64,000 nucleotides of DNA from Salinirubellus salinus (GTDB taxonomy: Archaea > Halobacteriota > Halobacteria > Halobacteriales > Haloarculaceae): assembly GCF_025231485.1 (NCBI RefSeq), contig NZ_CP104003.1, forward strand, positions 3,348,001 to 3,412,000. The letters are read 5' to 3'. The position numbers and the translations under genes are program-made. Shown here piece by piece: positions 1-64,000 of this stretch. The number at the start of each line of letters is the position of its first letter. Within the stretch, counting starts at the first letter, position 1. The notes under the pieces were generated by a model. The model was given only the letters and a program-made list of their open reading frames with translations, ran no database searches and was not told where the DNA came from.

Positions 1-425
1 ACCTCTCGGAGGTGGCCGAGCGCGCCGACCTCCCGCTGTCGACGGTCCGCCACCACGTCCGCGTGCTGGAGCGCGAGGAACTGCTGATGGGCGCGAAGGT
101 GCGCGGCAAGCGCCGGTTCTACCCAGCCTACTCCAGCGACATCGAACTAGCGGCGGCACTCAACGACGACGCCACGGCCGTCGTCCTCGACGCGCTCTCG
201 CGGCTGGGTGGCGCCTCGGTGTCGGAACTCGCCGACGAGCTGGAGCGGCACCCCTCGACCGTGACCCACCACCTCCAGCGGCTGGAGGAGGACGGCCTCG
301 TCGTCCGCGAGCGCGAGGGACGTGCGGTCGTCAACCGCCTCTCGGCGCAGACACGGGCCGCGCTCGACCCGGAGACGGAGGCCACCGCCACCGCCGAGGC
401 GTCCGGCGTCGTCGCGAGCGACTGA
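1..425 (+). CDS. Double winged-helix transcriptional regulator, 5' end outside window
   Basis: The reading frame is open to the first base, with Leu-Ser-Glu ahead of the GTG at 12 completing a helix-turn-helix, so the true start lies upstream. Two winged-helix modules are visible, with recognition helices around STVRHHVRVLE and STVTHHLQRLEEDGL, as in tandem ArsR/MarR-like regulators common in haloarchaea. The Ala/Glu-rich tail has no recognised domain. It probably binds DNA as a repressor or activator. The target is unknown. It lies 51 bp upstream of the SDR gene on the same strand and may be its neighbour in a transcript. Confidence 0.8.
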   Translation, partial: LSEVAERADLPLSTVRHHVRVLEREELLMGAKVRGKRRFYPAYSSDIELAAALNDDATAVVLDALSRLGGASVSELADELERHPSTVTHHLQRLEEDGLVVREREGRAVVNRLSAQTRAALDPETEATATAEASGVVASD

Positions 426-476
426 CCCGTTCACCGCAAACGCCCCGTTTTTGCGCGGTCGGCCACTACGCTCGGT

Positions 477-1394
477 ATGAGTCAGTGGACCGTCGCGGAC
501 GCCCCCGACCAGTCCGGCCGGGTCGCCGTCGTCACCGGCGCGAACAGCGGCCTCGGGTACGAGGTGACGAAGGGACTGGCCGACCTCGGCGCCGAGGTGG
601 TCATGGCCTGTCGGAGCATCGACCGCGGTGAGTCGGCGCGACGCGACCTCGAACGCGAGGTGCCGGGCGCCTCGCTCTCCGTGCTCGAACTCGACCTCGC
701 CGACCTCGACTCCGTCGCGGCGTTCGCCGACGCGTTCCGCGAGGCGCACGACGACCTCCACCTGCTGGTGAACAACGCGGGCGTGATGGCGCTCCCGCGG
801 CGTGAGACGGCCGACGGCTTCGAGATGCAGTTCGGCACGAACCACCTCGGCCACTTCGCGCTGACCGGTCACCTCCTGCCGGCCATCGAGGGGGCCGACG
901 AGCCGCGGGTGGCGACGATGTCCTCGGGCATCCACGAACGGGGCCACATCGACTTCGACGACCTGCAGCGCGAACGCGACTACGACAAGTGGGCGGCCTA
1001 CGGCCAGTCGAAACTGGCGAACCTGCTGTTCGCGTACGAACTCGACCGGCGCGCCGACGCCGTGCTGAGCGTCGGTGCGCACCCCGGGTACGCGGCGACG
1101 AACCTCCAGACCGCTGGCCCGGAGATGGCCGGGAGCACCGTCCGGAAGGTGGCGATGGAGGCGGCCAACGCCGTCTTCGCACAGGACGCCGACGACGGGG
1201 CACTCCCGATGCTCTACGCGCTGACGATGCCGGACGTCCGCGGCGGCGAGTACTACGGTCCCGGCGGGTTCATGGGGATGCGCGGCGGCCCGGAGCGCCA
1301 GCGCTCCAGCGAGCGCTCGTACGACCGCGAGACCGCCCGCAGACTGTGGGCCGTGAGCGAGGACCTGACCGGCGTCTCCTACCTCTCGAGGTAA
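477..1394 (+). CDS. Short-chain dehydrogenase/reductase (SDR)
   Basis: A 305-aa classical SDR with an N-terminal Rossmann fold. The cofactor motif TGANSGLG, the NNAG motif after strand 4 and the catalytic Tyr-x-x-x-Lys in YGQSKLAN are all present, with the Ser of TMSSG upstream. Such enzymes oxidise or reduce alcohol/ketone groups with NAD(P)H. The overall pattern (GANSGLGYE, EMQFGTNHLGHF) resembles the retinol-dehydrogenase/WW-oxidoreductase-like group. The physiological substrate cannot be told from sequence. Expected to be cytoplasmic. The start is the ATG at 477. Confidence 0.9.
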   Translation: MSQWTVADAPDQSGRVAVVTGANSGLGYEVTKGLADLGAEVVMACRSIDRGESARRDLEREVPGASLSVLELDLADLDSVAAFADAFREAHDDLHLLVNNAGVMALPRRETADGFEMQFGTNHLGHFALTGHLLPAIEGADEPRVATMSSGIHERGHIDFDDLQRERDYDKWAAYGQSKLANLLFAYELDRRADAVLSVGAHPGYAATNLQTAGPEMAGSTVRKVAMEAANAVFAQDADDGALPMLYALTMPDVRGGEYYGPGGFMGMRGGPERQRSSERSYDRETARRLWAVSEDLTGVSYLSR

Positions 1395-1454
1395 CGTCCA
1401 CCGCCGATTTCCGGTGGCAGAGGGCCTTTGCACCGCGCGCCGGAACCTCGGGCC

Positions 1455-3365
1455 ATGTCGACCCTGCAGACCGACGCGGACGTCGACGTCCTCGAGGAAC
1501 TGGCCAGCCTTCCGTCGTTCTTCCACCAGACCGTCTCGCCCGATGGCTCGAAGGTGGCGTACTACTACGACGGCACCGGCCGGAACGAACTCTACGTCCA
1601 GGACCTGACGACCGGCGAGCGCGAGCGGTGGAGCGACGGCGACGTCCCCCGGGACGCCACCTGGCACCTGAAGTGGGGCGGGAACGACGAGGTGTTCGTC
1701 CACGTGGACGACGACGGCAACGAGCAGAACGACGTCCACGTCCTCACGGCCGACGGCGAGGTCGAACCGGTCGTCGAGATGGACGGACAGGTCGCGCTGG
1801 CCGACGTGACCGCCGACGGCGAGCGACTGCTGCTGGCGTCCTCGCGCGACGGCCAGATGAACCTCTACGTCCACGACCGGAACGGGGGCGATGGGGGCGA
1901 GACGGAGAAGGTGACCGAGTACGAGCGGGCGGTCGGGGCGGCCTGCTTCTCCCCCGACGGCGAGCGCATCGCCTACGCCACGAACGAGACGGACGTCTAC
2001 GAGAACACGGACGTCTACGTGGCGAACACCGACGGCTCGGACCCGGAGCGCCTCGACGTCGCGGAGACGGGTGCCGAGACCGCCCCCGTCGAGTTCTCGC
2101 CCGAGGGCGACCGCCTCCTGGTTCAGGACAACAGTACGGACCTCGGTCGCTCGGGTGTCTACGACCTCGGAGCGGGCGAGGTGACGTGGTACGCGAGCGA
2201 CGCCGAGGAGTCACCACGGGCGTTCCTCCCCGACGGCGAGCGGTTCCTCGCCACCCGCGAGCAGGAGATGGCCGTCACCAAGGCCGTCTACGACCTGGAG
2301 ACGGGCGACAGCGAGGCGTTCGACCTCCCCGACGGGGTGACGGGCTTCTCGATGGCAGGGAACCCTGTCGTCGACGACGAACGCGTCGTCGTCTCGCAGT
2401 CGACGCCCTCCACCCGACCATCGCTCCTGACCTACGACCTGACCGACGGGTCGACCGAGACGCTCCACGCCGCCGAGTACGGCCCCTTCTCGTCCGACGC
2501 GTTCGCCGACGCCGAGTTCTTCACGTTCGCCTCCGACGGCGTCCCCGAGACGCCCGCTCGGGCGACCGAGGTCGGCCCATCCGACGAACTCGACGTCGAG
2601 GCGCTGCTGTACGACCCCGGCGAGGACGTCCGACCGGCCCCGCTCGTCGTCAAGGTCCACGGCGGCCCCCGTGCGGCCGATATGCGGACGTTCGACCTCT
2701 ACACGCAGTTCCTCGTCTCGCAGGGGTACGCGGTCTTGCTCGTGAACTACCGCGGCTCCTCGGGCCGGGGCCGCGAGTTCGCCCGCGAGATCTACGAGGA
2801 CTGGGGCGGCGCCGAGCAGGGTGACGTGGCCACCGGCGTCGAACACGTCCTCGACGAGTACGACTGGCTGGACGACGACCGCGTCTGCGTGTTCGGCGGC
2901 TCGTACGGCGGCTACAGCGCCTACTGGCAGGCGGTGCAGTACCCGGACCGCTACGACGCGAGCGTGGCGTGGATCGGCCTGACGGACCTCCGCGAGATGT
3001 TCGAGACCACGATGCCACACTTCCGGACCGAGTTGATGGAGAAGAACCTCGGGACGCCCGAGACGAATCCAGACCTGTATCGGGAGCGCTCGCCGATAGA
3101 GCACGCCGAGAACGTGGATAGCCCGATGCTGATGATCCACGGTGTCAACGACCGCCGGGTGCCGGTCTCGCAGGCGCGGCTGTTCCGTGACGAACTGCTC
3201 GAGTTGGCCTACTCCGTCGACGAACGCGACCCGGACGCGGACGGTGACTCGAGCGCCGACGTGGAGTACGTCGAACTCGGGAAGGAGGGCCACGCCTCGA
3301 CGGACGCGAGCCAGAAGCTACGGATGTTCCGGGTGCTGCAGGGGTTCCTCGACCGGCGGCTGTGA
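1455..3365 (+). CDS. S9 family serine peptidase (acylaminoacyl/prolyl oligopeptidase type)
   Basis: About 636 aa. The N-terminal two thirds is a beta-propeller made of WD40/TolB-like strands with repeated SPDG-type turns. The C-terminal third is an alpha/beta hydrolase. The nucleophile Ser is in GGSYGG (about residue 483), followed by the acid in HGVNDRRVP and the His in GKEGHAS. The propeller normally restricts access to peptides. The frame could start at 1428, but the ATG at 1455 (MSTLQ) gives the usual N-terminus and is preferred. No signal peptide, so cytoplasmic peptide degradation is likely. It is the last gene before the integrated element. Confidence 0.9.
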   Translation: MSTLQTDADVDVLEELASLPSFFHQTVSPDGSKVAYYYDGTGRNELYVQDLTTGERERWSDGDVPRDATWHLKWGGNDEVFVHVDDDGNEQNDVHVLTADGEVEPVVEMDGQVALADVTADGERLLLASSRDGQMNLYVHDRNGGDGGETEKVTEYERAVGAACFSPDGERIAYATNETDVYENTDVYVANTDGSDPERLDVAETGAETAPVEFSPEGDRLLVQDNSTDLGRSGVYDLGAGEVTWYASDAEESPRAFLPDGERFLATREQEMAVTKAVYDLETGDSEAFDLPDGVTGFSMAGNPVVDDERVVVSQSTPSTRPSLLTYDLTDGSTETLHAAEYGPFSSDAFADAEFFTFASDGVPETPARATEVGPSDELDVEALLYDPGEDVRPAPLVVKVHGGPRAADMRTFDLYTQFLVSQGYAVLLVNYRGSSGRGREFAREIYEDWGGAEQGDVATGVEHVLDEYDWLDDDRVCVFGGSYGGYSAYWQAVQYPDRYDASVAWIGLTDLREMFETTMPHFRTELMEKNLGTPETNPDLYRERSPIEHAENVDSPMLMIHGVNDRRVPVSQARLFRDELLELAYSVDERDPDADGDSSADVEYVELGKEGHASTDASQKLRMFRVLQGFLDRRL

Positions 3366-3675
3366 GGTGATCGCCGGCGGCTCCGGTGGGGTTCGATGTG
3401 CGGTCGGACGTGCTCGCTTCGCTGCGCCCCCCCCCTGGTTCAAATCCTCCGGCGTGCGGTTGCGGTCACTCCTCGAGCGACACGCAACACGAGCCCGGAG
3501 GGGGACAATCATAAGGGTATCTGTGCCCGAATTTAACCCGTTCTGCCATCATGTAACGTGACGCACAGCCGGACTTTGTCCGCCAAGTCGTCACGGACCA
3601 TGTCCGGCAACCCCCCGCCTTCGGGTCGAACGGGCACCGGACGAGGTCGCAGTGCGCGTGGTTCGAGAACAAACA
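3366..3675. other. Gene-free boundary stretch with left att copy
   Basis: No convincing gene. It holds a run of C and a tRNA T-loop-like string (ggttcaaatc, 3437-3446), the left copy of the 14-bp att repeat (3489-3502), a possible TATA element (cataaggg, about 3510) and small inverted repeats (cggactttgtccg, ggaccatgtcc) ahead of the recombinase gene. The T-loop-like string does not fold into a full T arm because only two stem pairs form. Confidence 0.5.
3489..3502. repeat. Left attachment site (att direct repeat)
   Basis: The 14 bp acgagcccggaggg is identical to 21174-21187, which is the 3' acceptor end of tRNA-Arg plus one flanking base (written on the + strand). A short copy of a tRNA 3' end next to an integrase gene is the standard sign of site-specific integration. 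The two copies enclose about 17.7 kb. Confidence 0.85.
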
Positions 3676-4686
3676 ATGAACCTCGAACCAATCGAACCAG
3701 AACACGCCGTAGAACTGTACCTCGACGACCGCCGCGAGGAGCTCGCCGACCTCACTTACAGTACTCACCGCTCTCGACTCAGCCACTTCATCCAGTGGTG
3801 CGATGAGCGAGACATCGACAACCTGAACGAACTGACCGGGCGGCTGCTCTACGAGTACCGGGTCTGGCGTCGACGAGACGGTAACCTCTCGAAACCCAGC
3901 CTCAAGTCCCAGATGGACACACTCAGAGTATTCATCCGCTGGCTGGAATCCATCGAAGGCGTTGCCCCCGACCTGCATATGAAAGTGCGGGCTGTCACGC
4001 TGACCGCCGAGGAGAACAGTCGTGACGTGCTTCTGACGCCGGCCGAAGCAGACGGCATCCTCGAATACCTCGGGAAGTATAGCTACGCCTCACTCCAACA
4101 CGTTACCATCGCGCTGCTGTGGCACACGATGCTACGGCGCGGGTCCGCCCGAGCCCTCGACCTCTCTGACTACGATGCTGAGGAGCAGTCCATCGCTGTC
4201 CAGCACAGACCCGACTCTGACACCCCGCTCAAGAACGGACACAACGGCGAGCGACTTGTCGCCCTCTCAGACTGGATGTGCGACCTGCTTGACGACTGGA
4301 TAGCGATGCAGAGACCAAACGTCGAAGACGAGTTTGGACGGGAACCCCTACTGGCGACAACCCACGGTAGAATTCATCAGAGTACCATCTCGACCTACGT
4401 GTATCGGCTCTCCCGACCGTGCGTGTACTCTGGCGCGTGTCCACACGACCGCGACATCGACAGCTGCGAAGCCACCGGCCCCGACTCGGCCTCCAAGTGT
4501 CCGTCGAGCGTGTCCTCGCACGCGATTCGTCGTGGGGCGATTACACACCACCTGAACTCGAATGTCCCGGAGAACGTAGTCGGAGGCCGCGCAGATGTCT
4601 CACAGGATGTACTGGAACAGCACTACGACCGTCGGAGCGACCGAGAGAAGATGGAGCAGCGTCGTAAGTTCTTGGACAGTCTCTAG
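3676..4686 (+). CDS. Tyrosine recombinase/integrase of the tRNA-Arg element
   Basis: 336 aa from the ATG at 3676 (a GTG at 3652 is in frame but less likely). The N-terminal SAM-like core-binding domain (residues 8-100) is followed by the catalytic domain: Arg154 in LRRGSARAL, Lys186 in PLKNG, His282-x-x-Arg285 in SHAIRRG, and nucleophile Tyr317 in LEQHYDRR. The usual second His/Trp position reads GGRAD, a departure from the canonical set. A Cys cluster C249-x5-C255-x8-C264-x10-C275 just before HxxR could bind zinc. Being next to attL, it is the likely integrase of this element. A hairpin follows the stop codon. Confidence 0.9.
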   Translation: MNLEPIEPEHAVELYLDDRREELADLTYSTHRSRLSHFIQWCDERDIDNLNELTGRLLYEYRVWRRRDGNLSKPSLKSQMDTLRVFIRWLESIEGVAPDLHMKVRAVTLTAEENSRDVLLTPAEADGILEYLGKYSYASLQHVTIALLWHTMLRRGSARALDLSDYDAEEQSIAVQHRPDSDTPLKNGHNGERLVALSDWMCDLLDDWIAMQRPNVEDEFGREPLLATTHGRIHQSTISTYVYRLSRPCVYSGACPHDRDIDSCEATGPDSASKCPSSVSSHAIRRGAITHHLNSNVPENVVGGRADVSQDVLEQHYDRRSDREKMEQRRKFLDSL

Positions 4687-4718
4687 ATAGCCAGCCGAGA
4701 GCGACTGAGCAGTAAGCG

Positions 4719-4741
4719 CTGTGGCTATGAACGAGCCACAG
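4719..4741 (+). terminator. Hairpin terminator after recombinase gene
   Basis: Perfect 8-bp stem ctgtggct / agccacag with a 7-nt loop, 33 bp after the stop codon, followed by a pyrimidine/T-rich stretch (actactctttt). The shape fits an intrinsic transcription terminator. Archaeal termination often needs only the T run, so the hairpin could instead be a recombinase-related site. Confidence 0.45.
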
Positions 4742-4821
4742 ACTACTCTTTTGGGTTAGCTACTAACCGAATTAGTAGGCGACGGCTCCGTTGAGACCCT
4801 TTGGAATTGATACAACCGGCT

Positions 4822-4851
4822 TGCGAGATATAGAGGGTGTATACAGCACGG
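4822..4851. repeat. Dispersed repeat copy 1 (tattcagca family)
   Basis: Contains tgcgagatatagagggtg followed by the core variant tatacagca (4840-4848) and cgg. It matches copies at 6904-6933 and 36111-36140 over about 28 bp with few changes. It lies 135 bp downstream of the recombinase stop codon. Confidence 0.75.
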
Positions 4852-5004
4852 CTCCGCGCTCCCGGAAGCGACGGGCCATCCTGAATCTCCTGCCGTGTTG
4901 ATTCTCACTGCATAGTCAGTTTCCCGTGAGAAATCATTATACATCTGCATGTCAATCAGGCTATACTCTGGAGAGCGGAAGCGGCCCGCCGCTGGAGGAA
5001 TCTC

Positions 5005-6702
5005 ATGCAGCCAACTCGAACCGGACCAACAGCCGTATCGCCAGCCACCACCCCACGGTCGAGACCCACTCGGCGCTCGGAGGTGACCAAACAGCGAGGC
5101 ACCCGCCTCTTCGTGATCGCGCTCGCCGTCGCGCTCGTCCTCACCCCACTCGCCATGGTCACGCCTGTGGCCGCGCAAGTTGGTAACGCTCCAGACATCG
5201 AATGGGAAACACTGGAGTCAGGAATTTCCTTCTTCGGAGCGGTTGCGGCGACACAGGACGGCGGCGTCGTTACCGTGAGTCAAACCACGACCCGCACAAG
5301 TGATGGACGATTCCTCTATGACGCGCTGGTCGTGAAGTACGCGAGTGACGGGACCGAACTCTGGCGGACCACGCTGTCCGAAAACGACCGGGATATTGTG
5401 TGGGACATCACGGAAACGAGTGACGGAGACATCGTCATCACCGGCTATACAGTCGCTCAAACAGCGGATGGAACCAGTACCCAACTTGATGGCTGGGTCG
5501 TCCGCCTCGACGCGTCCGGAACTGAACTCTGGAGTCGGACGTACACCGCTGATACCACCGCCGAACGATCAGACGGATTCCGTGGGGTGACTGCCACGAG
5601 CGACGGTGGCGTCGTGCTGGCGGGTGTCACTAGAACAGCTACTAACGATGATGATGCGTGGGTGGTCAAACTGGATACATCTGGAGACGTTGTGTGGAGT
5701 ACCACTGCTGGCGGCGAGGGATTTGACCAAGCCGTTGATGTGGAGGCGCTGAGTGACGATAGCGTCGTCTTCTACGGGTCAAAGCAAGTCGAAACGGACT
5801 CGGGACTCTTCCAGACGAAGCCGTGGCTGGTTCGGGTCGATGCGACCGGGAACATCCTCTGGCAACAGACCTATGATTTCCCTCTGGGATTCTTCGCTCC
5901 ACAGCCGTTGGCCGTGACGAGTGACGACCGCCTTGCAGTGCTATCGTCACAAATCGACCAATCGACCTTCAACAGGGACGTGCGGGTCGTGACGTTCGAC
6001 AGTGATGGTGTTGTACAGTGGAGCCAGACTTACGGCGACGACTTCGTTGACTCCGCATTCGATATTGGGAGGTCTATCATCGGAACGAGTGACGGTGGGT
6101 TCGCGTTTACTGGATCTACACCGGAACCGTTGCCGACCAGCTCCTCCGCAGAGCCCGATATGTGGGTCGTCAAACTCGATTCCACTGGAGGCGTCGAATG
6201 GAGTGAAATCTACGGTGACCTGTACAGGGATTCACCGTTTTTCGATGCAGGGTTCTCAATCGCAGAGATGACTGACGGGGGATATGCCGTCAAGGGCCAG
6301 ACCACCACGGAGGAGTCTGGCTTTGAGCCGTGGCTGGTGAAGTTGGAGGCACTCGAGACCACCATCCCGGCCGAGGTTGACGTGCTGCCGGGCAGTGAGG
6401 AGAACCCCGTCGAACTGGACCGCCCCGGACGCCTTCCCGTGGCCATCCTCGGCTCGGCGGAATTCGACGTGACGACTATCGACACGAGTTCGCTCGCCGT
6501 CGAGGGCGTCGCGCCAGTGCGCGTGACCACGGACGACGTGAACGAGGACGGTTACGCCGACCTCGTGCTGTTCGTCGAGGTCGAGACCCTCGTGGATGCG
6601 GGCGTGCTGACCGAATCGACGACGGAGTTGGTCGTGACCGGCGAGCTCACCGACGGGACACCCATCGAGGGAGCTGATTCGGTGACCCCGCTCGTCACGT
6701 AG
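5005..6702 (+). CDS. Secreted seven-bladed beta-propeller protein
   Basis: 565 aa. The start at 5005 is supported by GGAGG six bases upstream. An unusually long N-region precedes a hydrophobic signal segment (LFVIALAVALVLTPLAMVTP) ending in VAAQ, so export is expected. The body has about seven repeats of the pattern [T/L]SDGG-hydrophobic run, with DxWVVKLDxxGxxxW strands, typical of a seven-bladed PQQ/WD-like propeller. The last about 110 residues (IPAEVDVLPGSEENP onward) form a separate domain with VPVAILGSxxFD-like and DVNEDGYADLVL motifs, as seen at the C-terminus of surface proteins. No catalytic site is evident. It may be an adhesion or binding protein of the element. Confidence 0.8.
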   Translation: MQPTRTGPTAVSPATTPRSRPTRRSEVTKQRGTRLFVIALAVALVLTPLAMVTPVAAQVGNAPDIEWETLESGISFFGAVAATQDGGVVTVSQTTTRTSDGRFLYDALVVKYASDGTELWRTTLSENDRDIVWDITETSDGDIVITGYTVAQTADGTSTQLDGWVVRLDASGTELWSRTYTADTTAERSDGFRGVTATSDGGVVLAGVTRTATNDDDAWVVKLDTSGDVVWSTTAGGEGFDQAVDVEALSDDSVVFYGSKQVETDSGLFQTKPWLVRVDATGNILWQQTYDFPLGFFAPQPLAVTSDDRLAVLSSQIDQSTFNRDVRVVTFDSDGVVQWSQTYGDDFVDSAFDIGRSIIGTSDGGFAFTGSTPEPLPTSSSAEPDMWVVKLDSTGGVEWSEIYGDLYRDSPFFDAGFSIAEMTDGGYAVKGQTTTEESGFEPWLVKLEALETTIPAEVDVLPGSEENPVELDRPGRLPVAILGSAEFDVTTIDTSSLAVEGVAPVRVTTDDVNEDGYADLVLFVEVETLVDAGVLTESTTELVVTGELTDGTPIEGADSVTPLVT

Positions 6703-6837
6703 ACTACCTGACGGACACGGAGCTACACGTCTTCCTTATTCGAGCGTCCAATCGGTGCCATCCGGGAAGCCACCGCAATCGGGTGCGTAGTCGATTGTTG
6801 GGGCCCATGGACTGGCCATCACTCAACTGGGGAAGAC

Positions 6838-6867
6838 TGCTGAATATGCGCCCTGTATTCAGCACGG
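6838..6867. repeat. Dispersed repeat copy 2, palindromic form
   Basis: Perfect inverted repeat tgctgaata (6838-6846) / tattcagca (6856-6864) around tgcgccctg, followed by cgg. This copy shows that the core can occur as a full palindrome. Confidence 0.75.
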
Positions 6868-6903
6868 TCGCCGGAACCTGCTCTGATTCTGGCAGAACCA
6901 GCG

Positions 6904-6933
6904 TACGAGATACAGAGGGTGTATTCAGCACGG
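6904..6933. repeat. Dispersed repeat copy 3
   Basis: tacgagatacagagggtg followed by tattcagca (6922-6930) and cgg. The core starts exactly 66 bp after the core of the copy at 6856. Nearly identical to the copies at 4822 and 36111. Confidence 0.8.
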
Positions 6934-7029
6934 GGCGCTGAGTGTGGTTTCCTCGCCCGAGGTCGATAACGCTCGTCTCAACGCCAGTAAGCCGTGAACC
7001 GCTACCATCTCGGCCCACTCTCTGCCGGC

Positions 7030-7857
7030 TCAGGCCATCTCGACGTTCGCGAACTCGAAGCGTGCTCCACCGTCTGTGGCCTCCAGCAACTCGACACGCC
7101 AGCCGTGCGCCTCGGCGATGCGCTCAACGATGGCTAACCCCTGCCCCGTCCCGACACCGCCCGAGTACCCCGTCTCGAATACCGCCTCACGCTCGGATTC
7201 CGAGATGCCAACGCCGTCGTCTTCGACGTAGAACCCACCGTCCGTGGAGCCGACCCTGACCGTGATACCGGAGCCAGCGTGCTCGACCACGTTACAAAAC
7301 AGGTTCTCGAACAGTTCTTGGAGCCGGGTCTTATCCGCCATGAGTGTCCGTGTTGATGTGACCTCCAGCGTCACGTCGCCGGTTGGGACGGCACGCCACG
7401 CCGCTCTCGCCAGTACTGCTATGTCGGCGGGTTCTGGGTCGGCGACCATTCGCCCCTCGCTGGACAGTTCCTGAAGATGGGTGAGCAATTGGTTGGCTCG
7501 GTTGAGGGCTTCGGTAGCGCTGTGGAGATGCGATAGGTCTCCCGTCTCGCGAGCCAGTTCGATGTAGCCACCAGCCACCGAGAGTGGCCCCCGAAGGTCG
7601 TGTGCGATATCCGCATCGAACGTCTGGCTTTGCTCGCTCTGTTGGGATGGTTCGTCAGCGTCACCTCCGAGAGAGATACCAGAGCCGTTGGCCGACAGAA
7701 CGAGTCCACCCGTTCCGTCGTCTTCCGGCTCCGAAAACGGGTCGTCAACGACAGATATCGTCTCGATAGTGACCGCCTCGGGGGTATCCCGTATGAACTC
7801 GCGGATGCGTGCTTCGAGTGTCTCGTCCGTGACGCGGATGATAGTAACGTCGGGCAT
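7030..7857 (-). CDS. Sensor histidine kinase
   Basis: 275 aa starting at the ATG at 7857 (MPDVTIIRV). The N-terminal about 100 residues are a small unrecognised sensor region without membrane segments. The dimerisation/phosphoacceptor helix carries His in DIAHDLRGPLS. The ATPase part has the N box (ELFENLFCNVVEH), G1 (DDGVGIS) and G2 (GVGTGQGLAIV). This is a complete cytoplasmic kinase. No response regulator is adjacent, which is usual in haloarchaea. It autophosphorylates on His with ATP. The signal is unknown. Confidence 0.85.
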   Translation of the reverse strand: MPDVTIIRVTDETLEARIREFIRDTPEAVTIETISVVDDPFSEPEDDGTGGLVLSANGSGISLGGDADEPSQQSEQSQTFDADIAHDLRGPLSVAGGYIELARETGDLSHLHSATEALNRANQLLTHLQELSSEGRMVADPEPADIAVLARAAWRAVPTGDVTLEVTSTRTLMADKTRLQELFENLFCNVVEHAGSGITVRVGSTDGGFYVEDDGVGISESEREAVFETGYSGGVGTGQGLAIVERIAEAHGWRVELLEATDGGARFEFANVEMA

Positions 7858-8060
7858 GGGATGCGTGGGCTGACTGGGGTGTGTTCTCGCATGGCGCCAC
7901 GCGAAGAGAAACGAGGACCAACATCGGCTGCTGGTGCCCCGGTAAGCGGTCCCTGTGCGACCGGGACCGAACTCACTTATTGTCAAATTGACAAGGTGGC
8001 CACCGGGGATAAAACCGTCGCCTGTAGGACTGGCTGGGACACTCCTGCGTAGGATACACT

Positions 8061-8080
8061 CGCGCTATGTATTCAGCACG
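8061..8080. repeat. Dispersed repeat copy 4
   Basis: cgcgctatg followed by tattcagca (8070-8078) and cg. The right half of the repeat is intact while the left half has diverged. Confidence 0.65.
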
Positions 8081-8124
8081 CTCGTAGAAACGTCACCAGT
8101 CTCTGTCAGAAGTCCCGTGCAACA

Positions 8125-8149
8125 CTTAGAGGCTGAGTTCAGCACGAGG
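8125..8149. repeat. Dispersed repeat copy 5, diverged
   Basis: cttagaggctg followed by the core variant agttcagca (8136-8144) and cgagg. The core is 66 bp after the previous copy. Confidence 0.6.
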
Positions 8150-8256
8150 TGATGGTGTGTTACTCGTTCAGATTACGGCATCTCTGTGTGGCGTAGTTGA
8201 CGCAACCGTCGAGAATTCGCCAGAATGCTTTTGCGCGGCGCATACAGGGGTGAGGT

Positions 8257-8499
8257 ATGGAGCGCCATCGCCGGGAAACGATTGCGACAATCGCTGTCGC
8301 CTCGCTCTTTCTCGGTACTGGATTGATTTTGTATGGGGTTGTCGCCGTCGAATGTACAAGTCCAGCGATAGAGGGACGCTCGGTGACCTACTGTTCATCG
8401 AATACGCCGGTTTTGCTCCTTGGGCTCTTGCTGGTCGCTAGTGGTGTTGGAGGGGTGTACCGGTACGCGCCGTTGGAGACGTTTCTTGAGGACTCTTGA
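8257..8499 (+). CDS. Small membrane protein, two transmembrane helices
   Basis: 80 aa from the ATG at 8257, preceded by a purine-rich ggggtgag that could pair with 16S rRNA. Two hydrophobic helices (about residues 9-30 and 51-70) are joined by a loop containing two Cys (ECTSPAIEG, TYCSSN). The length and layout fit small haloarchaeal integral membrane proteins. I do not recognise the family. The stop codon overlaps the first of three degenerate tandem repeats. Confidence 0.65.
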   Translation: MERHRRETIATIAVASLFLGTGLILYGVVAVECTSPAIEGRSVTYCSSNTPVLLLGLLLVASGVGGVYRYAPLETFLEDS

Positions 8500-8647
8500 C
8501 CGAACGAGCCGCGCCTGCATCGACCGCCCCAATCGGCTCGTAAGTGGCTCTCGCTCGTGGCCGAATCGCGCACTGTATCAATCACGCCAATCGGGTTGGT
8601 TCTGACCTCCTGCTCGTGACCGACTCGCGCCCTCTATTCAGCACGGG
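8493..8647. repeat. Three degenerate tandem units ending in a perfect repeat copy
   Basis: Units start at 8493 (ctcttgaccgaac), 8554 (ctcgtggccgaatcgcgc) and 8613 (ctcgtgaccgactcgcgc), spaced 61 and 59 bp. Only the last continues into the intact core tattcagca (8635-8643) and cggg. It lies 47 bp from the 3' end of the second recombinase gene (which ends at 8694, minus strand). Confidence 0.7.
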
Positions 8648-8693
8648 TAAAGAAACCCCTCAACACTTGATGATTTCAATACGAGCCTGACAC

Positions 8694-9878
8694 TCAAACA
8701 GTTGCGGCGGGAGCTGCCCCCTCGTCGCCATCGGACCCGTCATCCGGGGAATCCTCGGCAGATGTCTCCCCGTATGTGGGCTTGTTGTTTTGTGAGCGGC
8801 GTTCGTGCCGTCCAGTCAACTTCTGCTCTTTCGTGGCTCGGTTGTAGTGCTTCTCCATCACGTCAATTGAGACATCACACTCGTCGCTGATGTCGTGGAG
8901 GGCTGTCCCAACAGTCGCTTCGTGCGTAATGTAACCCCGACGAACCGGGTGCGGCGAGCGGCTTTCAGGACACTTCGACGCCTTTGCGTTGTCTATGGCT
9001 TCGCAAGTTGCCGGTTTGCGACCAATGGGGCACTCCCCTGAGACAACACACGGGCGAGTCCACATGTAACTGTACTTTCGGATGGTAGAGCCACTGATTC
9101 GACCATGAGATGTCGTGATGAGCGGGTCCCGACCGTGCTCGTCCTTAACCTTCGTCCGGTTCTTATCCCTGTAGTCGCGTATCAGGCTGACACCTTTCTC
9201 GGAGAGTGCAACATACCGCTCTCCCTCTTTATCGTTTTTAAGCGGCGTGCCCTCCTCCGGTCGATGGTTGAACTCCAACCGTGGCGGCTCACTACTGAAG
9301 TTCACGTCACAGAGGTCCAAGGCACGGACATCTCCGAGTCGACCTCCCGATAACGCAATCAAGGCCATCACCACATGCTCTCTGCTCGCGTAGTGGTATT
9401 GTTCAAGATATTCGAGTATCTCAACCGCTCGTTCGGGCTCAAGTATCGTGCTACGTGCATCACCATCGTCTTTCAGCCGAAGTTTCGATATCACCTCGGG
9501 GAAGCCCTCAGCCACGTGCCCTTCCCGTTCACAGTACTGTAAGAACGTTTTAACCCGCTTCATCTGGGTGTTGACCGACGTGATGTCCAGCTCATCAACC
9601 CGAACTGGGGCCTCATAGCGCCGCCAGTTTCGATACTGCTTCAAACTCTCGTAAGTCAGCCCTGCCGTCGTTTGTACTCCGACCTCGGCGCACCAACGGC
9701 TGAAGAAGCCCAATGAGCTTCGGTGGTCGTTTACTGACCGGTAGCCTTCCTCGCTTCGAGCGGTGAGGAACTCTTCTACCGCTGAGTCAATGTGCTTGGG
9801 CTCCAGACCAGTGGCCCGGAACCAGATTCGACGTGCCCACTCTCCGAGCGGGCCGTGTGCGCTACTGCGTTTGACCAT
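8694..9878 (-). CDS. Second tyrosine recombinase of the element
   Basis: 394 aa from the ATG at 9878 (MVKRSSAHG). A TATA box 30 bp upstream supports a leaderless start, and the open frame further upstream is not coding-like. The core-binding domain covers about residues 30-125. Catalytic residues: Arg180 in SGGRLGDVRAL, Lys214 in PLKND, His310-x-x-Arg313 in SPHPVRRG, Tyr345 in MEKHYNRA. It shares with the first recombinase a Cys cluster of identical spacing, C277-x5-C283-x8-C292-x10-C303. The C-terminal tail is acidic. Whether it acts on the att sites or on the dispersed repeats is unknown. Confidence 0.9.
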   Translation of the reverse strand: MVKRSSAHGPLGEWARRIWFRATGLEPKHIDSAVEEFLTARSEEGYRSVNDHRSSLGFFSRWCAEVGVQTTAGLTYESLKQYRNWRRYEAPVRVDELDITSVNTQMKRVKTFLQYCEREGHVAEGFPEVISKLRLKDDGDARSTILEPERAVEILEYLEQYHYASREHVVMALIALSGGRLGDVRALDLCDVNFSSEPPRLEFNHRPEEGTPLKNDKEGERYVALSEKGVSLIRDYRDKNRTKVKDEHGRDPLITTSHGRISGSTIRKYSYMWTRPCVVSGECPIGRKPATCEAIDNAKASKCPESRSPHPVRRGYITHEATVGTALHDISDECDVSIDVMEKHYNRATKEQKLTGRHERRSQNNKPTYGETSAEDSPDDGSDGDEGAAPAATV

Positions 9879-10207
9879 ACCGCAACTGGGGCGAGCTGCG
9901 TAAATATACCTTCGTGTTGAAGTGTACATATAAGCAGTAGTATGGTCCACATACAATATTTTGTCCAATTTAGTGGGCTTAGTAGTGGTGTTTCCATACA
10001 ATGGCCAATCTAAGGTGGTGTGCGGTCTGAGGAGGCGATGCAGAACCACTGGCCGAAGAATGCTCCAGCTGTGTGTAGTACTGCGGCTTGCCCCGGAGCA
10101 CTCACTTGCTCCTAACAGTGCGTATAAAGTAGTAATATATTGACTAGACAACATCACCGAATTACCGAAATCAGAACAGTTAGGAACGCTAAACCCCTAT
10201 CTCATAC
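9879..10207. other. AT-rich divergent intergenic region
   Basis: Upstream of the recombinase (minus) and of the small ORF at 10208 (plus). It contains several TATA-like strings (tatattta at 9901-9908 on the minus strand; gtataaagta near 10120). No gene or dispersed repeat is seen. Confidence 0.5.
9901..9908 (-). promoter_or_regulatory. TATA box of second recombinase
   Basis: tatattta on the minus strand, 30 bp upstream of the ATG at 9878. This is the spacing expected for a leaderless haloarchaeal transcript and helps fix the start codon. Confidence 0.6.
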
Positions 10208-10411
10208 ATGGTTCTAGTTGTCGATGATGAGGAAAAGAGATGCGTATACGAGTCTAATAGCCCAGCAGTCCGCATCCAGTGTGGGTCGACAGCAGTCGAA
10301 GTAATCGGACGCGAAACCGACGACCTTCGGACAGTCGTCCACGCCGCGCATAACGAGTTCAAATGGCTGCGTGACCAGCAGCGGGCCCGTATTTTTGAGA
10401 AGCACCGGTAA
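10208..10411 (+). CDS. Small hypothetical protein
   Basis: 67 aa, acidic N-terminus (MVLVVDDEEKR), mixed alpha/beta character, no known motif. Codon use in this frame (many C/G third positions) is better than in the overlapping antisense frame, which supports coding on the plus strand. Function unknown. It could be a regulator of the neighbouring recombinase, but nothing in the sequence shows that. Confidence 0.45.
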   Translation: MVLVVDDEEKRCVYESNSPAVRIQCGSTAVEVIGRETDDLRTVVHAAHNEFKWLRDQQRARIFEKHR

Positions 10412-10524
10412 ATTAGCCGAACCGGTTAGTCGAGCCTGCCTGTTCAAAACGAGTGTAGTGCCAGAGTTTACTGTCTCTGTTTCAAGACTGTTATCTTTGA
10501 TAATATGTCGAACTTGTGTACATA

Positions 10525-10531
10525 TTTATTA
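10525..10531 (+). promoter_or_regulatory. TATA box of lipoprotein gene
   Basis: tttatta 29 bp before the GTG at 10554. Supports a leaderless transcript starting at that GTG. Confidence 0.55.
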
Positions 10532-10553
10532 TCCAACAATCTGATATTGGTAC

Positions 10554-11156
10554 GTGAAAGGAATAGACCGGCGTCAGTTGCTCACAGTAGCAGGTGTCTC
10601 TATCGTGACCGGATTGGCAGGCTGCCTCGGCGGAGGAGAAGACGAAGCAGCACCAGAAGCATCCGCGGAACCAACCCCGAACAGGGATTCATCAGGGGCA
10701 GGTACTTCGACAGAGGCCTCAGTCAATCAAACACCAACGGCTACGCCGAACAGTAGTGGGTTCGTTAATGAGATTCCAACTCCGGCCCCCGGTGAAGTAT
10801 ATACGCGGACAGGAATCGAATCCAGTGTTGATACGTCCTGTACTGGAAATTTTGACGAGTTTGATTCTCAACTTGCGCGAGTCTCGTCCAAGCCTCAGTT
10901 GGTGATGCTCGCGTACGTCTCTGCGCCAGCCAACTCCGTTGAGCTATCAGACATCGAGGAGTCGTACGATGATGAGGCGAACACGTTTGACCTCCTCCTG
11001 AACTTTGCTGTAGATGAGAGTGCCGACACGTGTACCACTACTCACGAATTTGTGGCCATCTACGCGTTTGACAAAGACATTAGTGGAATGGTGGGCACAC
11101 TCAGTATGAGCGTGAACGATGGCGCACCTGAGCAGTACGTGGAAACGACCATGTAA
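10554..11156 (+). CDS. Tat-exported lipoprotein, unknown function
   Basis: 200 aa with a GTG start. The N-terminus has a twin-Arg motif (DRRQLLTV), a hydrophobic stretch and the lipobox LAGC, followed by a Gly/acidic segment and a Thr/Pro/Ser-rich linker (residues 25-75). This is the standard plan of a haloarchaeal Tat lipoprotein anchored at the outer face of the membrane. The mature domain (about residues 80-200) has two Cys (DTSCTGNF, DTCTTTHE) and beta-rich pattern, but I do not recognise a fold. No transporter genes are adjacent, so a substrate-binding role is not supported. Confidence 0.8.
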   Translation: MKGIDRRQLLTVAGVSIVTGLAGCLGGGEDEAAPEASAEPTPNRDSSGAGTSTEASVNQTPTATPNSSGFVNEIPTPAPGEVYTRTGIESSVDTSCTGNFDEFDSQLARVSSKPQLVMLAYVSAPANSVELSDIEESYDDEANTFDLLLNFAVDESADTCTTTHEFVAIYAFDKDISGMVGTLSMSVNDGAPEQYVETTM

Positions 11157-11463
11157 CCCAATTCCGTCTCCTCCTACCCTGCGATTGGTTCTTGGGTATT
11201 CGCTCCGTGAGCGTAAGTTGTGCTTTAGCTAGACACTCGTCGTCTACCCTCCTCGTCCCTGAGAATACAAAAGGCCGAGTAGCTCCGTTACACTACACTA
11301 CTCTCCACAAAACATACCCGTCGCTCCGAATACTAGTTCGATGTGGGTGTATAAATATATTGCCACAACACGAGTGTAACCAACTACTCGCTAAACCCGC
11401 TTGTACACACTCTGCGGTCGTGTGGCTTGACAAAAAACGAGCCGCCCGCTAGACGACTATCGT
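11157..11463. other. Gene-free stretch
   Basis: Convergent intergenic region between the lipoprotein and the coiled-coil operon. No convincing gene, repeat or RNA is seen. Confidence 0.45.
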
Positions 11464-12063
11464 CTACTCTTCGTCCAGTGAAGCCGACTCAAGTTCACGG
11501 TTGATACGCTCTTGCAGCTGCTCACGGCTCCAGACCATCTCGTCATAGTATTCAGACAGGATTATTAGTCGGTTACGACCGTCTTTGCTCTTGTCGCGCC
11601 GTGCCTTGCCATCGCTCAACTCCACGAAGGCGTCAAACGCTCTTACAATCTGCTTGTTCGATATCTGAATATCGTCCCTGTGCCGAGCTTGACGCTCAGC
11701 ACGCTGGATGACTGCTTTAAGACCGTTCTCACCCATTTTAATCCCGTGGCCCATTTCAGTCTTCGTCCCTCCTCCCTGCTCGAACAACTGGGCGATGAGA
11801 TACGCTCGTGAGTTACTCGTCCCGGGCTCTGGTTCATCGTCAATACCGCACAGCATACGCTCCAGCCGGCTTAATTTTGACTCGATACCAATACTCGAAT
11901 TCAAAGCCCTGTTCTCTAATGTGTTGATTCGCTTACGGTTCTGTGCTATTTGCTGAAGGGCGCTATCACGCACATCTCTCAGCTCATTTGATAGCTCCTC
12001 CAGCTCGGACTCCAATTCCGAGACTCGCGCTTTGAGGCCGCTCATTGACTCGCTCTCACTCAT
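11464..12063 (-). CDS. Coiled-coil plus helix-turn-helix-like protein
   Basis: 199 aa from the ATG at 12063. A long coiled coil (about residues 8-60, heptads such as LKARVSELESELEELSNEL) is followed by a basic/aromatic C-terminal domain with winged-helix character (RAYLIAQLFEQGG ... IKMGENGLKAVIQRAERQ). The start overlaps the end of the upstream winged-helix gene, suggesting translational coupling. Three overlapping genes of this type suggest a DNA-binding complex, perhaps for copy control or repression in the element. I cannot name the family. Confidence 0.7.
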   Translation of the reverse strand: MSESESMSGLKARVSELESELEELSNELRDVRDSALQQIAQNRKRINTLENRALNSSIGIESKLSRLERMLCGIDDEPEPGTSNSRAYLIAQLFEQGGGTKTEMGHGIKMGENGLKAVIQRAERQARHRDDIQISNKQIVRAFDAFVELSDGKARRDKSKDGRNRLIILSEYYDEMVWSREQLQERINRELESASLDEE

Positions 12064-12427
12064 CGACATCACCCAGCGGCTCGTCGGCGTAGCACTCGAT
12101 GGCCTCACGTGGCATCATTACTGGCTGACTGTCCATCCACAGTAGGTCTGCCAGCGTCCGGCCCAGCCAGTACACCGACGCGTCGGGACCTGACCGGACA
12201 ACCCAATCCCGCTGTTCGAGGTCGTACAAGGCGCTCCGTGCTGTTACCCAGCCGACCTCCTTTTGCAATTCCCGCACGGTTATTCGACCGCGATTCTGTA
12301 CCTGTCCGACCGCTACGCGCGTTGCGTCATTGTGAGCTCTATTGCTCATACAGTCCGCCAACCATGCATCCGAGTATATGGCTTTGTCAAGGCCAGACAG
12401 CAACCCGAATCTGTGCGAACGCGTCAT
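12056..12427 (-). CDS. Winged-helix DNA-binding protein
   Basis: 123 aa, starting at 12427 with an ATGA overlap with the upstream stop codon. A MarR-like winged helix spans about residues 35-95 (RGRITVRELQKEVGWVTARSALYDLEQRDWVV). The wing is followed by a short tail. An internal ATG at 12349 (MSNRAHND) is an alternative start but would lose the coupling. Probably a DNA-binding partner of the flanking coiled-coil proteins. Confidence 0.7.
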   Translation of the reverse strand: MTRSHRFGLLSGLDKAIYSDAWLADCMSNRAHNDATRVAVGQVQNRGRITVRELQKEVGWVTARSALYDLEQRDWVVRSGPDASVYWLGRTLADLLWMDSQPVMMPREAIECYADEPLGDVDE

Positions 12428-13035
12428 TGGTAGAAGTCTTCGCGGAGGTTGATGCCCTCACTGTAGCGCGATTCAACGTGGTCGTACACGTCGCCCATGT
12501 ACTCGATAGAGACGCCCAGCTCCTCCAGCACAACCCGGAGCATCGCGACTTCAAAGTACAGTTCTTGGACGATGAAATCTGAGAGCAGGTCGTACTCTTC
12601 GAGGTGCTCGGACTGTCTCTCGGCGAGCTGGTCGAACCGACCCCGGAGGCGATACAGCTCCATACTGAGTTCCTCTATCTGCTCCCGGTCGAGCACAACC
12701 TCGGTAGGCCCCTCGTCTTCTGCGTCGTAGAGGAACCCGTACTGCATCGCTTCGCGTGCGTACTCGGTCAAATCGAGGACTTTTGGAGCTGTACTGAAGC
12801 GTGTGTTCTCGTCGTAGCCGACGACCTCGACGAGCCCAGCTCGTGTTAAGATTCCATCCGCCCGGACTCGGTTTTCAATCAGGTGCTTTTCGAGTCCTGT
12901 TTCGCGCCGAAGCACATGCGAGTTTATCGGTCCTCTGACCGCGAGCGCTCGTAGTATCGATAGTGAGTACTCGTCGTACATCGAGTTCGTCAACTGGCTC
13001 GGTTCCATCCCGTCTGTGTCAGTGAGATTGACCAT
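12424..13035 (-). CDS. Winged-helix plus coiled-coil protein
   Basis: 203 aa from the ATG at 13035 (MVNLTDTDG). The N-terminal winged helix (YSLSILRALAVRGPINSHVLRRETGL) is followed by a coiled coil rich in Glu/Leu (residues 120-160). The frame stays open upstream, but that extension is Gly/Arg/His-rich and not coding-like. First gene of a three-gene overlapping operon on the minus strand, downstream of the Zn-ribbon gene. Likely a DNA-binding regulator or partition-like protein. No functional proof. Confidence 0.7.
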   Translation of the reverse strand: MVNLTDTDGMEPSQLTNSMYDEYSLSILRALAVRGPINSHVLRRETGLEKHLIENRVRADGILTRAGLVEVVGYDENTRFSTAPKVLDLTEYAREAMQYGFLYDAEDEGPTEVVLDREQIEELSMELYRLRGRFDQLAERQSEHLEEYDLLSDFIVQELYFEVAMLRVVLEELGVSIEYMGDVYDHVESRYSEGINLREDFYQ

Positions 13036-13241
13036 ATGTACCCGAGCGCAGACTGACTGCTTTGGTGCTGTGGCGACACCCGTGGCAGCCTCGTGGCGGC
13101 CCTGTTCAAGCAATCCGGGTGCACAGTCGACAACAGCGTGATGGCGGCCTCTACGACCCCTCTCTATGAGGGACCCCACTCAATCCCTCTCCCCGAACGT
13201 TCATATCGAGAGTTACCGACTCGAACCCAGTGACCCGGAAC

Positions 13242-13586
13242 CTACGCACTAGGGTATCGCTCGTCCCCACCAGTTGCGTCAAGATACGGGCTGACGATGA
13301 GCCACGAATGTCTGTCAGAAGTCGCGCCGCACTCGTGACACGCAGCTTCGATACGCCCTATCCCGGGGATTACCTGTAGGCGCACGTAATGCGGCAGGTC
13401 ACACGATGGACAGCTGAGCCACTCTCTGTGCGGAAACTCCTCGATACCTCCGGAGTCGGTGCGACTACACGCTAAACACTGGTACGTCTCCACCCCATCC
13501 CCAATGGCCTGTCCCGGCGTGAGTGATATCTTGATATCGGCAGTTTCCTCGCAGTCTGGGCATCTTACCCACTCCTCGGTAGTCAT
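13242..13586 (-). CDS. Zinc-ribbon protein
   Basis: 114 aa from the ATG at 13586 (MTTEEWVR). Four CxxC knuckles (CPDC, CLAC, CPSC, CHEC) arranged as two pairs predict two zinc ribbons. There is no other recognised domain. It starts 59 bp after the end of the protease gene on the same strand. Zinc ribbons of this kind bind nucleic acids or proteins. Its job here is unknown. Confidence 0.7.
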   Translation of the reverse strand: MTTEEWVRCPDCEETADIKISLTPGQAIGDGVETYQCLACSRTDSGGIEEFPHREWLSCPSCDLPHYVRLQVIPGIGRIEAACHECGATSDRHSWLIVSPYLDATGGDERYPSA

Positions 13587-13644
13587 GCGGTTAGTTAGGG
13601 GTCGAGAAGCCAATGTGTTTCGAGCCCCTGTCAACGAGTCTAAC

Positions 13645-14424
13645 TCACCGGAGTCGCCTCAACAACTCTGCGCGAAAGTATCCGAGACGCTGCGGATTCG
13701 CCACTCCCATTTTTTCGGCGACGTTCGCTGGAACCTCTTCATTCGAGACGTGGACCCCAACAAGTCCCTCACCGAGGACCGGGGAACCGCTGAGACCCGA
13801 GTAGCCACCGGCTGCCTCAAGGTCCAGACCAATACCTGCACTTATTCCGAAATCGTCCATCCCTCTCAGACTATTTTCGAACGGCACTATCCGTGGACCG
13901 TCTATCCCCTCTCGGTACGTACTGACCGCGTATTTGGTAACCTCGGGAAACGATGCTCCATCGAATCCGATGAGCATGAGCTCCTCGCCCTCCGTCTCGG
14001 GGGTGCCGATGTCGTCAATGGTCCATATACGATAGTCGTATGCAGAAGGGTCGAAATCAACTCTGAGCGCGACAACGTCGGTGTCCACAGCATTCAGAGT
14101 ACTATCAAGCCGGTCGTCTACGCTGAGGTTCTCACAATGCCATCCGTCATCTGCCCTGAGGTAGACATCAACTTCGGAAAATCGGTCTCCTAATGAGTAC
14201 CTGAGAATCCGGTTGCCGTACGGGGTCTTCACCTCAACTACGGTCGGCCGTAGATTGTGCCGTGCCGTGATGAGGTATTTGCCTGAACCAGATTCAAAAA
14301 AGAACCCGCTCGCACGCATAGACTGCCCGCAGACGACTGGACAGCTCACCTTTGGGTCATGTCTCGGTCGAATGGGGTCTGGCTGTGTACGCTCTGAAGC
14401 TGTTCCGTCGTTATTCACGCTCAT
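13645..14424 (-). CDS. Trypsin-like serine protease
   Basis: 259 aa. The chymotrypsin-fold triad is visible: His56 in LITARHN, Asp116 in DTDVVALR and Ser212 in GLSGSPVLG. Cys residues near the N-terminus (SCPVVCGQ) are unusual. No signal peptide or membrane segment, so the protease should act inside the cell. Small intracellular trypsin-like domains occur in microbial defence loci as activated effectors, but that link is inference here. It is divergent from the 539-aa protein gene, sharing a 291-bp promoter region. A TATA-like gatatatt lies about 32 bp upstream. Confidence 0.8.
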   Translation of the reverse strand: MSVNNDGTASERTQPDPIRPRHDPKVSCPVVCGQSMRASGFFFESGSGKYLITARHNLRPTVVEVKTPYGNRILRYSLGDRFSEVDVYLRADDGWHCENLSVDDRLDSTLNAVDTDVVALRVDFDPSAYDYRIWTIDDIGTPETEGEELMLIGFDGASFPEVTKYAVSTYREGIDGPRIVPFENSLRGMDDFGISAGIGLDLEAAGGYSGLSGSPVLGEGLVGVHVSNEEVPANVAEKMGVANPQRLGYFRAELLRRLR

Positions 14425-14715
14425 CTCCGCATAACTGTATGCTTGGTGAATATATCAGTTTTATTTGTATGCTAATACCACTAGTGGTCGAGTGAACGAC
14501 TCCCCTCACGGTGAAATGACAATTAAAAATAAAATGGTCCATTCCGGTGGTTTCCCAGATGAGAGAGGAAATTCGATACTGATGTACGATTAAATGGTCT
14601 ACCTGTTGATGTCTTGTGATTCTTATTAGTGATTGCCGCAACGGTTCGCTTGGGTGCCGGGGCGTCCCGCACGCTTTTGACGATTCGTTGTAAATTCCCG
14701 TTGTGACAAACCGGG

Positions 14716-16335
14716 ATGAAGCAAGAGCATCTGGTTGAGGAGGAATTCGACCCTGTCTTCTTCTACTACAAGGAGATACAATCTGAGAGTCTCAACAGCT
14801 GGACAATTGACAGCGCCGAGCGCGTCCGGAACATCTACGATGTCATCGAGGGGCTTGACCGTCAGACCTCCGTTCATCCCGTCGATGAACTCGATATCGA
14901 CCAAAACCCCCGGATGTTTGCGGACAATCTACTGGAGAACTATCCCGACCACGAAGAGGCCTTCTGCACTTCCCTAATCAACGACTTCAGCAGCAGTATG
15001 AAGACGCGTGCACGCGAGGAGGGGAAGTACGCCGTCCTCGTCCTTTACGAAGATTCTCTCGTTCTGTGCCACACCGACTCCGAAGAGAAGACCATCACCA
15101 AAGACGCGGAAGTCCTCGAACGGTTGCTGGACACCGACAACGTCGACAAATACGCTCGGTTCCGCCAGAGTGAGGATACAACCGAGGTGTTACATTTCGA
15201 GCGTAGCTCGTCGAAATCGTTCGCTGAGTTTCTCGGCCTCAACCCGGAGGAAATCGCGTACGAGGAAGCGGGTGACATCAAAATTTTCACCGAGATAGAC
15301 GGGTCAACGGCCCGGTTCGAGTTTACTCAGGACGAATTTGAAGAAAAATTCATCACAGGCGACGACCATCGGCTGCTCACCGAGATACTCGAAACGCCGA
15401 ACGACCAGTACCCAGTGAACCACATCAAGATGGGGCGGCGGCGATACGACACCGTCGACGAGTTTGAACAGCAGTTCTATGCACTCTACTACGACCTCAA
15501 CACGCTGAAGAGTCAGTACAAGACCATCGCTGAATCGATGACTCCCCACACGACGACCGTCGTGGACCACGCAGACAAGGTCACGACTGGCGGACCAAAC
15601 GGGCCGAAAAAGGTCGTGAAGGGTAATGACTCCGAATTCACCGTCGTCTTCGCCGACAAGAACATCGAACTTTCCGCCAAGTGGCGGCTACAGCTTTCGA
15701 AGAAACTCCGGGCTGGAGAGACGGCTCAATTACACCACGTCGGGAATGATTTCACCGAGGAACCGGTACAGGTGGGCCCGTTCGAGGTCTACAACCCCCT
15801 CGATATTGATGCGGAGTATCTGAACCGTCTCTACAGCGTCACGCAGGAAGCCGGGACGGGAGACCAGCTCTCGAATATCATCTTCTGTGTTATGTTCCAT
15901 ACTCTCTCCGAGTGGTGCTCAGGCCCGATTGGCCACTTCTTCGGACAGATGACTAGCCGCTTCGAAGACGAACTGAGTGCAGAAGGGATGATTCTGCGTG
16001 ACGAGGACCGTTTGATGGAGCTCAAGGGACGAGAATGGCTGGCTGACGTGGACGACGATGACGACATCGCCACGAAAATCTCCGGAGAGATTCAATCAGA
16101 GTCCAAGCTGCTGCTCGTTGGGGTCGAAGAAGAAGAACAGCGGATTCGTCCCCTCTCTCGGAATAAATGGGACTCGGAGCGGAACGGTCGTATCCGTGAC
16201 TCCGTTCGGGACATGAACGGACACCATGAGTCAATCCAGCTGTCTTCGCTGCAGCTGGGCAATGGCGAGTGTTTGCTGTTCGTGTACTCTGTTCGTGGTG
16301 ACCAGTCGTTTAATCTGGATATGGCGGCACCCTAA
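14716..16335 (+). CDS. Unrecognised 539-aa protein, first gene of the defence-like cassette
   Basis: A soluble, acidic protein with no transmembrane helix, Walker motif or obvious nuclease/methylase motif. The N-terminal part (residues 1-160) contains helices and a strand-rich patch (EEGKYAVLVLYEDSLVLCHTD). The middle (about 180-330) is mixed. The C-terminal half contains FFGQMTSRFEDEL and an Asp run near residue 450. A weak TATA-like tgtaaat lies about 26 bp upstream of the ATG. It is followed in the same direction by the SH3-like, RM and nuclease genes. I do not recognise the family. Location suggests a defence role as sensor or effector, which is inference only. Confidence 0.8.
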   Translation: MKQEHLVEEEFDPVFFYYKEIQSESLNSWTIDSAERVRNIYDVIEGLDRQTSVHPVDELDIDQNPRMFADNLLENYPDHEEAFCTSLINDFSSSMKTRAREEGKYAVLVLYEDSLVLCHTDSEEKTITKDAEVLERLLDTDNVDKYARFRQSEDTTEVLHFERSSSKSFAEFLGLNPEEIAYEEAGDIKIFTEIDGSTARFEFTQDEFEEKFITGDDHRLLTEILETPNDQYPVNHIKMGRRRYDTVDEFEQQFYALYYDLNTLKSQYKTIAESMTPHTTTVVDHADKVTTGGPNGPKKVVKGNDSEFTVVFADKNIELSAKWRLQLSKKLRAGETAQLHHVGNDFTEEPVQVGPFEVYNPLDIDAEYLNRLYSVTQEAGTGDQLSNIIFCVMFHTLSEWCSGPIGHFFGQMTSRFEDELSAEGMILRDEDRLMELKGREWLADVDDDDDIATKISGEIQSESKLLLVGVEEEEQRIRPLSRNKWDSERNGRIRDSVRDMNGHHESIQLSSLQLGNGECLLFVYSVRGDQSFNLDMAAP

Positions 16336-16395
16336 GCTAGTATGGCATACTCCGATGCCCGTAGAGTCATTCTGTAGCCCGGGTTGCTGAATAAT

Positions 16396-16620
16396 ATGGT
16401 CAGAAGGTTCACCGAAGGCGACCGTGTTCGGCTCGACATACCTGACGAAACCGACCCCGACCACGACCGACTTCACGGCGCGACTGGTACGATTACAAGC
16501 ATCACAGAAGACGACGCTGCCGACTATTCGGGTGATTCCCGCGACAATTATCGATTTGCGGTGGAGCTTGATACCGGTGCAAGCGTGACTGTCCGGTGGC
16601 GAGACCTCCGGCCTATCTGA
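16396..16620 (+). CDS. Small SH3/KOW-like protein
   Basis: 74 aa from the ATG at 16396 (MVRRFTEGDRVRLDIPDE). The pattern GDRVRLDIP ... HGATGTITSI ... YRFAVELDTGASVTVRWRDLRP is a five-strand SH3-like barrel of the KOW/YopX-like kind. Such domains often bind nucleic acid or protein partners. It sits 60 bp after the 539-aa protein and 71 bp before the RM gene, in the same direction, so all may be cotranscribed. Confidence 0.7.
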   Translation: MVRRFTEGDRVRLDIPDETDPDHDRLHGATGTITSITEDDAADYSGDSRDNYRFAVELDTGASVTVRWRDLRPI

Positions 16621-16691
16621 AGTTCTCGGGCCCCAACCGGGCGTCAGAAAAGTACAACTGAGAGGCGATACATGAACGTGACACTTGTGCT

Positions 16692-19613
16692 ATGAGTGAG
16701 GCAGATATCCATTTCGAATTCTACCGCCATCTCACGAACGGGATTACTTCTCAGGCACAACGGGGGAGCACCGAATACGGTGCTGTTCGCCCTGAGTACA
16801 GTGACGGTCTTAGCGGAAGAGCTGACCTCGTTGTATTCGACTCCTCGAACGAGCCAATAGCCGTCATCGAAGCGAAGCAGCCCGGTGAGGACTCTTCTAG
16901 AGACATCGACCCTTACTCTCCTGCTGTTATCGAACAGGCACTCGAATACGGTGCCAAAATTGGTGCGCCGTACTGTGCGACCTACAACGGTAATCGACTC
17001 GTCCTCTTCCGCACGCTTGAGCCCGGAAAAGCATTCCTCGAACGGTCGACCAAGTCCTACGAAATCACGAGTACGGAGAAGTTCGCAGACGAGTTCCTTG
17101 ACGAGCTTGCCCGTTTCCAGCAGCAAGACGCCACGTGGGATAGCCTCGATGATGCATTTGTCAACCGGGTCCGGAGTTTCCACGACTACGTCACGCCACG
17201 GCTCGAAGAATCACTCACTGACTACCTCGAAGCGGATTCTGAGTTCCGCGATTCGTTCAGCCAGTGGGCGGCAAAGCAAGGAATCGAGTATGCAAGTGCG
17301 GACGATGACGCAAAGCGAGAAGTCATCTCAGAATTCTCCGAACAGGCCGCCTACCTGCTCATTAACAAGGTTCTATTCTACAAACTCCTTGAGAACTCTC
17401 CCGCTTACGAAGATGAGATACCACCACTAGCGGTCAGTATCCATCGGGTTCAGGAAGACTTGGAAGACCACTTCGACGTGGTCGTATCTGAGGTTGACTT
17501 CGAGGCCATCTTTGAGCACGACGACATCTTCGGTGAAATCCCGCTGGACCCGATTTCGGAGAAGCTACGCGAGTTCATCATCGAGCTGGACGACCAAGAC
17601 CTCACCCAGTTCGATAGCGACGTTATCGGGCGTATCTACGAGGGAGTCATTCCGTATGAGCGGCGGCGTGAGATGGGGGAGTACTACACCCCCCCTGCAG
17701 TCTGCGACCTCATCACTCGGCTAACAGTCGACAGCGCGTCTGACTCCGTTCTGGACCCTGCCTGCGGGAGCGGGGGCTTTCTGGTGAGTGCGTACCACCG
17801 CCTGCAGGAACTCTTACCGGAACCAGCAGGGAGCCACTCGCGCATTCTGAACCAACTCCACGGGATAGACATCAACCGATTCCCGGCCCACTTGACGGCA
17901 ATCAACCTCGCTATCCAAGACCTCTCTTCGTACACCGAGAGCGTCAACGTGGAGATTAACGATTTCTTCAACATTCAGCCAGACACACTACGGTTCTCCC
18001 GTGAGATAGCCGACGCAGAAGGTGGGGGCAGTGAAGATGGTCTCGTCGACAGTTTGGGTGGACTTGACGCTGTTGTCGGTAACCCTCCGTACATCCGGTC
18101 GCGGAATATCGATGAAAAAGGACGTGTTCGAGAGCACCTCTCGAACGTTGATGGTGAGTTCATCTCGAAACGGATGGACATCTACGGCTATTTCATCACT
18201 CATAGCACCCAGTTCCTTCGAGATGGGGGCCGACTCGGCGTCATCACGAGTGACCGCTGGCTAGACACCGGGTACGGTGCAGACCTCCAGCAGTTCATCC
18301 TTGACCACTACAAGCTTGATGCCGTCATCCGGTTCGACCGCCAGACGTTCTCGGATGCACTCGTCGGTGCAAGCGTTGTGATAATGACGAAAGAGGAGGA
18401 CCCGTCGCAACGCCAGCAGAATGTGGTCAAGTTCCTACGAGTCAGAGAATCGCTGGGGATTGACGACATCGAATCACTTGTGAAGGACGACGTACCCGCG
18501 AACCAGATGGTTGACGACCCGGAATACCGTCTGATTACGCAATCCCAGCGTGACTTACGTGAACAGGATAAATGGAGCGTACATTTCCTCGCTCCACCGC
18601 TGTACTTTGACGCTGCTGGTCATAGCGACGTGATTGAACTTCAGGACGTAGCTGATGTGAACAGAGGACTGACCAGTGGAGCTAACGATTTCTACTACGC
18701 TCGCCGGGAAGAGTGGGAAGAACTTGGTCTTACGCAATACACAACGCCCCTACTCAAAGCGACCGGCCAACTCAGTCGTATCCGATTTGACGATGAAGAC
18801 GCTGAGGAGTGGGGGGTGTTAGATATTCATAAACTGGTGGAACAGGCGCTAGACGAAGTTGCTGACCAGTATGCGGATATTGACCGAACTGAACAGGTGA
18901 AAGAGTGGCTGGGTAAGAACGGGCACAATTCGCTCGTTGAGTACATCGAATGGGGTGAGGACAACGGATATCATGACCGCCCGACGACCTCCGCCCGTGA
19001 TATCTGGTTTGACCTCGGAGAACTGGAGCGGCCATCACTCTTGATGACTGACTTCACTTGGCGCATATACCGAGCCGTTTGGAATGAAGCAAGTGCCACT
19101 TCCGACGCTCAATTCTACAATATCACCTGTTCTGATGAGGTTGACGAGAAGCTGTTGGGTGGGTTACTCAACTCACGCTTGTCGTGGCTGATGGTTGAGC
19201 TCCGAGGTCGATGGGCTGGTGGACAGGGCATGACCAGAGCCCGAATCAAGGTCTACGAAGCTGAAGAGCTCCCTCTCCCTGACCCATCAGAGATGTCTGC
19301 TGAAGAACAGCAGCGGATTCGAGAAGCGTTTGAGGCGCTAATGGAGCGTGAGGACGCTTTGGACGAGGATGAGCGTACAGTCGCCAACACCGAGGAGGCA
19401 CGCGACCAGCTCGACCGAGCAGTACTTGCTACCCTTGGGATGAGCGACCGTCTGGATGAACTGAAACGTGCAATCGAGGGGTTGGTCGCAATGCGGGAGC
19501 GGGACGCTGGTGACAATACTGAAGTTCTAGTCACTCGCCCAGACGAGCGAGAAGTGATTGAATTGGAGGGGGTTTCGGAGGCGCGAGAAAGCACGACACT
19601 GAGTGATTTCTGA
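16692..19613 (+). CDS. Type IIG restriction-modification enzyme (nuclease-methylase fusion)
   Basis: 973 aa. The N-terminal nuclease domain has the PD-(D/E)XK signature Asp45 (GRADLVVFD) and Glu60-Ala-Lys62. A helical linker follows, then an N6-adenine methylase domain with EYYTPPAVCDLI (about 330), the AdoMet motif DPACGSGGF (355-363) and the catalytic NPPY (464-467). The remainder is a target-recognition region (about 600-870) with a helical C-terminus. One polypeptide should therefore methylate adenine and cut unmethylated sites. There is no separate specificity subunit. The stop codon is directly followed by the ATG of the EVE-nuclease gene, showing an operon. Active-site residues look intact. 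Confidence 0.9.
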   Translation: MSEADIHFEFYRHLTNGITSQAQRGSTEYGAVRPEYSDGLSGRADLVVFDSSNEPIAVIEAKQPGEDSSRDIDPYSPAVIEQALEYGAKIGAPYCATYNGNRLVLFRTLEPGKAFLERSTKSYEITSTEKFADEFLDELARFQQQDATWDSLDDAFVNRVRSFHDYVTPRLEESLTDYLEADSEFRDSFSQWAAKQGIEYASADDDAKREVISEFSEQAAYLLINKVLFYKLLENSPAYEDEIPPLAVSIHRVQEDLEDHFDVVVSEVDFEAIFEHDDIFGEIPLDPISEKLREFIIELDDQDLTQFDSDVIGRIYEGVIPYERRREMGEYYTPPAVCDLITRLTVDSASDSVLDPACGSGGFLVSAYHRLQELLPEPAGSHSRILNQLHGIDINRFPAHLTAINLAIQDLSSYTESVNVEINDFFNIQPDTLRFSREIADAEGGGSEDGLVDSLGGLDAVVGNPPYIRSRNIDEKGRVREHLSNVDGEFISKRMDIYGYFITHSTQFLRDGGRLGVITSDRWLDTGYGADLQQFILDHYKLDAVIRFDRQTFSDALVGASVVIMTKEEDPSQRQQNVVKFLRVRESLGIDDIESLVKDDVPANQMVDDPEYRLITQSQRDLREQDKWSVHFLAPPLYFDAAGHSDVIELQDVADVNRGLTSGANDFYYARREEWEELGLTQYTTPLLKATGQLSRIRFDDEDAEEWGVLDIHKLVEQALDEVADQYADIDRTEQVKEWLGKNGHNSLVEYIEWGEDNGYHDRPTTSARDIWFDLGELERPSLLMTDFTWRIYRAVWNEASATSDAQFYNITCSDEVDEKLLGGLLNSRLSWLMVELRGRWAGGQGMTRARIKVYEAEELPLPDPSEMSAEEQQRIREAFEALMEREDALDEDERTVANTEEARDQLDRAVLATLGMSDRLDELKRAIEGLVAMRERDAGDNTEVLVTRPDEREVIELEGVSEARESTTLSDF

Positions 19614-20636
19614 ATGACTAATGTCTATCTCATCCCTGTTGGAGACAACTGGATTGACCACTTCGAACGAACGGTCGAACAACCGCTGACTATCGGGGAC
19701 AGCGATGCTCCTGCGGAGCTTGACGATTTTCAAGAGGTTCGAATCTGGGCAACTACGGAGAGTTCCAAGAAAGAGTCTGCCTACGAGGCGATGCGCTCTG
19801 GCGACCTCCTGATGTTCTATCGTCAAGGTGAATTCTTCGCTGCTGGCCGAGTCGGGCGCACGTTCCGGAGCTCAGCAGCTGGTGACTGGATATGGGATAA
19901 CAGCGAAAGCAGCTTCATATTCACCGTTACTGATTACGAGCCCATCTCGATTAGCAGAGACCAGCTGTGGGATGTTCTCGGGTACAGTAGCGGCTACTTC
20001 GTACGTGGTTTCTCTCGGGTTTCAGACGACGCCCTCGATACGCTTCGACAGCAATACCCCTCCGTTGAGGTCGCGTATCAAGAGCTGAAAGATGGTTCCG
20101 AGGATACCGGCGGCGGTGAAGAGGAAACAGGGGAAGATGATGTCCGAGAGCATGTTGAGATTCAGTGGAGCCTCATTCAACTGGGTCTGATGCATGACTA
20201 CGATGTCTACGTGGCTAAGAACGACCAGTCCGAGACGTACCAGAATGAGACTTTAGGAGAGGATTGCATCGAGAATCTTCCTCTAACAGGATTCAGCGCG
20301 GCGGCACGCAGCATCATCGAGTACGTAGATGTCATCTGGCTTGATGGCGAGTACATCGTGAAGATGTTCGAAGTAGAGAGCACGACCAGCATCTATAGCG
20401 GGATTCTCAGGATGACTGATTTCATCGTCAAAGTCCCGAACCTCGCTGTCGATATGTATATCGTCGCCGCAGAAGACGACGAGGCACTGGTTCGGAAACA
20501 AATAGACCGCCCAACGTTTCAGCACATCTTGGAGCCTGCCAAATATTCCTCGTTGAATTACCTGTCGTTCGAACGTGTCCGCGAACGATTCGACCTAGTG
20601 CAACAGGCGGGCCCACTGAAAACCGTCTTCGAATAA
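19614..20636 (+). CDS. EVE-like domain fused to PD-(D/E)XK nuclease
   Basis: 340 aa, starting one base after the RM gene stop. Residues 1-150 look like a PUA/EVE fold (VYLIPVGDNWIDHF, GDLLMFYRQGEFFAAGRV, FIFTVTDYEPISI); EVE domains bind modified bases. After an acidic linker (160-178), residues 180-300 resemble a nuclease core: Glu182, Asp239 in EYVDVIWLDG and Glu253-x-Glu255 in FEVESTTSIYSG. The usual Lys is replaced by Glu, so activity needs testing. The fusion suggests cleavage of DNA with particular modified bases, either foreign modifications or in coordination with the adjacent methylase. Family assignment is by motif only. Confidence 0.75.
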   Translation: MTNVYLIPVGDNWIDHFERTVEQPLTIGDSDAPAELDDFQEVRIWATTESSKKESAYEAMRSGDLLMFYRQGEFFAAGRVGRTFRSSAAGDWIWDNSESSFIFTVTDYEPISISRDQLWDVLGYSSGYFVRGFSRVSDDALDTLRQQYPSVEVAYQELKDGSEDTGGGEEETGEDDVREHVEIQWSLIQLGLMHDYDVYVAKNDQSETYQNETLGEDCIENLPLTGFSAAARSIIEYVDVIWLDGEYIVKMFEVESTTSIYSGILRMTDFIVKVPNLAVDMYIVAAEDDEALVRKQIDRPTFQHILEPAKYSSLNYLSFERVRERFDLVQQAGPLKTVFE

Positions 20637-20676
20637 CCGTCTTGTCGAGTGAACTGCCGACGCCGTTGGCATGTTG

Positions 20677-20916
20677 TTACGCTTTCTTTCTGATATCCAC
20701 TATCTCGCCCTCCGGCTCGTACTCCATCTCTGCCGCCTCGCTGAGTGACTGTCCCTCCTCAAGTTCTCCTGAGAAGGTACTCCTGACCCACCGCTGAAGT
20801 TCCTCATCGAATGGCTTCGGTAAGTCTGGACGATGCTCTGTGACGACACCAAAAACCTCTGTCCCACCGCTCTCTGCGCGGTCACAGACTACATCGATGC
20901 TGACGAGCCGGGTCAT
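20677..20916 (-). CDS. Small acidic hypothetical protein
   Basis: 79 aa on the minus strand, converging with the EVE-nuclease gene. Beta-strand start (MTRLVSIDVVCDR) and an acidic middle (FSGELEEGQSLSEAAEMEYEPEGEIVDI). Codon third positions look coding-like. No recognised domain. The last gene of the element before the tRNA. Confidence 0.55.
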   Translation of the reverse strand: MTRLVSIDVVCDRAESGGTEVFGVVTEHRPDLPKPFDEELQRWVRSTFSGELEEGQSLSEAAEMEYEPEGEIVDIRKKA

Positions 20917-21096
20917 TATTTCCTATGACTCCCTGTTCTGGCGTCAAATCTTCGATGAAGGGGGCTGTTGAGGATGACAGATACCTCGACGCTCACAACT
21001 CTATTTGAGCTGAACCACACTACGTGTATAAGTCAAATGACGCTGTAGTTCCACCTAACCACGCGACGCAAGCGACCACCGTGATGTAACAGGACG

Positions 21097-21175
21097 AGTT
21101 CAGAACGCTGCTCGGTAGACATCTTATATACAATGTACTGCCGTCTATTGGTTCTGAACTGTCACGCAGCGTGAC
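21097..21175. repeat. Nested inverted repeats at the right att end
   Basis: A perfect 10-bp inverted repeat, agttcagaac (21097-21106) and gttctgaact (21151-21160), encloses an AT-rich 44 bp. Immediately after it is a 7+1+7 palindrome, gtcacgc-a-gcgtgac (21161-21175), whose last two bases overlap the att repeat. The layout is reminiscent of recombinase arm and core binding sites. The inner palindrome could alternatively be a terminator for the tRNA. Confidence 0.6.
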
Positions 21176-21187
21176 GAGCCCGGAGGG
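21174..21187. repeat. Right attachment site (att direct repeat) in tRNA-Arg
   Basis: acgagcccggaggg, identical to 3489-3502. Apart from its first base it is the 3' acceptor strand, discriminator base and start of the T stem of tRNA-Arg read on the + strand. Confidence 0.85.
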
Positions 21188-21247
21188 ATTTGAACCCCCG
21201 ACAACCAGGTCCGGAACCTGGCACTCTGTCCACTGAGCTACGGGCCC
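21175..21247 (-). tRNA. tRNA-Arg(CCG)
   Basis: 73 nt on the minus strand. The acceptor stem GGGCCCG pairs with CGGGCTC (one G-U pair), with discriminator G. The anticodon loop reads TTCCGGA with CCG as anticodon, and the T loop is TTCAAAT. CCA is not encoded. The gene stays intact after integration because the element brought a replacement 3' end. Confidence 0.95.
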
Positions 21248-21318
21248 TCACCCGAGATACCGCCGAGTCGGTTTTGTGTCTGTCGGTCTCCGCCTCGGCG
21301 GGGGTCGCGCCGGTCGTC

Positions 21319-22800
21319 TCAGTGCTTGGCGCCGCCGTCCGTGACGCTCTCGCTCGGCGGCTCGGGACCGGGCCCGTCAGCCGGCGTCACCTCGTCCTCC
21401 TCCGCTTCCTCGACGACACTCTCCTTCCACGTCCCCCGGGTGAACCACGCACCCGCGGCGACGGCACCGAGGACGTTCCCGGCAGCCATCCCGACCCAGA
21501 TGCCGGTGACGCCCCAGCCCAGGACGAACGTCAGGAGGTAGACCGTCGCGACGCGGCCGACCCAGAGCGAGAGCAGGGAGAAGACGAGCGCGGTCCGGGT
21601 GTTGCCCGCGCCGCGGTAGGCGCCCAGCACCACCTGGAGGACGCCGATGAACGCGAACTCCACCGCGCGGATACGGAGGTACTCGATGCCGAACTCGATG
21701 GTCTGGGCGGCCTCGGCGGTGCCCGTGGCCATGAACACGCTGACGATGGGGCGGGCGGCGACGACGGCGACGATGGCGACGCCGAACATCACGCCCGCGC
21801 CGACGCCGGCGGCGAGCTTCACGGCCCGCTCGGCCCGCTCGGCCTTCCGCGCCCCGAGGTTCTGTCCGACCATCGTGTTCGTCGCCCGACCCAGCCCCAT
21901 CGCGGGGAGGAAGACGAGCGAGATGAGCCGATTCCCGAGGCCGAACGCGGCGACGACGGGCGGCGAGAACGTGACGACCATCGCCGTCAGCGTGAGCATC
22001 GCGAGCGCGGAGGTGGACTGTTCCAGCGCCGAGGGGACGCCGATGTCGACGATCTTCTTGATGGCCTCGGGGTCCGGGCGGAGGTGGCCGAGTTCGATGT
22101 TCGGCCCGGTCGGCATGTAGAACAGGACGTAGAGCCCGACGGCGGTGGCGACGGCTCGCGAGATAAGGGTGGCGAGCGCGGCCCCCTCGACGCCCAGTCC
22201 GGGGATGCCCAGCGGCGCCCACCCGAAGATGAGGACGGGGTCGAGGACGACGTTGAGCGTCACCGAGAGCAGCATCACGCGCATCGGGGTGCGGGTGTTG
22301 CCGTAGCCACGCATCAGCGCCGAGAAGATGAAGAAGCCGAAGAGGAACGGCGTCCCGAGGAAGAACACGCGCATGTAGTCGGCAGCGAGCGGGACGACGT
22401 CGAGCGCCGTCTCGGGGTCCGTCGGGAGCAGCGAGAGCAGTGGGCCGGTCACGAGGAAGCCCAGCGCACCGAGGACGACGGCCAGCAGCGTCACGAACGA
22501 GAGCGTCTGGCCGGCCGCCCTGCCGGCGCTCTTCTCGCCGCCGGCGCCGGTGTACTGCGCGACGAGGGTGGAGCCGGCGACGGTGAAGCCGCCGCCGACC
22601 GAGAGCAGGAGGAAGATGATGGGGAACGCGAGGCTCAGCGCGCCAACCGCCGCCGTCGACAGACGGCCCAGCCAGATGGTGTCGGCGATGTTGTACGCCA
22701 CCTGCAGCAGCTGGGTGACGACGATGGGCCACGCGAGGGTGAACAGCGGACGGACCAGGCTCCCCTGCGTGATGCTGCTCTCGGTCTCGGTTCCAGTCAC
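21319..22800 (-). CDS. MATE family efflux transporter
   Basis: About 493 aa from the GTG at 22800 (VTGTETESS). An upstream in-frame GTG at 22887 is less likely because the added residues are polar and unlike the family. Twelve hydrophobic helices arranged as two six-helix halves, with the MATE signatures LFTLAWPIVVTQLLQVAYNIADTIW (shared half-1 pattern) and IVDIGVPSALEQ (half 2). MATE proteins export drugs or organic cations in exchange for Na+ or H+. The acidic C-terminal tail is typical for a halophile. It is divergent from the ferredoxin gene. Confidence 0.9.
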   Translation of the reverse strand: MTGTETESSITQGSLVRPLFTLAWPIVVTQLLQVAYNIADTIWLGRLSTAAVGALSLAFPIIFLLLSVGGGFTVAGSTLVAQYTGAGGEKSAGRAAGQTLSFVTLLAVVLGALGFLVTGPLLSLLPTDPETALDVVPLAADYMRVFFLGTPFLFGFFIFSALMRGYGNTRTPMRVMLLSVTLNVVLDPVLIFGWAPLGIPGLGVEGAALATLISRAVATAVGLYVLFYMPTGPNIELGHLRPDPEAIKKIVDIGVPSALEQSTSALAMLTLTAMVVTFSPPVVAAFGLGNRLISLVFLPAMGLGRATNTMVGQNLGARKAERAERAVKLAAGVGAGVMFGVAIVAVVAARPIVSVFMATGTAEAAQTIEFGIEYLRIRAVEFAFIGVLQVVLGAYRGAGNTRTALVFSLLSLWVGRVATVYLLTFVLGWGVTGIWVGMAAGNVLGAVAAGAWFTRGTWKESVVEEAEEDEVTPADGPGPEPPSESVTDGGAKH

Positions 22801-22917
22801 TTGCCTGACGGACGTCAGCGGGCGTGAAGTGTTCTCCGTTCCGGTCGTGTGCTGGACGTTCTCACGCAGAGCCGAGGGAGTGCCCACCGGTCGATGCGCT
22901 TCTCCTCGCGTGCCCGT

Positions 22918-22942
22918 CCGACAATCACAACGCTATTGTCGG
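22918..22942. promoter_or_regulatory. Palindrome upstream of the ferredoxin gene
   Basis: Perfect 8-bp arms ccgacaat (22918-22925) and attgtcgg (22935-22942) with a 9-bp spacer, 20-45 bp upstream of the ferredoxin ATG, in the divergent MATE-ferredoxin promoter region. A candidate operator for a dimeric regulator. Confidence 0.5.
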
Positions 22943-22962
22943 CGCTTTCCATACCCGTCGGT

Positions 22963-23553
22963 ATGGTTGACCCACTCGGAGTCGGGTTGGGGCTCGCCCT
23001 GACGCTCGTGGTGGTCGTCCTGCACTTCTCGCAGGGTGCCGAGCGGCCCATCCCCGACGACATCTCACAGCAGGTCATCGAGCGGCGGGCGGCGACGGTG
23101 CCGGAGACCGACTTCCCCGAGCCGATGAACCGCTCCATCGGGGGCGGTGCCGTGGCCGCGGGTGCCGTGACCGCTGGCGGCGCCGAGGCCGAGGGCGAAC
23201 TCGGCGAGGCCGCGGAAGAGGAGGTCGACGACGACCCCGCTGCCATCCCGGACGACGAGGCCGAGGTCTTCGAGGTCGAGTACGTCAAGGAGGGTACCAC
23301 CATCGAGGTCAAGGAGAACGAGACGCTCCTCGAGGCCGGCGAGGACGAGGGCTGGGACCTCCCCTACGCCTGCCGCGAGGGCCAGTGTATCTCGTGTGCC
23401 GGCCACATCGCCGACGGCGGCAACTCCGAACAGTACGTCAAGCACTACACGAACCAGATGCTCGGCGAACCCGAACTCGACGACGGGTACACGCTGACCT
23501 GCGTGGCCTACCCCATCAGCGACCTGTCGCTCGAGACGCGCGAGTCGCCGTAG
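22963..23553 (+). CDS. 2Fe-2S ferredoxin with N-terminal membrane segment
   Basis: 196 aa from the ATG at 22963. Residues 3-22 are hydrophobic (GVGLGLALTLVVVVLHF), followed by a conserved-looking segment (IPDDISQQVIERRAAT) and an Ala/Glu-rich spacer. Residues about 110-196 form a plant-type ferredoxin domain with the cluster ligands CREGQCISC plus a distal Cys in TLTCVAYP. The insert around EQYVKHYTNQM is typical of halophilic ferredoxins. It probably carries electrons at the membrane surface. Partner unknown. Confidence 0.85.
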   Translation: MVDPLGVGLGLALTLVVVVLHFSQGAERPIPDDISQQVIERRAATVPETDFPEPMNRSIGGGAVAAGAVTAGGAEAEGELGEAAEEEVDDDPAAIPDDEAEVFEVEYVKEGTTIEVKENETLLEAGEDEGWDLPYACREGQCISCAGHIADGGNSEQYVKHYTNQMLGEPELDDGYTLTCVAYPISDLSLETRESP

Positions 23554-23637
23554 GCACTCCCTCGTTCCTGTTCTCCCCCGTCCTCCGTTCTTGCTCCCGC
23601 TCCCGTCTTCCACCGCACCGAGAGGGTCGACCGCCGG

Positions 23638-23934
23638 TCAGGCCGTCTGCTGGCCGACCGTCTGTCGCTCCACGAGGTCGAGGTACGTGATGTCGACGTC
23701 CGACATCCCTGCCGCGTCCATGTCGTCCTGTTCGCGCAGGTACGACTCCCAGCGCCGTGCGTTCTCGGCCGTGTCGAACTCCATCAGGACCGTTATCTCG
23801 TCCGGGTCGTCGCTCCCACGGAAGAGGTGGTACCCCTCGCTCCCGTGTTCCTCGCGGGCCGTGTGGTTCTCCTCGAAGGCGGCCTTCCACCGTTCGAACG
23901 CCGCCACCGTCGCCGTCACCATCTGGTAGGCCAT
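23638..23934 (-). CDS. ABM/NIPSNAP-like dimeric alpha-beta barrel protein
   Basis: 98 aa with the ferredoxin-like dimeric alpha/beta barrel pattern: VTATVAAFERWKAAFEE, then GYHLFRGSDDPDEITVLMEFD, then ENARRWESYLRE. This pattern occurs in antibiotic-biosynthesis monooxygenase-like and stress-response proteins. No cofactor ligand is evident and the substrate is unknown. A 24-bp near-perfect palindrome lies directly upstream of the ATG, so the gene is probably controlled by a dedicated repressor. Confidence 0.7.
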   Translation of the reverse strand: MAYQMVTATVAAFERWKAAFEENHTAREEHGSEGYHLFRGSDDPDEITVLMEFDTAENARRWESYLREQDDMDAAGMSDVDITYLDLVERQTVGQQTA

Positions 23935-23935
23935 G

Positions 23936-23959
23936 TCCTACACCAACGTTCGTGTAGGA
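23936..23959. promoter_or_regulatory. 24-bp near-perfect operator palindrome
   Basis: Arms tcctacac (23936-23943) and gtgtagga (23952-23959) flank a centre containing the self-complementary aacgtt, with only one mismatched pair. It covers positions -2 to -25 relative to the ATG at 23934, where the promoter or transcription start of a leaderless gene would be. Confidence 0.6.
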
Positions 23960-24098
23960 TGCGGTGCGTGATAGTCGGGGTGGTTTCCGGACCTCCCCCG
24001 GTACGGGGAGGTACGCGCCCGTGCTGGCCGGGGTGACGCTGGCGAGCGCTCTCCCGAGGAGCCTCCGAGTGACCCATCGAGGAGTCGCGACGGGGCCG

Positions 24099-25853
24099 TC
24101 ACAGTGCCGACCGGATGGTCTCGGCTCGCGACTCGCCGACGCCCTTGACGCTCGCCAGTTCCTCGAGGCTCGCGGCTCGCACGCCTTCGACGCTCCCGAA
24201 CCGCCGGAGCAGTCGCTTCCGCAACGCCGGCCCGACGCCCGGCACCTCGTCCAGCGCCGTCTTCACCTCGTCGCGCACCTGCTGGTGGTACTGGACGGCG
24301 AAGCGGTGTGACTCGTCGCGCACCCGCTGGAGCAGGTGGAGGTGTGGGGCGTCGTCCGGCCAGTCTCTGACCCCGTCGGGCGTCACCACGAGCTCCTCCT
24401 GCTTGGCCAGCGCCACCGCGGGCACGTCCCAGCCAACCTCGTCCAGCGCGTCCAGCGCGGCGCCGAGTTGCCCCTCGCCGCCGTCGATCAGGAGGAGGTC
24501 GGGGTCCGACCGGTCGTCTCTACCCTCGACGGCCCGCAGGGCGCGCCACCGGACCAGCTGGCGCATGTTGGCGTAGTCGTCGTTCTCGTCGGTGAGGCGT
24601 CGCCGCCGGTAGCCGGACTTCTCGGCGCTCCCGCCGACGAAACAGACGTTCGAGCCCACCGCCGCCTTCCCCTGCGCGTGGCTCACGTCGAACCCCTCGA
24701 TACGCTCGGGACGCCGCGGGAGCGACAGGGCGTCGCGCAGGGCGGCCGTCGCGTCGTCGCGGCCGGTCCGCCGGCGGGCGTTCTTGAGCGCGAGGTCGAC
24801 CAGCGTGGCCTCGCGGCCCGCCCCCGGCACCCGGACCGCGACTCCGGCCGCCTCCAGCCACGCGACCACGTCCGGGTCGTCCGGACGCTCGCTGAGGAGC
24901 ACGGCGTCCGGGAGTTCCCGCTCGGCGTAGTACTGGACGAGGAACGCGGAGAGGACCTCGGCCACCCGTCCGGACTCCCCCGCTCCTTCACTCCCGTCGG
25001 GGGCGTCGACCCGGTGGCGCTCCCGGTCGACCAGCTGCCCTCGGTCGCTCCGCAGGCGGGCGACCGTCGCCCGGTTCCCCTCGACGACGGCCGCCAGCAC
25101 GTCCACCGCCCGCTCGTCCCGCGCGGAGACGGCCTCGCCGCCGCCGCCGTGGAACGACTCGACGACCTCGAGCCGGTCGCGGAGGTTCGCGGCTCGCTCG
25201 AACTCCTGTGCCTGCGCCGCTCGCTCCATCTCCCGGCGCAGCGGGTCGGACAGGACGCCCGTCTCGCCCTCGAAGAACCGCTTCACGGACTGCACGTCGC
25301 CGTCGTAGCCCGCCTCGTCGATCTCCCCGACGCACGGCGCGGTGCAGAGTCCCACCTCGAAGTCGAGGCAGGGCCGGTCCCGGTTGGCGAACTTGTGGTC
25401 CGAGCACCCGCGTAGGCCGTAGGTCTCGCGCAGGGCCTTGACGACCACGTCGAGGTCGCCCTTGCTCGTGAACGGGCCGTAGACCGTCGCGCCGTCGTTC
25501 GGGTCGCGGGTCACCTCGATACGCGGGAAGGTGCGGTCCGTGAGTTGCACGAGCGGGTAGGACTTGTCGTCCTTCAGCCGGACGTTGTAGCGCGGCTGGT
25601 GGCGCTTGATCAGGTTCGCCTCCAGCAACAGCGCCTGCGTCTCCGTGTCCGTCACCGCGAAGTCGACCCGGGTGGCGCCCTCGACCATCCGACGGATGCG
25701 CTCGCTCCGCGGGTCGGCGTACGAGCGCACTCTGTCTCGCAGTTCGACGGCCTTCCCGACGTAGAGCACCGTGCCGTCGTCCTGCTCGAACTGGTAGACA
25801 CCCGGCTCCCGGGGGAGGTCGGCGGCGGCGTCGCGGACGTCGGCGGGGTGCAT
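24099..25853 (-). CDS. uvrC: Excinuclease ABC subunit C (UvrC)
   Basis: 584 aa, full length. The N-terminal GIY-YIG nuclease ([25 protein letters not shown] pattern, residues 18-45) makes the 3' incision. A Cys-containing segment ([15 protein letters not shown]) and the UVR domain follow. The C-terminal RNase H-like nuclease is marked by [15 protein letters not shown], with a tandem helix-hairpin-helix ([25 protein letters not shown]) at the end. It acts with UvrA and UvrB in nucleotide excision repair, which haloarchaea acquired from bacteria. Start at the ATG at 25853. Confidence 0.97.
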
Positions 25854-25925
25854 TCGCGTGTCTGTCCCGTGTTGGCGTCGCGTGGGAAAGAGCGTGACGT
25901 GTCGGAGTGGTCGCGGTCGGCGCCC

Positions 25926-26633
25926 TCAGTCCCCCGCCGGCGCCCGCCCGGCCCGCACCTCCTCGACGTAGTTCACGAACTCGTCGAACACCGTCTTCGA
26001 CTCGCAGGCCGCGTCGTACGCCTCGTCCGTGATGCCCGACAGCACCGCCGCCAGCTGCTCGTCCGGCACCGACCCCTCCTTCCCCTGCGCGACGAGCTCG
26101 GCCGTCTCCTTGTCGTACTCCGGGTGCGCCTGCACGCCGAAGACGTGGCCCGCCCGGAAGCCGTGGACGCCGTAGTCGTTCTCGGCGACCAGTTCCGCCC
26201 CCGGCGGCAGTTCGGTGACGGCGTCGGAGTGCGTGACGAAGACGGAGAACGACTCACCGACGCCCGAGAGCACGGGCGTCCCGGCAGTCTTGCGCACCTC
26301 GCGGTAGCCCAGTTCGTACTCGCCCATGTCCTCGACGGTCCCCCCGAGGACGTCCGCGAGGAGCTGGTGGCCGAAACAGATGCCCAGGGCCGGCAGGTCG
26401 CGGTCGATCGCCTCGCGCACCCACGCCTTCGTCTCGGGGAGCCACGGCTCGTCCCAGTAGACCGACGAGCGAGAGCCGGTGACGACGAACCCGTCCACGT
26501 CGAACGTGTCGGGGTACTGCTCCTCGGTGAGGGTGAACTCCACGAGGTCGGCGGGGAGTTCCCGACGGAAGTTCCGCCGGGTGTGGTGTATCTCGTGGGA
26601 GGCGTTCAGCAGGGCGAGACGTGGCCGGTCCAT
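25926..26633 (-). CDS. Class I glutamine amidotransferase (GMP synthase-like)
   Basis: 235 aa from the ATG at 26633 (MDRPRLALLN). The nucleophile elbow GICFGHQ contains the catalytic Cys, and QAHPEYD holds the catalytic His, giving an intact GATase-1 domain. It is unfused and not next to an acceptor synthase, so it belongs to the stand-alone GMP synthase-like amidotransferase group that hydrolyses gamma-glutamyl bonds or glutamine. The substrate is uncertain. Confidence 0.88.
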   Translation of the reverse strand: MDRPRLALLNASHEIHHTRRNFRRELPADLVEFTLTEEQYPDTFDVDGFVVTGSRSSVYWDEPWLPETKAWVREAIDRDLPALGICFGHQLLADVLGGTVEDMGEYELGYREVRKTAGTPVLSGVGESFSVFVTHSDAVTELPPGAELVAENDYGVHGFRAGHVFGVQAHPEYDKETAELVAQGKEGSVPDEQLAAVLSGITDEAYDAACESKTVFDEFVNYVEEVRAGRAPAGD

Positions 26634-26673
26634 ACGGACGGTTGCGCCCTCGTCGGGATGTGGGTTTCGGGCC

Positions 26674-27252
26674 TCAGCGACGCCGGCCACCCTCCCGCTC
26701 CCGGAACGCGCGGGCCGCCCGTGCGGCCTCCTTCGCCACCCGGAGCGGCTCCGGTCGGCCGCCCTCGTGGGTGAACGCCCGGACCGCTTCGTGTGCCTCG
26801 TCGTCGGAACACCCCACCGCGCGGACGAACAGCGTCTCGCCGTCGACATGGAGTCGGGTCCGGGGTGGCTGTCGCTCGAACGTCGCGCGACGCTCGGCGA
26901 GTGCGTCGCCGGATAACTCCCGCTCGAGCGCCGCGGAGAGCGACTCGTCGCTGGCCTCGAAGGTGACCGCCAGCACGGGCCGGTCCAGTCGCTCGCCGAG
27001 ACTGCGAATATCGAGAACGTTGAACCACGCGGGTGCGATACCCGCGAGGAGCAGCCAGCGTACGTCCGGCCGGTCGAGTCGCGTCCAGAGGTCGCCGACG
27101 GCGGCCGTCGAATCGGTGCCACCGACGGTGCAGGTGCCGAACTCGAACGCCTCGACCGCCCGGTCGGCCCGGACCACCGCGCCCCCGAGCGTGCTTCGGG
27201 GACCGTCGCCGAACGACTCGGCGACGCCGAGAGCGCGCGTGCCGGGCTTCAC
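26674..27252 (-). CDS. DUF99 family protein (endonuclease V-like)
   Basis: 192 aa matching the archaeal DUF99 pattern: start KPGTRALGVAESFG, middle VRWLLLAGIAPAWFNVLDI and LDRPVLAVTFEASDE. The family has an RNase H-like fold related to endonuclease V, but its biochemical role is not established. Position 41 bp upstream of the amidotransferase on the same strand suggests cotranscription. Confidence 0.85.
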   Translation of the reverse strand: MKPGTRALGVAESFGDGPRSTLGGAVVRADRAVEAFEFGTCTVGGTDSTAAVGDLWTRLDRPDVRWLLLAGIAPAWFNVLDIRSLGERLDRPVLAVTFEASDESLSAALERELSGDALAERRATFERQPPRTRLHVDGETLFVRAVGCSDDEAHEAVRAFTHEGGRPEPLRVAKEAARAARAFREREGGRRR

Positions 27253-27261
27253 GTCACCGCC

Positions 27262-27462
27262 TCACTCGGCCTCTCGTTCGCCCTGTCTGTCCTTGATGTC
27301 CGAGAGCTGGTCGAGCAGGTCGTCGCTCGTCGTCTCGCCGAACTCGTACTCGACGGCTCCCTCGTGCTCGTGTTCGGCCGTGTTGACCGCGTCCGAGTCC
27401 TCGAGGTCGGTGTCCATCGATTGATTCTCCTGTTCGGATTCGTCGTAGCTCCCGAAGCCCAT
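27262..27462 (-). CDS. DUF5786 family small acidic protein
   Basis: 66 aa, highly acidic, starting MGFGSYDESEQ, which I recognise as the hallmark of the haloarchaeal DUF5786 family. It ends nine bases before the DUF99 gene, probably in the same transcript. No function is known. Confidence 0.8.
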   Translation of the reverse strand: MGFGSYDESEQENQSMDTDLEDSDAVNTAEHEHEGAVEYEFGETTSDDLLDQLSDIKDRQGEREAE

Positions 27463-27509
27463 GTACGCCTGAACCTAGCGAATTGTCACGGATAAATCCC
27501 CCGGCGGCC

Positions 27510-28118
27510 TCACTCGGCCAGTTCGATGCGGTCGTCGCCGGTCGGAACCGCACAGATGAACGCCCCCTGCCCCGGCCCGTCGTTGCGGTACCAGTGGACC
27601 GCTCCGGCCGGAATCAGGAGCGAGTCTCCCGCGGACACCTCGTACTCCTCGTCCCCGATGCCGACCGTGTACTCGCCCTCGAGCACGTACTGCTCGTGTT
27701 CGATCTCGTTGGTGTGCCGCGGCACCGTCGCGCCCGGCCCGAGGACGAACCGCCGGATGGCGAGGTTCGGCGCGCCGTCCTCCTCGCCGACGAGGACGCC
27801 CTTTCGCATCCCGTCGGCCGCCTCGACGTCCTCGTAGACCACCTCGTCGGCTCGCCGGACCAGCGGCGCCGGGCCCTCCGTCTCCACCGCCTCGTCACCG
27901 CCGTCGGTCGCGGGTCTCGGGGGTGTCTCCGGCGTCACCGTCTCGTCGCTCACGTCCCCCGCGCGACGCCGGGCGACGACGTACATCCCGCCGGCGAACA
28001 CCGCCAGCACGAGCAGTCCCGGCACGACGGCGGTCACCGGGACCGTCTCCGAGGCGGCCGCCGCGCCGACCGCGACGACACCCAGCACCGCCGGGACCAC
28101 GAGCAGTATCTTCTCCAT
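27510..28118 (-). CDS. Membrane-anchored cupin protein
   Basis: 202 aa from the ATG at 28118 (MEKILLVVP). Two hydrophobic helices at the N-terminus (residues 3-50) precede an acidic linker and a cupin barrel (about 95-200). The metal-binding motifs are RHTNEIEHEQYVLEG (two His and Glu) and GAVHWYRNDG (third His). The cupin probably faces the cytoplasm. Such small cupins bind a metal or small ligand. The reaction is unknown. Confidence 0.8.
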   Translation of the reverse strand: MEKILLVVPAVLGVVAVGAAAASETVPVTAVVPGLLVLAVFAGGMYVVARRRAGDVSDETVTPETPPRPATDGGDEAVETEGPAPLVRRADEVVYEDVEAADGMRKGVLVGEEDGAPNLAIRRFVLGPGATVPRHTNEIEHEQYVLEGEYTVGIGDEEYEVSAGDSLLIPAGAVHWYRNDGPGQGAFICAVPTGDDRIELAE

Positions 28119-28196
28119 GGCACTCGATACGGCCGGCAGCGACAAGAGTGCTCACCCGCCGTGACGCTCAAGCGGGTCCCCCACGAACGGGGCCGC

Positions 28197-28451
28197 GTGC
28201 CCGACCGCTCACCGACGGAGCGCTCCCCCTCCGAGCGCGACCGACCGACCGGCCGCGAGGCGCTTCGCGGGGCGCTCGCCGACTGGCCACGACACGGTGC
28301 CGCGCTCGTCGTCGCGCTCTCGGCCGTCGCCGTCGCCCTCCTCGTCGACACGCCGAGCGCGCGCTACGGCGCCGGGCTCATCGTCTTCTCGGTCTGGATG
28401 GCGTGGTTCGTCCTCACGGCCATCGCGTTCGTTGAGCGGGCGCGGTTCTGA
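28197..28451 (+). CDS. Small two-helix membrane protein
   Basis: 84 aa from a GTG at 28197. A basic/acidic N-terminal 30 residues precedes two hydrophobic helices (ALVVALSAVAVALLV and AGLIVFSVWMAWFVLTAIAF) separated by a short loop, ending ERARF. The strong membrane pattern supports coding, but the start is uncertain. It lies between the convergent cupin and ATPase genes. Confidence 0.55.
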   Translation: MPDRSPTERSPSERDRPTGREALRGALADWPRHGAALVVALSAVAVALLVDTPSARYGAGLIVFSVWMAWFVLTAIAFVERARF

Positions 28452-28469
28452 CGCCGAGCGGTCTCCGTC

Positions 28470-31067
28470 CTACGCCCCGGCCTCGGTCTCGGCCGCCGTC
28501 TCGGGCGCCGCCGCCCGGACGCGCGAGAGCCGCATCGCGTTGCCCGTGACCCCGACGGTCATCCCGGCGTCGCCGGCGAGCACCGCCAGCCAGATGGGGA
28601 CGTAGCCGAACGGGACCGCGAGCGCGAGCCCGGCCTTCACCAGCAGGCTGGCACCGACGTTCTGTCGGATGACGCCGTTGGCCCGCCCGGAGAGGTCGTA
28701 GAGGTACGGGAGCTTCGAGAGGTCGTCGCCCATCAGCGCCACGTCCGCGGTCTCCAGCGCGGTGTCGGTGCCCGCGGCCCCCATCGCGATACCGACGGTC
28801 GCCGTCGCCATCGCGGGCGCGTCGTTGATGCCGTCGCCGACCATCGCCACGCCGCCCTCGTACTCGGCCACGAGCTCCTCGACGGCCGCGACCTTGTCGT
28901 CCGGGAGCAGTTCGGCGCGGTAGTCGTCGACACCCACCTCGTGGGCGATGGCGGCGGCGGTCCGCTCGTTGTCGCCGGTGAGCATCACCGTCCGCTCGAC
29001 GCCGAGGTCGCGCAGACGCTCGACGGCCCAGCGCGCCTCCGGCCGGACCTCGTCGGCTACGGCGACCAGCCCCTCCAGTTCGTCCTCCGTCCCGACGAGG
29101 ACGACGGTCTTGCCCTGCGACTGGAGCTCGGGGACCGTCTCGGAGAGCAGGTCGAGACAGCCGTGGCGCTCGCAGAGCTGCCGGCTCGTCCGCGTGACAC
29201 TGCCCCCGTCGGTCGTCGCGTGGACGTGCGAGAGGTCGAAGCCGAGTTCCTCGAACAGCCCGGGCTTGCCCGCGTAGTGTGGCGTCCCGTCGAGCGTGGC
29301 CCGGACGCCCTTGCCGGTGATGCTCTCGAAGGCCGACACCGACCGGTCGCCGACGCCGCGCGCCTCGGCCCGGCCGACGATGGCCTGTCCGATTGGGTGT
29401 TCGCTGCGCTTCTCCAGCCCCCGGGCACACCGGAGGACGTCCGCCTCCGTGTTGCCGTTGAGCGGGACCACGTCGGTCACGGTGAGTTCCCCCTTCGTGA
29501 GCGTCCCCGTCTTGTCGAACGCGACGACGTCGACGGCACCCATCGCCTCGAGGTGCGAGCCGCCCTTGACGAGCACGCCGTTCTTCGCGGCACTGGTCAC
29601 GCCCGAGACGACCGAGACGGGCGTCGAGATGACGAACGCGCAGGGACAGGCCAGCACGAGCAGCGTCAGCCCGTAGACGACGGCCTCGGAGACCGTCACG
29701 CCGAGCACGGCCGGGCTCCCGAGCGTGACGAGGACCGCGAACGCGACGACCGCCGGCGTGTAGTAGGCGGCGAACCGCTCGACGAACTGCTCGCGCTCGG
29801 TCTGGTTCGCCTGAGCGTCCTCGACCATCTCGACGATGCGCGAGAGAGTGTCCTCGCCCGCCGCGGAGGTGACCTGCACCTCGAGGTAGCCCGCCTCGTT
29901 GATGGTGCCGGCGAACACCTCGTCGCCGACGGTCTTGTCGACGGGCACGGACTCGCCGGTGATGGGTGCCTGGTTCACCGCGCTCTCGCCGTCGACCACC
30001 TCGCCGTCCATCGGCACCTTCTCGCCGGGCCGCACGAGGACCACCTCGCCGACCGACACCTCCTCGACCGGGACGGTCACCGTCTCCCCCTCGCGGCGGA
30101 CCGTCGCCTCGTCCGGTGAGAGGTCGACGAGCTCCTGCAGCGAGTCGCGCGCACGGTCCATCGAGGCCCGCTCCAGAAGTTCGGCGAAACTGAACAGCAC
30201 CGCGAGCGTCGCGGCCTCGAAGTAGAGCCCCTCGCCGAACGCGAGGCTCGCGGCCAGCGCGCCGAGGATGGCGACGCTCATCAGGAAGTCGATGTCGAGG
30301 TTCAGACCCTTCGCCGAGTAGTAGCCGTTCCGCAGGATGGCCCGGCCACCGACCACGACGGCGACGAGGAACAGCACGTCCGCGACGAACAGCGACTCCC
30401 CGAGGACGGCCCCGACCTGCGGGTTCGTGCCGAGGGCGAACTCGAAGAGGAGGCCACCGGCGAGGAAGACGGCGCTGACGCCCGTCTCGAGCGCTCGTCG
30501 GCTCCGCCAGACGCCACCGCTCGCGCTCCCGTGGTCGTCGCCGTGCTCGCCGTCCCCACCCGGTCCGTCACGGCCGACGACCTCGTAGCCCGCGTCCTCG
30601 ATGCCACGGACGACAGCGGCCTCGGTGGTCCGGTCGGAATCGTAGTGTACGACGACCCGGCCGGTCGTCGGCTGGGTCTCGTAGGACGTGACGCCGTCGA
30701 CCCGGTCCAGCCCCGTCTCGACCTTTCCCGCACAGGTGGCACAGTCCATGTCGGGGACCGTGAGTCGGGCCTCGACCCGCCCGTCGCCACCGGTCGCGCC
30801 CGCACCGGGTCGGTCGACGACCCCGTAGCCCGCCCCCTCGATGGCCTCGACGAGGGCCGTCTCGCTCGTCCGCTCGGGGTCGTAGTGCACGACGACCCGG
30901 CCGGTCGTCGGCATCGTCTCCAGGTCGGTGATGCCGTCGACACGGCGCAGGGCGGTCTCGACCTTCCCGGCGCAGGAGGCACAGTCCATGTCGGGGACAG
31001 AGAGCCGGGCCGTGAGCGCCCGCTCGTCGGGTGGGTCCGACCCGCGGTCCACGTCGGAGGGTTCCAT
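28470..31067 (-). CDS. Zn/Cd-type P1B ATPase with two heavy-metal domains
   Basis: 865 aa. Two N-terminal HMA domains each carry MDCAxC (Cys29/32 and Cys109/112). The core has TGES, the ion-site CPC (LACPCAFVISTPV), the phosphorylation site DKTGTLT, the SEHPIG motif and GDGINDAPA. Lys in the seventh helix (LLVKAGLAL) and Asp in the eighth (LAGDAGMTV) match the ZntA/CadA set rather than the Asn/Tyr/Met/Ser set of copper pumps. Export of Zn2+, Cd2+ or Pb2+ with ATP is therefore predicted. A cytoplasmic metal-sensor gene is not adjacent. Confidence 0.92.
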   Translation of the reverse strand: MEPSDVDRGSDPPDERALTARLSVPDMDCASCAGKVETALRRVDGITDLETMPTTGRVVVHYDPERTSETALVEAIEGAGYGVVDRPGAGATGGDGRVEARLTVPDMDCATCAGKVETGLDRVDGVTSYETQPTTGRVVVHYDSDRTTEAAVVRGIEDAGYEVVGRDGPGGDGEHGDDHGSASGGVWRSRRALETGVSAVFLAGGLLFEFALGTNPQVGAVLGESLFVADVLFLVAVVVGGRAILRNGYYSAKGLNLDIDFLMSVAILGALAASLAFGEGLYFEAATLAVLFSFAELLERASMDRARDSLQELVDLSPDEATVRREGETVTVPVEEVSVGEVVLVRPGEKVPMDGEVVDGESAVNQAPITGESVPVDKTVGDEVFAGTINEAGYLEVQVTSAAGEDTLSRIVEMVEDAQANQTEREQFVERFAAYYTPAVVAFAVLVTLGSPAVLGVTVSEAVVYGLTLLVLACPCAFVISTPVSVVSGVTSAAKNGVLVKGGSHLEAMGAVDVVAFDKTGTLTKGELTVTDVVPLNGNTEADVLRCARGLEKRSEHPIGQAIVGRAEARGVGDRSVSAFESITGKGVRATLDGTPHYAGKPGLFEELGFDLSHVHATTDGGSVTRTSRQLCERHGCLDLLSETVPELQSQGKTVVLVGTEDELEGLVAVADEVRPEARWAVERLRDLGVERTVMLTGDNERTAAAIAHEVGVDDYRAELLPDDKVAAVEELVAEYEGGVAMVGDGINDAPAMATATVGIAMGAAGTDTALETADVALMGDDLSKLPYLYDLSGRANGVIRQNVGASLLVKAGLALAVPFGYVPIWLAVLAGDAGMTVGVTGNAMRLSRVRAAAPETAAETEAGA

Positions 31068-31287
31068 TATCGAAGACTAGTCGACGACGGATTGTGAACC
31101 TAACTGCTACAGACGCTCGCTCTGATCACACGTTCTAGTATCGAACACCGAATGGATTAATAACTCGTGTCGGGTGTGCGACCGATCCGCTCGACCGCAC
31201 GGTCCCCCTCGGTGTCCCACTCCCGACAGGGGACGACACCGCAGCGCGAGCGCCCCCGGCAGCGCTCGTCCGGACGCCCGGACGCGC

Positions 31288-31689
31288 CTACTCGTCCTCG
31301 GTACGGGCGCGGACGACACACCCGAGCGCCGCCAGTCGCTCGGTCGCCGCCGCCAGGTCCGCCGCCTGTACCAGCAGGTGGTCGGTCGAGTACGCCGAGA
31401 GGGCGAACACCGATACCCCTGCCTCGGCGAGTTCGCCCGCCACCACGGCGAGGAAGCCGACGAGGTCGAACGGCAGGACGACGTCGAAGGTGAGCCGGCG
31501 CCAGCCGCGTTCGACCGCGAGCGTGTCGAACGACCCGACCCGCTCCTCCTCGACCACGACCGTCGTCTCGCGCTCGTCGCGCACGACGGCGAACGTGTCG
31601 ACGTCGGGCACGGCCTCGACCTGCGCGACCGCGTAGCGCGTCGTCGGCACGTGCACGGTCGTCCCCTCGAGGAACTCGCTGGGGTCCAT
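31288..31689 (-). CDS. ACT domain protein
   Basis: 133 aa with the two-part ACT pattern of the CASTOR/DUF family: an N-terminal beta-rich half (TRYAVAQVEAVPDVDTFAVVRDERETTVVVEEE) and a C-terminal ACT-like half (RLTFDVVLPFDLVGFLAVVAGELAEAGVSVFALSAYSTDHLLV pattern). ACT domains bind amino acids and regulate enzymes or transcription. There is no fused catalytic domain. Ligand unknown. Confidence 0.82.
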   Translation of the reverse strand: MDPSEFLEGTTVHVPTTRYAVAQVEAVPDVDTFAVVRDERETTVVVEEERVGSFDTLAVERGWRRLTFDVVLPFDLVGFLAVVAGELAEAGVSVFALSAYSTDHLLVQAADLAAATERLAALGCVVRARTEDE

Positions 31690-31748
31690 ACGCCGGCTTC
31701 GCTCGCGGCCGACAAGAAGACCGGCCCGGGAGTGGGTCAGTGGCCCGC

Positions 31749-32306
31749 TCAGTCCAGCTCGCGGAGCGCATCGTCGGCGAGGTATCGCGCGAGGGTGTCC
31801 GCGTCCCGCTCGAGCGTCAGCAGGTGTCCGCGCAGGAGGTCGTTCGTCCCGGTGTCGCCGAGGCGGTCCGCCAGCGCGACGTGCTCCCGGAACTGCACAC
31901 AGAGGGTCACGTACCCCTCGTAGTCACGTTCGAGCGAGGACCGGACGTCGTAGCGGTGGGGCGCTTCGATCTCCATCGGCGCGTGCTGTCGCATCCCCAT
32001 CGGTCCGCAGACGGGCACGCCGCCGAGCGCGTGGACCCGGATGGCGAGGTCGTCGGTCACGGCCGTGAGCCGGTCGGCCGCGTCCCGGAGCGTGTCACCG
32101 ACCGGCCCGGCCTCCGCCCCTGTGACCAGCCAGTAGTGCTTTCGCACCTGGTTGAACAGGAGGTAGAGCCCCGAAAGGTCGTCGTTCAGTGCCGCCACCA
32201 GTCGTTCCGCGACCGGCCGGTCGAGGCCGAGCGCGTTCTCGACGACCGTGTCCCACGCCTGCCGGACGTGTCCCGAGTCGACCGGCCGGAGGTGCGGGGT
32301 GCTCAT
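31749..32306 (-). CDS. Dps-like ferritin paralogue lacking ferroxidase ligands (C)
   Basis: 185 aa, last of three overlapping dps-like genes. The four-helix core is clear (LVAALNDDLSGLYLLFNQVRKHYWLVTGAEAG, TDDLAIRVHALGG). Against canonical Dps, the ferroxidase His in KHHW is Tyr (KHYW), the His eleven residues after the Trp is Gly, and the Glu of DEVAER is Ile (DDLAIR). Only the Asp remains. Iron oxidation at the dimer interface is therefore doubtful. It may bind DNA, pack with the canonical subunit or have another role. The start overlaps the stop of the upstream gene (ATGA). Confidence 0.88.
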   Translation of the reverse strand: MSTPHLRPVDSGHVRQAWDTVVENALGLDRPVAERLVAALNDDLSGLYLLFNQVRKHYWLVTGAEAGPVGDTLRDAADRLTAVTDDLAIRVHALGGVPVCGPMGMRQHAPMEIEAPHRYDVRSSLERDYEGYVTLCVQFREHVALADRLGDTGTNDLLRGHLLTLERDADTLARYLADDALRELD

Positions 32307-32893
32307 CGGTCCGTCACCGCCGTGCCCCGGACCAGCGTGTCGTCCGCGAGGAAGCGTCGTATCTCCTCTGCGTCCGCCTCCAGGTCCGCGAGGTGCTCGC
32401 GGAGCTGTGTCGCCGTGGTCGGGTCCCCGCGCGACGCCGCGACGGCGACGTGCTCGCGAATCCCCGCTATCAGCGTCCTGTACCCCTCGAGATCACCCTC
32501 CAGCGAGGTCCGCAGGTCGTAGACGTCCTCGGCCTCGAGGTGGACCGCGGCCCGCTCCTGGATGGTCGGCGGCGTGTTCGGCGGGATGCCACCGAGGTCG
32601 ACGATGCGGACCGCGAGGTCGTCGTTGAGTTCGCGGACCCGGGTGTACGCTCCTTCGAGGAACGCGGCCACCACCTCGTGTTCGGCCCCGCTGGCGACCC
32701 AGTAGTGCTTGCGGAGGAGGTAGAACAGGTTGAACGACCCCGCGTGGTCGACGTGCAACGCGTCGACGACTGCCGCGGCGTCCTCGGGGTCGAGCCTGAC
32801 CGCGTTCCCCTCGACGGTGCCCCACGCCTGTCGGCGCTCACCCGTCTCGGGCTCCCGGACGATGGGGCCCCGTCTCGTCGTCATATGGCTCAC
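32303..32893 (-). CDS. Dps-like ferritin paralogue lacking ferroxidase ligands (B)
   Basis: 196 aa, middle gene of the trio, overlapping both neighbours by 4 bp. The Dps fold is visible (DALHVDHAGSFNLFYLLRKHYWVASGAEHE, NDDLAVRIVDLGGIP). The ligand positions read Tyr (KHYW), Ala (eleven after Trp) and Val (DDLAVR) in place of His, His and Glu, as in the next paralogue. The shared losses suggest the two diverged copies arose from one inactive ancestor. Tight overlap implies coexpression with the canonical subunit. Confidence 0.88.
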   Translation of the reverse strand: MSHMTTRRGPIVREPETGERRQAWGTVEGNAVRLDPEDAAAVVDALHVDHAGSFNLFYLLRKHYWVASGAEHEVVAAFLEGAYTRVRELNDDLAVRIVDLGGIPPNTPPTIQERAAVHLEAEDVYDLRTSLEGDLEGYRTLIAGIREHVAVAASRGDPTTATQLREHLADLEADAEEIRRFLADDTLVRGTAVTDR

Positions 32894-33441
32894 CCCTGTC
32901 GCGCCGCGGACCCGCGAACGAGGGTGTCGTCCGCGAGGTAGTTCCCGACGTCGTCGGCGTCGCCCTCGAGCGTCTCGAGGTACGCGCGAAGGAGTTCGCC
33001 GGACCCGTAGTCGCCGAGCGACTCGACCAGCGAGACGTGCTCGCGGACGAGCTCGATCACGTCACCGTACAGCTCGAGGTCGTTCGTCAGTGTCGTCCGG
33101 ACGCCGTACACGTCCGCTCCCTCGAACTCGACGGGCGCGTGCGCTCCGAGTTCCGCCGGCCCGCTGACGGGGACCCCGCCGAGGGCGACGACCCGCTCGG
33201 CCACCTCGTCGGCGTGCTCCTCTACGTCCTCGGCGGCGTCGCCGAACCAGTCGTGGAGCTGGCCGTACTCCGCTCCCTCGACGGTCCAGTGGTGCTTCCG
33301 GAGCTGGTGGTAGAGCACGTACGCCGCGGCGAGGTCCGCGTTCAGCGCGTCGATGCTCTGCTCGGCCGCTCCCTGGTCAAGACCGATGGTGTTCTTCCGG
33401 ACCGTGCTGGACTCCTGACGGACGGTCTCCCGTGCGCTCAT
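32890..33441 (-). CDS. dpsA: Canonical DpsA ferritin
   Basis: 183 aa from the ATG at 33441 (MSARETVRQE), with TATA 33 bp upstream. The ferroxidase ligands are all present: second His of RKHHW, His of GQLHDWF eleven residues after Trp, and Asp plus Glu of DEVAERV. The family forms a 12-subunit shell that oxidises Fe2+ with H2O2 and stores ferric iron, protecting DNA. Length is typical for haloarchaeal DpsA. First gene of the three-gene operon, so likely the best expressed. Confidence 0.93.
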   Translation of the reverse strand: MSARETVRQESSTVRKNTIGLDQGAAEQSIDALNADLAAAYVLYHQLRKHHWTVEGAEYGQLHDWFGDAAEDVEEHADEVAERVVALGGVPVSGPAELGAHAPVEFEGADVYGVRTTLTNDLELYGDVIELVREHVSLVESLGDYGSGELLRAYLETLEGDADDVGNYLADDTLVRGSAARQG

Positions 33442-33468
33442 CGCCCCGGTACGATGGTCGCCTCGGAG

Positions 33469-33474
33469 ATTATA
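33469..33474 (-). promoter_or_regulatory. TATA box of the dps operon
   Basis: tataat on the minus strand, 33 bp upstream of the dpsA ATG at 33441. Supports that start and a nearly leaderless transcript. Confidence 0.6.
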
Positions 33475-33599
33475 CGTGACGGTTTGTTGCACCTCAGGTG
33501 CTCACGAGGCCGAACTCGGAACCTGCGTCTCGTCGAGCGGGTGGACCGCTTCGAGTCGTGAATGGACGCCCCCGACCGAGACGACGCTCCCCACGCCAC

Positions 33600-33622
33600 C
33601 ACCTACCGGTGACCGGTAGGTG
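33600..33622. repeat. Perfect 10-bp inverted repeat
   Basis: Arms cacctaccgg (33600-33609) and ccggtaggtg (33613-33622) around tga. It is 160 bp upstream of dpsA and 40 bp from the TnpB element. Could be an operator, or a terminator/scar at the accessory-region border. Confidence 0.6.
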
Positions 33623-33654
33623 AATCGCGACGAGTCGGACAGTTTTCACATAGA

Positions 33655-35080
33655 TGCAAGGAGGAAGCCCACGGCTTGAGCCGTGGGAGGAATCCGACAA
33701 GGCTCGAACCAACCCACGAGCGATAGTAGTCCGACTCCCCACGCTAACCCGAATTATATTAAAAAAGCACTTCGATATGTGAACTAACGATGGACGTGAT
33801 TCGCACCGTCAAGGTCAAACTCGACGTACCTGACGAGCGGTGCGACGACCTCCATCAGACCAAAAATCAGTTCCTCCACTGTGCGAACACCACTTCTGAG
33901 TGGGCGTGGCGATACCCGAACGACTACTGCGTGACCTCGAAACAGCAAGCCGAGAACGCCCTCTACGACCAACTCCGCAACGAGACGGAGTTGACTGCGA
34001 ACCTCGTCCAGAAGGGGATTCGACGCGCTATCGAGGCCACAAAAAGCGGTGTCGCCCGACTCAAGAACGGCGAGAACACCAGTCAACCGCACTTCGATGC
34101 GTGGAGCGTCGTCTACGACAAGCGAAGTGCGACGTTCCACCGCGACCACGTTTCGCTCTCGACCGTGAACGGTCGCGTCGAGTGTGACTATGTGCTTCCC
34201 GACAAACCTGAAGGAACGCCGATTGGTGAGTACCTACTGAACGAGGACTACGAGTTCCGTATGTCCACGTTGCAGTACGACCGCTCCACAGAGTCGTTCT
34301 ACCTCCACGCTCGAATGCGCCGAACCACGGGCGAGCAGTCCACGACTCCTTCTGAAGACGCCAAGCACAGAACAGTCCTTGGCGTTGACCTGAACGTGGA
34401 CGGCTCGCTCGCCGTGACGTCGACGGGCGCGTTCGTTGGGAACGCTGACGAGATGAATCATCGACGCCGAGAGTTCGAGAAGACTCGTGGGTCGATGCAA
34501 CAGGCGGGAACGCGGTCGGCACACCTGTCGATGCAGTCGATGAACGACCGCGAACACCGCTGGATGCAAGACGAACTCCACCGCGCCTCGAACCAGATTC
34601 TCGACGAAGCTCGCGACCACGACTGTACCCATGTCGCGTTCGAGAATCTGACCGGGATTCGTGACCGAATGGCTGGTGCAAAGCGGTTCCACGCATGGGC
34701 GTTCCGGCGCCTCTACCAGTACACTGAGTACAAAGCCGAGATGTACGGCATCGAGGTTGAGCAGGTGAGTCCCGCGTACACGTCTCAGCGGTGTTCGTCG
34801 TGTGGGTTTACCCACGAGAGCAATCGGCGGTCGAAACACCAGTTCGTCTGTCAGAAGTGCGAGTATGAACTGAACGCGGATTATAATGCGAGCAAGAATA
34901 TTGCTCGGAAACTGCTCAAGCGACTCCACTCGGGGCAGACGTCTTCGGGTGGAGGCGCACCCTGTCAGTGTGCGCTGACGTCAGGGACGCTGAACCTGAA
35001 CGGCGAGTACACCGCCTCCGTCACCACGACGGCAGAAGGGGAGTCCACTGACAAGCCCACGACGTCAGTCGTGGGTCACT
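33655..35080 (+). mobile_element. IS200/IS605-type (IS1341-like) element with TnpB only
   Basis: The ends carry perfect 8-bp hairpins: left cccacggc/gccgtggg with loop ttga (33668-33687) and right cccacgac/gtcgtggg with loop gtca (35056-35075). Between them is only tnpB and no TnpA transposase, so movement would need TnpA in trans. The right hairpin lies inside the 3' end of tnpB, the region that supplies the guide RNA scaffold in this family. Exact ends cannot be fixed without an empty site. Confidence 0.75.
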
Positions 35081-35082
35081 GA
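33790..35082 (+). CDS. tnpB: RNA-guided endonuclease TnpB
   Basis: 430 aa, apparently intact. The RuvC-like catalytic residues are Asp200 (GVDLNVDG), Glu285 (FENLTG) and Asp364 (NADYNASKN). The zinc finger is Cys335-x2-Cys338 ... Cys354-x2-Cys357 (RCSSCG, CQKC). The N-terminal wedge domain reads DVIRTVKVKLDVP. TnpB proteins cut DNA guided by an RNA made from the element's right end. The first about 20 bases past the right end would act as guide, and here they belong to the truncated recombinase gene. Confidence 0.92.
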   Translation: MDVIRTVKVKLDVPDERCDDLHQTKNQFLHCANTTSEWAWRYPNDYCVTSKQQAENALYDQLRNETELTANLVQKGIRRAIEATKSGVARLKNGENTSQPHFDAWSVVYDKRSATFHRDHVSLSTVNGRVECDYVLPDKPEGTPIGEYLLNEDYEFRMSTLQYDRSTESFYLHARMRRTTGEQSTTPSEDAKHRTVLGVDLNVDGSLAVTSTGAFVGNADEMNHRRREFEKTRGSMQQAGTRSAHLSMQSMNDREHRWMQDELHRASNQILDEARDHDCTHVAFENLTGIRDRMAGAKRFHAWAFRRLYQYTEYKAEMYGIEVEQVSPAYTSQRCSSCGFTHESNRRSKHQFVCQKCEYELNADYNASKNIARKLLKRLHSGQTSSGGGAPCQCALTSGTLNLNGEYTASVTTTAEGESTDKPTTSVVGH

Positions 35083-35485
35083 CTCGCACGAACGGATCGT
35101 AACCCCGTTCGTGGGGAAACACCGGGTCAAGTTGCCACGCTCTGAGGATCGCCGAGAGACGCCGAAGTTTCGTCCGGGCTGTCCCCGGCTTGTTCCCCCG
35201 CGAGTCGATGCAGTGCTGGACGAAGCCGCGTACGTGCGCTTCGTTCGGACACGCTGGGTGACGCTCGGTCTGGTCCATGTACGCCCGCCACTGCCTGATG
35301 AGCCGCTCGTAGGCCTCGACAGTCGCGACGGCAGGCTCCCGCTCTCTGAGTGTATCCTTGAGGAATACTTCGAACGGGTCGGCTGAGAGGTCACAGAACG
35401 CTTCGTCGTACCTCGACAGCGGGTCAATCTCTTTTCCGAAGGCTTCGGCAATCGACACTCGTGCCTCGCTTAGTTCGTCACTCAT
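35083..35485 (-). pseudogene. Truncated tyrosine recombinase (core-binding part only)
   Basis: About 134 codons from the ATG at 35485. It keeps the N-terminal SAM-like domain (DPFEVFLKDTLREREP, TVEAYERLIRQWRAYM, TARTKLRRLSAIL) and breaks off at the TnpB element after PFVRVSDP. The residual frame continues into transposon sequence and stops at 35021. The catalytic half is not on the other side of the transposon, so insertion was accompanied by deletion. It overlaps the upstream gene by 8 bp. Confidence 0.75.
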
Positions 35486-35951
35486 CGGTCTTTTCCCACC
35501 GGCCCATCTTCACCGCCCAAATCTCGCTGGCCGTCTGGTGGTTGGCGGCAGGCATCAACACCGGCTGGTAGGTGTGGGGGTGATCGGTGTGCCACTGGAG
35601 CCAGCTGTAGAATTCTTCCAAGCGAACCCAGTATTGGCTGTAGACTGTATTGAGCTTCCGCGTCTCAGCGAGTGCCCGGCAGTAGCTCTCGATGTGGCGT
35701 GGCGCTGCGAGCGCGTGATGCCGACCCTCACTGGCGGTATGGGCTTTCCACGTCCGTTCGGCCTTCTCGAACGTCTGGTGGTAGTGTTTCGAGTCGAACG
35801 CGTTCGATTGGGCAGCGACGAACTCCGCCCACACATCGCGGTCGGTGTATGCTTCGGCCAACTGGTCGAATCGGTCTGTTTCTGGGACTGATAATACGCA
35901 CTTGTAGACGCCCATCCGTCCCATCGCATCTGGTGATTTTTCGGTTCCCAT
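35478..35951 (-). CDS. Stand-alone recombinase core-binding-like protein
   Basis: 157 aa from the ATG at 35951 (MGTEKSPDAMGR). The sequence looks like an integrase N-terminal domain on its own (WKAHTASEGRHHALAAPRHIESYC, YSQYWVRLEEFYSWLQWHTDHPH). No catalytic residues are present. It overlaps the truncated recombinase gene by 8 bp and so was probably made as its partner, a two-protein recombinase. A repeat copy lies 160 bp upstream. With the catalytic partner truncated, the gene may be an evolutionary leftover. Confidence 0.65.
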   Translation of the reverse strand: MGTEKSPDAMGRMGVYKCVLSVPETDRFDQLAEAYTDRDVWAEFVAAQSNAFDSKHYHQTFEKAERTWKAHTASEGRHHALAAPRHIESYCRALAETRKLNTVYSQYWVRLEEFYSWLQWHTDHPHTYQPVLMPAANHQTASEIWAVKMGRWEKTDE

Positions 35952-36303
35952 CGGTATCTGTGGGCGCTCTCGCCCGCACCTTTCTGGGCGACATAAACTA
36001 GGGTTGTCCGTCGCTTGCCTTCGTCTGGGCTCAACACTAATGAACAGCTTTGGTGCGTATGATGAACTCACGGCACCTCCCCGAATTTCAGGCGAACTAT
36101 CCGATTCTAGTGCGAGATACAGAGGGTGTAATCAGCAGTAGCATCGAGCTCAGGTCGGTCACGCTGAGCCTGAGTAGGCTACGGTGATCTGCTGAACTAC
36201 ACTTGTGTCCAGTAGTCGTAACATCACAGATTTAAAGCCTTGTTTGAACTGCTTGTTCGGATGATAACCACTATTACCTGTATATGATATAATTTTAGCC
36301 AGC
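35952..36303. other. Gene-free stretch with an inverted repeat pair
   Basis: Contains the repeat at 36111-36140 and an inverted core at 36190-36198 (tgctgaact). The AT-rich end (tatatgatataattt) is the probable promoter of the next small gene. No gene is supported. Confidence 0.5.
36111..36140. repeat. Dispersed repeat copy at recombinase remnant
   Basis: tgcgagatacagagggtg followed by the core variant taatcagca (36129-36137). Almost identical to 6904-6933. An inverted core copy (tgctgaact) follows at 36190-36198. Confidence 0.75.
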
Positions 36304-36513
36304 ATGACCAAGGGTACACTCTCAACTATAGAAGAGTTGCTTGAGGGGGTTCAGCAGGATGTCAACGGCCCAGACGCTAGCTACAAACTCAGAAGTGCGA
36401 GGCAACTCCTAAGGGTCCTGAAACAGCGCAACGAAGACTTAGATGAAGCAATTGACGAAGCGATTCCAGACGAGGAGATTCTCGAAAATCTCAGAGAGTT
36501 AGGGTATCTGTAG
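36304..36513 (+). CDS. Small helical hypothetical protein
   Basis: 69 aa, almost entirely amphipathic helix (TIEELLEGVQQDV, YKLRSARQLLRVLKQRNEDLDEAIDEAI). The start is preceded by a TATA-like tatatgatataat 13-23 bp upstream. No known domain; could be an antitoxin-like or regulatory protein, without direct support. It lies alone between repeats. Confidence 0.6.
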   Translation: MTKGTLSTIEELLEGVQQDVNGPDASYKLRSARQLLRVLKQRNEDLDEAIDEAIPDEEILENLRELGYL

Positions 36514-36608
36514 ACACAGTGCTCGGCATACCGGTCTGGCGCCCATTTAATGTGCCCGTACCGCCGCTGCCGACAAACTGTCAATGTCGCTAATATACGG
36601 CCAACTAC

Positions 36609-36785
36609 TGACCGACTCGCGCCCTCAGCCTTGTTTAGACGCTCCTGAAGGCGTCGGTCAGTGATTCTATCGACTGAACAGAATCCATCGACGAGTGCTT
36701 CTCCTCCCGATTTCATTCTTTGAGCAACGACCGTCTCGGGCGATCTACACCCCGTCTAAACAAGGCCCGCGCCCTCTATTCAGCA
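36609..36785. repeat. Dispersed repeat copy split by a MITE
   Basis: Left part tgaccgactcgcgccctc (36609-36626) and right part tattcagca (36777-36785). Joining them restores 27 bases identical to 8617-8643. Confidence 0.85.
36627..36767. mobile_element. 141-bp MITE with terminal inverted repeats and 9-bp target duplication
   Basis: Terminal inverted repeats gccttgtttagacg (36628-36641) and cgtctaaacaaggc (36753-36766), each one base from the tip. The flanks cgcgccctc (36618-36626 and 36768-36776) are a 9-bp direct duplication. An ATG at 36716 opens about 25 codons on the minus strand toward the left end, which could be the remaining N-terminus of a transposase (inference). It has no transposase itself. 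Confidence 0.8.
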
Positions 36786-37033
36786 TAACCGATAGAATCT
36801 GACCCCGGCATAGGATTTCAGTAGCATCGTCTGCCCTGAAAGACGACGCTTCCTCCTCACGACCTCGGTATCCCAGTTGGATGATGCTACATTCAACCAT
36901 CATCGGCTAACACACCTATCCGATTGCCGAAGACACTACTCCTTCTCGCTACGACCCCCCGGTGAACGACTGGCTATTCTCACCCCAAATCTTCCAAACT
37001 GCGTTTCTATCCGGGACTTAGGGTGTCTAAACG

Positions 37034-37457
37034 GAGTTTGGATTCGGCTGAAATGGGAATCGACCGTCGCCGAGCCAGTTCGCGCGTGTCGACGAAAACA
37101 GCCACGAGAACCCCGCTCGGTGTCGAATATGGGATTTCACTGAAACTGCTCCACGGGGATATTAGGGCAGCACTCTCCCTTGCAGCGGGCAAAACCGCCA
37201 TACGGAAACCGTGTTTGGATAGAAAGCAGGTCCGTTTCGCCCCGGGTGAACGCCAACTCCTGTCTCGGGAATCGCCACGAAACAGGTTCGGGAGCACTCC
37301 TAAGCCCTGTTCGGCAGTACGCGATACCCCCCGCTATTCGAGTCCAAACTCAGTTTCCACGGACAACCTCCCGGAGACTTGGCCGAGTTTGGATTCGGCG
37401 ATCTGACCGTAGAGGGCCCAGAAAGCCCGCGAATAGGCTTCCAAATCGAGTTTGGAT
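37034..37457. repeat. Cluster of gagtttggat repeats
   Basis: Exact 15-mer gagtttggattcggc at 37034-37048 and 37385-37399; gagtttggat at 37448-37457; gtgtttggat at 37211-37220; and an inverted form gagtccaaactc at 37340-37351. Five copies in 424 bp is far above chance. Spacing is irregular. Confidence 0.6.
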
Positions 37458-37511
37458 GCGAAACGAAGCGACGACATCTCTGTCTGTCGAAAGATTTGGT
37501 CCAACATGTCC

Positions 37512-37555
37512 TTGACATCCTCCCCGCGCTAAAGGGCGGGGCTTTCTCCTCGCAC
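37512..37555. mobile_element. Solo IS200/IS605-type end
   Basis: ttgacatcctccccgc followed by gctaaagggcggggcttt forms a 6-bp GC hairpin (ccccgc / gcgggg, 37522-37527 and 37536-37541) of the kind found at one end of haloarchaeal TnpB elements. No tnpB follows, so this is a relic or a non-autonomous end. Confidence 0.6.
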
Positions 37556-37687
37556 TTCCGTAACTCGGACTGGAACGAAACGGGAACCAGGAAGTTGCAT
37601 CCGCGGGCGTCGTTTCGCCCCGTTCTTAATCTCTCGTCCCGCCGGCGGGTGTGCCGTCGGTGGCCGCCACCCGGACCGGCGCCCGAC

Positions 37688-38581
37688 TCAGGGGCCCGTC
37701 TCGATGGGGGCGCGTATCATGTTCCCCCACTCGACCCAGGAACCGTCGTAGTTCGCGACGTCCTCGTACCCGAGCAGTTCCTGCAACACGAACCAGGTGA
37801 CGGCCGAGCGCTCCCCGATGCGACAGTAGGTCACGACGCGCTGGTCCGGTTCGACGCCGTGGTCCGTGTAGAGCTCGCGCAACGCCTCGGCCGACCGGAA
37901 CCGCCGGTCCGGCCCGACGTTGTCGGCCCAGAACACGTTCGTCGCGCCGGGGATGTGGCCGCCGCGCTGGGCGCTCTCGCGGTCACCGGGCGGTGAGGTG
38001 AGCGTCCCGACGAACTCCGGTGTGCTCCGGACGTCGACGAACGCCGTCTCGGTGCCGATGGCCTCGCGGACCTCGTCGCGGTACGCGCGGACGGACTCGA
38101 CGCGGTCCTGGACCGCGTAGTCGACGGGGTCGAAGTCCGGGACCTCGCGGACGGTCGGGTAGTCGTGTTCGAGCCAGTACTCCCGCCCCCCGTCCATGAC
38201 CCGGACGTCCGGGTGGCCGTAGTACCGGAGCATCCAGTAGAAGTGCGTCGCGAACCAGTTCGCGTTGTCGCCGTAGGCGACCACGGTCGTGTCGGGTCCG
38301 ATGCCCGCCTCGCCGAGCACCCGTTCCAGCTCGGCGGGCGAGACGATGTCACGACTCGTCGCCGAGCGGAGGTCGGTCCGCCACTCGAAGCCGACGGCAC
38401 CCGGCGCGTGTCCGTCGTCGTAGAAGTCGCTGTTCACGTCCACCTCGACGAGCCGGTAGGCCGGGTCGTCGGCCTCGAACTGGTCGAGGCGCGCCTCGAC
38501 CCACTCTGGGCTCACGAGCACGTCCGTGGGGTGGTCGCTCGCCTCCGTCGTTGCTCGCTCCGCGGCGTCTCGTGGTGTCAT
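37688..38581 (-). CDS. Thiosulfate/mercaptopyruvate sulfurtransferase (two rhodanese domains)
   Basis: 297 aa from the ATG at 38581, which overlaps the regulator stop (ATGA). Two rhodanese domains. The first lacks Cys at the loop (VVAYGDNANWF), the usual inactive domain. The second has the persulfide Cys in VVTYCRIGERS. The hallmark GHAPGAVGFEW and GGHIPGATNVFW segments are present. It transfers sulfane sulfur from thiosulfate or 3-mercaptopyruvate to thiophilic acceptors. Context with the divergent SQR/TusA operon suggests handling of sulfur from sulfide oxidation. Confidence 0.93.
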   Translation of the reverse strand: MTPRDAAERATTEASDHPTDVLVSPEWVEARLDQFEADDPAYRLVEVDVNSDFYDDGHAPGAVGFEWRTDLRSATSRDIVSPAELERVLGEAGIGPDTTVVAYGDNANWFATHFYWMLRYYGHPDVRVMDGGREYWLEHDYPTVREVPDFDPVDYAVQDRVESVRAYRDEVREAIGTETAFVDVRSTPEFVGTLTSPPGDRESAQRGGHIPGATNVFWADNVGPDRRFRSAEALRELYTDHGVEPDQRVVTYCRIGERSAVTWFVLQELLGYEDVANYDGSWVEWGNMIRAPIETGP

Positions 38582-39306
38582 GTGTCTATCTGGTACTGCT
38601 CGGTGAACTGTTCGGCGAGCTGTGCGGTGGCCCGGCGGAGCCGGTAGGAGGCGGTCGACTGCGGGATGCCGAGGTCGTCGGCGACCTCCTGGAGCGACAC
38701 CTCGCGGGGGACCTCGAAGTAGCCCCGCTCGACGGCGTGGACGAGTATCTCCCGCTGGGACCCACGGAGTGCCCGCGGCGTGAGGAGGCCGTTCTGCCAC
38801 CGGTCGACCTCCTCCAGGTGGTGGAAGGTGAACGTCGCTCCCTCGCCCAGTCGGGCGGTGATGGTGTCGTACATCATCCCGAGCTTCTCATCGCCTCGCA
38901 CGAGCACCCGGTAGCGGACCGTCGGCCCGCTCCGGAAGGTCTCCACCAGCGTCCCGTCCTCGGTGTACTGCGAGACGATGACCGGGATGGCGTCCCGGCG
39001 ACGGATGTCGTCCAGATACGTGTGGACGACCCGTCTGGTCGCGGTGTCCGTCAGGAGGTCGTGGTGGCGTCTCGCGTCGAGGTCGCGGTCGCTGATGGAC
39101 TCGTGGTCGAACGACTCGTCCAGCAACAGCCGGTCGAGCGCCGTCAGGTCCCCGGTCTCCCCGGTCACCGACTCCAGGCGGAGCATCCGCTCGGGGCGAA
39201 AGGAGATACAGACGCCGCTCGCCTGCAGCGACGACCGCTCGCGGAACGCGTCCGCGAACCGGTCGCTCCCCGGTGCCCACTCGATGGAGAAGGAGAACTC
39301 ATGCAT
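38578..39306 (-). CDS. HTH-10 (bacterio-opsin activator-like) regulator
   Basis: 242 aa from the ATG at 39306 (MHEFSFSIEW). The C-terminal HTH-10 domain is characteristic: LTPRALRGSQREILVHAVERGYFEVPREVSLQEVADDLGIPQSTASYRLRRA pattern, residues about 180-235. The N-terminal 170 residues form a probable sensor domain without cofactor motifs. Its stop overlaps the sulfurtransferase start, so it likely regulates this gene and perhaps the divergent sulfur operon. Confidence 0.88.
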   Translation of the reverse strand: MHEFSFSIEWAPGSDRFADAFRERSSLQASGVCISFRPERMLRLESVTGETGDLTALDRLLLDESFDHESISDRDLDARRHHDLLTDTATRRVVHTYLDDIRRRDAIPVIVSQYTEDGTLVETFRSGPTVRYRVLVRGDEKLGMMYDTITARLGEGATFTFHHLEEVDRWQNGLLTPRALRGSQREILVHAVERGYFEVPREVSLQEVADDLGIPQSTASYRLRRATAQLAEQFTEQYQIDT

Positions 39307-39517
39307 GGGTGGCCTCCTCGCGAGTGACGCCGGCTGGAATCGCCGGTGCCGAGCGGCGCTCGACGGCGGTACACCAGTCCTCTTCCGGACCGCGACGGCT
39401 GCGTTCCAACACCTCACCCGAGGTTCGGCGGCCGTCCCGATAAGGGGGCGTTCGGTGTGGTCCAACTGCCCCCCCCGGTCCGGTCGCGGGCCCCCACCGC
39501 GTCACTCGACCCGCGGG

Positions 39518-39742
39518 TCAGGACGACCCGTACTCCGGTCGCCGGTGCGAGAGCCCGATGAGGACGAAGAAGGCCGAGGTCGGGAGGAACAGCAGCGCCC
39601 CCAGTGCGGTGGCGAGTTCCCCGTTCTCCAGGCCGTGCCACGCCATCGTGAGCGAGAACCCACCGACGACGACCGCCGCGACCACGAACCGCCAGTCGAT
39701 CTCCCGCACCCGTTCGGCTCCGAACCGCGCTGTCGACGGCAT
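39518..39742 (-). CDS. Small two-helix membrane protein
   Basis: 74 aa from the ATG at 39742 (MPSTARFGAERV). Two transmembrane helices (FVVAAVVVGGFSLTMAW and LATALGALLFLPTSAFFVLIGL). The second starts around residue 44. No known family. It is divergent from the TusA operon and may be unrelated to it. Confidence 0.6.
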   Translation of the reverse strand: MPSTARFGAERVREIDWRFVVAAVVVGGFSLTMAWHGLENGELATALGALLFLPTSAFFVLIGLSHRRPEYGSS

Positions 39743-40060
39743 GCATCGCACTCGGGTCGCCGGGGGCTTACGGGTTCAGTTGCAGTGGACCAACCTCGCC
39801 GTCGGGTGGTTATCGCTCGACACGACGGGTGCCGGTCGCCCGCGCGCGAGACTTCCGCCCGTTCGTCTGGCCCCACGCACGTGCGCAGTCTTGTATCGAG
39901 TGCGACGAACTGCGACGCCGCGACGTGGTCCGGGGGACGCTGCCAGATACGACAGTCGGTGTCTCTCTCCTCGCGCCGACCGGAGTCGACACCCCGGTTG
40001 CTGTGTATCAAACGAACACTCATCCCTCACACTCCACGCGTTCTACCACGGAGCACTACG
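39743..40060. other. Divergent intergenic region upstream of the sulfur operon
   Basis: No gene is supported. It presumably holds the promoter of the tusA-led operon. A weak gtgt...acac symmetry (40003-40019) about 45-58 bp before the ATG could be a regulator site but is not strong. Confidence 0.4.
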
Positions 40061-40306
40061 ATGACGGAGACAACACTCGAAGCGGACGTGACGGTGAACG
40101 CGGTCGGCTCGTCGTGCCCCGGCCCGATGATGGACCTCATCGGGGCGGTCAAGACGGCCGACCCAGGGACGCTCATCCGGCTACAGAGTTCGAACGAGGG
40201 GACGGAACCGGACGTCGCCGAGTGGGCCGAGCAGTCCGGCAACGAACTGCTCGAGGTGGTCGAGCGCGACGGACACTGGGACCTCTACGTCCAGGTCCAT
40301 GACTGA
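40061..40306 (+). CDS. TusA-like sulfur carrier protein
   Basis: 81 aa with the TusA signature Cys19-Pro in SSCPGPMMDL and a compact beta-alpha-beta fold (LIRLQSSNEGTEPDVAEWAEQSGNELL). These proteins carry sulfane sulfur as a Cys persulfide between sulfurtransferases and acceptors. It overlaps the first SQR-like gene by 8 bp, so sulfur relay in that pathway is a reasonable role. Confidence 0.9.
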   Translation: MTETTLEADVTVNAVGSSCPGPMMDLIGAVKTADPGTLIRLQSSNEGTEPDVAEWAEQSGNELLEVVERDGHWDLYVQVHD

Positions 40307-41444
40307 GCGCGTCGTCGTCGTCGGCGGGGGCACCGCGGGGACCGTCCTCGTCAACAACCTGGCCGAGGAGTTCCGACCCGAGATCGACCGGGGCGACGTG
40401 GAGGTCGTCCTCGTCAACGACAGCCCCGAGCACGTCTACAAGCCGACGTGGCTCTACGTCCCGTTCGGCGAGAAGACGCCCGCGGACGCGAAGCGCCCCC
40501 TCGACGAACTGGTCGACCGGCGCGTCGCCCTCCGCATCGACCGCGTCACCGGTGTCGACACCGACTCGAAACGGGTGACCTTCGAGAGCGACCGCGACCC
40601 CCTCGGGTACGACCACCTCGTGCTCGCGATGGGCGCGCAGGTCACCCCGGAGGAGACGCCTGGACTCGCCGAGGGCGGTCACCACTTCTACGGCCCGGAG
40701 GCGACCGAGGAACTCCGGCAGGAGCTCGCGGAGTTCACCGAGGGCCACCTGGTGATGTCGGTCGTCGGGGTCCCCCACATGTGCCCGGTCGCCCCCCTCG
40801 AGTTCCCGCTCATCGCCGACTCGTGGTTCCGCGACCGGGGGCTGCGCGAGGACGTCGACATCACCTACACGTACCCCATCAACCGCGCCCACGGCATCCG
40901 GTCGGTCGCCGAGTGGGCCGGGCCACTGATGGCGGACCGCGACATCGACGTGGAGACGTTCTTCAACCCGACGCGGGTCGACCCGGACGAACAGGTCGTC
41001 CACACGGTCGAGGGCCGCGAACTCGACTACGACCTCCTCGTCACCATCCCACCACACGACGGGAGCGACGTGGTCCGCGAGGCCGGCCTCGGCGACGACG
41101 GCTGGGTCGACGTCGACCCGACGACGCTCGAGGCCGCGAACGCCGAGGACGTCTACGCGCTCGGCGACGTCGCCGACCTGCCGACGAGCAAGGCCGGCAG
41201 CGCGGCCCACTACGCGGCCACCTCGCTGGCCGACCGGCTGGCGAGCGTCGTCCGCGGTCAGCGTCCGACCGCCGAGTACGACGGCAAGACCGTCTGCTTC
41301 ATCGAGAGCGGCGAGGACGAGGCGACCTACATCGCCTTCGACTACGACGAGGAGCCGGTCCCGAAGGTCCCCTCGAAGCTCGTCCACTGGTCGAAACTCG
41401 GCTACAACCAGTCCTACTGGCTGACCGCGAGGGGGGTGCTCTGA
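40299..41444 (+). CDS. SQR-like FAD-dependent oxidoreductase (1)
   Basis: 381 aa. The FAD Rossmann motif GGGTAGTVLVNNL (9-21), the GDVADLPTSKAGSAAH segment (289-304) and the aromatic C-terminus (KLGYNQSYWLTARGVL) match the sulfide:quinone oxidoreductase/flavocytochrome c sulfide dehydrogenase family. Cys162 (HMCPVAP) and Cys333 (TVCFIE) are placed like the SQR redox pair. The enzyme would oxidise sulfide to polysulfide and reduce menaquinone, bound to the membrane by its C-terminal helices. It overlaps TusA and DUF1641 genes. Confidence 0.88.
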   Translation: MTERVVVVGGGTAGTVLVNNLAEEFRPEIDRGDVEVVLVNDSPEHVYKPTWLYVPFGEKTPADAKRPLDELVDRRVALRIDRVTGVDTDSKRVTFESDRDPLGYDHLVLAMGAQVTPEETPGLAEGGHHFYGPEATEELRQELAEFTEGHLVMSVVGVPHMCPVAPLEFPLIADSWFRDRGLREDVDITYTYPINRAHGIRSVAEWAGPLMADRDIDVETFFNPTRVDPDEQVVHTVEGRELDYDLLVTIPPHDGSDVVREAGLGDDGWVDVDPTTLEAANAEDVYALGDVADLPTSKAGSAAHYAATSLADRLASVVRGQRPTAEYDGKTVCFIESGEDEATYIAFDYDEEPVPKVPSKLVHWSKLGYNQSYWLTARGVL

Positions 41445-42037
41445 TGAGCACGCTCGACGAGGACGACGCCGAGCGCGAACTCCCGTCGGTCGTCACCGAG
41501 GCCGTCCGGGAGGACCCCGAGACGGCCGCCGCGCTGCTGGCTCGGTCGGGACAGCTCTCGACGCTGGTCGACGAGGCGGTCGTCGAGGACCTCCCTTCGG
41601 GTGACGTGCCCGACACGCACCGCGCCGAACTGGACGCCGCCGTCGGCCAGCACGGGACCGAACTCGCCGCGGCCGTCGAGCGGGTCGCGATGCTCCAGCG
41701 GACCGGCACGCTCGACCGACTCACCGAGATCGCCGACGCGATGGCGCTCCTGACCGACGCGATGGACGACGAGATGGTCGAGACGCTCGCCGCGACCGGC
41801 ACCTCGCTCGGCGAACTCGCGGACACGGCGTCCGACGACGAGGTCCGCCGTGGCCTCGCGCGCGTCCTCGAGGGGGTCGGCACGGCGAGCGCCGAGGAGG
41901 CGACCCCGGTCGGCCCGCTCGGACTGGTCGGCGCACTGCGCGACCCCGAGGTACAGGCCGGGATGGGCTACCTCGTCGCCACCGCACGCGGCATCGGCAC
42001 GGCCGGCGAGCGACCGGACGGCGGCCGGACCGACTGA
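41444..42037 (+). CDS. DUF1641 protein
   Basis: 197 aa, helical, overlapping the SQR stop codon (TGATG). The region AVERVAMLQRTGTLDRLTEIADAMALLTDAMDDEMVETLA followed by VGPLGLVGALRDPEVQAGMGYLVATARGIG is the DUF1641 pattern that often accompanies SQR-like and formate-dehydrogenase-type enzymes. No catalytic residues. It may be a structural or regulatory partner of the SQR. Confidence 0.85.
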   Translation: MSTLDEDDAERELPSVVTEAVREDPETAAALLARSGQLSTLVDEAVVEDLPSGDVPDTHRAELDAAVGQHGTELAAAVERVAMLQRTGTLDRLTEIADAMALLTDAMDDEMVETLAATGTSLGELADTASDDEVRRGLARVLEGVGTASAEEATPVGPLGLVGALRDPEVQAGMGYLVATARGIGTAGERPDGGRTD

Positions 42038-42079
42038 CGACGAGCACACGACAGACACACACGACACGAACCTCACGAC

Positions 42080-43255
42080 ATGACATCTTCACGACCGACC
42101 GTCCTCGTCCTCGGTGCCGGCGCCGGCGGGACGATGACGGCGAACAAACTCCGCCGACGACTCGACGCCGACGTGACCGTCGTCGACCGGAGTCCGACGC
42201 ACAGCTACCAGCCCGCGTACTACCTCGTCCCGTTCGACTACATGGACCTCGACGATCAGGTCCGCGAGACCCGCGACCTGCTCCACGACGACGTCGCGTT
42301 CGTCCAGGACGAGGTCACCGGCGTCGACCCGGAGCGGCGCGTCGTCACCGGCGAGGCCGACGAGTACGAGTACGACGTCCTCGTCTCCGCGGTCGGCAAC
42401 AGCCGCCGGCCCGACCGCGTCCCCGGGATGCTCGAGGGGTGGAACCGGACCGACTCGGTCTACCCCTTCTACCACGAGTCGGCGGCGGCCGCCCTCGGCG
42501 ACGCCGTCGACGCCTTCGACGGCGGCACGTTCCTCGTCACCGTCCCGGACACGCCCATCAAGTGCGGCGGGGCGCCGCTGAAGCTCACGATGCTGATGGA
42601 GGAGTACCTCCGCGAGCGCGGCGTCCGCGAGGACGCCGAGGTCGTCATGACCAAGCCCGGTCCCGACGTGTTCGGCACGGGACCGAAGGCGCCCTACCAG
42701 GAGCGCATCGAGGAGATCTGGGCCGACCGCGACATCACGTTCGTCCCCGAGTTCACCGTCTCGGAGGTGGACTACGAACGGCAGGTCGTCCACTCCGAGG
42801 CGGGCGAATCCATCGAGTACGACCTCTACGCTCCCGTCCCACCGCAGTACGGCCACGAGTTCGTCGTCGAGAACTCGCCGCTGACCGACGGCGGCGAGTA
42901 CGTCTCCGTCGACGACCACACGCTGCAACACGAGACCTACCCGGAGGTGTTCGCGCTCGGGGACAACGCGGACGTGCCCACCTCCCGGACGGCCTCCGCG
43001 GCGCGCAAGCAGTCACACGTCGTCGTCGAGAACGTCGAGCGCTTCCTCGCCGACCGGCCGCTCAGCCCCGACTACGGCGGCTACACCGCCTGTCCCATCC
43101 TCGTCGAGAAGGGGAAGGCGATGATCGCCGAGTTCGACTACGAGGAGTCCATCTCCGCGCCGGTCGTCAGCCGACTCAACTGGATCCTCGACGTGAACGT
43201 CATCCCCTCGCTGTACTGGAACGTCTGGATGCGCGGGTACGACCCGGTCCCCTGA
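42080..43255 (+). CDS. SQR-like FAD-dependent oxidoreductase (2)
   Basis: 391 aa. FAD motif GAGAGGTMTANKL (12-24), GDNADVPTSRTASAARKQ (294-311), and probable redox Cys162 (IKCGGAP) and Cys338 (TACPIL). The C-terminus (LNWILDVNVIPSLYWNVWMRGYDPVP) is amphipathic and aromatic, suited to membrane and quinone contact. It differs enough from the first SQR-like protein to suggest a different substrate or polysulfide length. The IKCGGAPLK motif is typical of the SQR type found widely in prokaryotes. 42 bp separate it from the DUF1641 gene. Confidence 0.88.
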   Translation: MTSSRPTVLVLGAGAGGTMTANKLRRRLDADVTVVDRSPTHSYQPAYYLVPFDYMDLDDQVRETRDLLHDDVAFVQDEVTGVDPERRVVTGEADEYEYDVLVSAVGNSRRPDRVPGMLEGWNRTDSVYPFYHESAAAALGDAVDAFDGGTFLVTVPDTPIKCGGAPLKLTMLMEEYLRERGVREDAEVVMTKPGPDVFGTGPKAPYQERIEEIWADRDITFVPEFTVSEVDYERQVVHSEAGESIEYDLYAPVPPQYGHEFVVENSPLTDGGEYVSVDDHTLQHETYPEVFALGDNADVPTSRTASAARKQSHVVVENVERFLADRPLSPDYGGYTACPILVEKGKAMIAEFDYEESISAPVVSRLNWILDVNVIPSLYWNVWMRGYDPVP

Positions 43256-43259
43256 CAAC

Positions 43260-44195
43260 ATGAGCGACGCACCACCAGACCTCGACGGGTTCCCATCCGC
43301 CTCGACCGGCGAGGATGCCGACCTCGAGGCCCTCGCGGCCCGCCTCGACGCGCAGGCCGACGACCTCATCGCGCTACTCGACCTGCTCGCGGTCGTCCGC
43401 GGGCTGAGCGACGACCTCGTCCCGGAACTGCGCACCGCCGCCGCGGAGAACCGCGAGCCGGTGGCCGACCTCCGCACCGCCCTCGAGCACGAGGAGACGC
43501 TCCACCTGCTCGAGCGCGTCGGGAGCAACGCCGACTCGCTGGCCGAGCTCCTCGACCTCCTCGTCGTGGTACAGGACCTCTCGGCGGAGCTGGTCCCCGA
43601 ACTCCGCGCCGTGGCCGCGGAGAACCGCGGAGAGATCGCCCAGCTCCGCGTCGCGTTCGAACGCGAGGAGACGCTCGTCCTGCTGCGCCGGCTCGGCGAC
43701 AACACCGACACGTTCCTCGACCTGCTCGCCACGCTGGAGGTGGCCAGCGACACCCTCGCGGACGTCGCCCCCGAGGATGCCGCGGCCGCCGAGGCGGCAC
43801 GCGAGGACGTCCGCCGGCTCGCGGCGGCGTTCGACCGCACCGAGTCGGTCGACGCGCTCGTCACGCTCGGCGAGAACGTGGACACCCTGCAGGGCCTGCT
43901 CGCCCTGCTGGAGGGGTTCGGCGACGCGGCCGACCGGACGCCCGAGGAGTACTACGCGCTCGGCACACAGCTCGGTAACGCCGTCGACGTAGCCGAGCGA
44001 GCGAGCGACCCCCGGGTGCTCGAGACGCTCGACGCCGGCGCCAGCGCGTTCACCGACGAGACGAGCGACCGGACGGTCGGCCTGTTCGGCCTCCTCTCGG
44101 CACTCCGGAACGACGACGTCCAGCGGACGCTCGGGACGGTCGTCGAGGCCGCCGAGCGGGTGGGGCGGACCCGCGACCCGGACGGACGGGACTGA
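43260..44195 (+). CDS. Large DUF1641 protein with triplicated helical repeats
   Basis: 311 aa. Three copies of a 58-60-residue helical unit start near residues 39, 97 and 155, each running LLDLL ... LVPELR ... RxAFxxxETLxLLxRLGxNxDT or a variant. The C-terminal part (TVGLFGLLSALRNDDVQRTLGTVVEAAERVG) matches the shorter DUF1641 protein. It begins four bases after the second SQR gene, so each SQR gene is followed by its own DUF1641 gene. The expansion may form an elongated scaffold. Confidence 0.85.
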   Translation: MSDAPPDLDGFPSASTGEDADLEALAARLDAQADDLIALLDLLAVVRGLSDDLVPELRTAAAENREPVADLRTALEHEETLHLLERVGSNADSLAELLDLLVVVQDLSAELVPELRAVAAENRGEIAQLRVAFEREETLVLLRRLGDNTDTFLDLLATLEVASDTLADVAPEDAAAAEAAREDVRRLAAAFDRTESVDALVTLGENVDTLQGLLALLEGFGDAADRTPEEYYALGTQLGNAVDVAERASDPRVLETLDAGASAFTDETSDRTVGLFGLLSALRNDDVQRTLGTVVEAAERVGRTRDPDGRD

Positions 44196-44230
44196 GCCCC
44201 CCGGGCCGTCCGTGGGCGCGGGGTGCCGAC

Positions 44231-45691
44231 TCAGTCGGCCCGCTGGAGCGACACCCGGAACACCGTCCCCTCGGGTTCGTCGTCCTCGACCGCGAGCGTC
44301 CCACCGTAGCGGTCGACGAGCATGTCGACGAGGTAGAGTCCCACCCCCGCGCCCGGTGCGTCCAGCCCCGCTTCCCCCCGGCCCAGTACCGTCTCCTTCT
44401 GCGCGTCCGGGATGCCGGGCCCGTTGTCGGCCACGCTGATATCGACCCACTCGCCCTGCTCCTCGACCGTGACCCGGACCTCGGGATGCTCCTCGCCGTT
44501 GTGGACGATGGCGTTGTTGATGAGGTTCCGGAACACCGTCGAGAGCAGGCCGTTCGCGAGCACCTCGACGTCCGTGTCGCCCTCGAGTTCGAGCGTCGCA
44601 TCGGGGTGGAGACGGGACCGCATCTCGAGCTCGGCCTCGAGGAGGTCGCCGAGGTCGACCGCCTCGAGGTCGACCGACCCCTCCGACTCCATCGCCCGCA
44701 CGAAGTCCCGGACCGTCTCGGTGAGGTCGAGCACGTGTCCGGCGGCCTGGTGAATCTGCGCGAGGAGTTCTTCGCCGTCCTCGTCGACGTGGGATTCGAG
44801 GAGGTGAGCCCAGCCGTCGATCACGCTCAGGTCGTTCCGGATGTCGTGGTGGACGATGCGGTTGACGACGCGTAACTGCTCGTTCGCCGTCGCCAACTGC
44901 TGCTCGCGCTCGATCCGGCTGGTTATCTCCCGGCAAAGCAGGATACTCCCCGGTTCGCCCTCCCACTCGATGGCCGCCGCGGTCAGTTCGATGGGGACTC
45001 GCCGCCCGTCCAGCGTCACGGCGTCCACGGTGGCGCGTTCGATGTGGACGGTGCCCGCCTGTATCTGACTGAATATCTCCGTCGTGTAGGTCCCGGGGTC
45101 GGACTCGACGAGGGCGTCGGCTGCGGTCCCGTCGAGTTGTTCGCGAGTCTTCGCCCCGAAGAGGCCGAGTGCTTTCTGGGTGGCGTACACAACCGATTCC
45201 TCCTTGACGACGACCACCGCGTCGGGAAACGCCTCGAGCACGACCCGCACCCGCGTGGTCAGGTCGCCGACCTCGCGGCTCTGGTCGTGGAACGCGATGG
45301 CCTGCTCGACCAGCGAGAGCAGTCGGTCCCACTGGTCCAGCGACCGCTCCTTGATGAGGTAGTCGGTCACTCGCGCGTGGATAGCGCGACTCGCGAACTC
45401 CTCACCCCCCTCGCTGGTGAAGAGGATGAACGGGAACTCCGGGTCCTGTGCGCGGACCGCCTCCAGGAACGCGATGCCGTCGACGTCGGGCAGGTCGTGG
45501 TCGCTGACGATACACGCGATCTGGGGGTCCGAACGGAGCCGTGCGAGCCCCGCTGCGGCCGTCTCGGCCGTCTGGAGCTTGAAGTGCGACCGGGCACGCA
45601 CCTCCTGCTCGAACGTCTCGGCGTGCGCCCGGTCGGCACTCACCAGCAGGATCGTGCCCACCTCGCGCCCGCCCTCCCCGGCACTCGGCAT
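44231..45691 (-). CDS. Receiver-PAS-histidine kinase
   Basis: 486 aa from the ATG at 45691, chosen because a TATA box lies 28 bp upstream (an in-frame ATG at 45709 is too close to it). A CheY-like receiver domain (IACIVSDHDLPDVDGIAFLE, phospho-acceptor Asp) is followed by PAS (FPDAVVVVKEESVVYATQKALGLFG), a HisKA helix (VVNRIVHHDIRNDLSVIDGWAHLL) and an HATPase with NLINNAIVHN, DNGPGIP and GAGVGLYLVDML. A soluble sensor, a common haloarchaeal design. The signal is unknown. Confidence 0.9.
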   Translation of the reverse strand: MPSAGEGGREVGTILLVSADRAHAETFEQEVRARSHFKLQTAETAAAGLARLRSDPQIACIVSDHDLPDVDGIAFLEAVRAQDPEFPFILFTSEGGEEFASRAIHARVTDYLIKERSLDQWDRLLSLVEQAIAFHDQSREVGDLTTRVRVVLEAFPDAVVVVKEESVVYATQKALGLFGAKTREQLDGTAADALVESDPGTYTTEIFSQIQAGTVHIERATVDAVTLDGRRVPIELTAAAIEWEGEPGSILLCREITSRIEREQQLATANEQLRVVNRIVHHDIRNDLSVIDGWAHLLESHVDEDGEELLAQIHQAAGHVLDLTETVRDFVRAMESEGSVDLEAVDLGDLLEAELEMRSRLHPDATLELEGDTDVEVLANGLLSTVFRNLINNAIVHNGEEHPEVRVTVEEQGEWVDISVADNGPGIPDAQKETVLGRGEAGLDAPGAGVGLYLVDMLVDRYGGTLAVEDDEPEGTVFRVSLQRAD

Positions 45692-45713
45692 GGACGCAAT
45701 TGTTAACATATTA

Positions 45714-45719
45714 GTATAA
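45714..45719 (-). promoter_or_regulatory. TATA box of the kinase gene
   Basis: ttatac on the minus strand, 28 bp upstream of the ATG at 45691. Supports a leaderless transcript and that start codon. Confidence 0.55.
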
Positions 45720-45827
45720 GTGTAGTGGGGGGTATCTGTGAGAAGATAGGTCTCGCGAGGCACGAGGTTGGGACCCACGGCGAGTGGCCGGACGCTCGAG
45801 TCCCGCTCTACCCACCCCGGACGGGAC

Positions 45828-48800
45828 TCACACCACCCGCAGGTGGTCGGTCTTCGGCTCGTAGATGTCGCCCCGGTCCTTGAGCTTCTGTATCTCGTGT
45901 TCGGCCTTCGAGCGCTCGATGCCGCCCGTCTCGGCCCGCTCTAGCACCTGGTCGTACGGCGCGCCGTCCTCGTACTCCTCCTGCAGTTCCCGGATGATGC
46001 CCTTCACGTTCTTGATACGGTCGCGCTGGGACTTCGACGTGCCCGCCTCAACCATGTCCGCGTCGAGTTCACCCGTCTCCGGGTCCATCCCGACGTCCTC
46101 CAGCGAGGACTGGACGATGGCGATGATGCGGTCGGTGTCCTCGGTGGTCACCCGGTCCGAGAGCCGGATGCGCGCGCTCGCCTCGGCGAGCCGCACCAGC
46201 GCCTCCAGTTTCCGGGCCGTCACCGGCACCGCGCTGTCGTCGCTCCCCTGCGTCCGCATGTCGACGTAGAAGTCACGGATGGCCGTCTTCGCCTCCTCGG
46301 TCATCGTCGGGTAGCAGTTGCGCTTGGCGTACGCGACGTACTTCCTGAGGAGTTCGGGGTCGATCTCCGGGACCACCTCCTCGGTCACGTTGTCCACCTC
46401 CTGCTGGGAGACGTTCGACGTGGAGACGCTCACCCGGTGGGTGTTCAGCTCACCCGCGTAGTTCGTCTTGATGATGTGCTCGGCCAACTGCTGGTCCTTC
46501 TCCTTGTCCGGCTTGTCCGTCACCGTGAAGATGAGGTCGAATCGAGAGATGAGCGGCGGCTCGAGGTCGATCTGCTCGCCCACCGGCTCGTACTCGTCGA
46601 ACCGGCCGTAGGTGGGGTTGGCCGCGCCCAAGAGGGAGCAGCGAGATTTGAGCGTCGCGTTGATGCCGGCCTTCGAGATGGATATCTCCTGTTGCTCGAG
46701 GGCCTGGTGCATCGCGGACTGGTCCTCCGAGTTGTGGACGACCATCCCGTTCGCGACGAAGTTGTGGGTGTCCTCGACCGTGAGGTCGTACACACGCTCT
46801 TCGTCCTCGTTCTCGATGGTCTCGACCGAAGCCACACGCGCCGTCTCGACGGACAACTCTTCGGCGCCTTTGTCGACGTCATCCAGGAGGACGCCGCCGT
46901 CGGCCGCAGTCCGCAGCGATTGCGGTGGGACGTACACCCGGTCCCCGGCCCCGAGTTCCGCAGCTGGCCTCTCGATCCGCTCGCCCTCGTCGTCGAGGAA
47001 GAACGGGTGGTCAGTCGTGGACCGGAGTGTCCGGCTGGAATCGAGGGTTACCTCGGTCAGTTCGGTGGGTGGCTCGTACTCGTGGATGGCCGTCACGGGC
47101 CGCTGGAGGACCCGTCCGTCCTCGGCCATCGTCCACACTTCCAGGTCGAGGTCCCGAATCGTCCGGCCGTTCGGGAGCGACTCGGTAGTACCTGCCTCCG
47201 TGGCTTCGTCGGCCAACTCCGCAATCTCGAACCGTCCGTCGGCGCAGTGAACGAGCGTATCCCCCGTCACGCACCGCATCTTGTCCAACTCGTCCACTGC
47301 GGCCACCCCCTGGTCCGCCAGCACGAGTGCCCCGGCTTCGAGCGTCCACTGCTGGCCCTCGCCGAAGTCGTCGCGTACCGCTGCAGCGGTGTTGTGCGTG
47401 ACGAGGCCGTTTCCGAGGAAGTTGTGGGTCTCGGGGACGGTCAGGTCGTAGACTTCCTTCTTCCCAGTATCGACTGCGGCCACAACTTCCTCCCAGACCA
47501 GGTCTGCATCGACGGCCTCCTCCACACTCGTGTGCATCCCGCCGAGGTCGAACGCCTCCAGTATCTCACGAGCGCGACCGCGTCCAGGGTTGTCGCCACG
47601 AGTGAAGTTCATGTAGTACGAGCCACCACCGCTGCCTATCTGGGCGGCCTGGAGGGCTCCCCCGACCGGGATCTTCTCTTCACGGCGCTGGCTCGCACCG
47701 ACGAGCGTCTCGAGTGCAGCCCGCTTCTCGCCCGACTCGAATCCGACCACTTCGGCGTACTGCTCGATGTACCGACCGTAGACCGTCAGGTGGTGCTGGA
47801 CGTGCTTTGACTCGATGGTGTAGCCGTTCTCGAGTGTGTGTTCGCCCCGCCGGTCACGACGACGGCGACGGGCGGCGACACCGTACGTTTCGAACATCAA
47901 CTGCACCTGCTTGGCGAGTGGCCCGCTGATGGTGGAGAGCTGGATACTCGAACTCCCGCTCGCCCGCCTCGTGACCGACCCGTCGGCGTCCATTAGCCCT
48001 CGGAGGAAGGCATCGGCGTGCTCGGCGGTGGTGAGCCGACTGTCGAGTTCTAGGTCCTCTTTAGGCGATTCCATCCCGATGTTCGAGAAGAATCGCGCGA
48101 CGGTCGCGCTGTTGAGCCGGATACAGGGAACTCTCTCCTCCTGATACTCGATTTCGACCTGTCGGTCGAACTTCCGCTCTATGATGGCCGCCGCCCGCTC
48201 GAGCAACGCCTCGTCGCTGTTCGATATTCGAACCATCCCACGATTCCCACCACGTGCGTCGAGCGAGAGGTCGCCATCGCCGAATACGAGCCCGATGAGA
48301 TAGAGCAGTTCCTCGTCGAACTCCCGTGGAATCCGAACGTCGGACCCGTGGGCGAGCATCGCCCGTCGAACCGTCACGTCCTCGCGGGTCGCACCGATAG
48401 CCTCCAGCAGCTGGTTGAGCCTCTCCTGTGCGAGGAAACGGTTGCTCAGCGAGTCGTAGATGAAGTCCTCCGTCAACTCGAGGGCTGCGGCTGCATCCCT
48501 GAGAGTGCCGAACTCACGCCGGAGTCCATCCCGGACGAACTCGATGGAGTCCTCGCTCAGTCGGAGCTTCTCGTTCGTATACTCGATGTAGTCGCCGATG
48601 GGTGGCGTCTCACGGTCGATGTCCGTGTACTTCGGGGCGGCGACGTACTCACCAGCCGTCACCTCGCTGACCGGCTTCCACTCGAGGCCGTTGTCTCCAC
48701 AGGTGAGCACCGGCGTGTTGACCGAGGCTTCGAGCTCCTTCCCGTGGGCGGTCTCGATTCTCCGACACGGTTTCTCCGGCATCCGCCAGACGTGTGAGCT

Positions 48801-51632
48801 TGGTCGTTCTCCGATGTTTCCCGTCTCTCCATCGAACGAGTACAGCCCCATCTCCCGCTCCGCGGCGGTATTTTCCGTCACCGAATCGGGGTGCTCTTCC
48901 CGTGCGATGTCACGAATCGGCGTGAACCCCTCCTCCGTGTGGATCAGCGTGTCGCCGGTCACACACAGTCCCGCGCTGGAGGAACCCTTCCCCGAGGTGT
49001 AGACCGAGCGCGGCGCGAGCTTCTTCACGTACTGGAGAATCTGCGAGTTGTGCGAGACGACGTTGTTCCCGATGTACGTGTGTGTGCCTTCGACTTCGAG
49101 GTCGTAGACCCAGTCGTAGTCGGGTGTGAGTTCCTCTATCGTGTCGATACGCTCCCAGCCGATGTCACTCTCGGCCAGTTGCCTGAGCCTCGCCACGTCA
49201 TCGGTAACGGCAAGCGCGTCGTCGATTCGTTCACGAAGCGTCTGTTCTGCAATCCAGACCCCACCGCCGTCGGGCACACTCTGGCCCTTCTCGTAGTGGC
49301 TCACCGACGCCTGTGACACCCCCATCGAGGCCGCCAGTGATTCCTGAGAGACGTTCAGTTCGTCACGCAGGTCGATGACCGTCTCCCAGTCGTAGGCCCC
49401 GTGGCCCAACCGGGATCTCTGATCTCTGAGCCAGTCGAGACGTGCCTCGAACGTGTTCAGCACCGACCGGAGGCTCGCTCGGCTCGGATTTCGGTCGCCG
49501 CGCTCGTAGTGCTGGTAGGTCGACCGGGGAAGTTCGAAGTCGTGTTGTGAGAGTTCGAGCTGCTCCCGAATCCGCTTCAGTTCGTCCCCGATGTCCGGAA
49601 CGATGTCGACGTTCGTGTTCCGGGGGGTTCCTTCGTATTCGTCTGCGCTGAGTGCCTTCCGTTCCGTGACGAAGCCGATTTCGGTGACGTACTTCTCGAA
49701 GTTCCGGCCACTGATTCGAAGCCGATAGCTGTCGTTGTGCCGCGGGTGGAGTTGCGACTCGATCCCGAGCCGGAGGAGCAGACTTCGGACGCCTTCGAGT
49801 AACTCACGGCTCATCGACGCAATCGTGATCTCGCGCTCCTTCTCCGAGACGGAGCACTCCCCGTCGACGTACGCTCTCAGGAACGCCCGCTGGATCGGCC
49901 GACTCGCCCCCAGAATCTGCTGTGGGACGCGTTGGCCTGCCGACCGCTCGAGGATTGCGGGTTCTATGTTTCTGAGGAAGTCGACGAATTCGCCTGAGTG
50001 GCAGCTAACGAACCCGACGTGCGGGGAGTCGTGGTGAGCCCGACGCTTACTACGCAGTCCCAACGACTCGATGCACGTCCGTGCGTCCGTCAGTATCTCC
50101 TCATCGGCATTTGTGATAACGACACTTCCACCGGCACCTGATGCTCGGTTGACGTAGCCTTCGCTGATGATATACCCGAGTAACCGGGACAACTCTGGTG
50201 TCAGCGACTTGGGTGTCTCGAGCGAGTTCGTATTGGGGTGATCGATACGACGATGCTCGATGTTCAGCGAGTCGTCAGCGTCCGGTCGAGTTCGACGCGG
50301 CACAGCGAGGAACTCCCCTTCTTCGAGCGTATCTGCCCGAACCGCATCGAGCGTCCCGTCGAGGTTCGCGAACAGCGGATGAGAGGGGGTGACCTCGACC
50401 TCTCGACCGCTCTCGGTCGTGATGCAGTACATCCGGTCTGGTGCCTCCCGCTTCCACACCTTCGTCGCCGTCGCGGGCTCGATTCGACCGTCGTCTGTGA
50501 CCGACAGGACCTCGAAGTCGACCGGCTGATACACCCCGTCGTCGATTGGAACGGGATCGTCGAGGTGCTCTTCGACCAACTTCCCTAGCTGTTGCTCGGT
50601 TCCATCACCGAGTGTGACACTTGTATCAAAGCTCTGACACTTGCCCGTACCCGGGTCACCGATCATGAGAATGTGGATGTCCCCACGAATCCGCGACCCG
50701 TCCGGGAGCGACTTCCTGACCCCGGAGAACAGCTGCATGATGATGGCAAGTTTCTCGGTGTGGTAGCCCCAGATGGACGGCGCCATCGACTTGACCATCT
50801 TCTCGTAGATGTCGGGGTCCGAGGAGAGTTCGACGATGGCCTTCTCGTCCTCGTCGGAGATGTCCATCTCCTCGAACTGCTCGTCCTCGATGCGGATGGA
50901 GAGGCCCTCCATGTAGAAGTCGAAGATGGAGGACTTCTCCTGCTGGCTCCCCTGCTGTTCGAGGTGGAGGATGCCGGTGGCGGTGACGTGGTCGCCCGCG
51001 GTCACGCGGCCGGTGATGTCGTCCTCGATGTTCACGTCGATGGCCTGCGGCGTCTCGCCGCCGCGCAGGCCCTCGGGTGACTCCTGGATGCGGAGCTTCT
51101 GGGCGTCGACGAACTCCGACTGGTCGAAGTTTATCTTGAACGGGCCCTGTCGCTCGCACCCCTGACACTGGTGGGGTTCCTGGAAGTCGCCACCCGACTG
51201 CGGGATGCGGGTGAGCGTGCCGCAGCGCTGGCACTCGAACGCGGCCTCCTGCATCTTCGGGCGGACGTCGGTGGCCTTGCGGACGATACCCTGGACGGCG
51301 ACGAGGTTGCCGACGTGGTCGGCGCGGATGTCGCGGATGCCGGTGGCCTCGCTGAGGTTCTCGACGCGGACGTGCGCGCCGCCGAGTTTCACGTCGACCG
51401 GGAGGTCGTACAGCCGCAGGGCCTCCTCTGCGTACTCGCGCATCTGGCCCGGCTTGGCGACGAAGTCGTCGGCGATGTCCGGGTCGTAGCGGTAGAGGTC
51501 GTTCCAGTCGAGGTAGAGCGAGCGCTGTTCGTTCGGGTACTTCTGGGCCAGTTCGCCGATCTCGTTCCGGTAGTAGTCGCGGTAGAACTCCTCGAAGCGG
51601 TCGATGAGTTCGGCGTCGTCCCCGATGGCCAT
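45828..51632 (-). CDS. mcm: Replicative helicase MCM with three inteins
   Basis: 1934-aa precursor. Removing the three inteins (531, 525 and 181 aa) leaves a 697-aa MCM of normal haloarchaeal length. N-terminal zinc site: CQRC ... CQGC (residues 134-159). Walker A GDPGTGK is cut by intein 1 directly after its Lys331. Intein 2 sits after SSSAGL, and intein 3 after the Walker B segment (VDELDKMR). The sensor/arginine-finger region (GAANPTYGRFDEY ... LISRFDLIF) and a C-terminal winged helix follow. MCM unwinds DNA at replication forks, so splicing must be efficient for viability. Confidence 0.97.
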   Translation of the reverse strand: MAIGDDAELIDRFEEFYRDYYRNEIGELAQKYPNEQRSLYLDWNDLYRYDPDIADDFVAKPGQMREYAEEALRLYDLPVDVKLGGAHVRVENLSEATGIRDIRADHVGNLVAVQGIVRKATDVRPKMQEAAFECQRCGTLTRIPQSGGDFQEPHQCQGCERQGPFKINFDQSEFVDAQKLRIQESPEGLRGGETPQAIDVNIEDDITGRVTAGDHVTATGILHLEQQGSQQEKSSIFDFYMEGLSIRIEDEQFEEMDISDEDEKAIVELSSDPDIYEKMVKSMAPSIWGYHTEKLAIIMQLFSGVRKSLPDGSRIRGDIHILMIGDPGTGKCQSFDTSVTLGDGTEQQLGKLVEEHLDDPVPIDDGVYQPVDFEVLSVTDDGRIEPATATKVWKREAPDRMYCITTESGREVEVTPSHPLFANLDGTLDAVRADTLEEGEFLAVPRRTRPDADDSLNIEHRRIDHPNTNSLETPKSLTPELSRLLGYIISEGYVNRASGAGGSVVITNADEEILTDARTCIESLGLRSKRRAHHDSPHVGFVSCHSGEFVDFLRNIEPAILERSAGQRVPQQILGASRPIQRAFLRAYVDGECSVSEKEREITIASMSRELLEGVRSLLLRLGIESQLHPRHNDSYRLRISGRNFEKYVTEIGFVTERKALSADEYEGTPRNTNVDIVPDIGDELKRIREQLELSQHDFELPRSTYQHYERGDRNPSRASLRSVLNTFEARLDWLRDQRSRLGHGAYDWETVIDLRDELNVSQESLAASMGVSQASVSHYEKGQSVPDGGGVWIAEQTLRERIDDALAVTDDVARLRQLAESDIGWERIDTIEELTPDYDWVYDLEVEGTHTYIGNNVVSHNSQILQYVKKLAPRSVYTSGKGSSSAGLCVTGDTLIHTEEGFTPIRDIAREEHPDSVTENTAAEREMGLYSFDGETGNIGERPSSHVWRMPEKPCRRIETAHGKELEASVNTPVLTCGDNGLEWKPVSEVTAGEYVAAPKYTDIDRETPPIGDYIEYTNEKLRLSEDSIEFVRDGLRREFGTLRDAAAALELTEDFIYDSLSNRFLAQERLNQLLEAIGATREDVTVRRAMLAHGSDVRIPREFDEELLYLIGLVFGDGDLSLDARGGNRGMVRISNSDEALLERAAAIIERKFDRQVEIEYQEERVPCIRLNSATVARFFSNIGMESPKEDLELDSRLTTAEHADAFLRGLMDADGSVTRRASGSSSIQLSTISGPLAKQVQLMFETYGVAARRRRRDRRGEHTLENGYTIESKHVQHHLTVYGRYIEQYAEVVGFESGEKRAALETLVGASQRREEKIPVGGALQAAQIGSGGGSYYMNFTRGDNPGRGRAREILEAFDLGGMHTSVEEAVDADLVWEEVVAAVDTGKKEVYDLTVPETHNFLGNGLVTHNTAAAVRDDFGEGQQWTLEAGALVLADQGVAAVDELDKMRCVTGDTLVHCADGRFEIAELADEATEAGTTESLPNGRTIRDLDLEVWTMAEDGRVLQRPVTAIHEYEPPTELTEVTLDSSRTLRSTTDHPFFLDDEGERIERPAAELGAGDRVYVPPQSLRTAADGGVLLDDVDKGAEELSVETARVASVETIENEDEERVYDLTVEDTHNFVANGMVVHNSEDQSAMHQALEQQEISISKAGINATLKSRCSLLGAANPTYGRFDEYEPVGEQIDLEPPLISRFDLIFTVTDKPDKEKDQQLAEHIIKTNYAGELNTHRVSVSTSNVSQQEVDNVTEEVVPEIDPELLRKYVAYAKRNCYPTMTEEAKTAIRDFYVDMRTQGSDDSAVPVTARKLEALVRLAEASARIRLSDRVTTEDTDRIIAIVQSSLEDVGMDPETGELDADMVEAGTSKSQRDRIKNVKGIIRELQEEYEDGAPYDQVLERAETGGIERSKAEHEIQKLKDRGDIYEPKTDHLRVV
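46731..47273 (-). other. MCM intein 3 (mini-intein)
   Basis: 181 residues (1454-1634 of the precursor), starting with Cys (CVTGDTLVHC) and ending HN, followed by Ser. Splicing blocks A (CVTGDTL), B (STTDHPFF) and F/G (VYDLTVEDTHNFVANGMVVHN pattern) are present, but there is no LAGLIDADG endonuclease. A splicing-only intein, presumably after loss of its endonuclease. Confidence 0.93.
47391..48965 (-). other. MCM intein 2 with homing endonuclease
   Basis: 525 residues (890-1414), starting CVTGDTLIHT and ending THN, followed by Thr. The LAGLIDADG-type endonuclease core shows YLIGLVFGDGDLS (about 1111-1123) and FLRGLMDADGSV (about 1209-1220), both with acidic residues, so activity is plausible. 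An extra helical segment (RDAAAALELTEDFIYDSLSN) lies between the N-terminal splicing domain and the endonuclease. Confidence 0.93.
49047..50639 (-). other. MCM intein 1 with homing endonuclease and HTH domains
   Basis: 531 residues (332-862), starting CQSFDTSVTL and ending SHN, followed by Ser, within the Walker A loop. The endonuclease has LLGYIISEGYV (about 484-494) and FLRAYVDGECSV (about 584-595). Residues about 682-790 are an unusual addition: two Xre-like helix-turn-helix units (LKRIREQLELSQHDFELPRSTYQHYERG and LRDELNVSQESLAASMGVSQASVSHYEKG patterns). Confidence 0.93.
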
Positions 51633-51791
51633 CTGTTGGACGGGCTTGTGCTCCTTCGGCTAAGAACCTTGGCAAGCCGGGGTGGAAGTGGTCGACACCC
51701 CTCGGCTTCCGGTGGAGGGGGTCGTCACGACTCTCGGCCGAGCGCCCCGTCGGAGAAGCATTGATTCCGTTCGCGGACGACGTATGAGTCC

Positions 51792-52655
51792 ATGCTCGAC
51801 GACATCCTCGTCCCGACCGACGGCAGCGAGAGCGCGGCCACGGCCGTCAGCTACGCCAGCGATCTGGCGAACACGTACGGGGCGACCGTCCACACCCTGT
51901 GTGTCGCCGACGCCCGGACCCTCGAGAACGCGCCGCATCGAGAGCGGATGCGAGCGGACCGGGCCGACCTCGCCGAGCGGACCTGTGCGGAGTTCGCCGC
52001 GGCCGGTGTCCAGGCCACGCAGGCCGTCAGGACCGGTGTCCCGCACCGCGCCATCCTCGAGTACGCGACCGAAGCGGGGGTCGACCTCGTCGTGATGGGC
52101 ACGCACGGTCGGACGGGGGTCGAACGCTATCTGCTCGGGAGCGTCACCGAGAAGGTCGTCCGGCTCTCCGACGTCCCCGTCCTGACGGTCAAGTCGATGG
52201 ACGAGGACGCAGTCACGTACCCCTACGAGGACGTGCTGGTGCCGACCGACGGCAGTGACGGCGCGGCGGCGGCGACCGACCTCGCCGTCGACGTCGCGAG
52301 CACCTACGGCGCTCGGCTCCACGCCCTCTCGGTCGTCGACACGATGGCGATGGGACTCGACGTTCGCTCCGACGCCGTCGTCGACCGACTCGAAGCCGAG
52401 GCCCGGCGAGCGGTCGAGGCCGTCGAACGCAGGGCGGCCGACACGGCCGTCACTGGGACCGAGACGGCCGTCGAGTACGGGACGCCCCACGGTGCGATTC
52501 GCTCGTACGTGGAGGCGAACGGGATCGACCTCGTGGTGATGGGGACCCACGGACGGAGCGGTCTCGAACGGTACCTCCTCGGCAGCGTCGCCGAGAAGAC
52601 GGTGCGGACCTCGCCGGCACCGGTGGTCACGGTCCGGCCTGCCGAGGGTGAGTGA
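51792..52655 (+). CDS. Tandem universal stress protein (UspA x2)
   Basis: 287 aa with two UspA domains. Each starts with a V(L)VPTDGSDxA pattern (residues 4-13 and about 146-155) and ends with the ATP-binding loop GTHGRTGVERYLLGS / GTHGRSGLERYLLGS. Both loops are intact, so both halves may bind ATP. Cytoplasmic stress-response protein; exact role unknown. Confidence 0.9.
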   Translation: MLDDILVPTDGSESAATAVSYASDLANTYGATVHTLCVADARTLENAPHRERMRADRADLAERTCAEFAAAGVQATQAVRTGVPHRAILEYATEAGVDLVVMGTHGRTGVERYLLGSVTEKVVRLSDVPVLTVKSMDEDAVTYPYEDVLVPTDGSDGAAAATDLAVDVASTYGARLHALSVVDTMAMGLDVRSDAVVDRLEAEARRAVEAVERRAADTAVTGTETAVEYGTPHGAIRSYVEANGIDLVVMGTHGRSGLERYLLGSVAEKTVRTSPAPVVTVRPAEGE

Positions 52656-52734
52656 CCACGCGACGTGACGGTTCCGGGGCCGGGGCAGCCCCCGCCCCGA
52701 ACGCTCGCCCCACCGCCCCTCCGCCGACCGAGAT

Positions 52735-53220
52735 ATGTGGCTGGAGACGCTAGGCGTGGCGATGGAGGAGCAGAACTGGTCGATACGAGCACGGCTCGAG
52801 CGGGTCGACGACCGGGTCGTCGGCCTCCTCGAACGGTACGGGCACCGCTTGCACCGGCGCTCGCTGGGACTGCTGTTCGTCTGGCTGGGCCTGCTCAAGC
52901 CGATGGGCCACGAGACGGCGACGTCCCTGCTCGCCCACACCATCTACTGGGGCTCGCCGGAGACGATGGTCGTGGTGCTGGGCTGGTGGGAGGTCGCCAT
53001 CGGGCTCGCGATGCTCTACAAACCCACCGTCCGCGTCGCGCTGTTCCTGTTGCTCGTCCGGATACCGGGGACGATACTGGCGTTCGTCCTGCTCCCCGAG
53101 GTGACGTTCATCGAGTTCCCGCTGGTGCCGACCCCGGAGGGCCAGTACCTGCTGAAGGACCTGGTGCTGTTCTTCGCGGCGATGGCCATCGGCGGGGCCA
53201 TCCGCCACGAGCACTCTTGA
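52735..53220 (+). CDS. Four-helix membrane protein
   Basis: 161 aa (an internal ATG at 52762 is an alternative start). Four hydrophobic helices around residues 44-57, 80-96, 98-118 and 137-155. The segment SLGLLFVWLGLLKPMGHE and LGWWEVAIGLAML recalls DoxX/DUF417-like membrane proteins, but the assignment is tentative. It lies between the two UspA genes. Confidence 0.7.
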   Translation: MWLETLGVAMEEQNWSIRARLERVDDRVVGLLERYGHRLHRRSLGLLFVWLGLLKPMGHETATSLLAHTIYWGSPETMVVVLGWWEVAIGLAMLYKPTVRVALFLLLVRIPGTILAFVLLPEVTFIEFPLVPTPEGQYLLKDLVLFFAAMAIGGAIRHEHS

Positions 53221-53240
53221 GACCGCTGCTGCCGACGGCC

Positions 53241-54131
53241 TCACTTGGCTCGCTTCACGACGAGCACCGGGACGTCGACCGTCCGGAGCACGGCAGACGC
53301 GACACTGCCCAGCACCTGTCGGCCGAGCCCCGACCGGCCGTGTGACCCCATGACGATCAGGTCGACGTCGTGCTCCTCGACGTACGCCCTGACGCCGGCA
53401 GCGGCACCGTCGAACGAGGTCGTCCGTTCGACGGCCGTCTCGACGGGCAGGTCCGGGGCGGACGCCTCGATTCGCTCCACGACGCTGTCGACGGCTTCTC
53501 GACCCCTCGCGTCGAGCCGTTCGAGGAACTCCTTCTCGAGCCCACCGGCCCCGAACGCGCCGCCAGCGGCCTGGACGTCCACCACGTTCAGCACGTCGAT
53601 GGTCGAGTCGAACTGCCGGGCGACGGCCACTCCGTGCGGGACCGCGACCTCGGCGTTCTCGCTCCCGTCCGTCGTCAGGAGGACGCGTCCGTATCCGGCC
53701 CCGCCGTCGTGGTCCTCGCCGGGGACCACGAGCACGGGGACGTCACTCCGGTGGAGGACCTGCTCGGTGACGCCGCCCAGGAGTCGCCGCCCGAGTCCGG
53801 TCACGCCCTGCCGGCCGACGACGACGAGGTCCGCGTCCTGTTCGTCGGCGACCCGGGTGATCTGGACGGCGGGCTTGCCGTCCACCAGACGCGTGGTGAC
53901 GGGCTGCCCGAGCTCCGAGGCCAGTCCTTCGACCTCTTCGAGGGCTTCCGCTCCCCGTGCACGCAGCTGGTCTCGTTCGGCGTCCGTCTCCGTGAGTCGG
54001 AGTGCGCCGTGCTCGACGACGGAGAGCACGTGGACCGTCGCGTCGAAGGCGCGGGCGAGGCGGAGGCCCCGCCGTGCTGCTCGTCTCGCTTCGTCACTGC
54101 CGTCCACGGCGATCACGATCCGGTCGTACAT
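53241..54131 (-). CDS. Tandem universal stress protein (UspA x2)
   Basis: 296 aa from the ATG at 54131 (MYDRIVIAVDGS). Two UspA domains: loop GRQGVTGLGRRLLGG in the first and GSHGRSGLGRQVLGS in the second, both ATP-type. It is convergent to the membrane protein gene. The second tandem UspA protein of this region, with only moderate similarity to the first. Confidence 0.9.
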   Translation of the reverse strand: MYDRIVIAVDGSDEARRAARRGLRLARAFDATVHVLSVVEHGALRLTETDAERDQLRARGAEALEEVEGLASELGQPVTTRLVDGKPAVQITRVADEQDADLVVVGRQGVTGLGRRLLGGVTEQVLHRSDVPVLVVPGEDHDGGAGYGRVLLTTDGSENAEVAVPHGVAVARQFDSTIDVLNVVDVQAAGGAFGAGGLEKEFLERLDARGREAVDSVVERIEASAPDLPVETAVERTTSFDGAAAGVRAYVEEHDVDLIVMGSHGRSGLGRQVLGSVASAVLRTVDVPVLVVKRAK

Positions 54132-54257
54132 GTTACCGAGACCTGACGGGCGACGGTCTTGACCGTTTGGCACCGCCGTCGGACGGGACGGCCGACGCCG
54201 CTCGCTCGCCCGGCCGGACGACGAGGCCGCTGAGGACGCCGCTGGCCCCGTCCACCC

Positions 54258-55550
54258 CTACTCGGTCGGTGCCCGTCCCCGTGCCTCGGCGACCACTGCG
54301 GGTCGGGCGACGAACTCGGCGGCGACCCACTCCCCTTCGTAGGTCACCTCGCACGCCCCACGCTCGCGAACCCATGCGAGGAACGACTCCGTCTCCGGTG
54401 CGTTCGGTAGGCGGAAGGTGGCCCGGTCGGTCGGCAACCGCGCTGCGACCGCCCGGCGCAGTCGGTCGACCCCGGTCCCGTCACGGGCGCTCACGGGGAC
54501 GCCCTCGCCGCCATCGAGCAGGTCCGCGACCACGTCCCGGCGGGCGTCGAGCGCCCCCGGTTCGAGCGCGTCGACCTTGTTCAGCGCGACCACCGGGTCG
54601 GCCACGTCCAGCGCGTCCAGCGACACCCGGACCTTCTCGCGCACCCGGTCGACCGGGTCGCTCGCGTCGACCACCAGCACCGGTACGTCCGCCCCCGACA
54701 CCGCCGAGAGCGTCGTCCCGAACGACTCGACCAGGTCGTGTGGCACCCCGTCGAGCAGGCCGACCGTGTCGGTGAACACCGCGGGCCGGCCACCGAGGCT
54801 GCCGCGCCGGGTCGTCGTCTCCAGCGTGACGAACAGGTCGTCGGCCACGGGCGTACTGTCGGGCGCGTCGTCGTGTCCCGCCGTTCCGCCGGCCTCCTCG
54901 ACCGACATCCCGTCGGCGAGTCGGTGGAGCAGGGTCGTCTTCCCGGCGTTGGTGTACCCCGCGAGCGCGACCAGTCCGAGGCCGGCCGCCCGCCGCTCCT
55001 CGCGTCGCTCGGCCGCCTCGTCGGCCAGCGCGGCCAGTTTCGTCTCGATGCGGTCGACGCGTCGCTCGGCGTCGAGGACGGGCGAGCCCTTCTCCGTCGC
55101 CTCGTTCAGCAGCGACTCCTCGGTGGCCTGCCGGAGCCGCGGGAGTTCGTAACGCAGCGTGGCGGCCTCCACCTGCAGGGCGGCCCGACGGTCCGCGCTC
55201 CCGGCAGCGAAGATGCCGAGGACGAGCCGGTACCGGTCTACCAGTTCCGTCCCGGCCGGGAGCCGGTCGAGCAGGTTCGCGTACTGGCCGGGCGTCAGGC
55301 CGCCGTCGACCAGTACCGCGTCGGCGTCCGTCTCGGCCGCCCGCTCGGTCAGCGTCTCGGCCTTCCCGCGGCCCAGCCACGTCCCCGGGTCCTCACGGCG
55401 TCGCTGGGTGACGCTCCCGACGGGGTCGTACCCCGCCGCCTCGGCCAGTCGTTCGAGTTCGGTCGTGTCCGGTTCCGTGTGGGCGTCGCGCGCGACTCGT
55501 GCCGCGAGGACCGCGCGTCCGCCCTCGATGCGTATCGCGTGTCGTGACAT
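54258..55550 (-). CDS. hflX: GTPase HflX
   Basis: 430 aa from the ATG at 55550 (MSRHAIRIEGG). The HflX-specific N-terminal domain (GRGKAETLTERAAETDADAVLVDGGLTPGQYANL) is followed by a coiled coil and the GTPase domain: G1 GYTNAGKTTL, G3 FTDTVGLLDGVPHDLV, G4 NKVD, G5 VSARDG. HflX binds ribosomes and rescues stalled ones under stress. The Walker-like residues are intact. Confidence 0.93.
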   Translation of the reverse strand: MSRHAIRIEGGRAVLAARVARDAHTEPDTTELERLAEAAGYDPVGSVTQRRREDPGTWLGRGKAETLTERAAETDADAVLVDGGLTPGQYANLLDRLPAGTELVDRYRLVLGIFAAGSADRRAALQVEAATLRYELPRLRQATEESLLNEATEKGSPVLDAERRVDRIETKLAALADEAAERREERRAAGLGLVALAGYTNAGKTTLLHRLADGMSVEEAGGTAGHDDAPDSTPVADDLFVTLETTTRRGSLGGRPAVFTDTVGLLDGVPHDLVESFGTTLSAVSGADVPVLVVDASDPVDRVREKVRVSLDALDVADPVVALNKVDALEPGALDARRDVVADLLDGGEGVPVSARDGTGVDRLRRAVAARLPTDRATFRLPNAPETESFLAWVRERGACEVTYEGEWVAAEFVARPAVVAEARGRAPTE

Positions 55551-55793
55551 CTGATTCGTGAGTGGGTCGCCACCCACGGCACGCGGGTGCGGCGGGTGGC
55601 GCGTCGGCTGGAGAGCGATGCTCGTACCGACGGACACCGGCCCGCGAGCGGCCCCCGTCAGCGGGGGGCAGGAGAGGGGATCATCGACCGAAGCGTGTCG
55701 ACGGGGCCACAAGAGCGTTCGGGCGGAGTGAGATAGCGTGACACGACTGCCGGTGGCGCGGGGTACTTGCCCCTGTACGCCCTAGGACTGCCG

Positions 55794-56591
55794 ATGACCG
55801 ACACGAGCGACCCGGCGGGGGGAGGCGGGGAGCGACCGCGCGACGCCGCGCCACGACTCGCGGCGGCCGTCGCCGACCACTTCGCAGGCGAGGGGTACGC
55901 CGCCGTCCGCCCGAACGACCGGGCCGAAGGTGACTTTCACCTCCGGCCGACCGGAGAGGCCGCACGCTTCGGCGCGGGGGAGGTGGTCGTCGACGAACTC
56001 CCGAGCGCGGACCCGACCGTCGTCGTCGACGCGGTGGCCGCCGCCGCGAAGCGCGGCCGGTTCGCCCTCCTCGCGGCGGACCCGGACACCGCGAGCGAGG
56101 CCCACGCCGTCCTCACTGACCCGCCGGGCGCCGCGAGCGCCGACGACGACGGCCTGCGGACCTTCTACCACGTCCCCGACCGCCTCCGGGTCGGGAGCGA
56201 CGGCTTCGGCGCCGTCCGTGCGGACGGCGACCTCGTCTGGCGCGAGACCCACGAGGCGGGCGGTGTCACCGCCGAGGAGCGGACCCGCATCGTCCTCGAG
56301 GCTGACGGGAAGGTACAGGCCGCCTTCGACGCCTACACCGACCTCGCCTGCCCGGCCCCGACGGCGTTCCCCTACGCCTACCGGCGCGGCGCGGACAAGC
56401 GCATCCACGTCACGAAGGCGGGCCGCGAGGTGGGGGTCTACAACTCCATCCGCGAGCTGAAGGCCGACGCCTACGTCCCCGTGCCGGACCCGCTCGTCCC
56501 CGAGGTCCACCTGCCGGACGGGGCGGAGTTGGCCGGTCGGTGGGCTATCGCCGCCGTCACCGACGGCGACGTCGAACTGCACACCGAGTGA
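55794..56591 (+). CDS. Haloarchaeal hypothetical protein
   Basis: 265 aa from the ATG at 55794 (MTDTSDPAGG). Acidic, soluble, mixed alpha/beta, no known motif. The C-terminal region (ADKRIHVTKAGREVGVYNSIRELKADAYVPVPDPLVPEVHLP) looks structured. Third-position GC supports coding. It is 136 bp upstream of katG on the same strand. Function unknown. Confidence 0.75.
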   Translation: MTDTSDPAGGGGERPRDAAPRLAAAVADHFAGEGYAAVRPNDRAEGDFHLRPTGEAARFGAGEVVVDELPSADPTVVVDAVAAAAKRGRFALLAADPDTASEAHAVLTDPPGAASADDDGLRTFYHVPDRLRVGSDGFGAVRADGDLVWRETHEAGGVTAEERTRIVLEADGKVQAAFDAYTDLACPAPTAFPYAYRRGADKRIHVTKAGREVGVYNSIRELKADAYVPVPDPLVPEVHLPDGAELAGRWAIAAVTDGDVELHTE

Positions 56592-56691
56592 TCGGTGGCC
56601 GTCGTGAGGGCGGCCGCGTGCGTTCTCGCGCAAAAAAGTTCCCCGAGCCGGCAGATTGCTTTCGGCACGACGAACTTCAATATCGCGTTAG

Positions 56692-58872
<2,181 letters not shown>

Positions 58873-58905
58873 GGTAGAGCGGTCGCTGTCTCGGCCTCGA
58901 TCCTC

Positions 58906-60072
58906 TCACACCGGCCAGTTCCGCTCGAGCTCGAACTCGCTGGCCTCGTTGATGCGCGGGTCCGGTTTCGCCGGCGGCTCCACGCGGAGCGATATCGACC
59001 GGGCGAAGCGGTCGGCGTCGACGGCGTAGCAGGTGTCGCTATCGCGGTGGTAGACGACGTAGGCGTCGACACCCGCCTTCGACTCGGGTTTCAACCGCAG
59101 GCAGCCACGCGAGCACCACCCGGGGACGACGGCGACGCGCCGGAAGCCGTCTTCGGCCGCCGCGAGCAGGTCGTACGGGACCGACCCGTCGTGGACGACA
59201 CCGACCGGGACGCCGAGCGACTCGAACCGGGCGACTGCGGCACCGACGGCCGGCCTCGGGCTGGCGTTCGGCACCCCGTCCGGGGGCCAGACTGCCTCGA
59301 GCCGATAGTCCTCGGCGAAGCGGGTGTCGTGCTGGATCTGTTCGGGCTCGTCGGTTCGGAGCGAGAGCGACGCACCGAACTCGTCAGCCGCGACGAGGTA
59401 CGTCTGCTCGCGTGAGGGGTCGTAGAGCGCGTAGTAATCGGTCGTACGGAGGCCACTCTGGAGATCTCCAGCCCGCAGCCGTCCGCCCTGCTCGCTCACG
59501 CGGCCAAGTCTGACACGTATCAGCCTCCCTTCGCCCGTCTCGACGATGTACACGTCGTCACTCTCGGTGCGATAGACCGAGGCTCCGAGTGCGTCGAACG
59601 CCTCGGTGACCGCCTGAACCGCCCCGTTGCCCGGTACAGGCTGTACGCGCTCGTCGGTGTCCGGAGGCCAGTTCTCGTCGAACAGGTACGCGCTCGCGTC
59701 GTTGATCTTCGGGTCGGTCTGCTTCGGCGCTTCTACCCTGAGGGCCATCGACGACCCGACCCTCGACTCGGGGACGATATAGAGCGTCTCGAGGTCGTCT
59801 GAGTACACGAGGAAGTAGTCCACGTCGTCCTCGTATGGTTTGTAGACGTTCCCCTGGGAGTTCGTGTGCGTCGAGACGCCGTCGAACACGACGGTTCCGC
59901 GCTCGAACCGCCCGGTCTTGACCTGTAACTTCAGTAGCGCTCCACCGGGTGTCTCGGCGACCACGTCGTACCGCTCGTTGTCGCCGAACGGCCGCGAGAC
60001 TGGTATCCCCCGCCGCTTCAGCTCTGCGACGACGACGGCCTCGGTGAGTTCGCCCTTCCGATGACTCTCCAT
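58906..60072 (-). CDS. Triplicated PD-(D/E)XK nuclease-fold protein
   Basis: 388 aa made of three related domains, about residues 5-117, 125-250 and 255-388, each ending in a xxWPP/xxWPV signature. The first matches the group I intron endonuclease-like PD-(D/E)XK family (ESHRKGELTEAVVVAELKRRG, Asp36 in RYDVVAE, Gln50-x-Lys52 in LQVKTG). In the second and third copies the Lys is lost (RVRLGR, VAVVPG), so only the first could cut DNA. Confidence 0.8.
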   Translation of the reverse strand: MESHRKGELTEAVVVAELKRRGIPVSRPFGDNERYDVVAETPGGALLKLQVKTGRFERGTVVFDGVSTHTNSQGNVYKPYEDDVDYFLVYSDDLETLYIVPESRVGSSMALRVEAPKQTDPKINDASAYLFDENWPPDTDERVQPVPGNGAVQAVTEAFDALGASVYRTESDDVYIVETGEGRLIRVRLGRVSEQGGRLRAGDLQSGLRTTDYYALYDPSREQTYLVAADEFGASLSLRTDEPEQIQHDTRFAEDYRLEAVWPPDGVPNASPRPAVGAAVARFESLGVPVGVVHDGSVPYDLLAAAEDGFRRVAVVPGWCSRGCLRLKPESKAGVDAYVVYHRDSDTCYAVDADRFARSISLRVEPPAKPDPRINEASEFELERNWPV

Positions 60073-60130
60073 CTCTACGCACTGTGCTATCGGTTTCGTA
60101 TTTGAACGTGCGGCGCGAGAAGAAACTGGA

Positions 60131-60201
60131 TGGGGCCGCCCGGATTCGAACCGGGGTCACGAGCACCCAAGGCTCGGAGTATACCACTAACCCACGGCCC
60201 C
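60131..60201 (-). tRNA. tRNA-Pro(TGG)
   Basis: 71 nt on the minus strand. The acceptor stem GGGGCCG pairs with CGGCCCC, discriminator A. The anticodon stem CGAGC/GCTCG closes the loop CTTGGGT with anticodon TGG. T loop TTCGAAT. No intron and no encoded CCA. Confidence 0.95.
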
Positions 60202-60246
60202 GCAGATAGAGTATATCGCCGGCGTAACCAAAGCGTTTCGTTCCGA

Positions 60247-62079
60247 CTACGGCGTCACACCGTACAGCCCCGCGATACCCAGCGTCGTCACCGCCGCGAA
60301 CACCAGCTGGAGCGGCGTGCCCACCTTCACGTAGTCCGTGAACCGGTAGCCGCCCGGGCCGTAGACGAAGAGGTTGGTCTGGTAGCCCACCGGCGTCATG
60401 AACGCCGTACTCGCCGCGAACGTCACGGCGAGGACGAACGCGAACGGGTCGCCGCCCACCTGCAGGGCGGTCTCGAACGCGACCGGGATCATCAGGACGA
60501 CGCTGGCGTTGTTGCTGATGACGTTCGTCAACAGCGCCGTGACGAGGTAGAGCACCGCGACCACGCCGAGCAGGGGGAGCGACCCGGCGCTCCCCACCAC
60601 GAGGTCGGCGATGAAGTCCGCGCCGCCGGTCTCCTCCATCGCGATGCCGAGCGGGATGACGCCCGCGAGCAGGAAGATGACGTCCCACTGGATGGAGTCG
60701 TACACCTCGGTCGGCTTCAGACAGCCCGTCACGACCATCGCCACCGACCCCGCCAGCGCCGAGACGACGATGGGGAGGATGTTCAGGGCGGCGACGCCGA
60801 CGACGGCCGCGACGATGCCGACGGCGACGGGGATCTTCGACTTCTGGAAGTCGGGGCGCTGGACCTCCTGGGCGACGATGAAGTTCCGGTTGGTGTTCAG
60901 CCGTTCGATGGAGTCGCTCGTCGCCTGCACCAGCAGCGTGTCGCCGACGCGGAGCTGCAGGCGGTCCATCCGCTGGCGGATGACCTCGCCGCCGCGGCGG
61001 AGTGCGAGCACCGTCGCGTCGTAGCGCTGGCGGAAGTTCGTGGAGGCGAGTGACTCGCCCGCGAGAGACGAACCGGGGGCGACGACCACCTCGACGAGGT
61101 TCTGGCCCCCCTCGGCCTGCTCCAGTTCGGCCTCGTCGACGATGACGTCGGAGACGAGGTCCAGGCCCTCGGCGTCGATGAGGTCGACGAGCGTGTCGCG
61201 GTCGGTCCGGACGGCGAAGACGTCGCCCGCCTGTATCACCTTGGGCGCAAGCGGCTCGAGGAACACCTGGTTCCCGCGGATGAGCTGGACGAGGTCGACG
61301 TCGAAGTCGGTCTCCTCCAGTCCGGTCTGGATGGTCTGGCCGACGAGTGGGGAGTCCTCGCGCACGACCACCTCGGTGAGGTAGTCGGCCATCCCGAACT
61401 CCTCGGTCAGGTCGTCCTCCGCGCGGATACGCTCGGGGAGGAGGTACCGGCCGACCGTCAGCAGGTAGACGACGCCGAAGACCGAGACGAGCGCCCCGAG
61501 CGCGGTGAACTCGAACATCGAGAACGGGCGGCCCTGGATGCGGGCGAAGATGTCCGAGGCGAGGATGTTGGTGGAGGTGCCGATGACGGTGAGCATCCCG
61601 CCGAACATCGAGGCGTACGAGAGCGGGATGAGGAGTTTCGAGGGCGAGGTCTTCCCCTCGTGGGCGAGGTCGGTCACCATCGGGAGGAGGATGGCGACGG
61701 CGGCGGTGTTGTTGATGAACCCCGAGATGGGGCCGACCAGGCCCATCGTCGCGCCGAGCTGACGGGAGACGGACTCCTTCGTGAACCGGGCGACGCGGGC
61801 CCCGAGCATCTGGACGATGCCGGTCCGCTGGACGCCGGCGCTCAGGATGAACATCGCCAGCACCGTCAGCGTCGCCGAGGAGGAGAACCCGGAGAGCCCC
61901 TCGCTGGCCGATATCTGCGTGAGGTTCAGCGGCCCGTCCGTCCCGAGGACCATCAGCGCCACCATGATGCCGATGGCGGTGACGTCGATGGGGACGGGTT
62001 CCGTCGCGAACAGCACCAGTGCCACGACGATGATGGCGAACACGACCAACATGCCGGGGGTCACTGGAGCGAGTGCCAC
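60247..62079 (-). CDS. SLC13 family permease with TrkA-C domains
   Basis: 610 aa. Membrane helices at both ends flank two central RCK_C/TrkA-C domains (about residues 210-290 and 310-400, with VVREDSPLVGQTI and VVAPGSSLAGESL). The transport domain shows the helix-break segments ISGFINNTAAVAILLP and LLTNVISNNASVVLMIP of the divalent anion:Na+ symporter group. Substrate may be a dicarboxylate, sulfate or another anion. Confidence 0.92.
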   Translation of the reverse strand: MALAPVTPGMLVVFAIIVVALVLFATEPVPIDVTAIGIMVALMVLGTDGPLNLTQISASEGLSGFSSSATLTVLAMFILSAGVQRTGIVQMLGARVARFTKESVSRQLGATMGLVGPISGFINNTAAVAILLPMVTDLAHEGKTSPSKLLIPLSYASMFGGMLTVIGTSTNILASDIFARIQGRPFSMFEFTALGALVSVFGVVYLLTVGRYLLPERIRAEDDLTEEFGMADYLTEVVVREDSPLVGQTIQTGLEETDFDVDLVQLIRGNQVFLEPLAPKVIQAGDVFAVRTDRDTLVDLIDAEGLDLVSDVIVDEAELEQAEGGQNLVEVVVAPGSSLAGESLASTNFRQRYDATVLALRRGGEVIRQRMDRLQLRVGDTLLVQATSDSIERLNTNRNFIVAQEVQRPDFQKSKIPVAVGIVAAVVGVAALNILPIVVSALAGSVAMVVTGCLKPTEVYDSIQWDVIFLLAGVIPLGIAMEETGGADFIADLVVGSAGSLPLLGVVAVLYLVTALLTNVISNNASVVLMIPVAFETALQVGGDPFAFVLAVTFAASTAFMTPVGYQTNLFVYGPGGYRFTDYVKVGTPLQLVFAAVTTLGIAGLYGVTP

Positions 62080-62161
62080 GGGCGGAGGACGCCGCCGGGT
62101 GGCAAAAAACTCCCGGCAGGGCGCCGCCGTCCGCCCTCGTCGGTTCGGTCCCGTGGGGTCG

Positions 62162-62644
62162 CTACTCGTCGCCCCCCTCGTCCTCCTCGAGGAAGCCGTG
62201 GTACGGACAGACGTACTCGTCCCGGATGATCTGCTCGTCGACGATGTCGAGGCCGAGTTCGTCGAGCTCGCGCGCGATGCGGTTGAGGTCGTCGTGGGTC
62301 TGACCGATGGCGTTCACGTAGACGTTCCGCTTGCCGGTCATGATCTCGCGGACGGCGGTGACGCCGTGGACCTCGCGGGCCCGGTCGGCGAGCGCGTCGC
62401 GGTCGGTCACCGGCGCCGTACAGATGATCTTGGTGTAGAGCGGATAGCCGGCGAGGTCGTAGTCGATGTCGATGTGGTAGCCGCGGATGATGCCGCTGTC
62501 CTCGAGCTTGTTGATGCGGGTCCGGACGGTGCTCGCGGAGAGGCCGAGCCGCTCGGCGATGTCGTTCGAGGAGGTCCGACGGGCGTCCTGCTGGAGGTAG
62601 TAGAGGATCGATCGGTCCGTGGAGTCGAGTTCGCCGTCTCTCAT
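62162..62644 (-). CDS. Lrp/AsnC family regulator
   Basis: 160 aa. N-terminal HTH (LDSTDRSILYYLQQDARRTSSNDIAERLGLSASTVRTRINKLEDSGII pattern) followed by a RAM-like effector domain and a C-terminal tail with a Cys (EYVCPYHGF). A regulator responding to small ligands, usually amino acids. It lies 82 bp upstream of the SLC13 gene on the same strand and may control it. Confidence 0.9.
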   Translation of the reverse strand: MRDGELDSTDRSILYYLQQDARRTSSNDIAERLGLSASTVRTRINKLEDSGIIRGYHIDIDYDLAGYPLYTKIICTAPVTDRDALADRAREVHGVTAVREIMTGKRNVYVNAIGQTHDDLNRIARELDELGLDIVDEQIIRDEYVCPYHGFLEEDEGGDE

Positions 62645-62860
62645 TCGACAGCGACGGTCACGCTCGGACGGTAATCACTCTTGTCTCCCGTCGTCCGGTC
62701 GCCGCTCGTCCCGTCGCGCTCCTCCCGACCCTCCTCACCGACCGCCCTTCGAGACGGTTAGTGTGTAATAGGGCATCTAGATTGACGAACTGTCGAAGAA
62801 AGCAGGCTACTTATGGCGTTCCGTCTGCAAGTGGGGATACACACCGGACCCGACGACGAC

Positions 62861-63313
62861 ATGAGACTCAGACAGGAGCGACTCGACGGCGACTCGCGCG
62901 ACGGGGCGGGCGAGTACGTCGTCCTCGGCGGCGGACGACTGGGGGCATCGATAGCGAGACGGCTTCGGGCGGCCGGCCACGCGGTCACGCTGGTCGACGA
63001 GCGACAGGACGCGACCGACCTGCCGGGCGTCTGTGGGGACCCGAGCGACCGCCGGGTGCTGGCACGGGCCGGGCTCTCCGAGCGCTCGACGGTCGTCGTG
63101 GCGACGCGACGCGACCGCCGGAACCTCCTCGTCGCACAGCTCGTGCGGACCCGGTTCGCGGTGCGAGAGGTCCTCGTGCTCGTGAACACGCCGGACCGGC
63201 GTGACCTCGTCGCGGAGACGGGGCACGAACCGGTCTGCGTGACGAGCGTCGTCTCTGAGGCCGTAACCGAGCGCCTCGACGGGCTGTCGACCGACCGGGA
63301 GCGTGCGGGATGA
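62861..63313 (+). CDS. TrkA-N (RCK) NAD-binding regulatory protein
   Basis: 150 aa from the ATG at 62861 (MRLRQERLDG). The Rossmann motif VVLGGGRLGASIARRLRAAGH is followed by an acidic end of strand 2 (LVDER), as in NAD-binding TrkA domains. It overlaps the APC permease start (ATGA). It probably gates or regulates that permease in response to nucleotide. Confidence 0.88.
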   Translation: MRLRQERLDGDSRDGAGEYVVLGGGRLGASIARRLRAAGHAVTLVDERQDATDLPGVCGDPSDRRVLARAGLSERSTVVVATRRDRRNLLVAQLVRTRFAVREVLVLVNTPDRRDLVAETGHEPVCVTSVVSEAVTERLDGLSTDRERAG

Positions 63314-64000
63314 AGGAACTCGAACGCGACCTCGGTCTGCCGTCGGTGCTCGCCATCAGCATCGGAGCGATGATCGGTAGCGGCATCTTCATCCTGCCGG
63401 CGCTGGCGCTGGAGATCGCTGGGCCGCTCGTCGTCGTCGCCTACGCCCTCGCGGGCCTGCTGGTCGTCCCGGCCGCCCTCTCGAAGTCCGAGATGGCGAC
63501 GGCGATGCCCGAGGCCGGCGGGACCTACATCTACATCGAGCGAGGGATGGGGCCGCTGCTCGGCACCGTCGCCGGCGTCGGGACGTGGTTCTCGCTCTCG
63601 TTCAAGGGAGCGCTCGCGCTCGTCGGCGGCGTGCCGTACCTCCTCCTCCTGTTCGACCTGCCGCTGAAGCCCGTCGCCATCGGGCTGGCCGGCCTGCTGA
63701 TACTGGTCAACGTCGTCGGCGCGAAACAGACCGGGCGGCTCCAGCTCGCCATCGTCGTCGTGATGCTGGCGGCGCTGGGCTGGTTCACCGCCGGGAGCGT
63801 GGCCGGCGTCGAACGGGCCAACTTCGCGGGCTTCTTCGACGCCGGCGTCGGTGGCCTGCTCGCCGCCACGGGACTGGTGTTCGTCTCCTACGCAGGCGTG
63901 ACCAAGGTCGCCAGCGTCGCCGAGGAGGTGGAGAACCCCGGGCGCAACATCCCGCTGGGCATCCTCGGCTCGCTCGTGTTCACGACGGTGCTGTACGTCG
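63310..64000 (+). CDS. APC family amino acid permease, 3' end outside window
   Basis: The frame opens at the ATG at 63310 and runs past the last base; 230 codons are visible. The first helix has the APC substrate motif ISIGAMIGSGIFILP, followed by MPEAGGTYIYIERGMG in helix 3 and further helices. Amino acid or amine transport with Na+ or H+ is expected. Coupled by overlap to the TrkA-N gene, a common haloarchaeal permease arrangement. Confidence 0.9.
   Translation, partial: MKELERDLGLPSVLAISIGAMIGSGIFILPALALEIAGPLVVVAYALAGLLVVPAALSKSEMATAMPEAGGTYIYIERGMGPLLGTVAGVGTWFSLSFKGALALVGGVPYLLLLFDLPLKPVAIGLAGLLILVNVVGAKQTGRLQLAIVVVMLAALGWFTAGSVAGVERANFAGFFDAGVGGLLAATGLVFVSYAGVTKVASVAEEVENPGRNIPLGILGSLVFTTVLYV

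Follow-up and report, generated by a model that had tools for sequence, protein, structure and literature searches.

Gene-shuffling systems comparable to the locus described here are known from bacteria. In Acinetobacter, plasmid dif modules with their pdif sites are moved by XerC and XerD (PMC13141974, PMC6449649), and an insertion sequence of the IS1202 family targets the pdif sites (PMC10132070). Integrons have been reported from archaea, in a study whose text does not mention Halobacteria (PMC9668308). Haloarchaea exchange genes heavily and hold many accessory genes without a known vehicle. Here we describe two short sites, A and B, found in the window, a 64,000-nucleotide stretch of the Salinirubellus salinus genome, and in related haloarchaea. 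We propose, with a probability of about 0.7, that A and B are boundary sites of haloarchaeal mobile modules, which would move by site-specific recombination and, as blocks, by IS5-type transposition.

The original prediction had drawn attention to dispersed tattcagca repeats in the window. These repeats are real: TATTCAGCA is present in 7 copies, against 0.03 expected from shuffles. They delimit an array of genes and a second, single-cassette element, whose features are as follows.

3652-4686, forward strand: integrase 1, a tyrosine recombinase (Pfam PF02899/PF00589, over cut-off)
4784-4796, forward strand: left terminal inverted repeat, GGCTCCGTTGAGA (2 mismatches to GGCTCTGTTGAAA)
4820-4848, forward strand: site B, left end of the array (score 38 of a maximum of 45)
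5005-6702, forward strand: cassette 1, a secreted beta-propeller-like repeat protein (start at 5005 or 5083)
6838-6866, forward strand: site A of junction 1
6867-6901, forward strand: linker of junction 1, conserved (alignment)
6902-6930, forward strand: site B of junction 1
7030-7986, reverse strand: cassette 2, a sensor histidine kinase with HisKA and HATPase_c (Pfam; blastn)
8052-8080, forward strand: site A of junction 2
8081-8115, forward strand: linker of junction 2, conserved (alignment)
8116-8144, forward strand: site B of junction 2
8257-8499, forward strand: cassette 3, a small protein of 80 aa, likely in the membrane (judged from sequence)
8558-8586, forward strand: degenerate extra A site, from a 59-bp tandem duplication of the right end (score 26)
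8617-8645, forward strand: site A, right end of the array (score 43.5, the maximum)
8674-8687, forward strand: right terminal inverted repeat, degenerate, TTTCAATACGAGCC (sequence)
8694-9878, reverse strand: integrase 2, a tyrosine recombinase (PF00589 below cut-off; PHROG integrase)
36109-36137, forward strand: site B of the single-cassette element (score 36)
36304-36513, forward strand: single cassette, an ORF of 69 aa (no family found)
36609-36787, forward strand: site A of the single-cassette element, split by a 141-bp inverted-repeat element (sequence)

A gap of 97 bp separates the end of integrase 1 from the array's left end, and the two integrases converge on the array from outside. Beside the single-cassette element lies a gene for a TnpB/Cas12f-like protein (PF07282, 33790-35082). 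Two variable islands, at 4000-22000 and 34000-38000, have a GC content of 0.51-0.61 compared to about 0.70 around them; the first ends near a tRNA-Arg at 21175.

Read in register, every copy of tattcagca is part of one of two site types, each a 29-bp dyad: A, TGACCGACTCGCGCCCTCTATTCAGCACG, and B, CGTGCGAGATACAGAGGGTGTATTCAGCA. The two kinds of motif that had been listed are distinct site types rather than variants of a single site, and they are placed in the order A then B. In both, arms reading GTGNNNNA...TNNNNCAC enclose a centre of 5-7 bp, which is CCCTC-like in A (CGCCCTC) and GAGGG-like in B (GAGGGTG), so that the centres point in opposite directions. As the two centres are near reverse complements, polarity alternates along an array; judged by their arms, A and B resemble direct repeats. 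The linker between them is 35 bp long and has two conserved blocks, approximately GAAACCTACTC and CTGTCAG.

The sites extend well beyond the window. A search of the whole genome found TATTCAGCA clustered on the second contig as well as in several parts of the chromosome, and a sequence-only element model of 96 positions gave 57 matches in the same genome (E<=1e-3). A position-weight scan of the fetched DNA returned 304 sites at a score of at least 20, compared to 4 in reversed DNA; sites in relatives were scored with a model whose training set came from this genome. As originally claimed, the sites are intergenic and non-coding: only 1 of 291 fell within a called gene, although the regions are 68% coding (genes were called by a simple codon-usage method). 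Dyads of 29 bp with arms of about 12 bp also suit serine resolvases, and this, together with the position of the sites between genes, favours reading them as serine-recombinase sites, or as a DNA-bending regulator or terminator with cassette exchange incidental. We regard this reading as very unlikely. The sites vary over a 5-7-bp centre, which would fit tyrosine enzymes better than a 2-bp overlap, and a regulator leaves the exchange of modules described below unexplained.

The spacing of the sites is fixed. Both 66-bp pairs that had been reported for the window (6856/6922 and 8070/8136) are exact, and a count over 67 fetched array regions bears out a general spacing preference: measured between TATTCAGCA motifs, 60 of 68 A-to-B pairs are 66 bp apart, which corresponds to exactly 64 bp from the start of A to the start of B. 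The repeats at 8516, 8576 and 8635, which are 59-60 bp apart and had been grouped with these pairs, belong elsewhere. They derive from a degenerate local tandem duplication of the A end, with copies at 8558-8586 and 8617-8645 and a weak copy at 8516; no other 59-bp A-A pair was seen in the array regions examined.

Counted over 67 array regions from this genome and its relatives, the arrays share a simple order, B-gene-(A-linker-B-gene)n-A. Among close pairs of sites, 68 of 78 were A followed by B on one strand, and the polarity of the centres alternated across 72 of 75 junctions and across 103 of 146 longer intervals. The median cassette is about 780 bp long. Cassette contents are diverse, with the best ORFs (n=66) matching 85 different Pfam families that include histidine kinases, short-chain dehydrogenases, hydrolases, transporters and many unknowns. 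The system is widespread: the element model matched 69 of 97 related haloarchaeal genomes (E<=1e-3), and among public plasmids left ends were found on 102 and right ends on 135. On NZ_CP083668.1, an annotated plasmid of Haloprofundus halobius, about ten junctions follow one another, and several are separated by annotated genes. Spread by phages was rejected, as neither phage records nor one exact scan of viral contigs gave a match, and so was a defence island, since few of the 66 cassette genes matched defence families.

Arrays with one gene per cassette and inverted-repeat junctions invite comparison with an archaeal integron, in which A-linker-B would form an attC-like single-strand fold acted on by integrases 1 and 2. 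The presence of an integrase at both ends of the window array, and of one beside the left end at locus L017 and on a plasmid of the halophilic archaeon DL31, fits this reading. The tests of folding go against it. RNAalifold predicted 0 pairs and no consensus fold, covariation within the inverted repeats was 0.097 compared to 0.090 in shuffled controls, and 3 of 10 single strands folded clearly better than shuffles while 7 of 10 did not. With neither consensus pairs nor covariation, an attC-like fold was rejected. Genes within cassettes showed no preferred orientation (36 of 66), and an integrase is rarely found near the sites; neither integrase of the window comes close to any NCBIfam cut-off. 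We therefore consider an integron the least probable of the explanations weighed here. The original prediction had taken the fixed spacing to indicate either bound proteins or a folded unit; a DNA unit bound by protein probably accounts for it, and the folded unit was not supported by the results above. Nor was a small RNA supported.

Arrays and single cassettes alike end in inverted terminal repeats of the sequence GGCTCTGTTGAAA. With at most 1 mismatch, this sequence occurs at only ten places in the genome, most of which are the ends of such elements. Exact 8-bp target duplications flank the elements at eight loci of the first set (L011, L060, L067, L097, L098, L099, L136 and L139), which range from single cassettes to a four-cassette array, and further 8-bp duplications were found in the second set, for example at L142, L153, L211, L225, L240 and L256. 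For candidate end pairs, 9 of 16 had duplications identical at 7-8 of 8 positions, compared to 0.6 in shuffled pairs. The array of the window itself has no matching 8-bp duplication.

Full insertion sequences with the same ends occur in other haloarchaea and encode a 273-aa transposase of the IS5 family (NF033579, E=7.5e-64). Elements with these ends often have the transposase together with a passenger gene, and others have a cargo gene and no transposase. The transposase was absent from the A/B elements examined. Conversely, the same-end insertion sequences examined had no A/B sites, and thus the A/B system is a distinct layer. An IS6-family origin of the terminal repeats was rejected, since the genome has no IS6 transposase and the same-end elements carry an IS5 transposase. 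Three units with IS5-type ends and 8-bp duplications (L151 2217-4242, L245 3937-4608 and L260 681-2851) have single cargo genes, no transposase and no A/B sites at those ends; judged from sequence, they encode an isomerase-like enzyme, an acetyltransferase-like protein and a desuccinylase-like enzyme, respectively.

In this genome the only relative of the 273-aa transposase is 36% identical and belongs to a different insertion element, which lies inside the centre of a B site at C2:140.7 kb with a 9-bp duplication. The 141-bp element of the window (36627-36767), with ends GCCTTGTTTAGACGC, similarly interrupts the centre of an A site and lies between copies of the 9-bp target duplication CGCGCCCTC at 36618-36626 and 36768-36776. 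The duplication is exact at C2:140.7 kb and at 36.6 kb of the window, and 7 of 9 positions agree at a third insertion into a site centre, at L059. These insertions suggest that an insertion sequence targets the A/B sites, represented by the 141-bp element in the window and by a full copy with an IS5-like transposase at C2:140.7 kb.

Cassettes and linkers have been exchanged with breakpoints in the sites. The histidine-kinase cassette of the window (6906-8080) is 97% identical over 1175 bp to a cassette of the second-contig array L011 (7938-9111), and the identity starts in B and stops inside the centre of A, which reads TATG in one copy and CCTC in the other. To the left, one copy is preceded by a linker and the other by a terminal repeat; to the right, the linkers differ as well as the centres. 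In genome G044, a single linker is 98% identical in two arrays that have unrelated cassettes on both sides of it, and on both sides the identity ends in a site centre, that of A or that of B. L011 and L013 have another linker in common. Over all array regions, shared segments ended at most 20 bp from a site centre in both copies in 7 of 22 cases, compared to 0.04 expected, an excess that is still large although the end points are not fully independent and the statistic is somewhat flattering because conserved sites pull alignment ends towards themselves. On this sequence evidence, modules appear to have been exchanged by crossovers inside the sites, the trace that site-specific recombination would leave. 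No excised circle and no polymorphic array within one strain was seen, which weighs against our main reading, as do the missing 8-bp duplication of the window array and the want of a recombinase tied to the arrays.

Some of these exchanges could be explained by homologous recombination between the junctions, which are about 95 bp long, and this counts against our main reading. Homologous recombination is ubiquitous, the terminal repeats with their 8-bp duplications are proven, and the arrays are linked to no recombinase; hence A and B might be nothing but subterminal repeats of IS5-type cargo transposons, with arrays arising by nested transposition and homologous recombination without a dedicated enzyme. 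We consider this unlikely. Junctions have neither a terminal repeat nor a target duplication, yet keep their 64-bp spacing in 60 of 68 pairs. In one exchange a linker moved by itself, both of its edges lying in site centres. Furthermore, many same-end cargo units, like the full insertion sequences examined, are without A/B sites.

Which enzyme would act on A and B? The original prediction had tied the repeats to neighbouring recombinases. Its recombination theme stands, but the general tie does not: across 12 genomes, a tyrosine recombinase of any kind lay within 5 kb of 5 of 49 clusters, compared to 1.6 by chance. Taken as a whole, that earlier reading of the repeats is thus partly supported. 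Integrases of the window's type are ubiquitous in haloarchaea (116 of 145 genomes), where they often lie next to tRNA-like 3' ends, and most of these relatives have no A/B sites nearby. The array-rich genome G060 has no integrase of this type, while other tyrosine recombinases are present. We therefore rejected the window's type as the dedicated recombinase. Some arrays (L012, L014 and L066) contain short integrase-like genes, which were rejected as the general recombinase since they occur in few loci only.

Three unrelated loci, the DL31 plasmid among them, have an integrase gene of the window's type that points at the array and stops some 90-120 bp short of the left terminal repeat, on its outer side (window 3652-4686, L017 7438-8427 and L100 3851-5029). 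This arrangement may reflect chance, a preferred landing place or a platform. At L066 (3784-6236, genome G044), a frameshifted short integrase lies between two B sites in inverted orientation. Each B site leads into a cassette and then an A site, and a single pair of terminal repeats encloses the whole, which is possibly a two-sided platform. Haloferax volcanii has twelve Xer-like genes, whose role in chromosome resolution was left undetermined (PMC7776575). We infer that a host Xer-like protein acting in trans is the best candidate recombinase for A and B.

We propose that the modules move at two levels. At the first, one gene or a few would have a B site on one side and an A site on the other, with neighbouring cassettes joined by the 35-bp linker into the fixed A-linker-B junction. 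A and B would be tyrosine-recombinase cores with arms of about 12 bp and a centre of 5-7 bp. A recombinase, most likely a tyrosine enzyme (Xer-like) supplied in trans, would exchange strands in the centres, whose sequence would restrict which sites can pair. Where two equal sites recombine, a cassette would be excised together with its linker, presumably as a circle, or inserted, and arrays would grow as cassettes and linkers were swapped, excised and re-inserted as modules. At the second level, IS5-family terminal repeats would frame a cassette or a whole array, and the block would move by transposition, using transposase from full insertion sequences elsewhere. Such traffic probably continues today and presumably benefits the host. 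A wider reading, which we advance tentatively and rate a little below an even chance, is that of a new kind of gene capture across the whole class of haloarchaea, in which A and B sites in alternation would let the host's own Xer-like recombinase assemble cassette arrays, and these would spread by IS5-type transposition and play the part that integrons have in bacteria.

We found no description of the A/B system in the open full-text literature; subscription papers lay outside the search, and priority is therefore unproven. A review of archaeal tyrosine recombinases makes no mention of cassettes (PMC8371274), and papers on archaeal integrons, dark-matter islands and Haloquadratum mobile elements do not describe the system (PMC9668308, PMC4158269, PMC3119063). 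It is apparently an undescribed counterpart of the bacterial gene-shuffling systems. A site pair found in most of the haloarchaeal genomes searched would explain part of their gene traffic, and a simple rule for cassette borders would allow cassette genes to be listed, among them kinases, hydrolases, dehydrogenases, transporters and unknowns. The many orphan Xer-like recombinases of haloarchaea would gain a testable job.

How do A/B arrays compare with known systems? They share terminal inverted repeats and 8-bp duplications with IS5-family insertion sequences that carry passenger genes and with haloarchaeal MITEs, including the existence of elements that have no transposase and are moved in trans, such as the MITEs of Haloquadratum (PMC3119063). 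As IS5-family transposons, A/B elements have the ends and the duplications expected, but not their own transposase, and they differ in having internal A/B sites and multi-cassette arrays. With integrons, including those of archaea (PMC9668308), they have in common arrays of single-gene cassettes and recombination elements of about 95 bp, and most A/B clusters resemble CALINs in being without a nearby integrase. In contrast to integrons, they have two site types and transposon ends, and they show neither an attC fold nor a bias in gene orientation. As the fold, the orientation of genes and an adjacent integrase are all wanting, A/B arrays are not integrons.

A/B arrays also share features with dif modules. 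In both, dyad sites (about 28 bp there, 29 bp here) with two arms and a short centre lie between genes, polarity alternates, and modules change place as whole units, with the crossovers falling in the sites. Both include gene-less modules and varied cargo genes, and an insertion sequence targets the sites, of the IS1202 family in the one case and apparently an IS5-like element in the other. A/B arrays differ in being archaeal, in their own site sequence (a GTGC...GCAC dyad), in the conserved 35-bp linker that forms every second module, and in having IS5-type terminal repeats, with 8-bp duplications, as their frame. They also occur on chromosomes as well as plasmids, and their recombinase is putative. 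By analogy, and without claiming membership, A/B arrays appear to follow the logic of dif modules in the form of the sites, their alternation and the exchange of modules. Gene shuffling by dif modules would then extend to a second domain of life.
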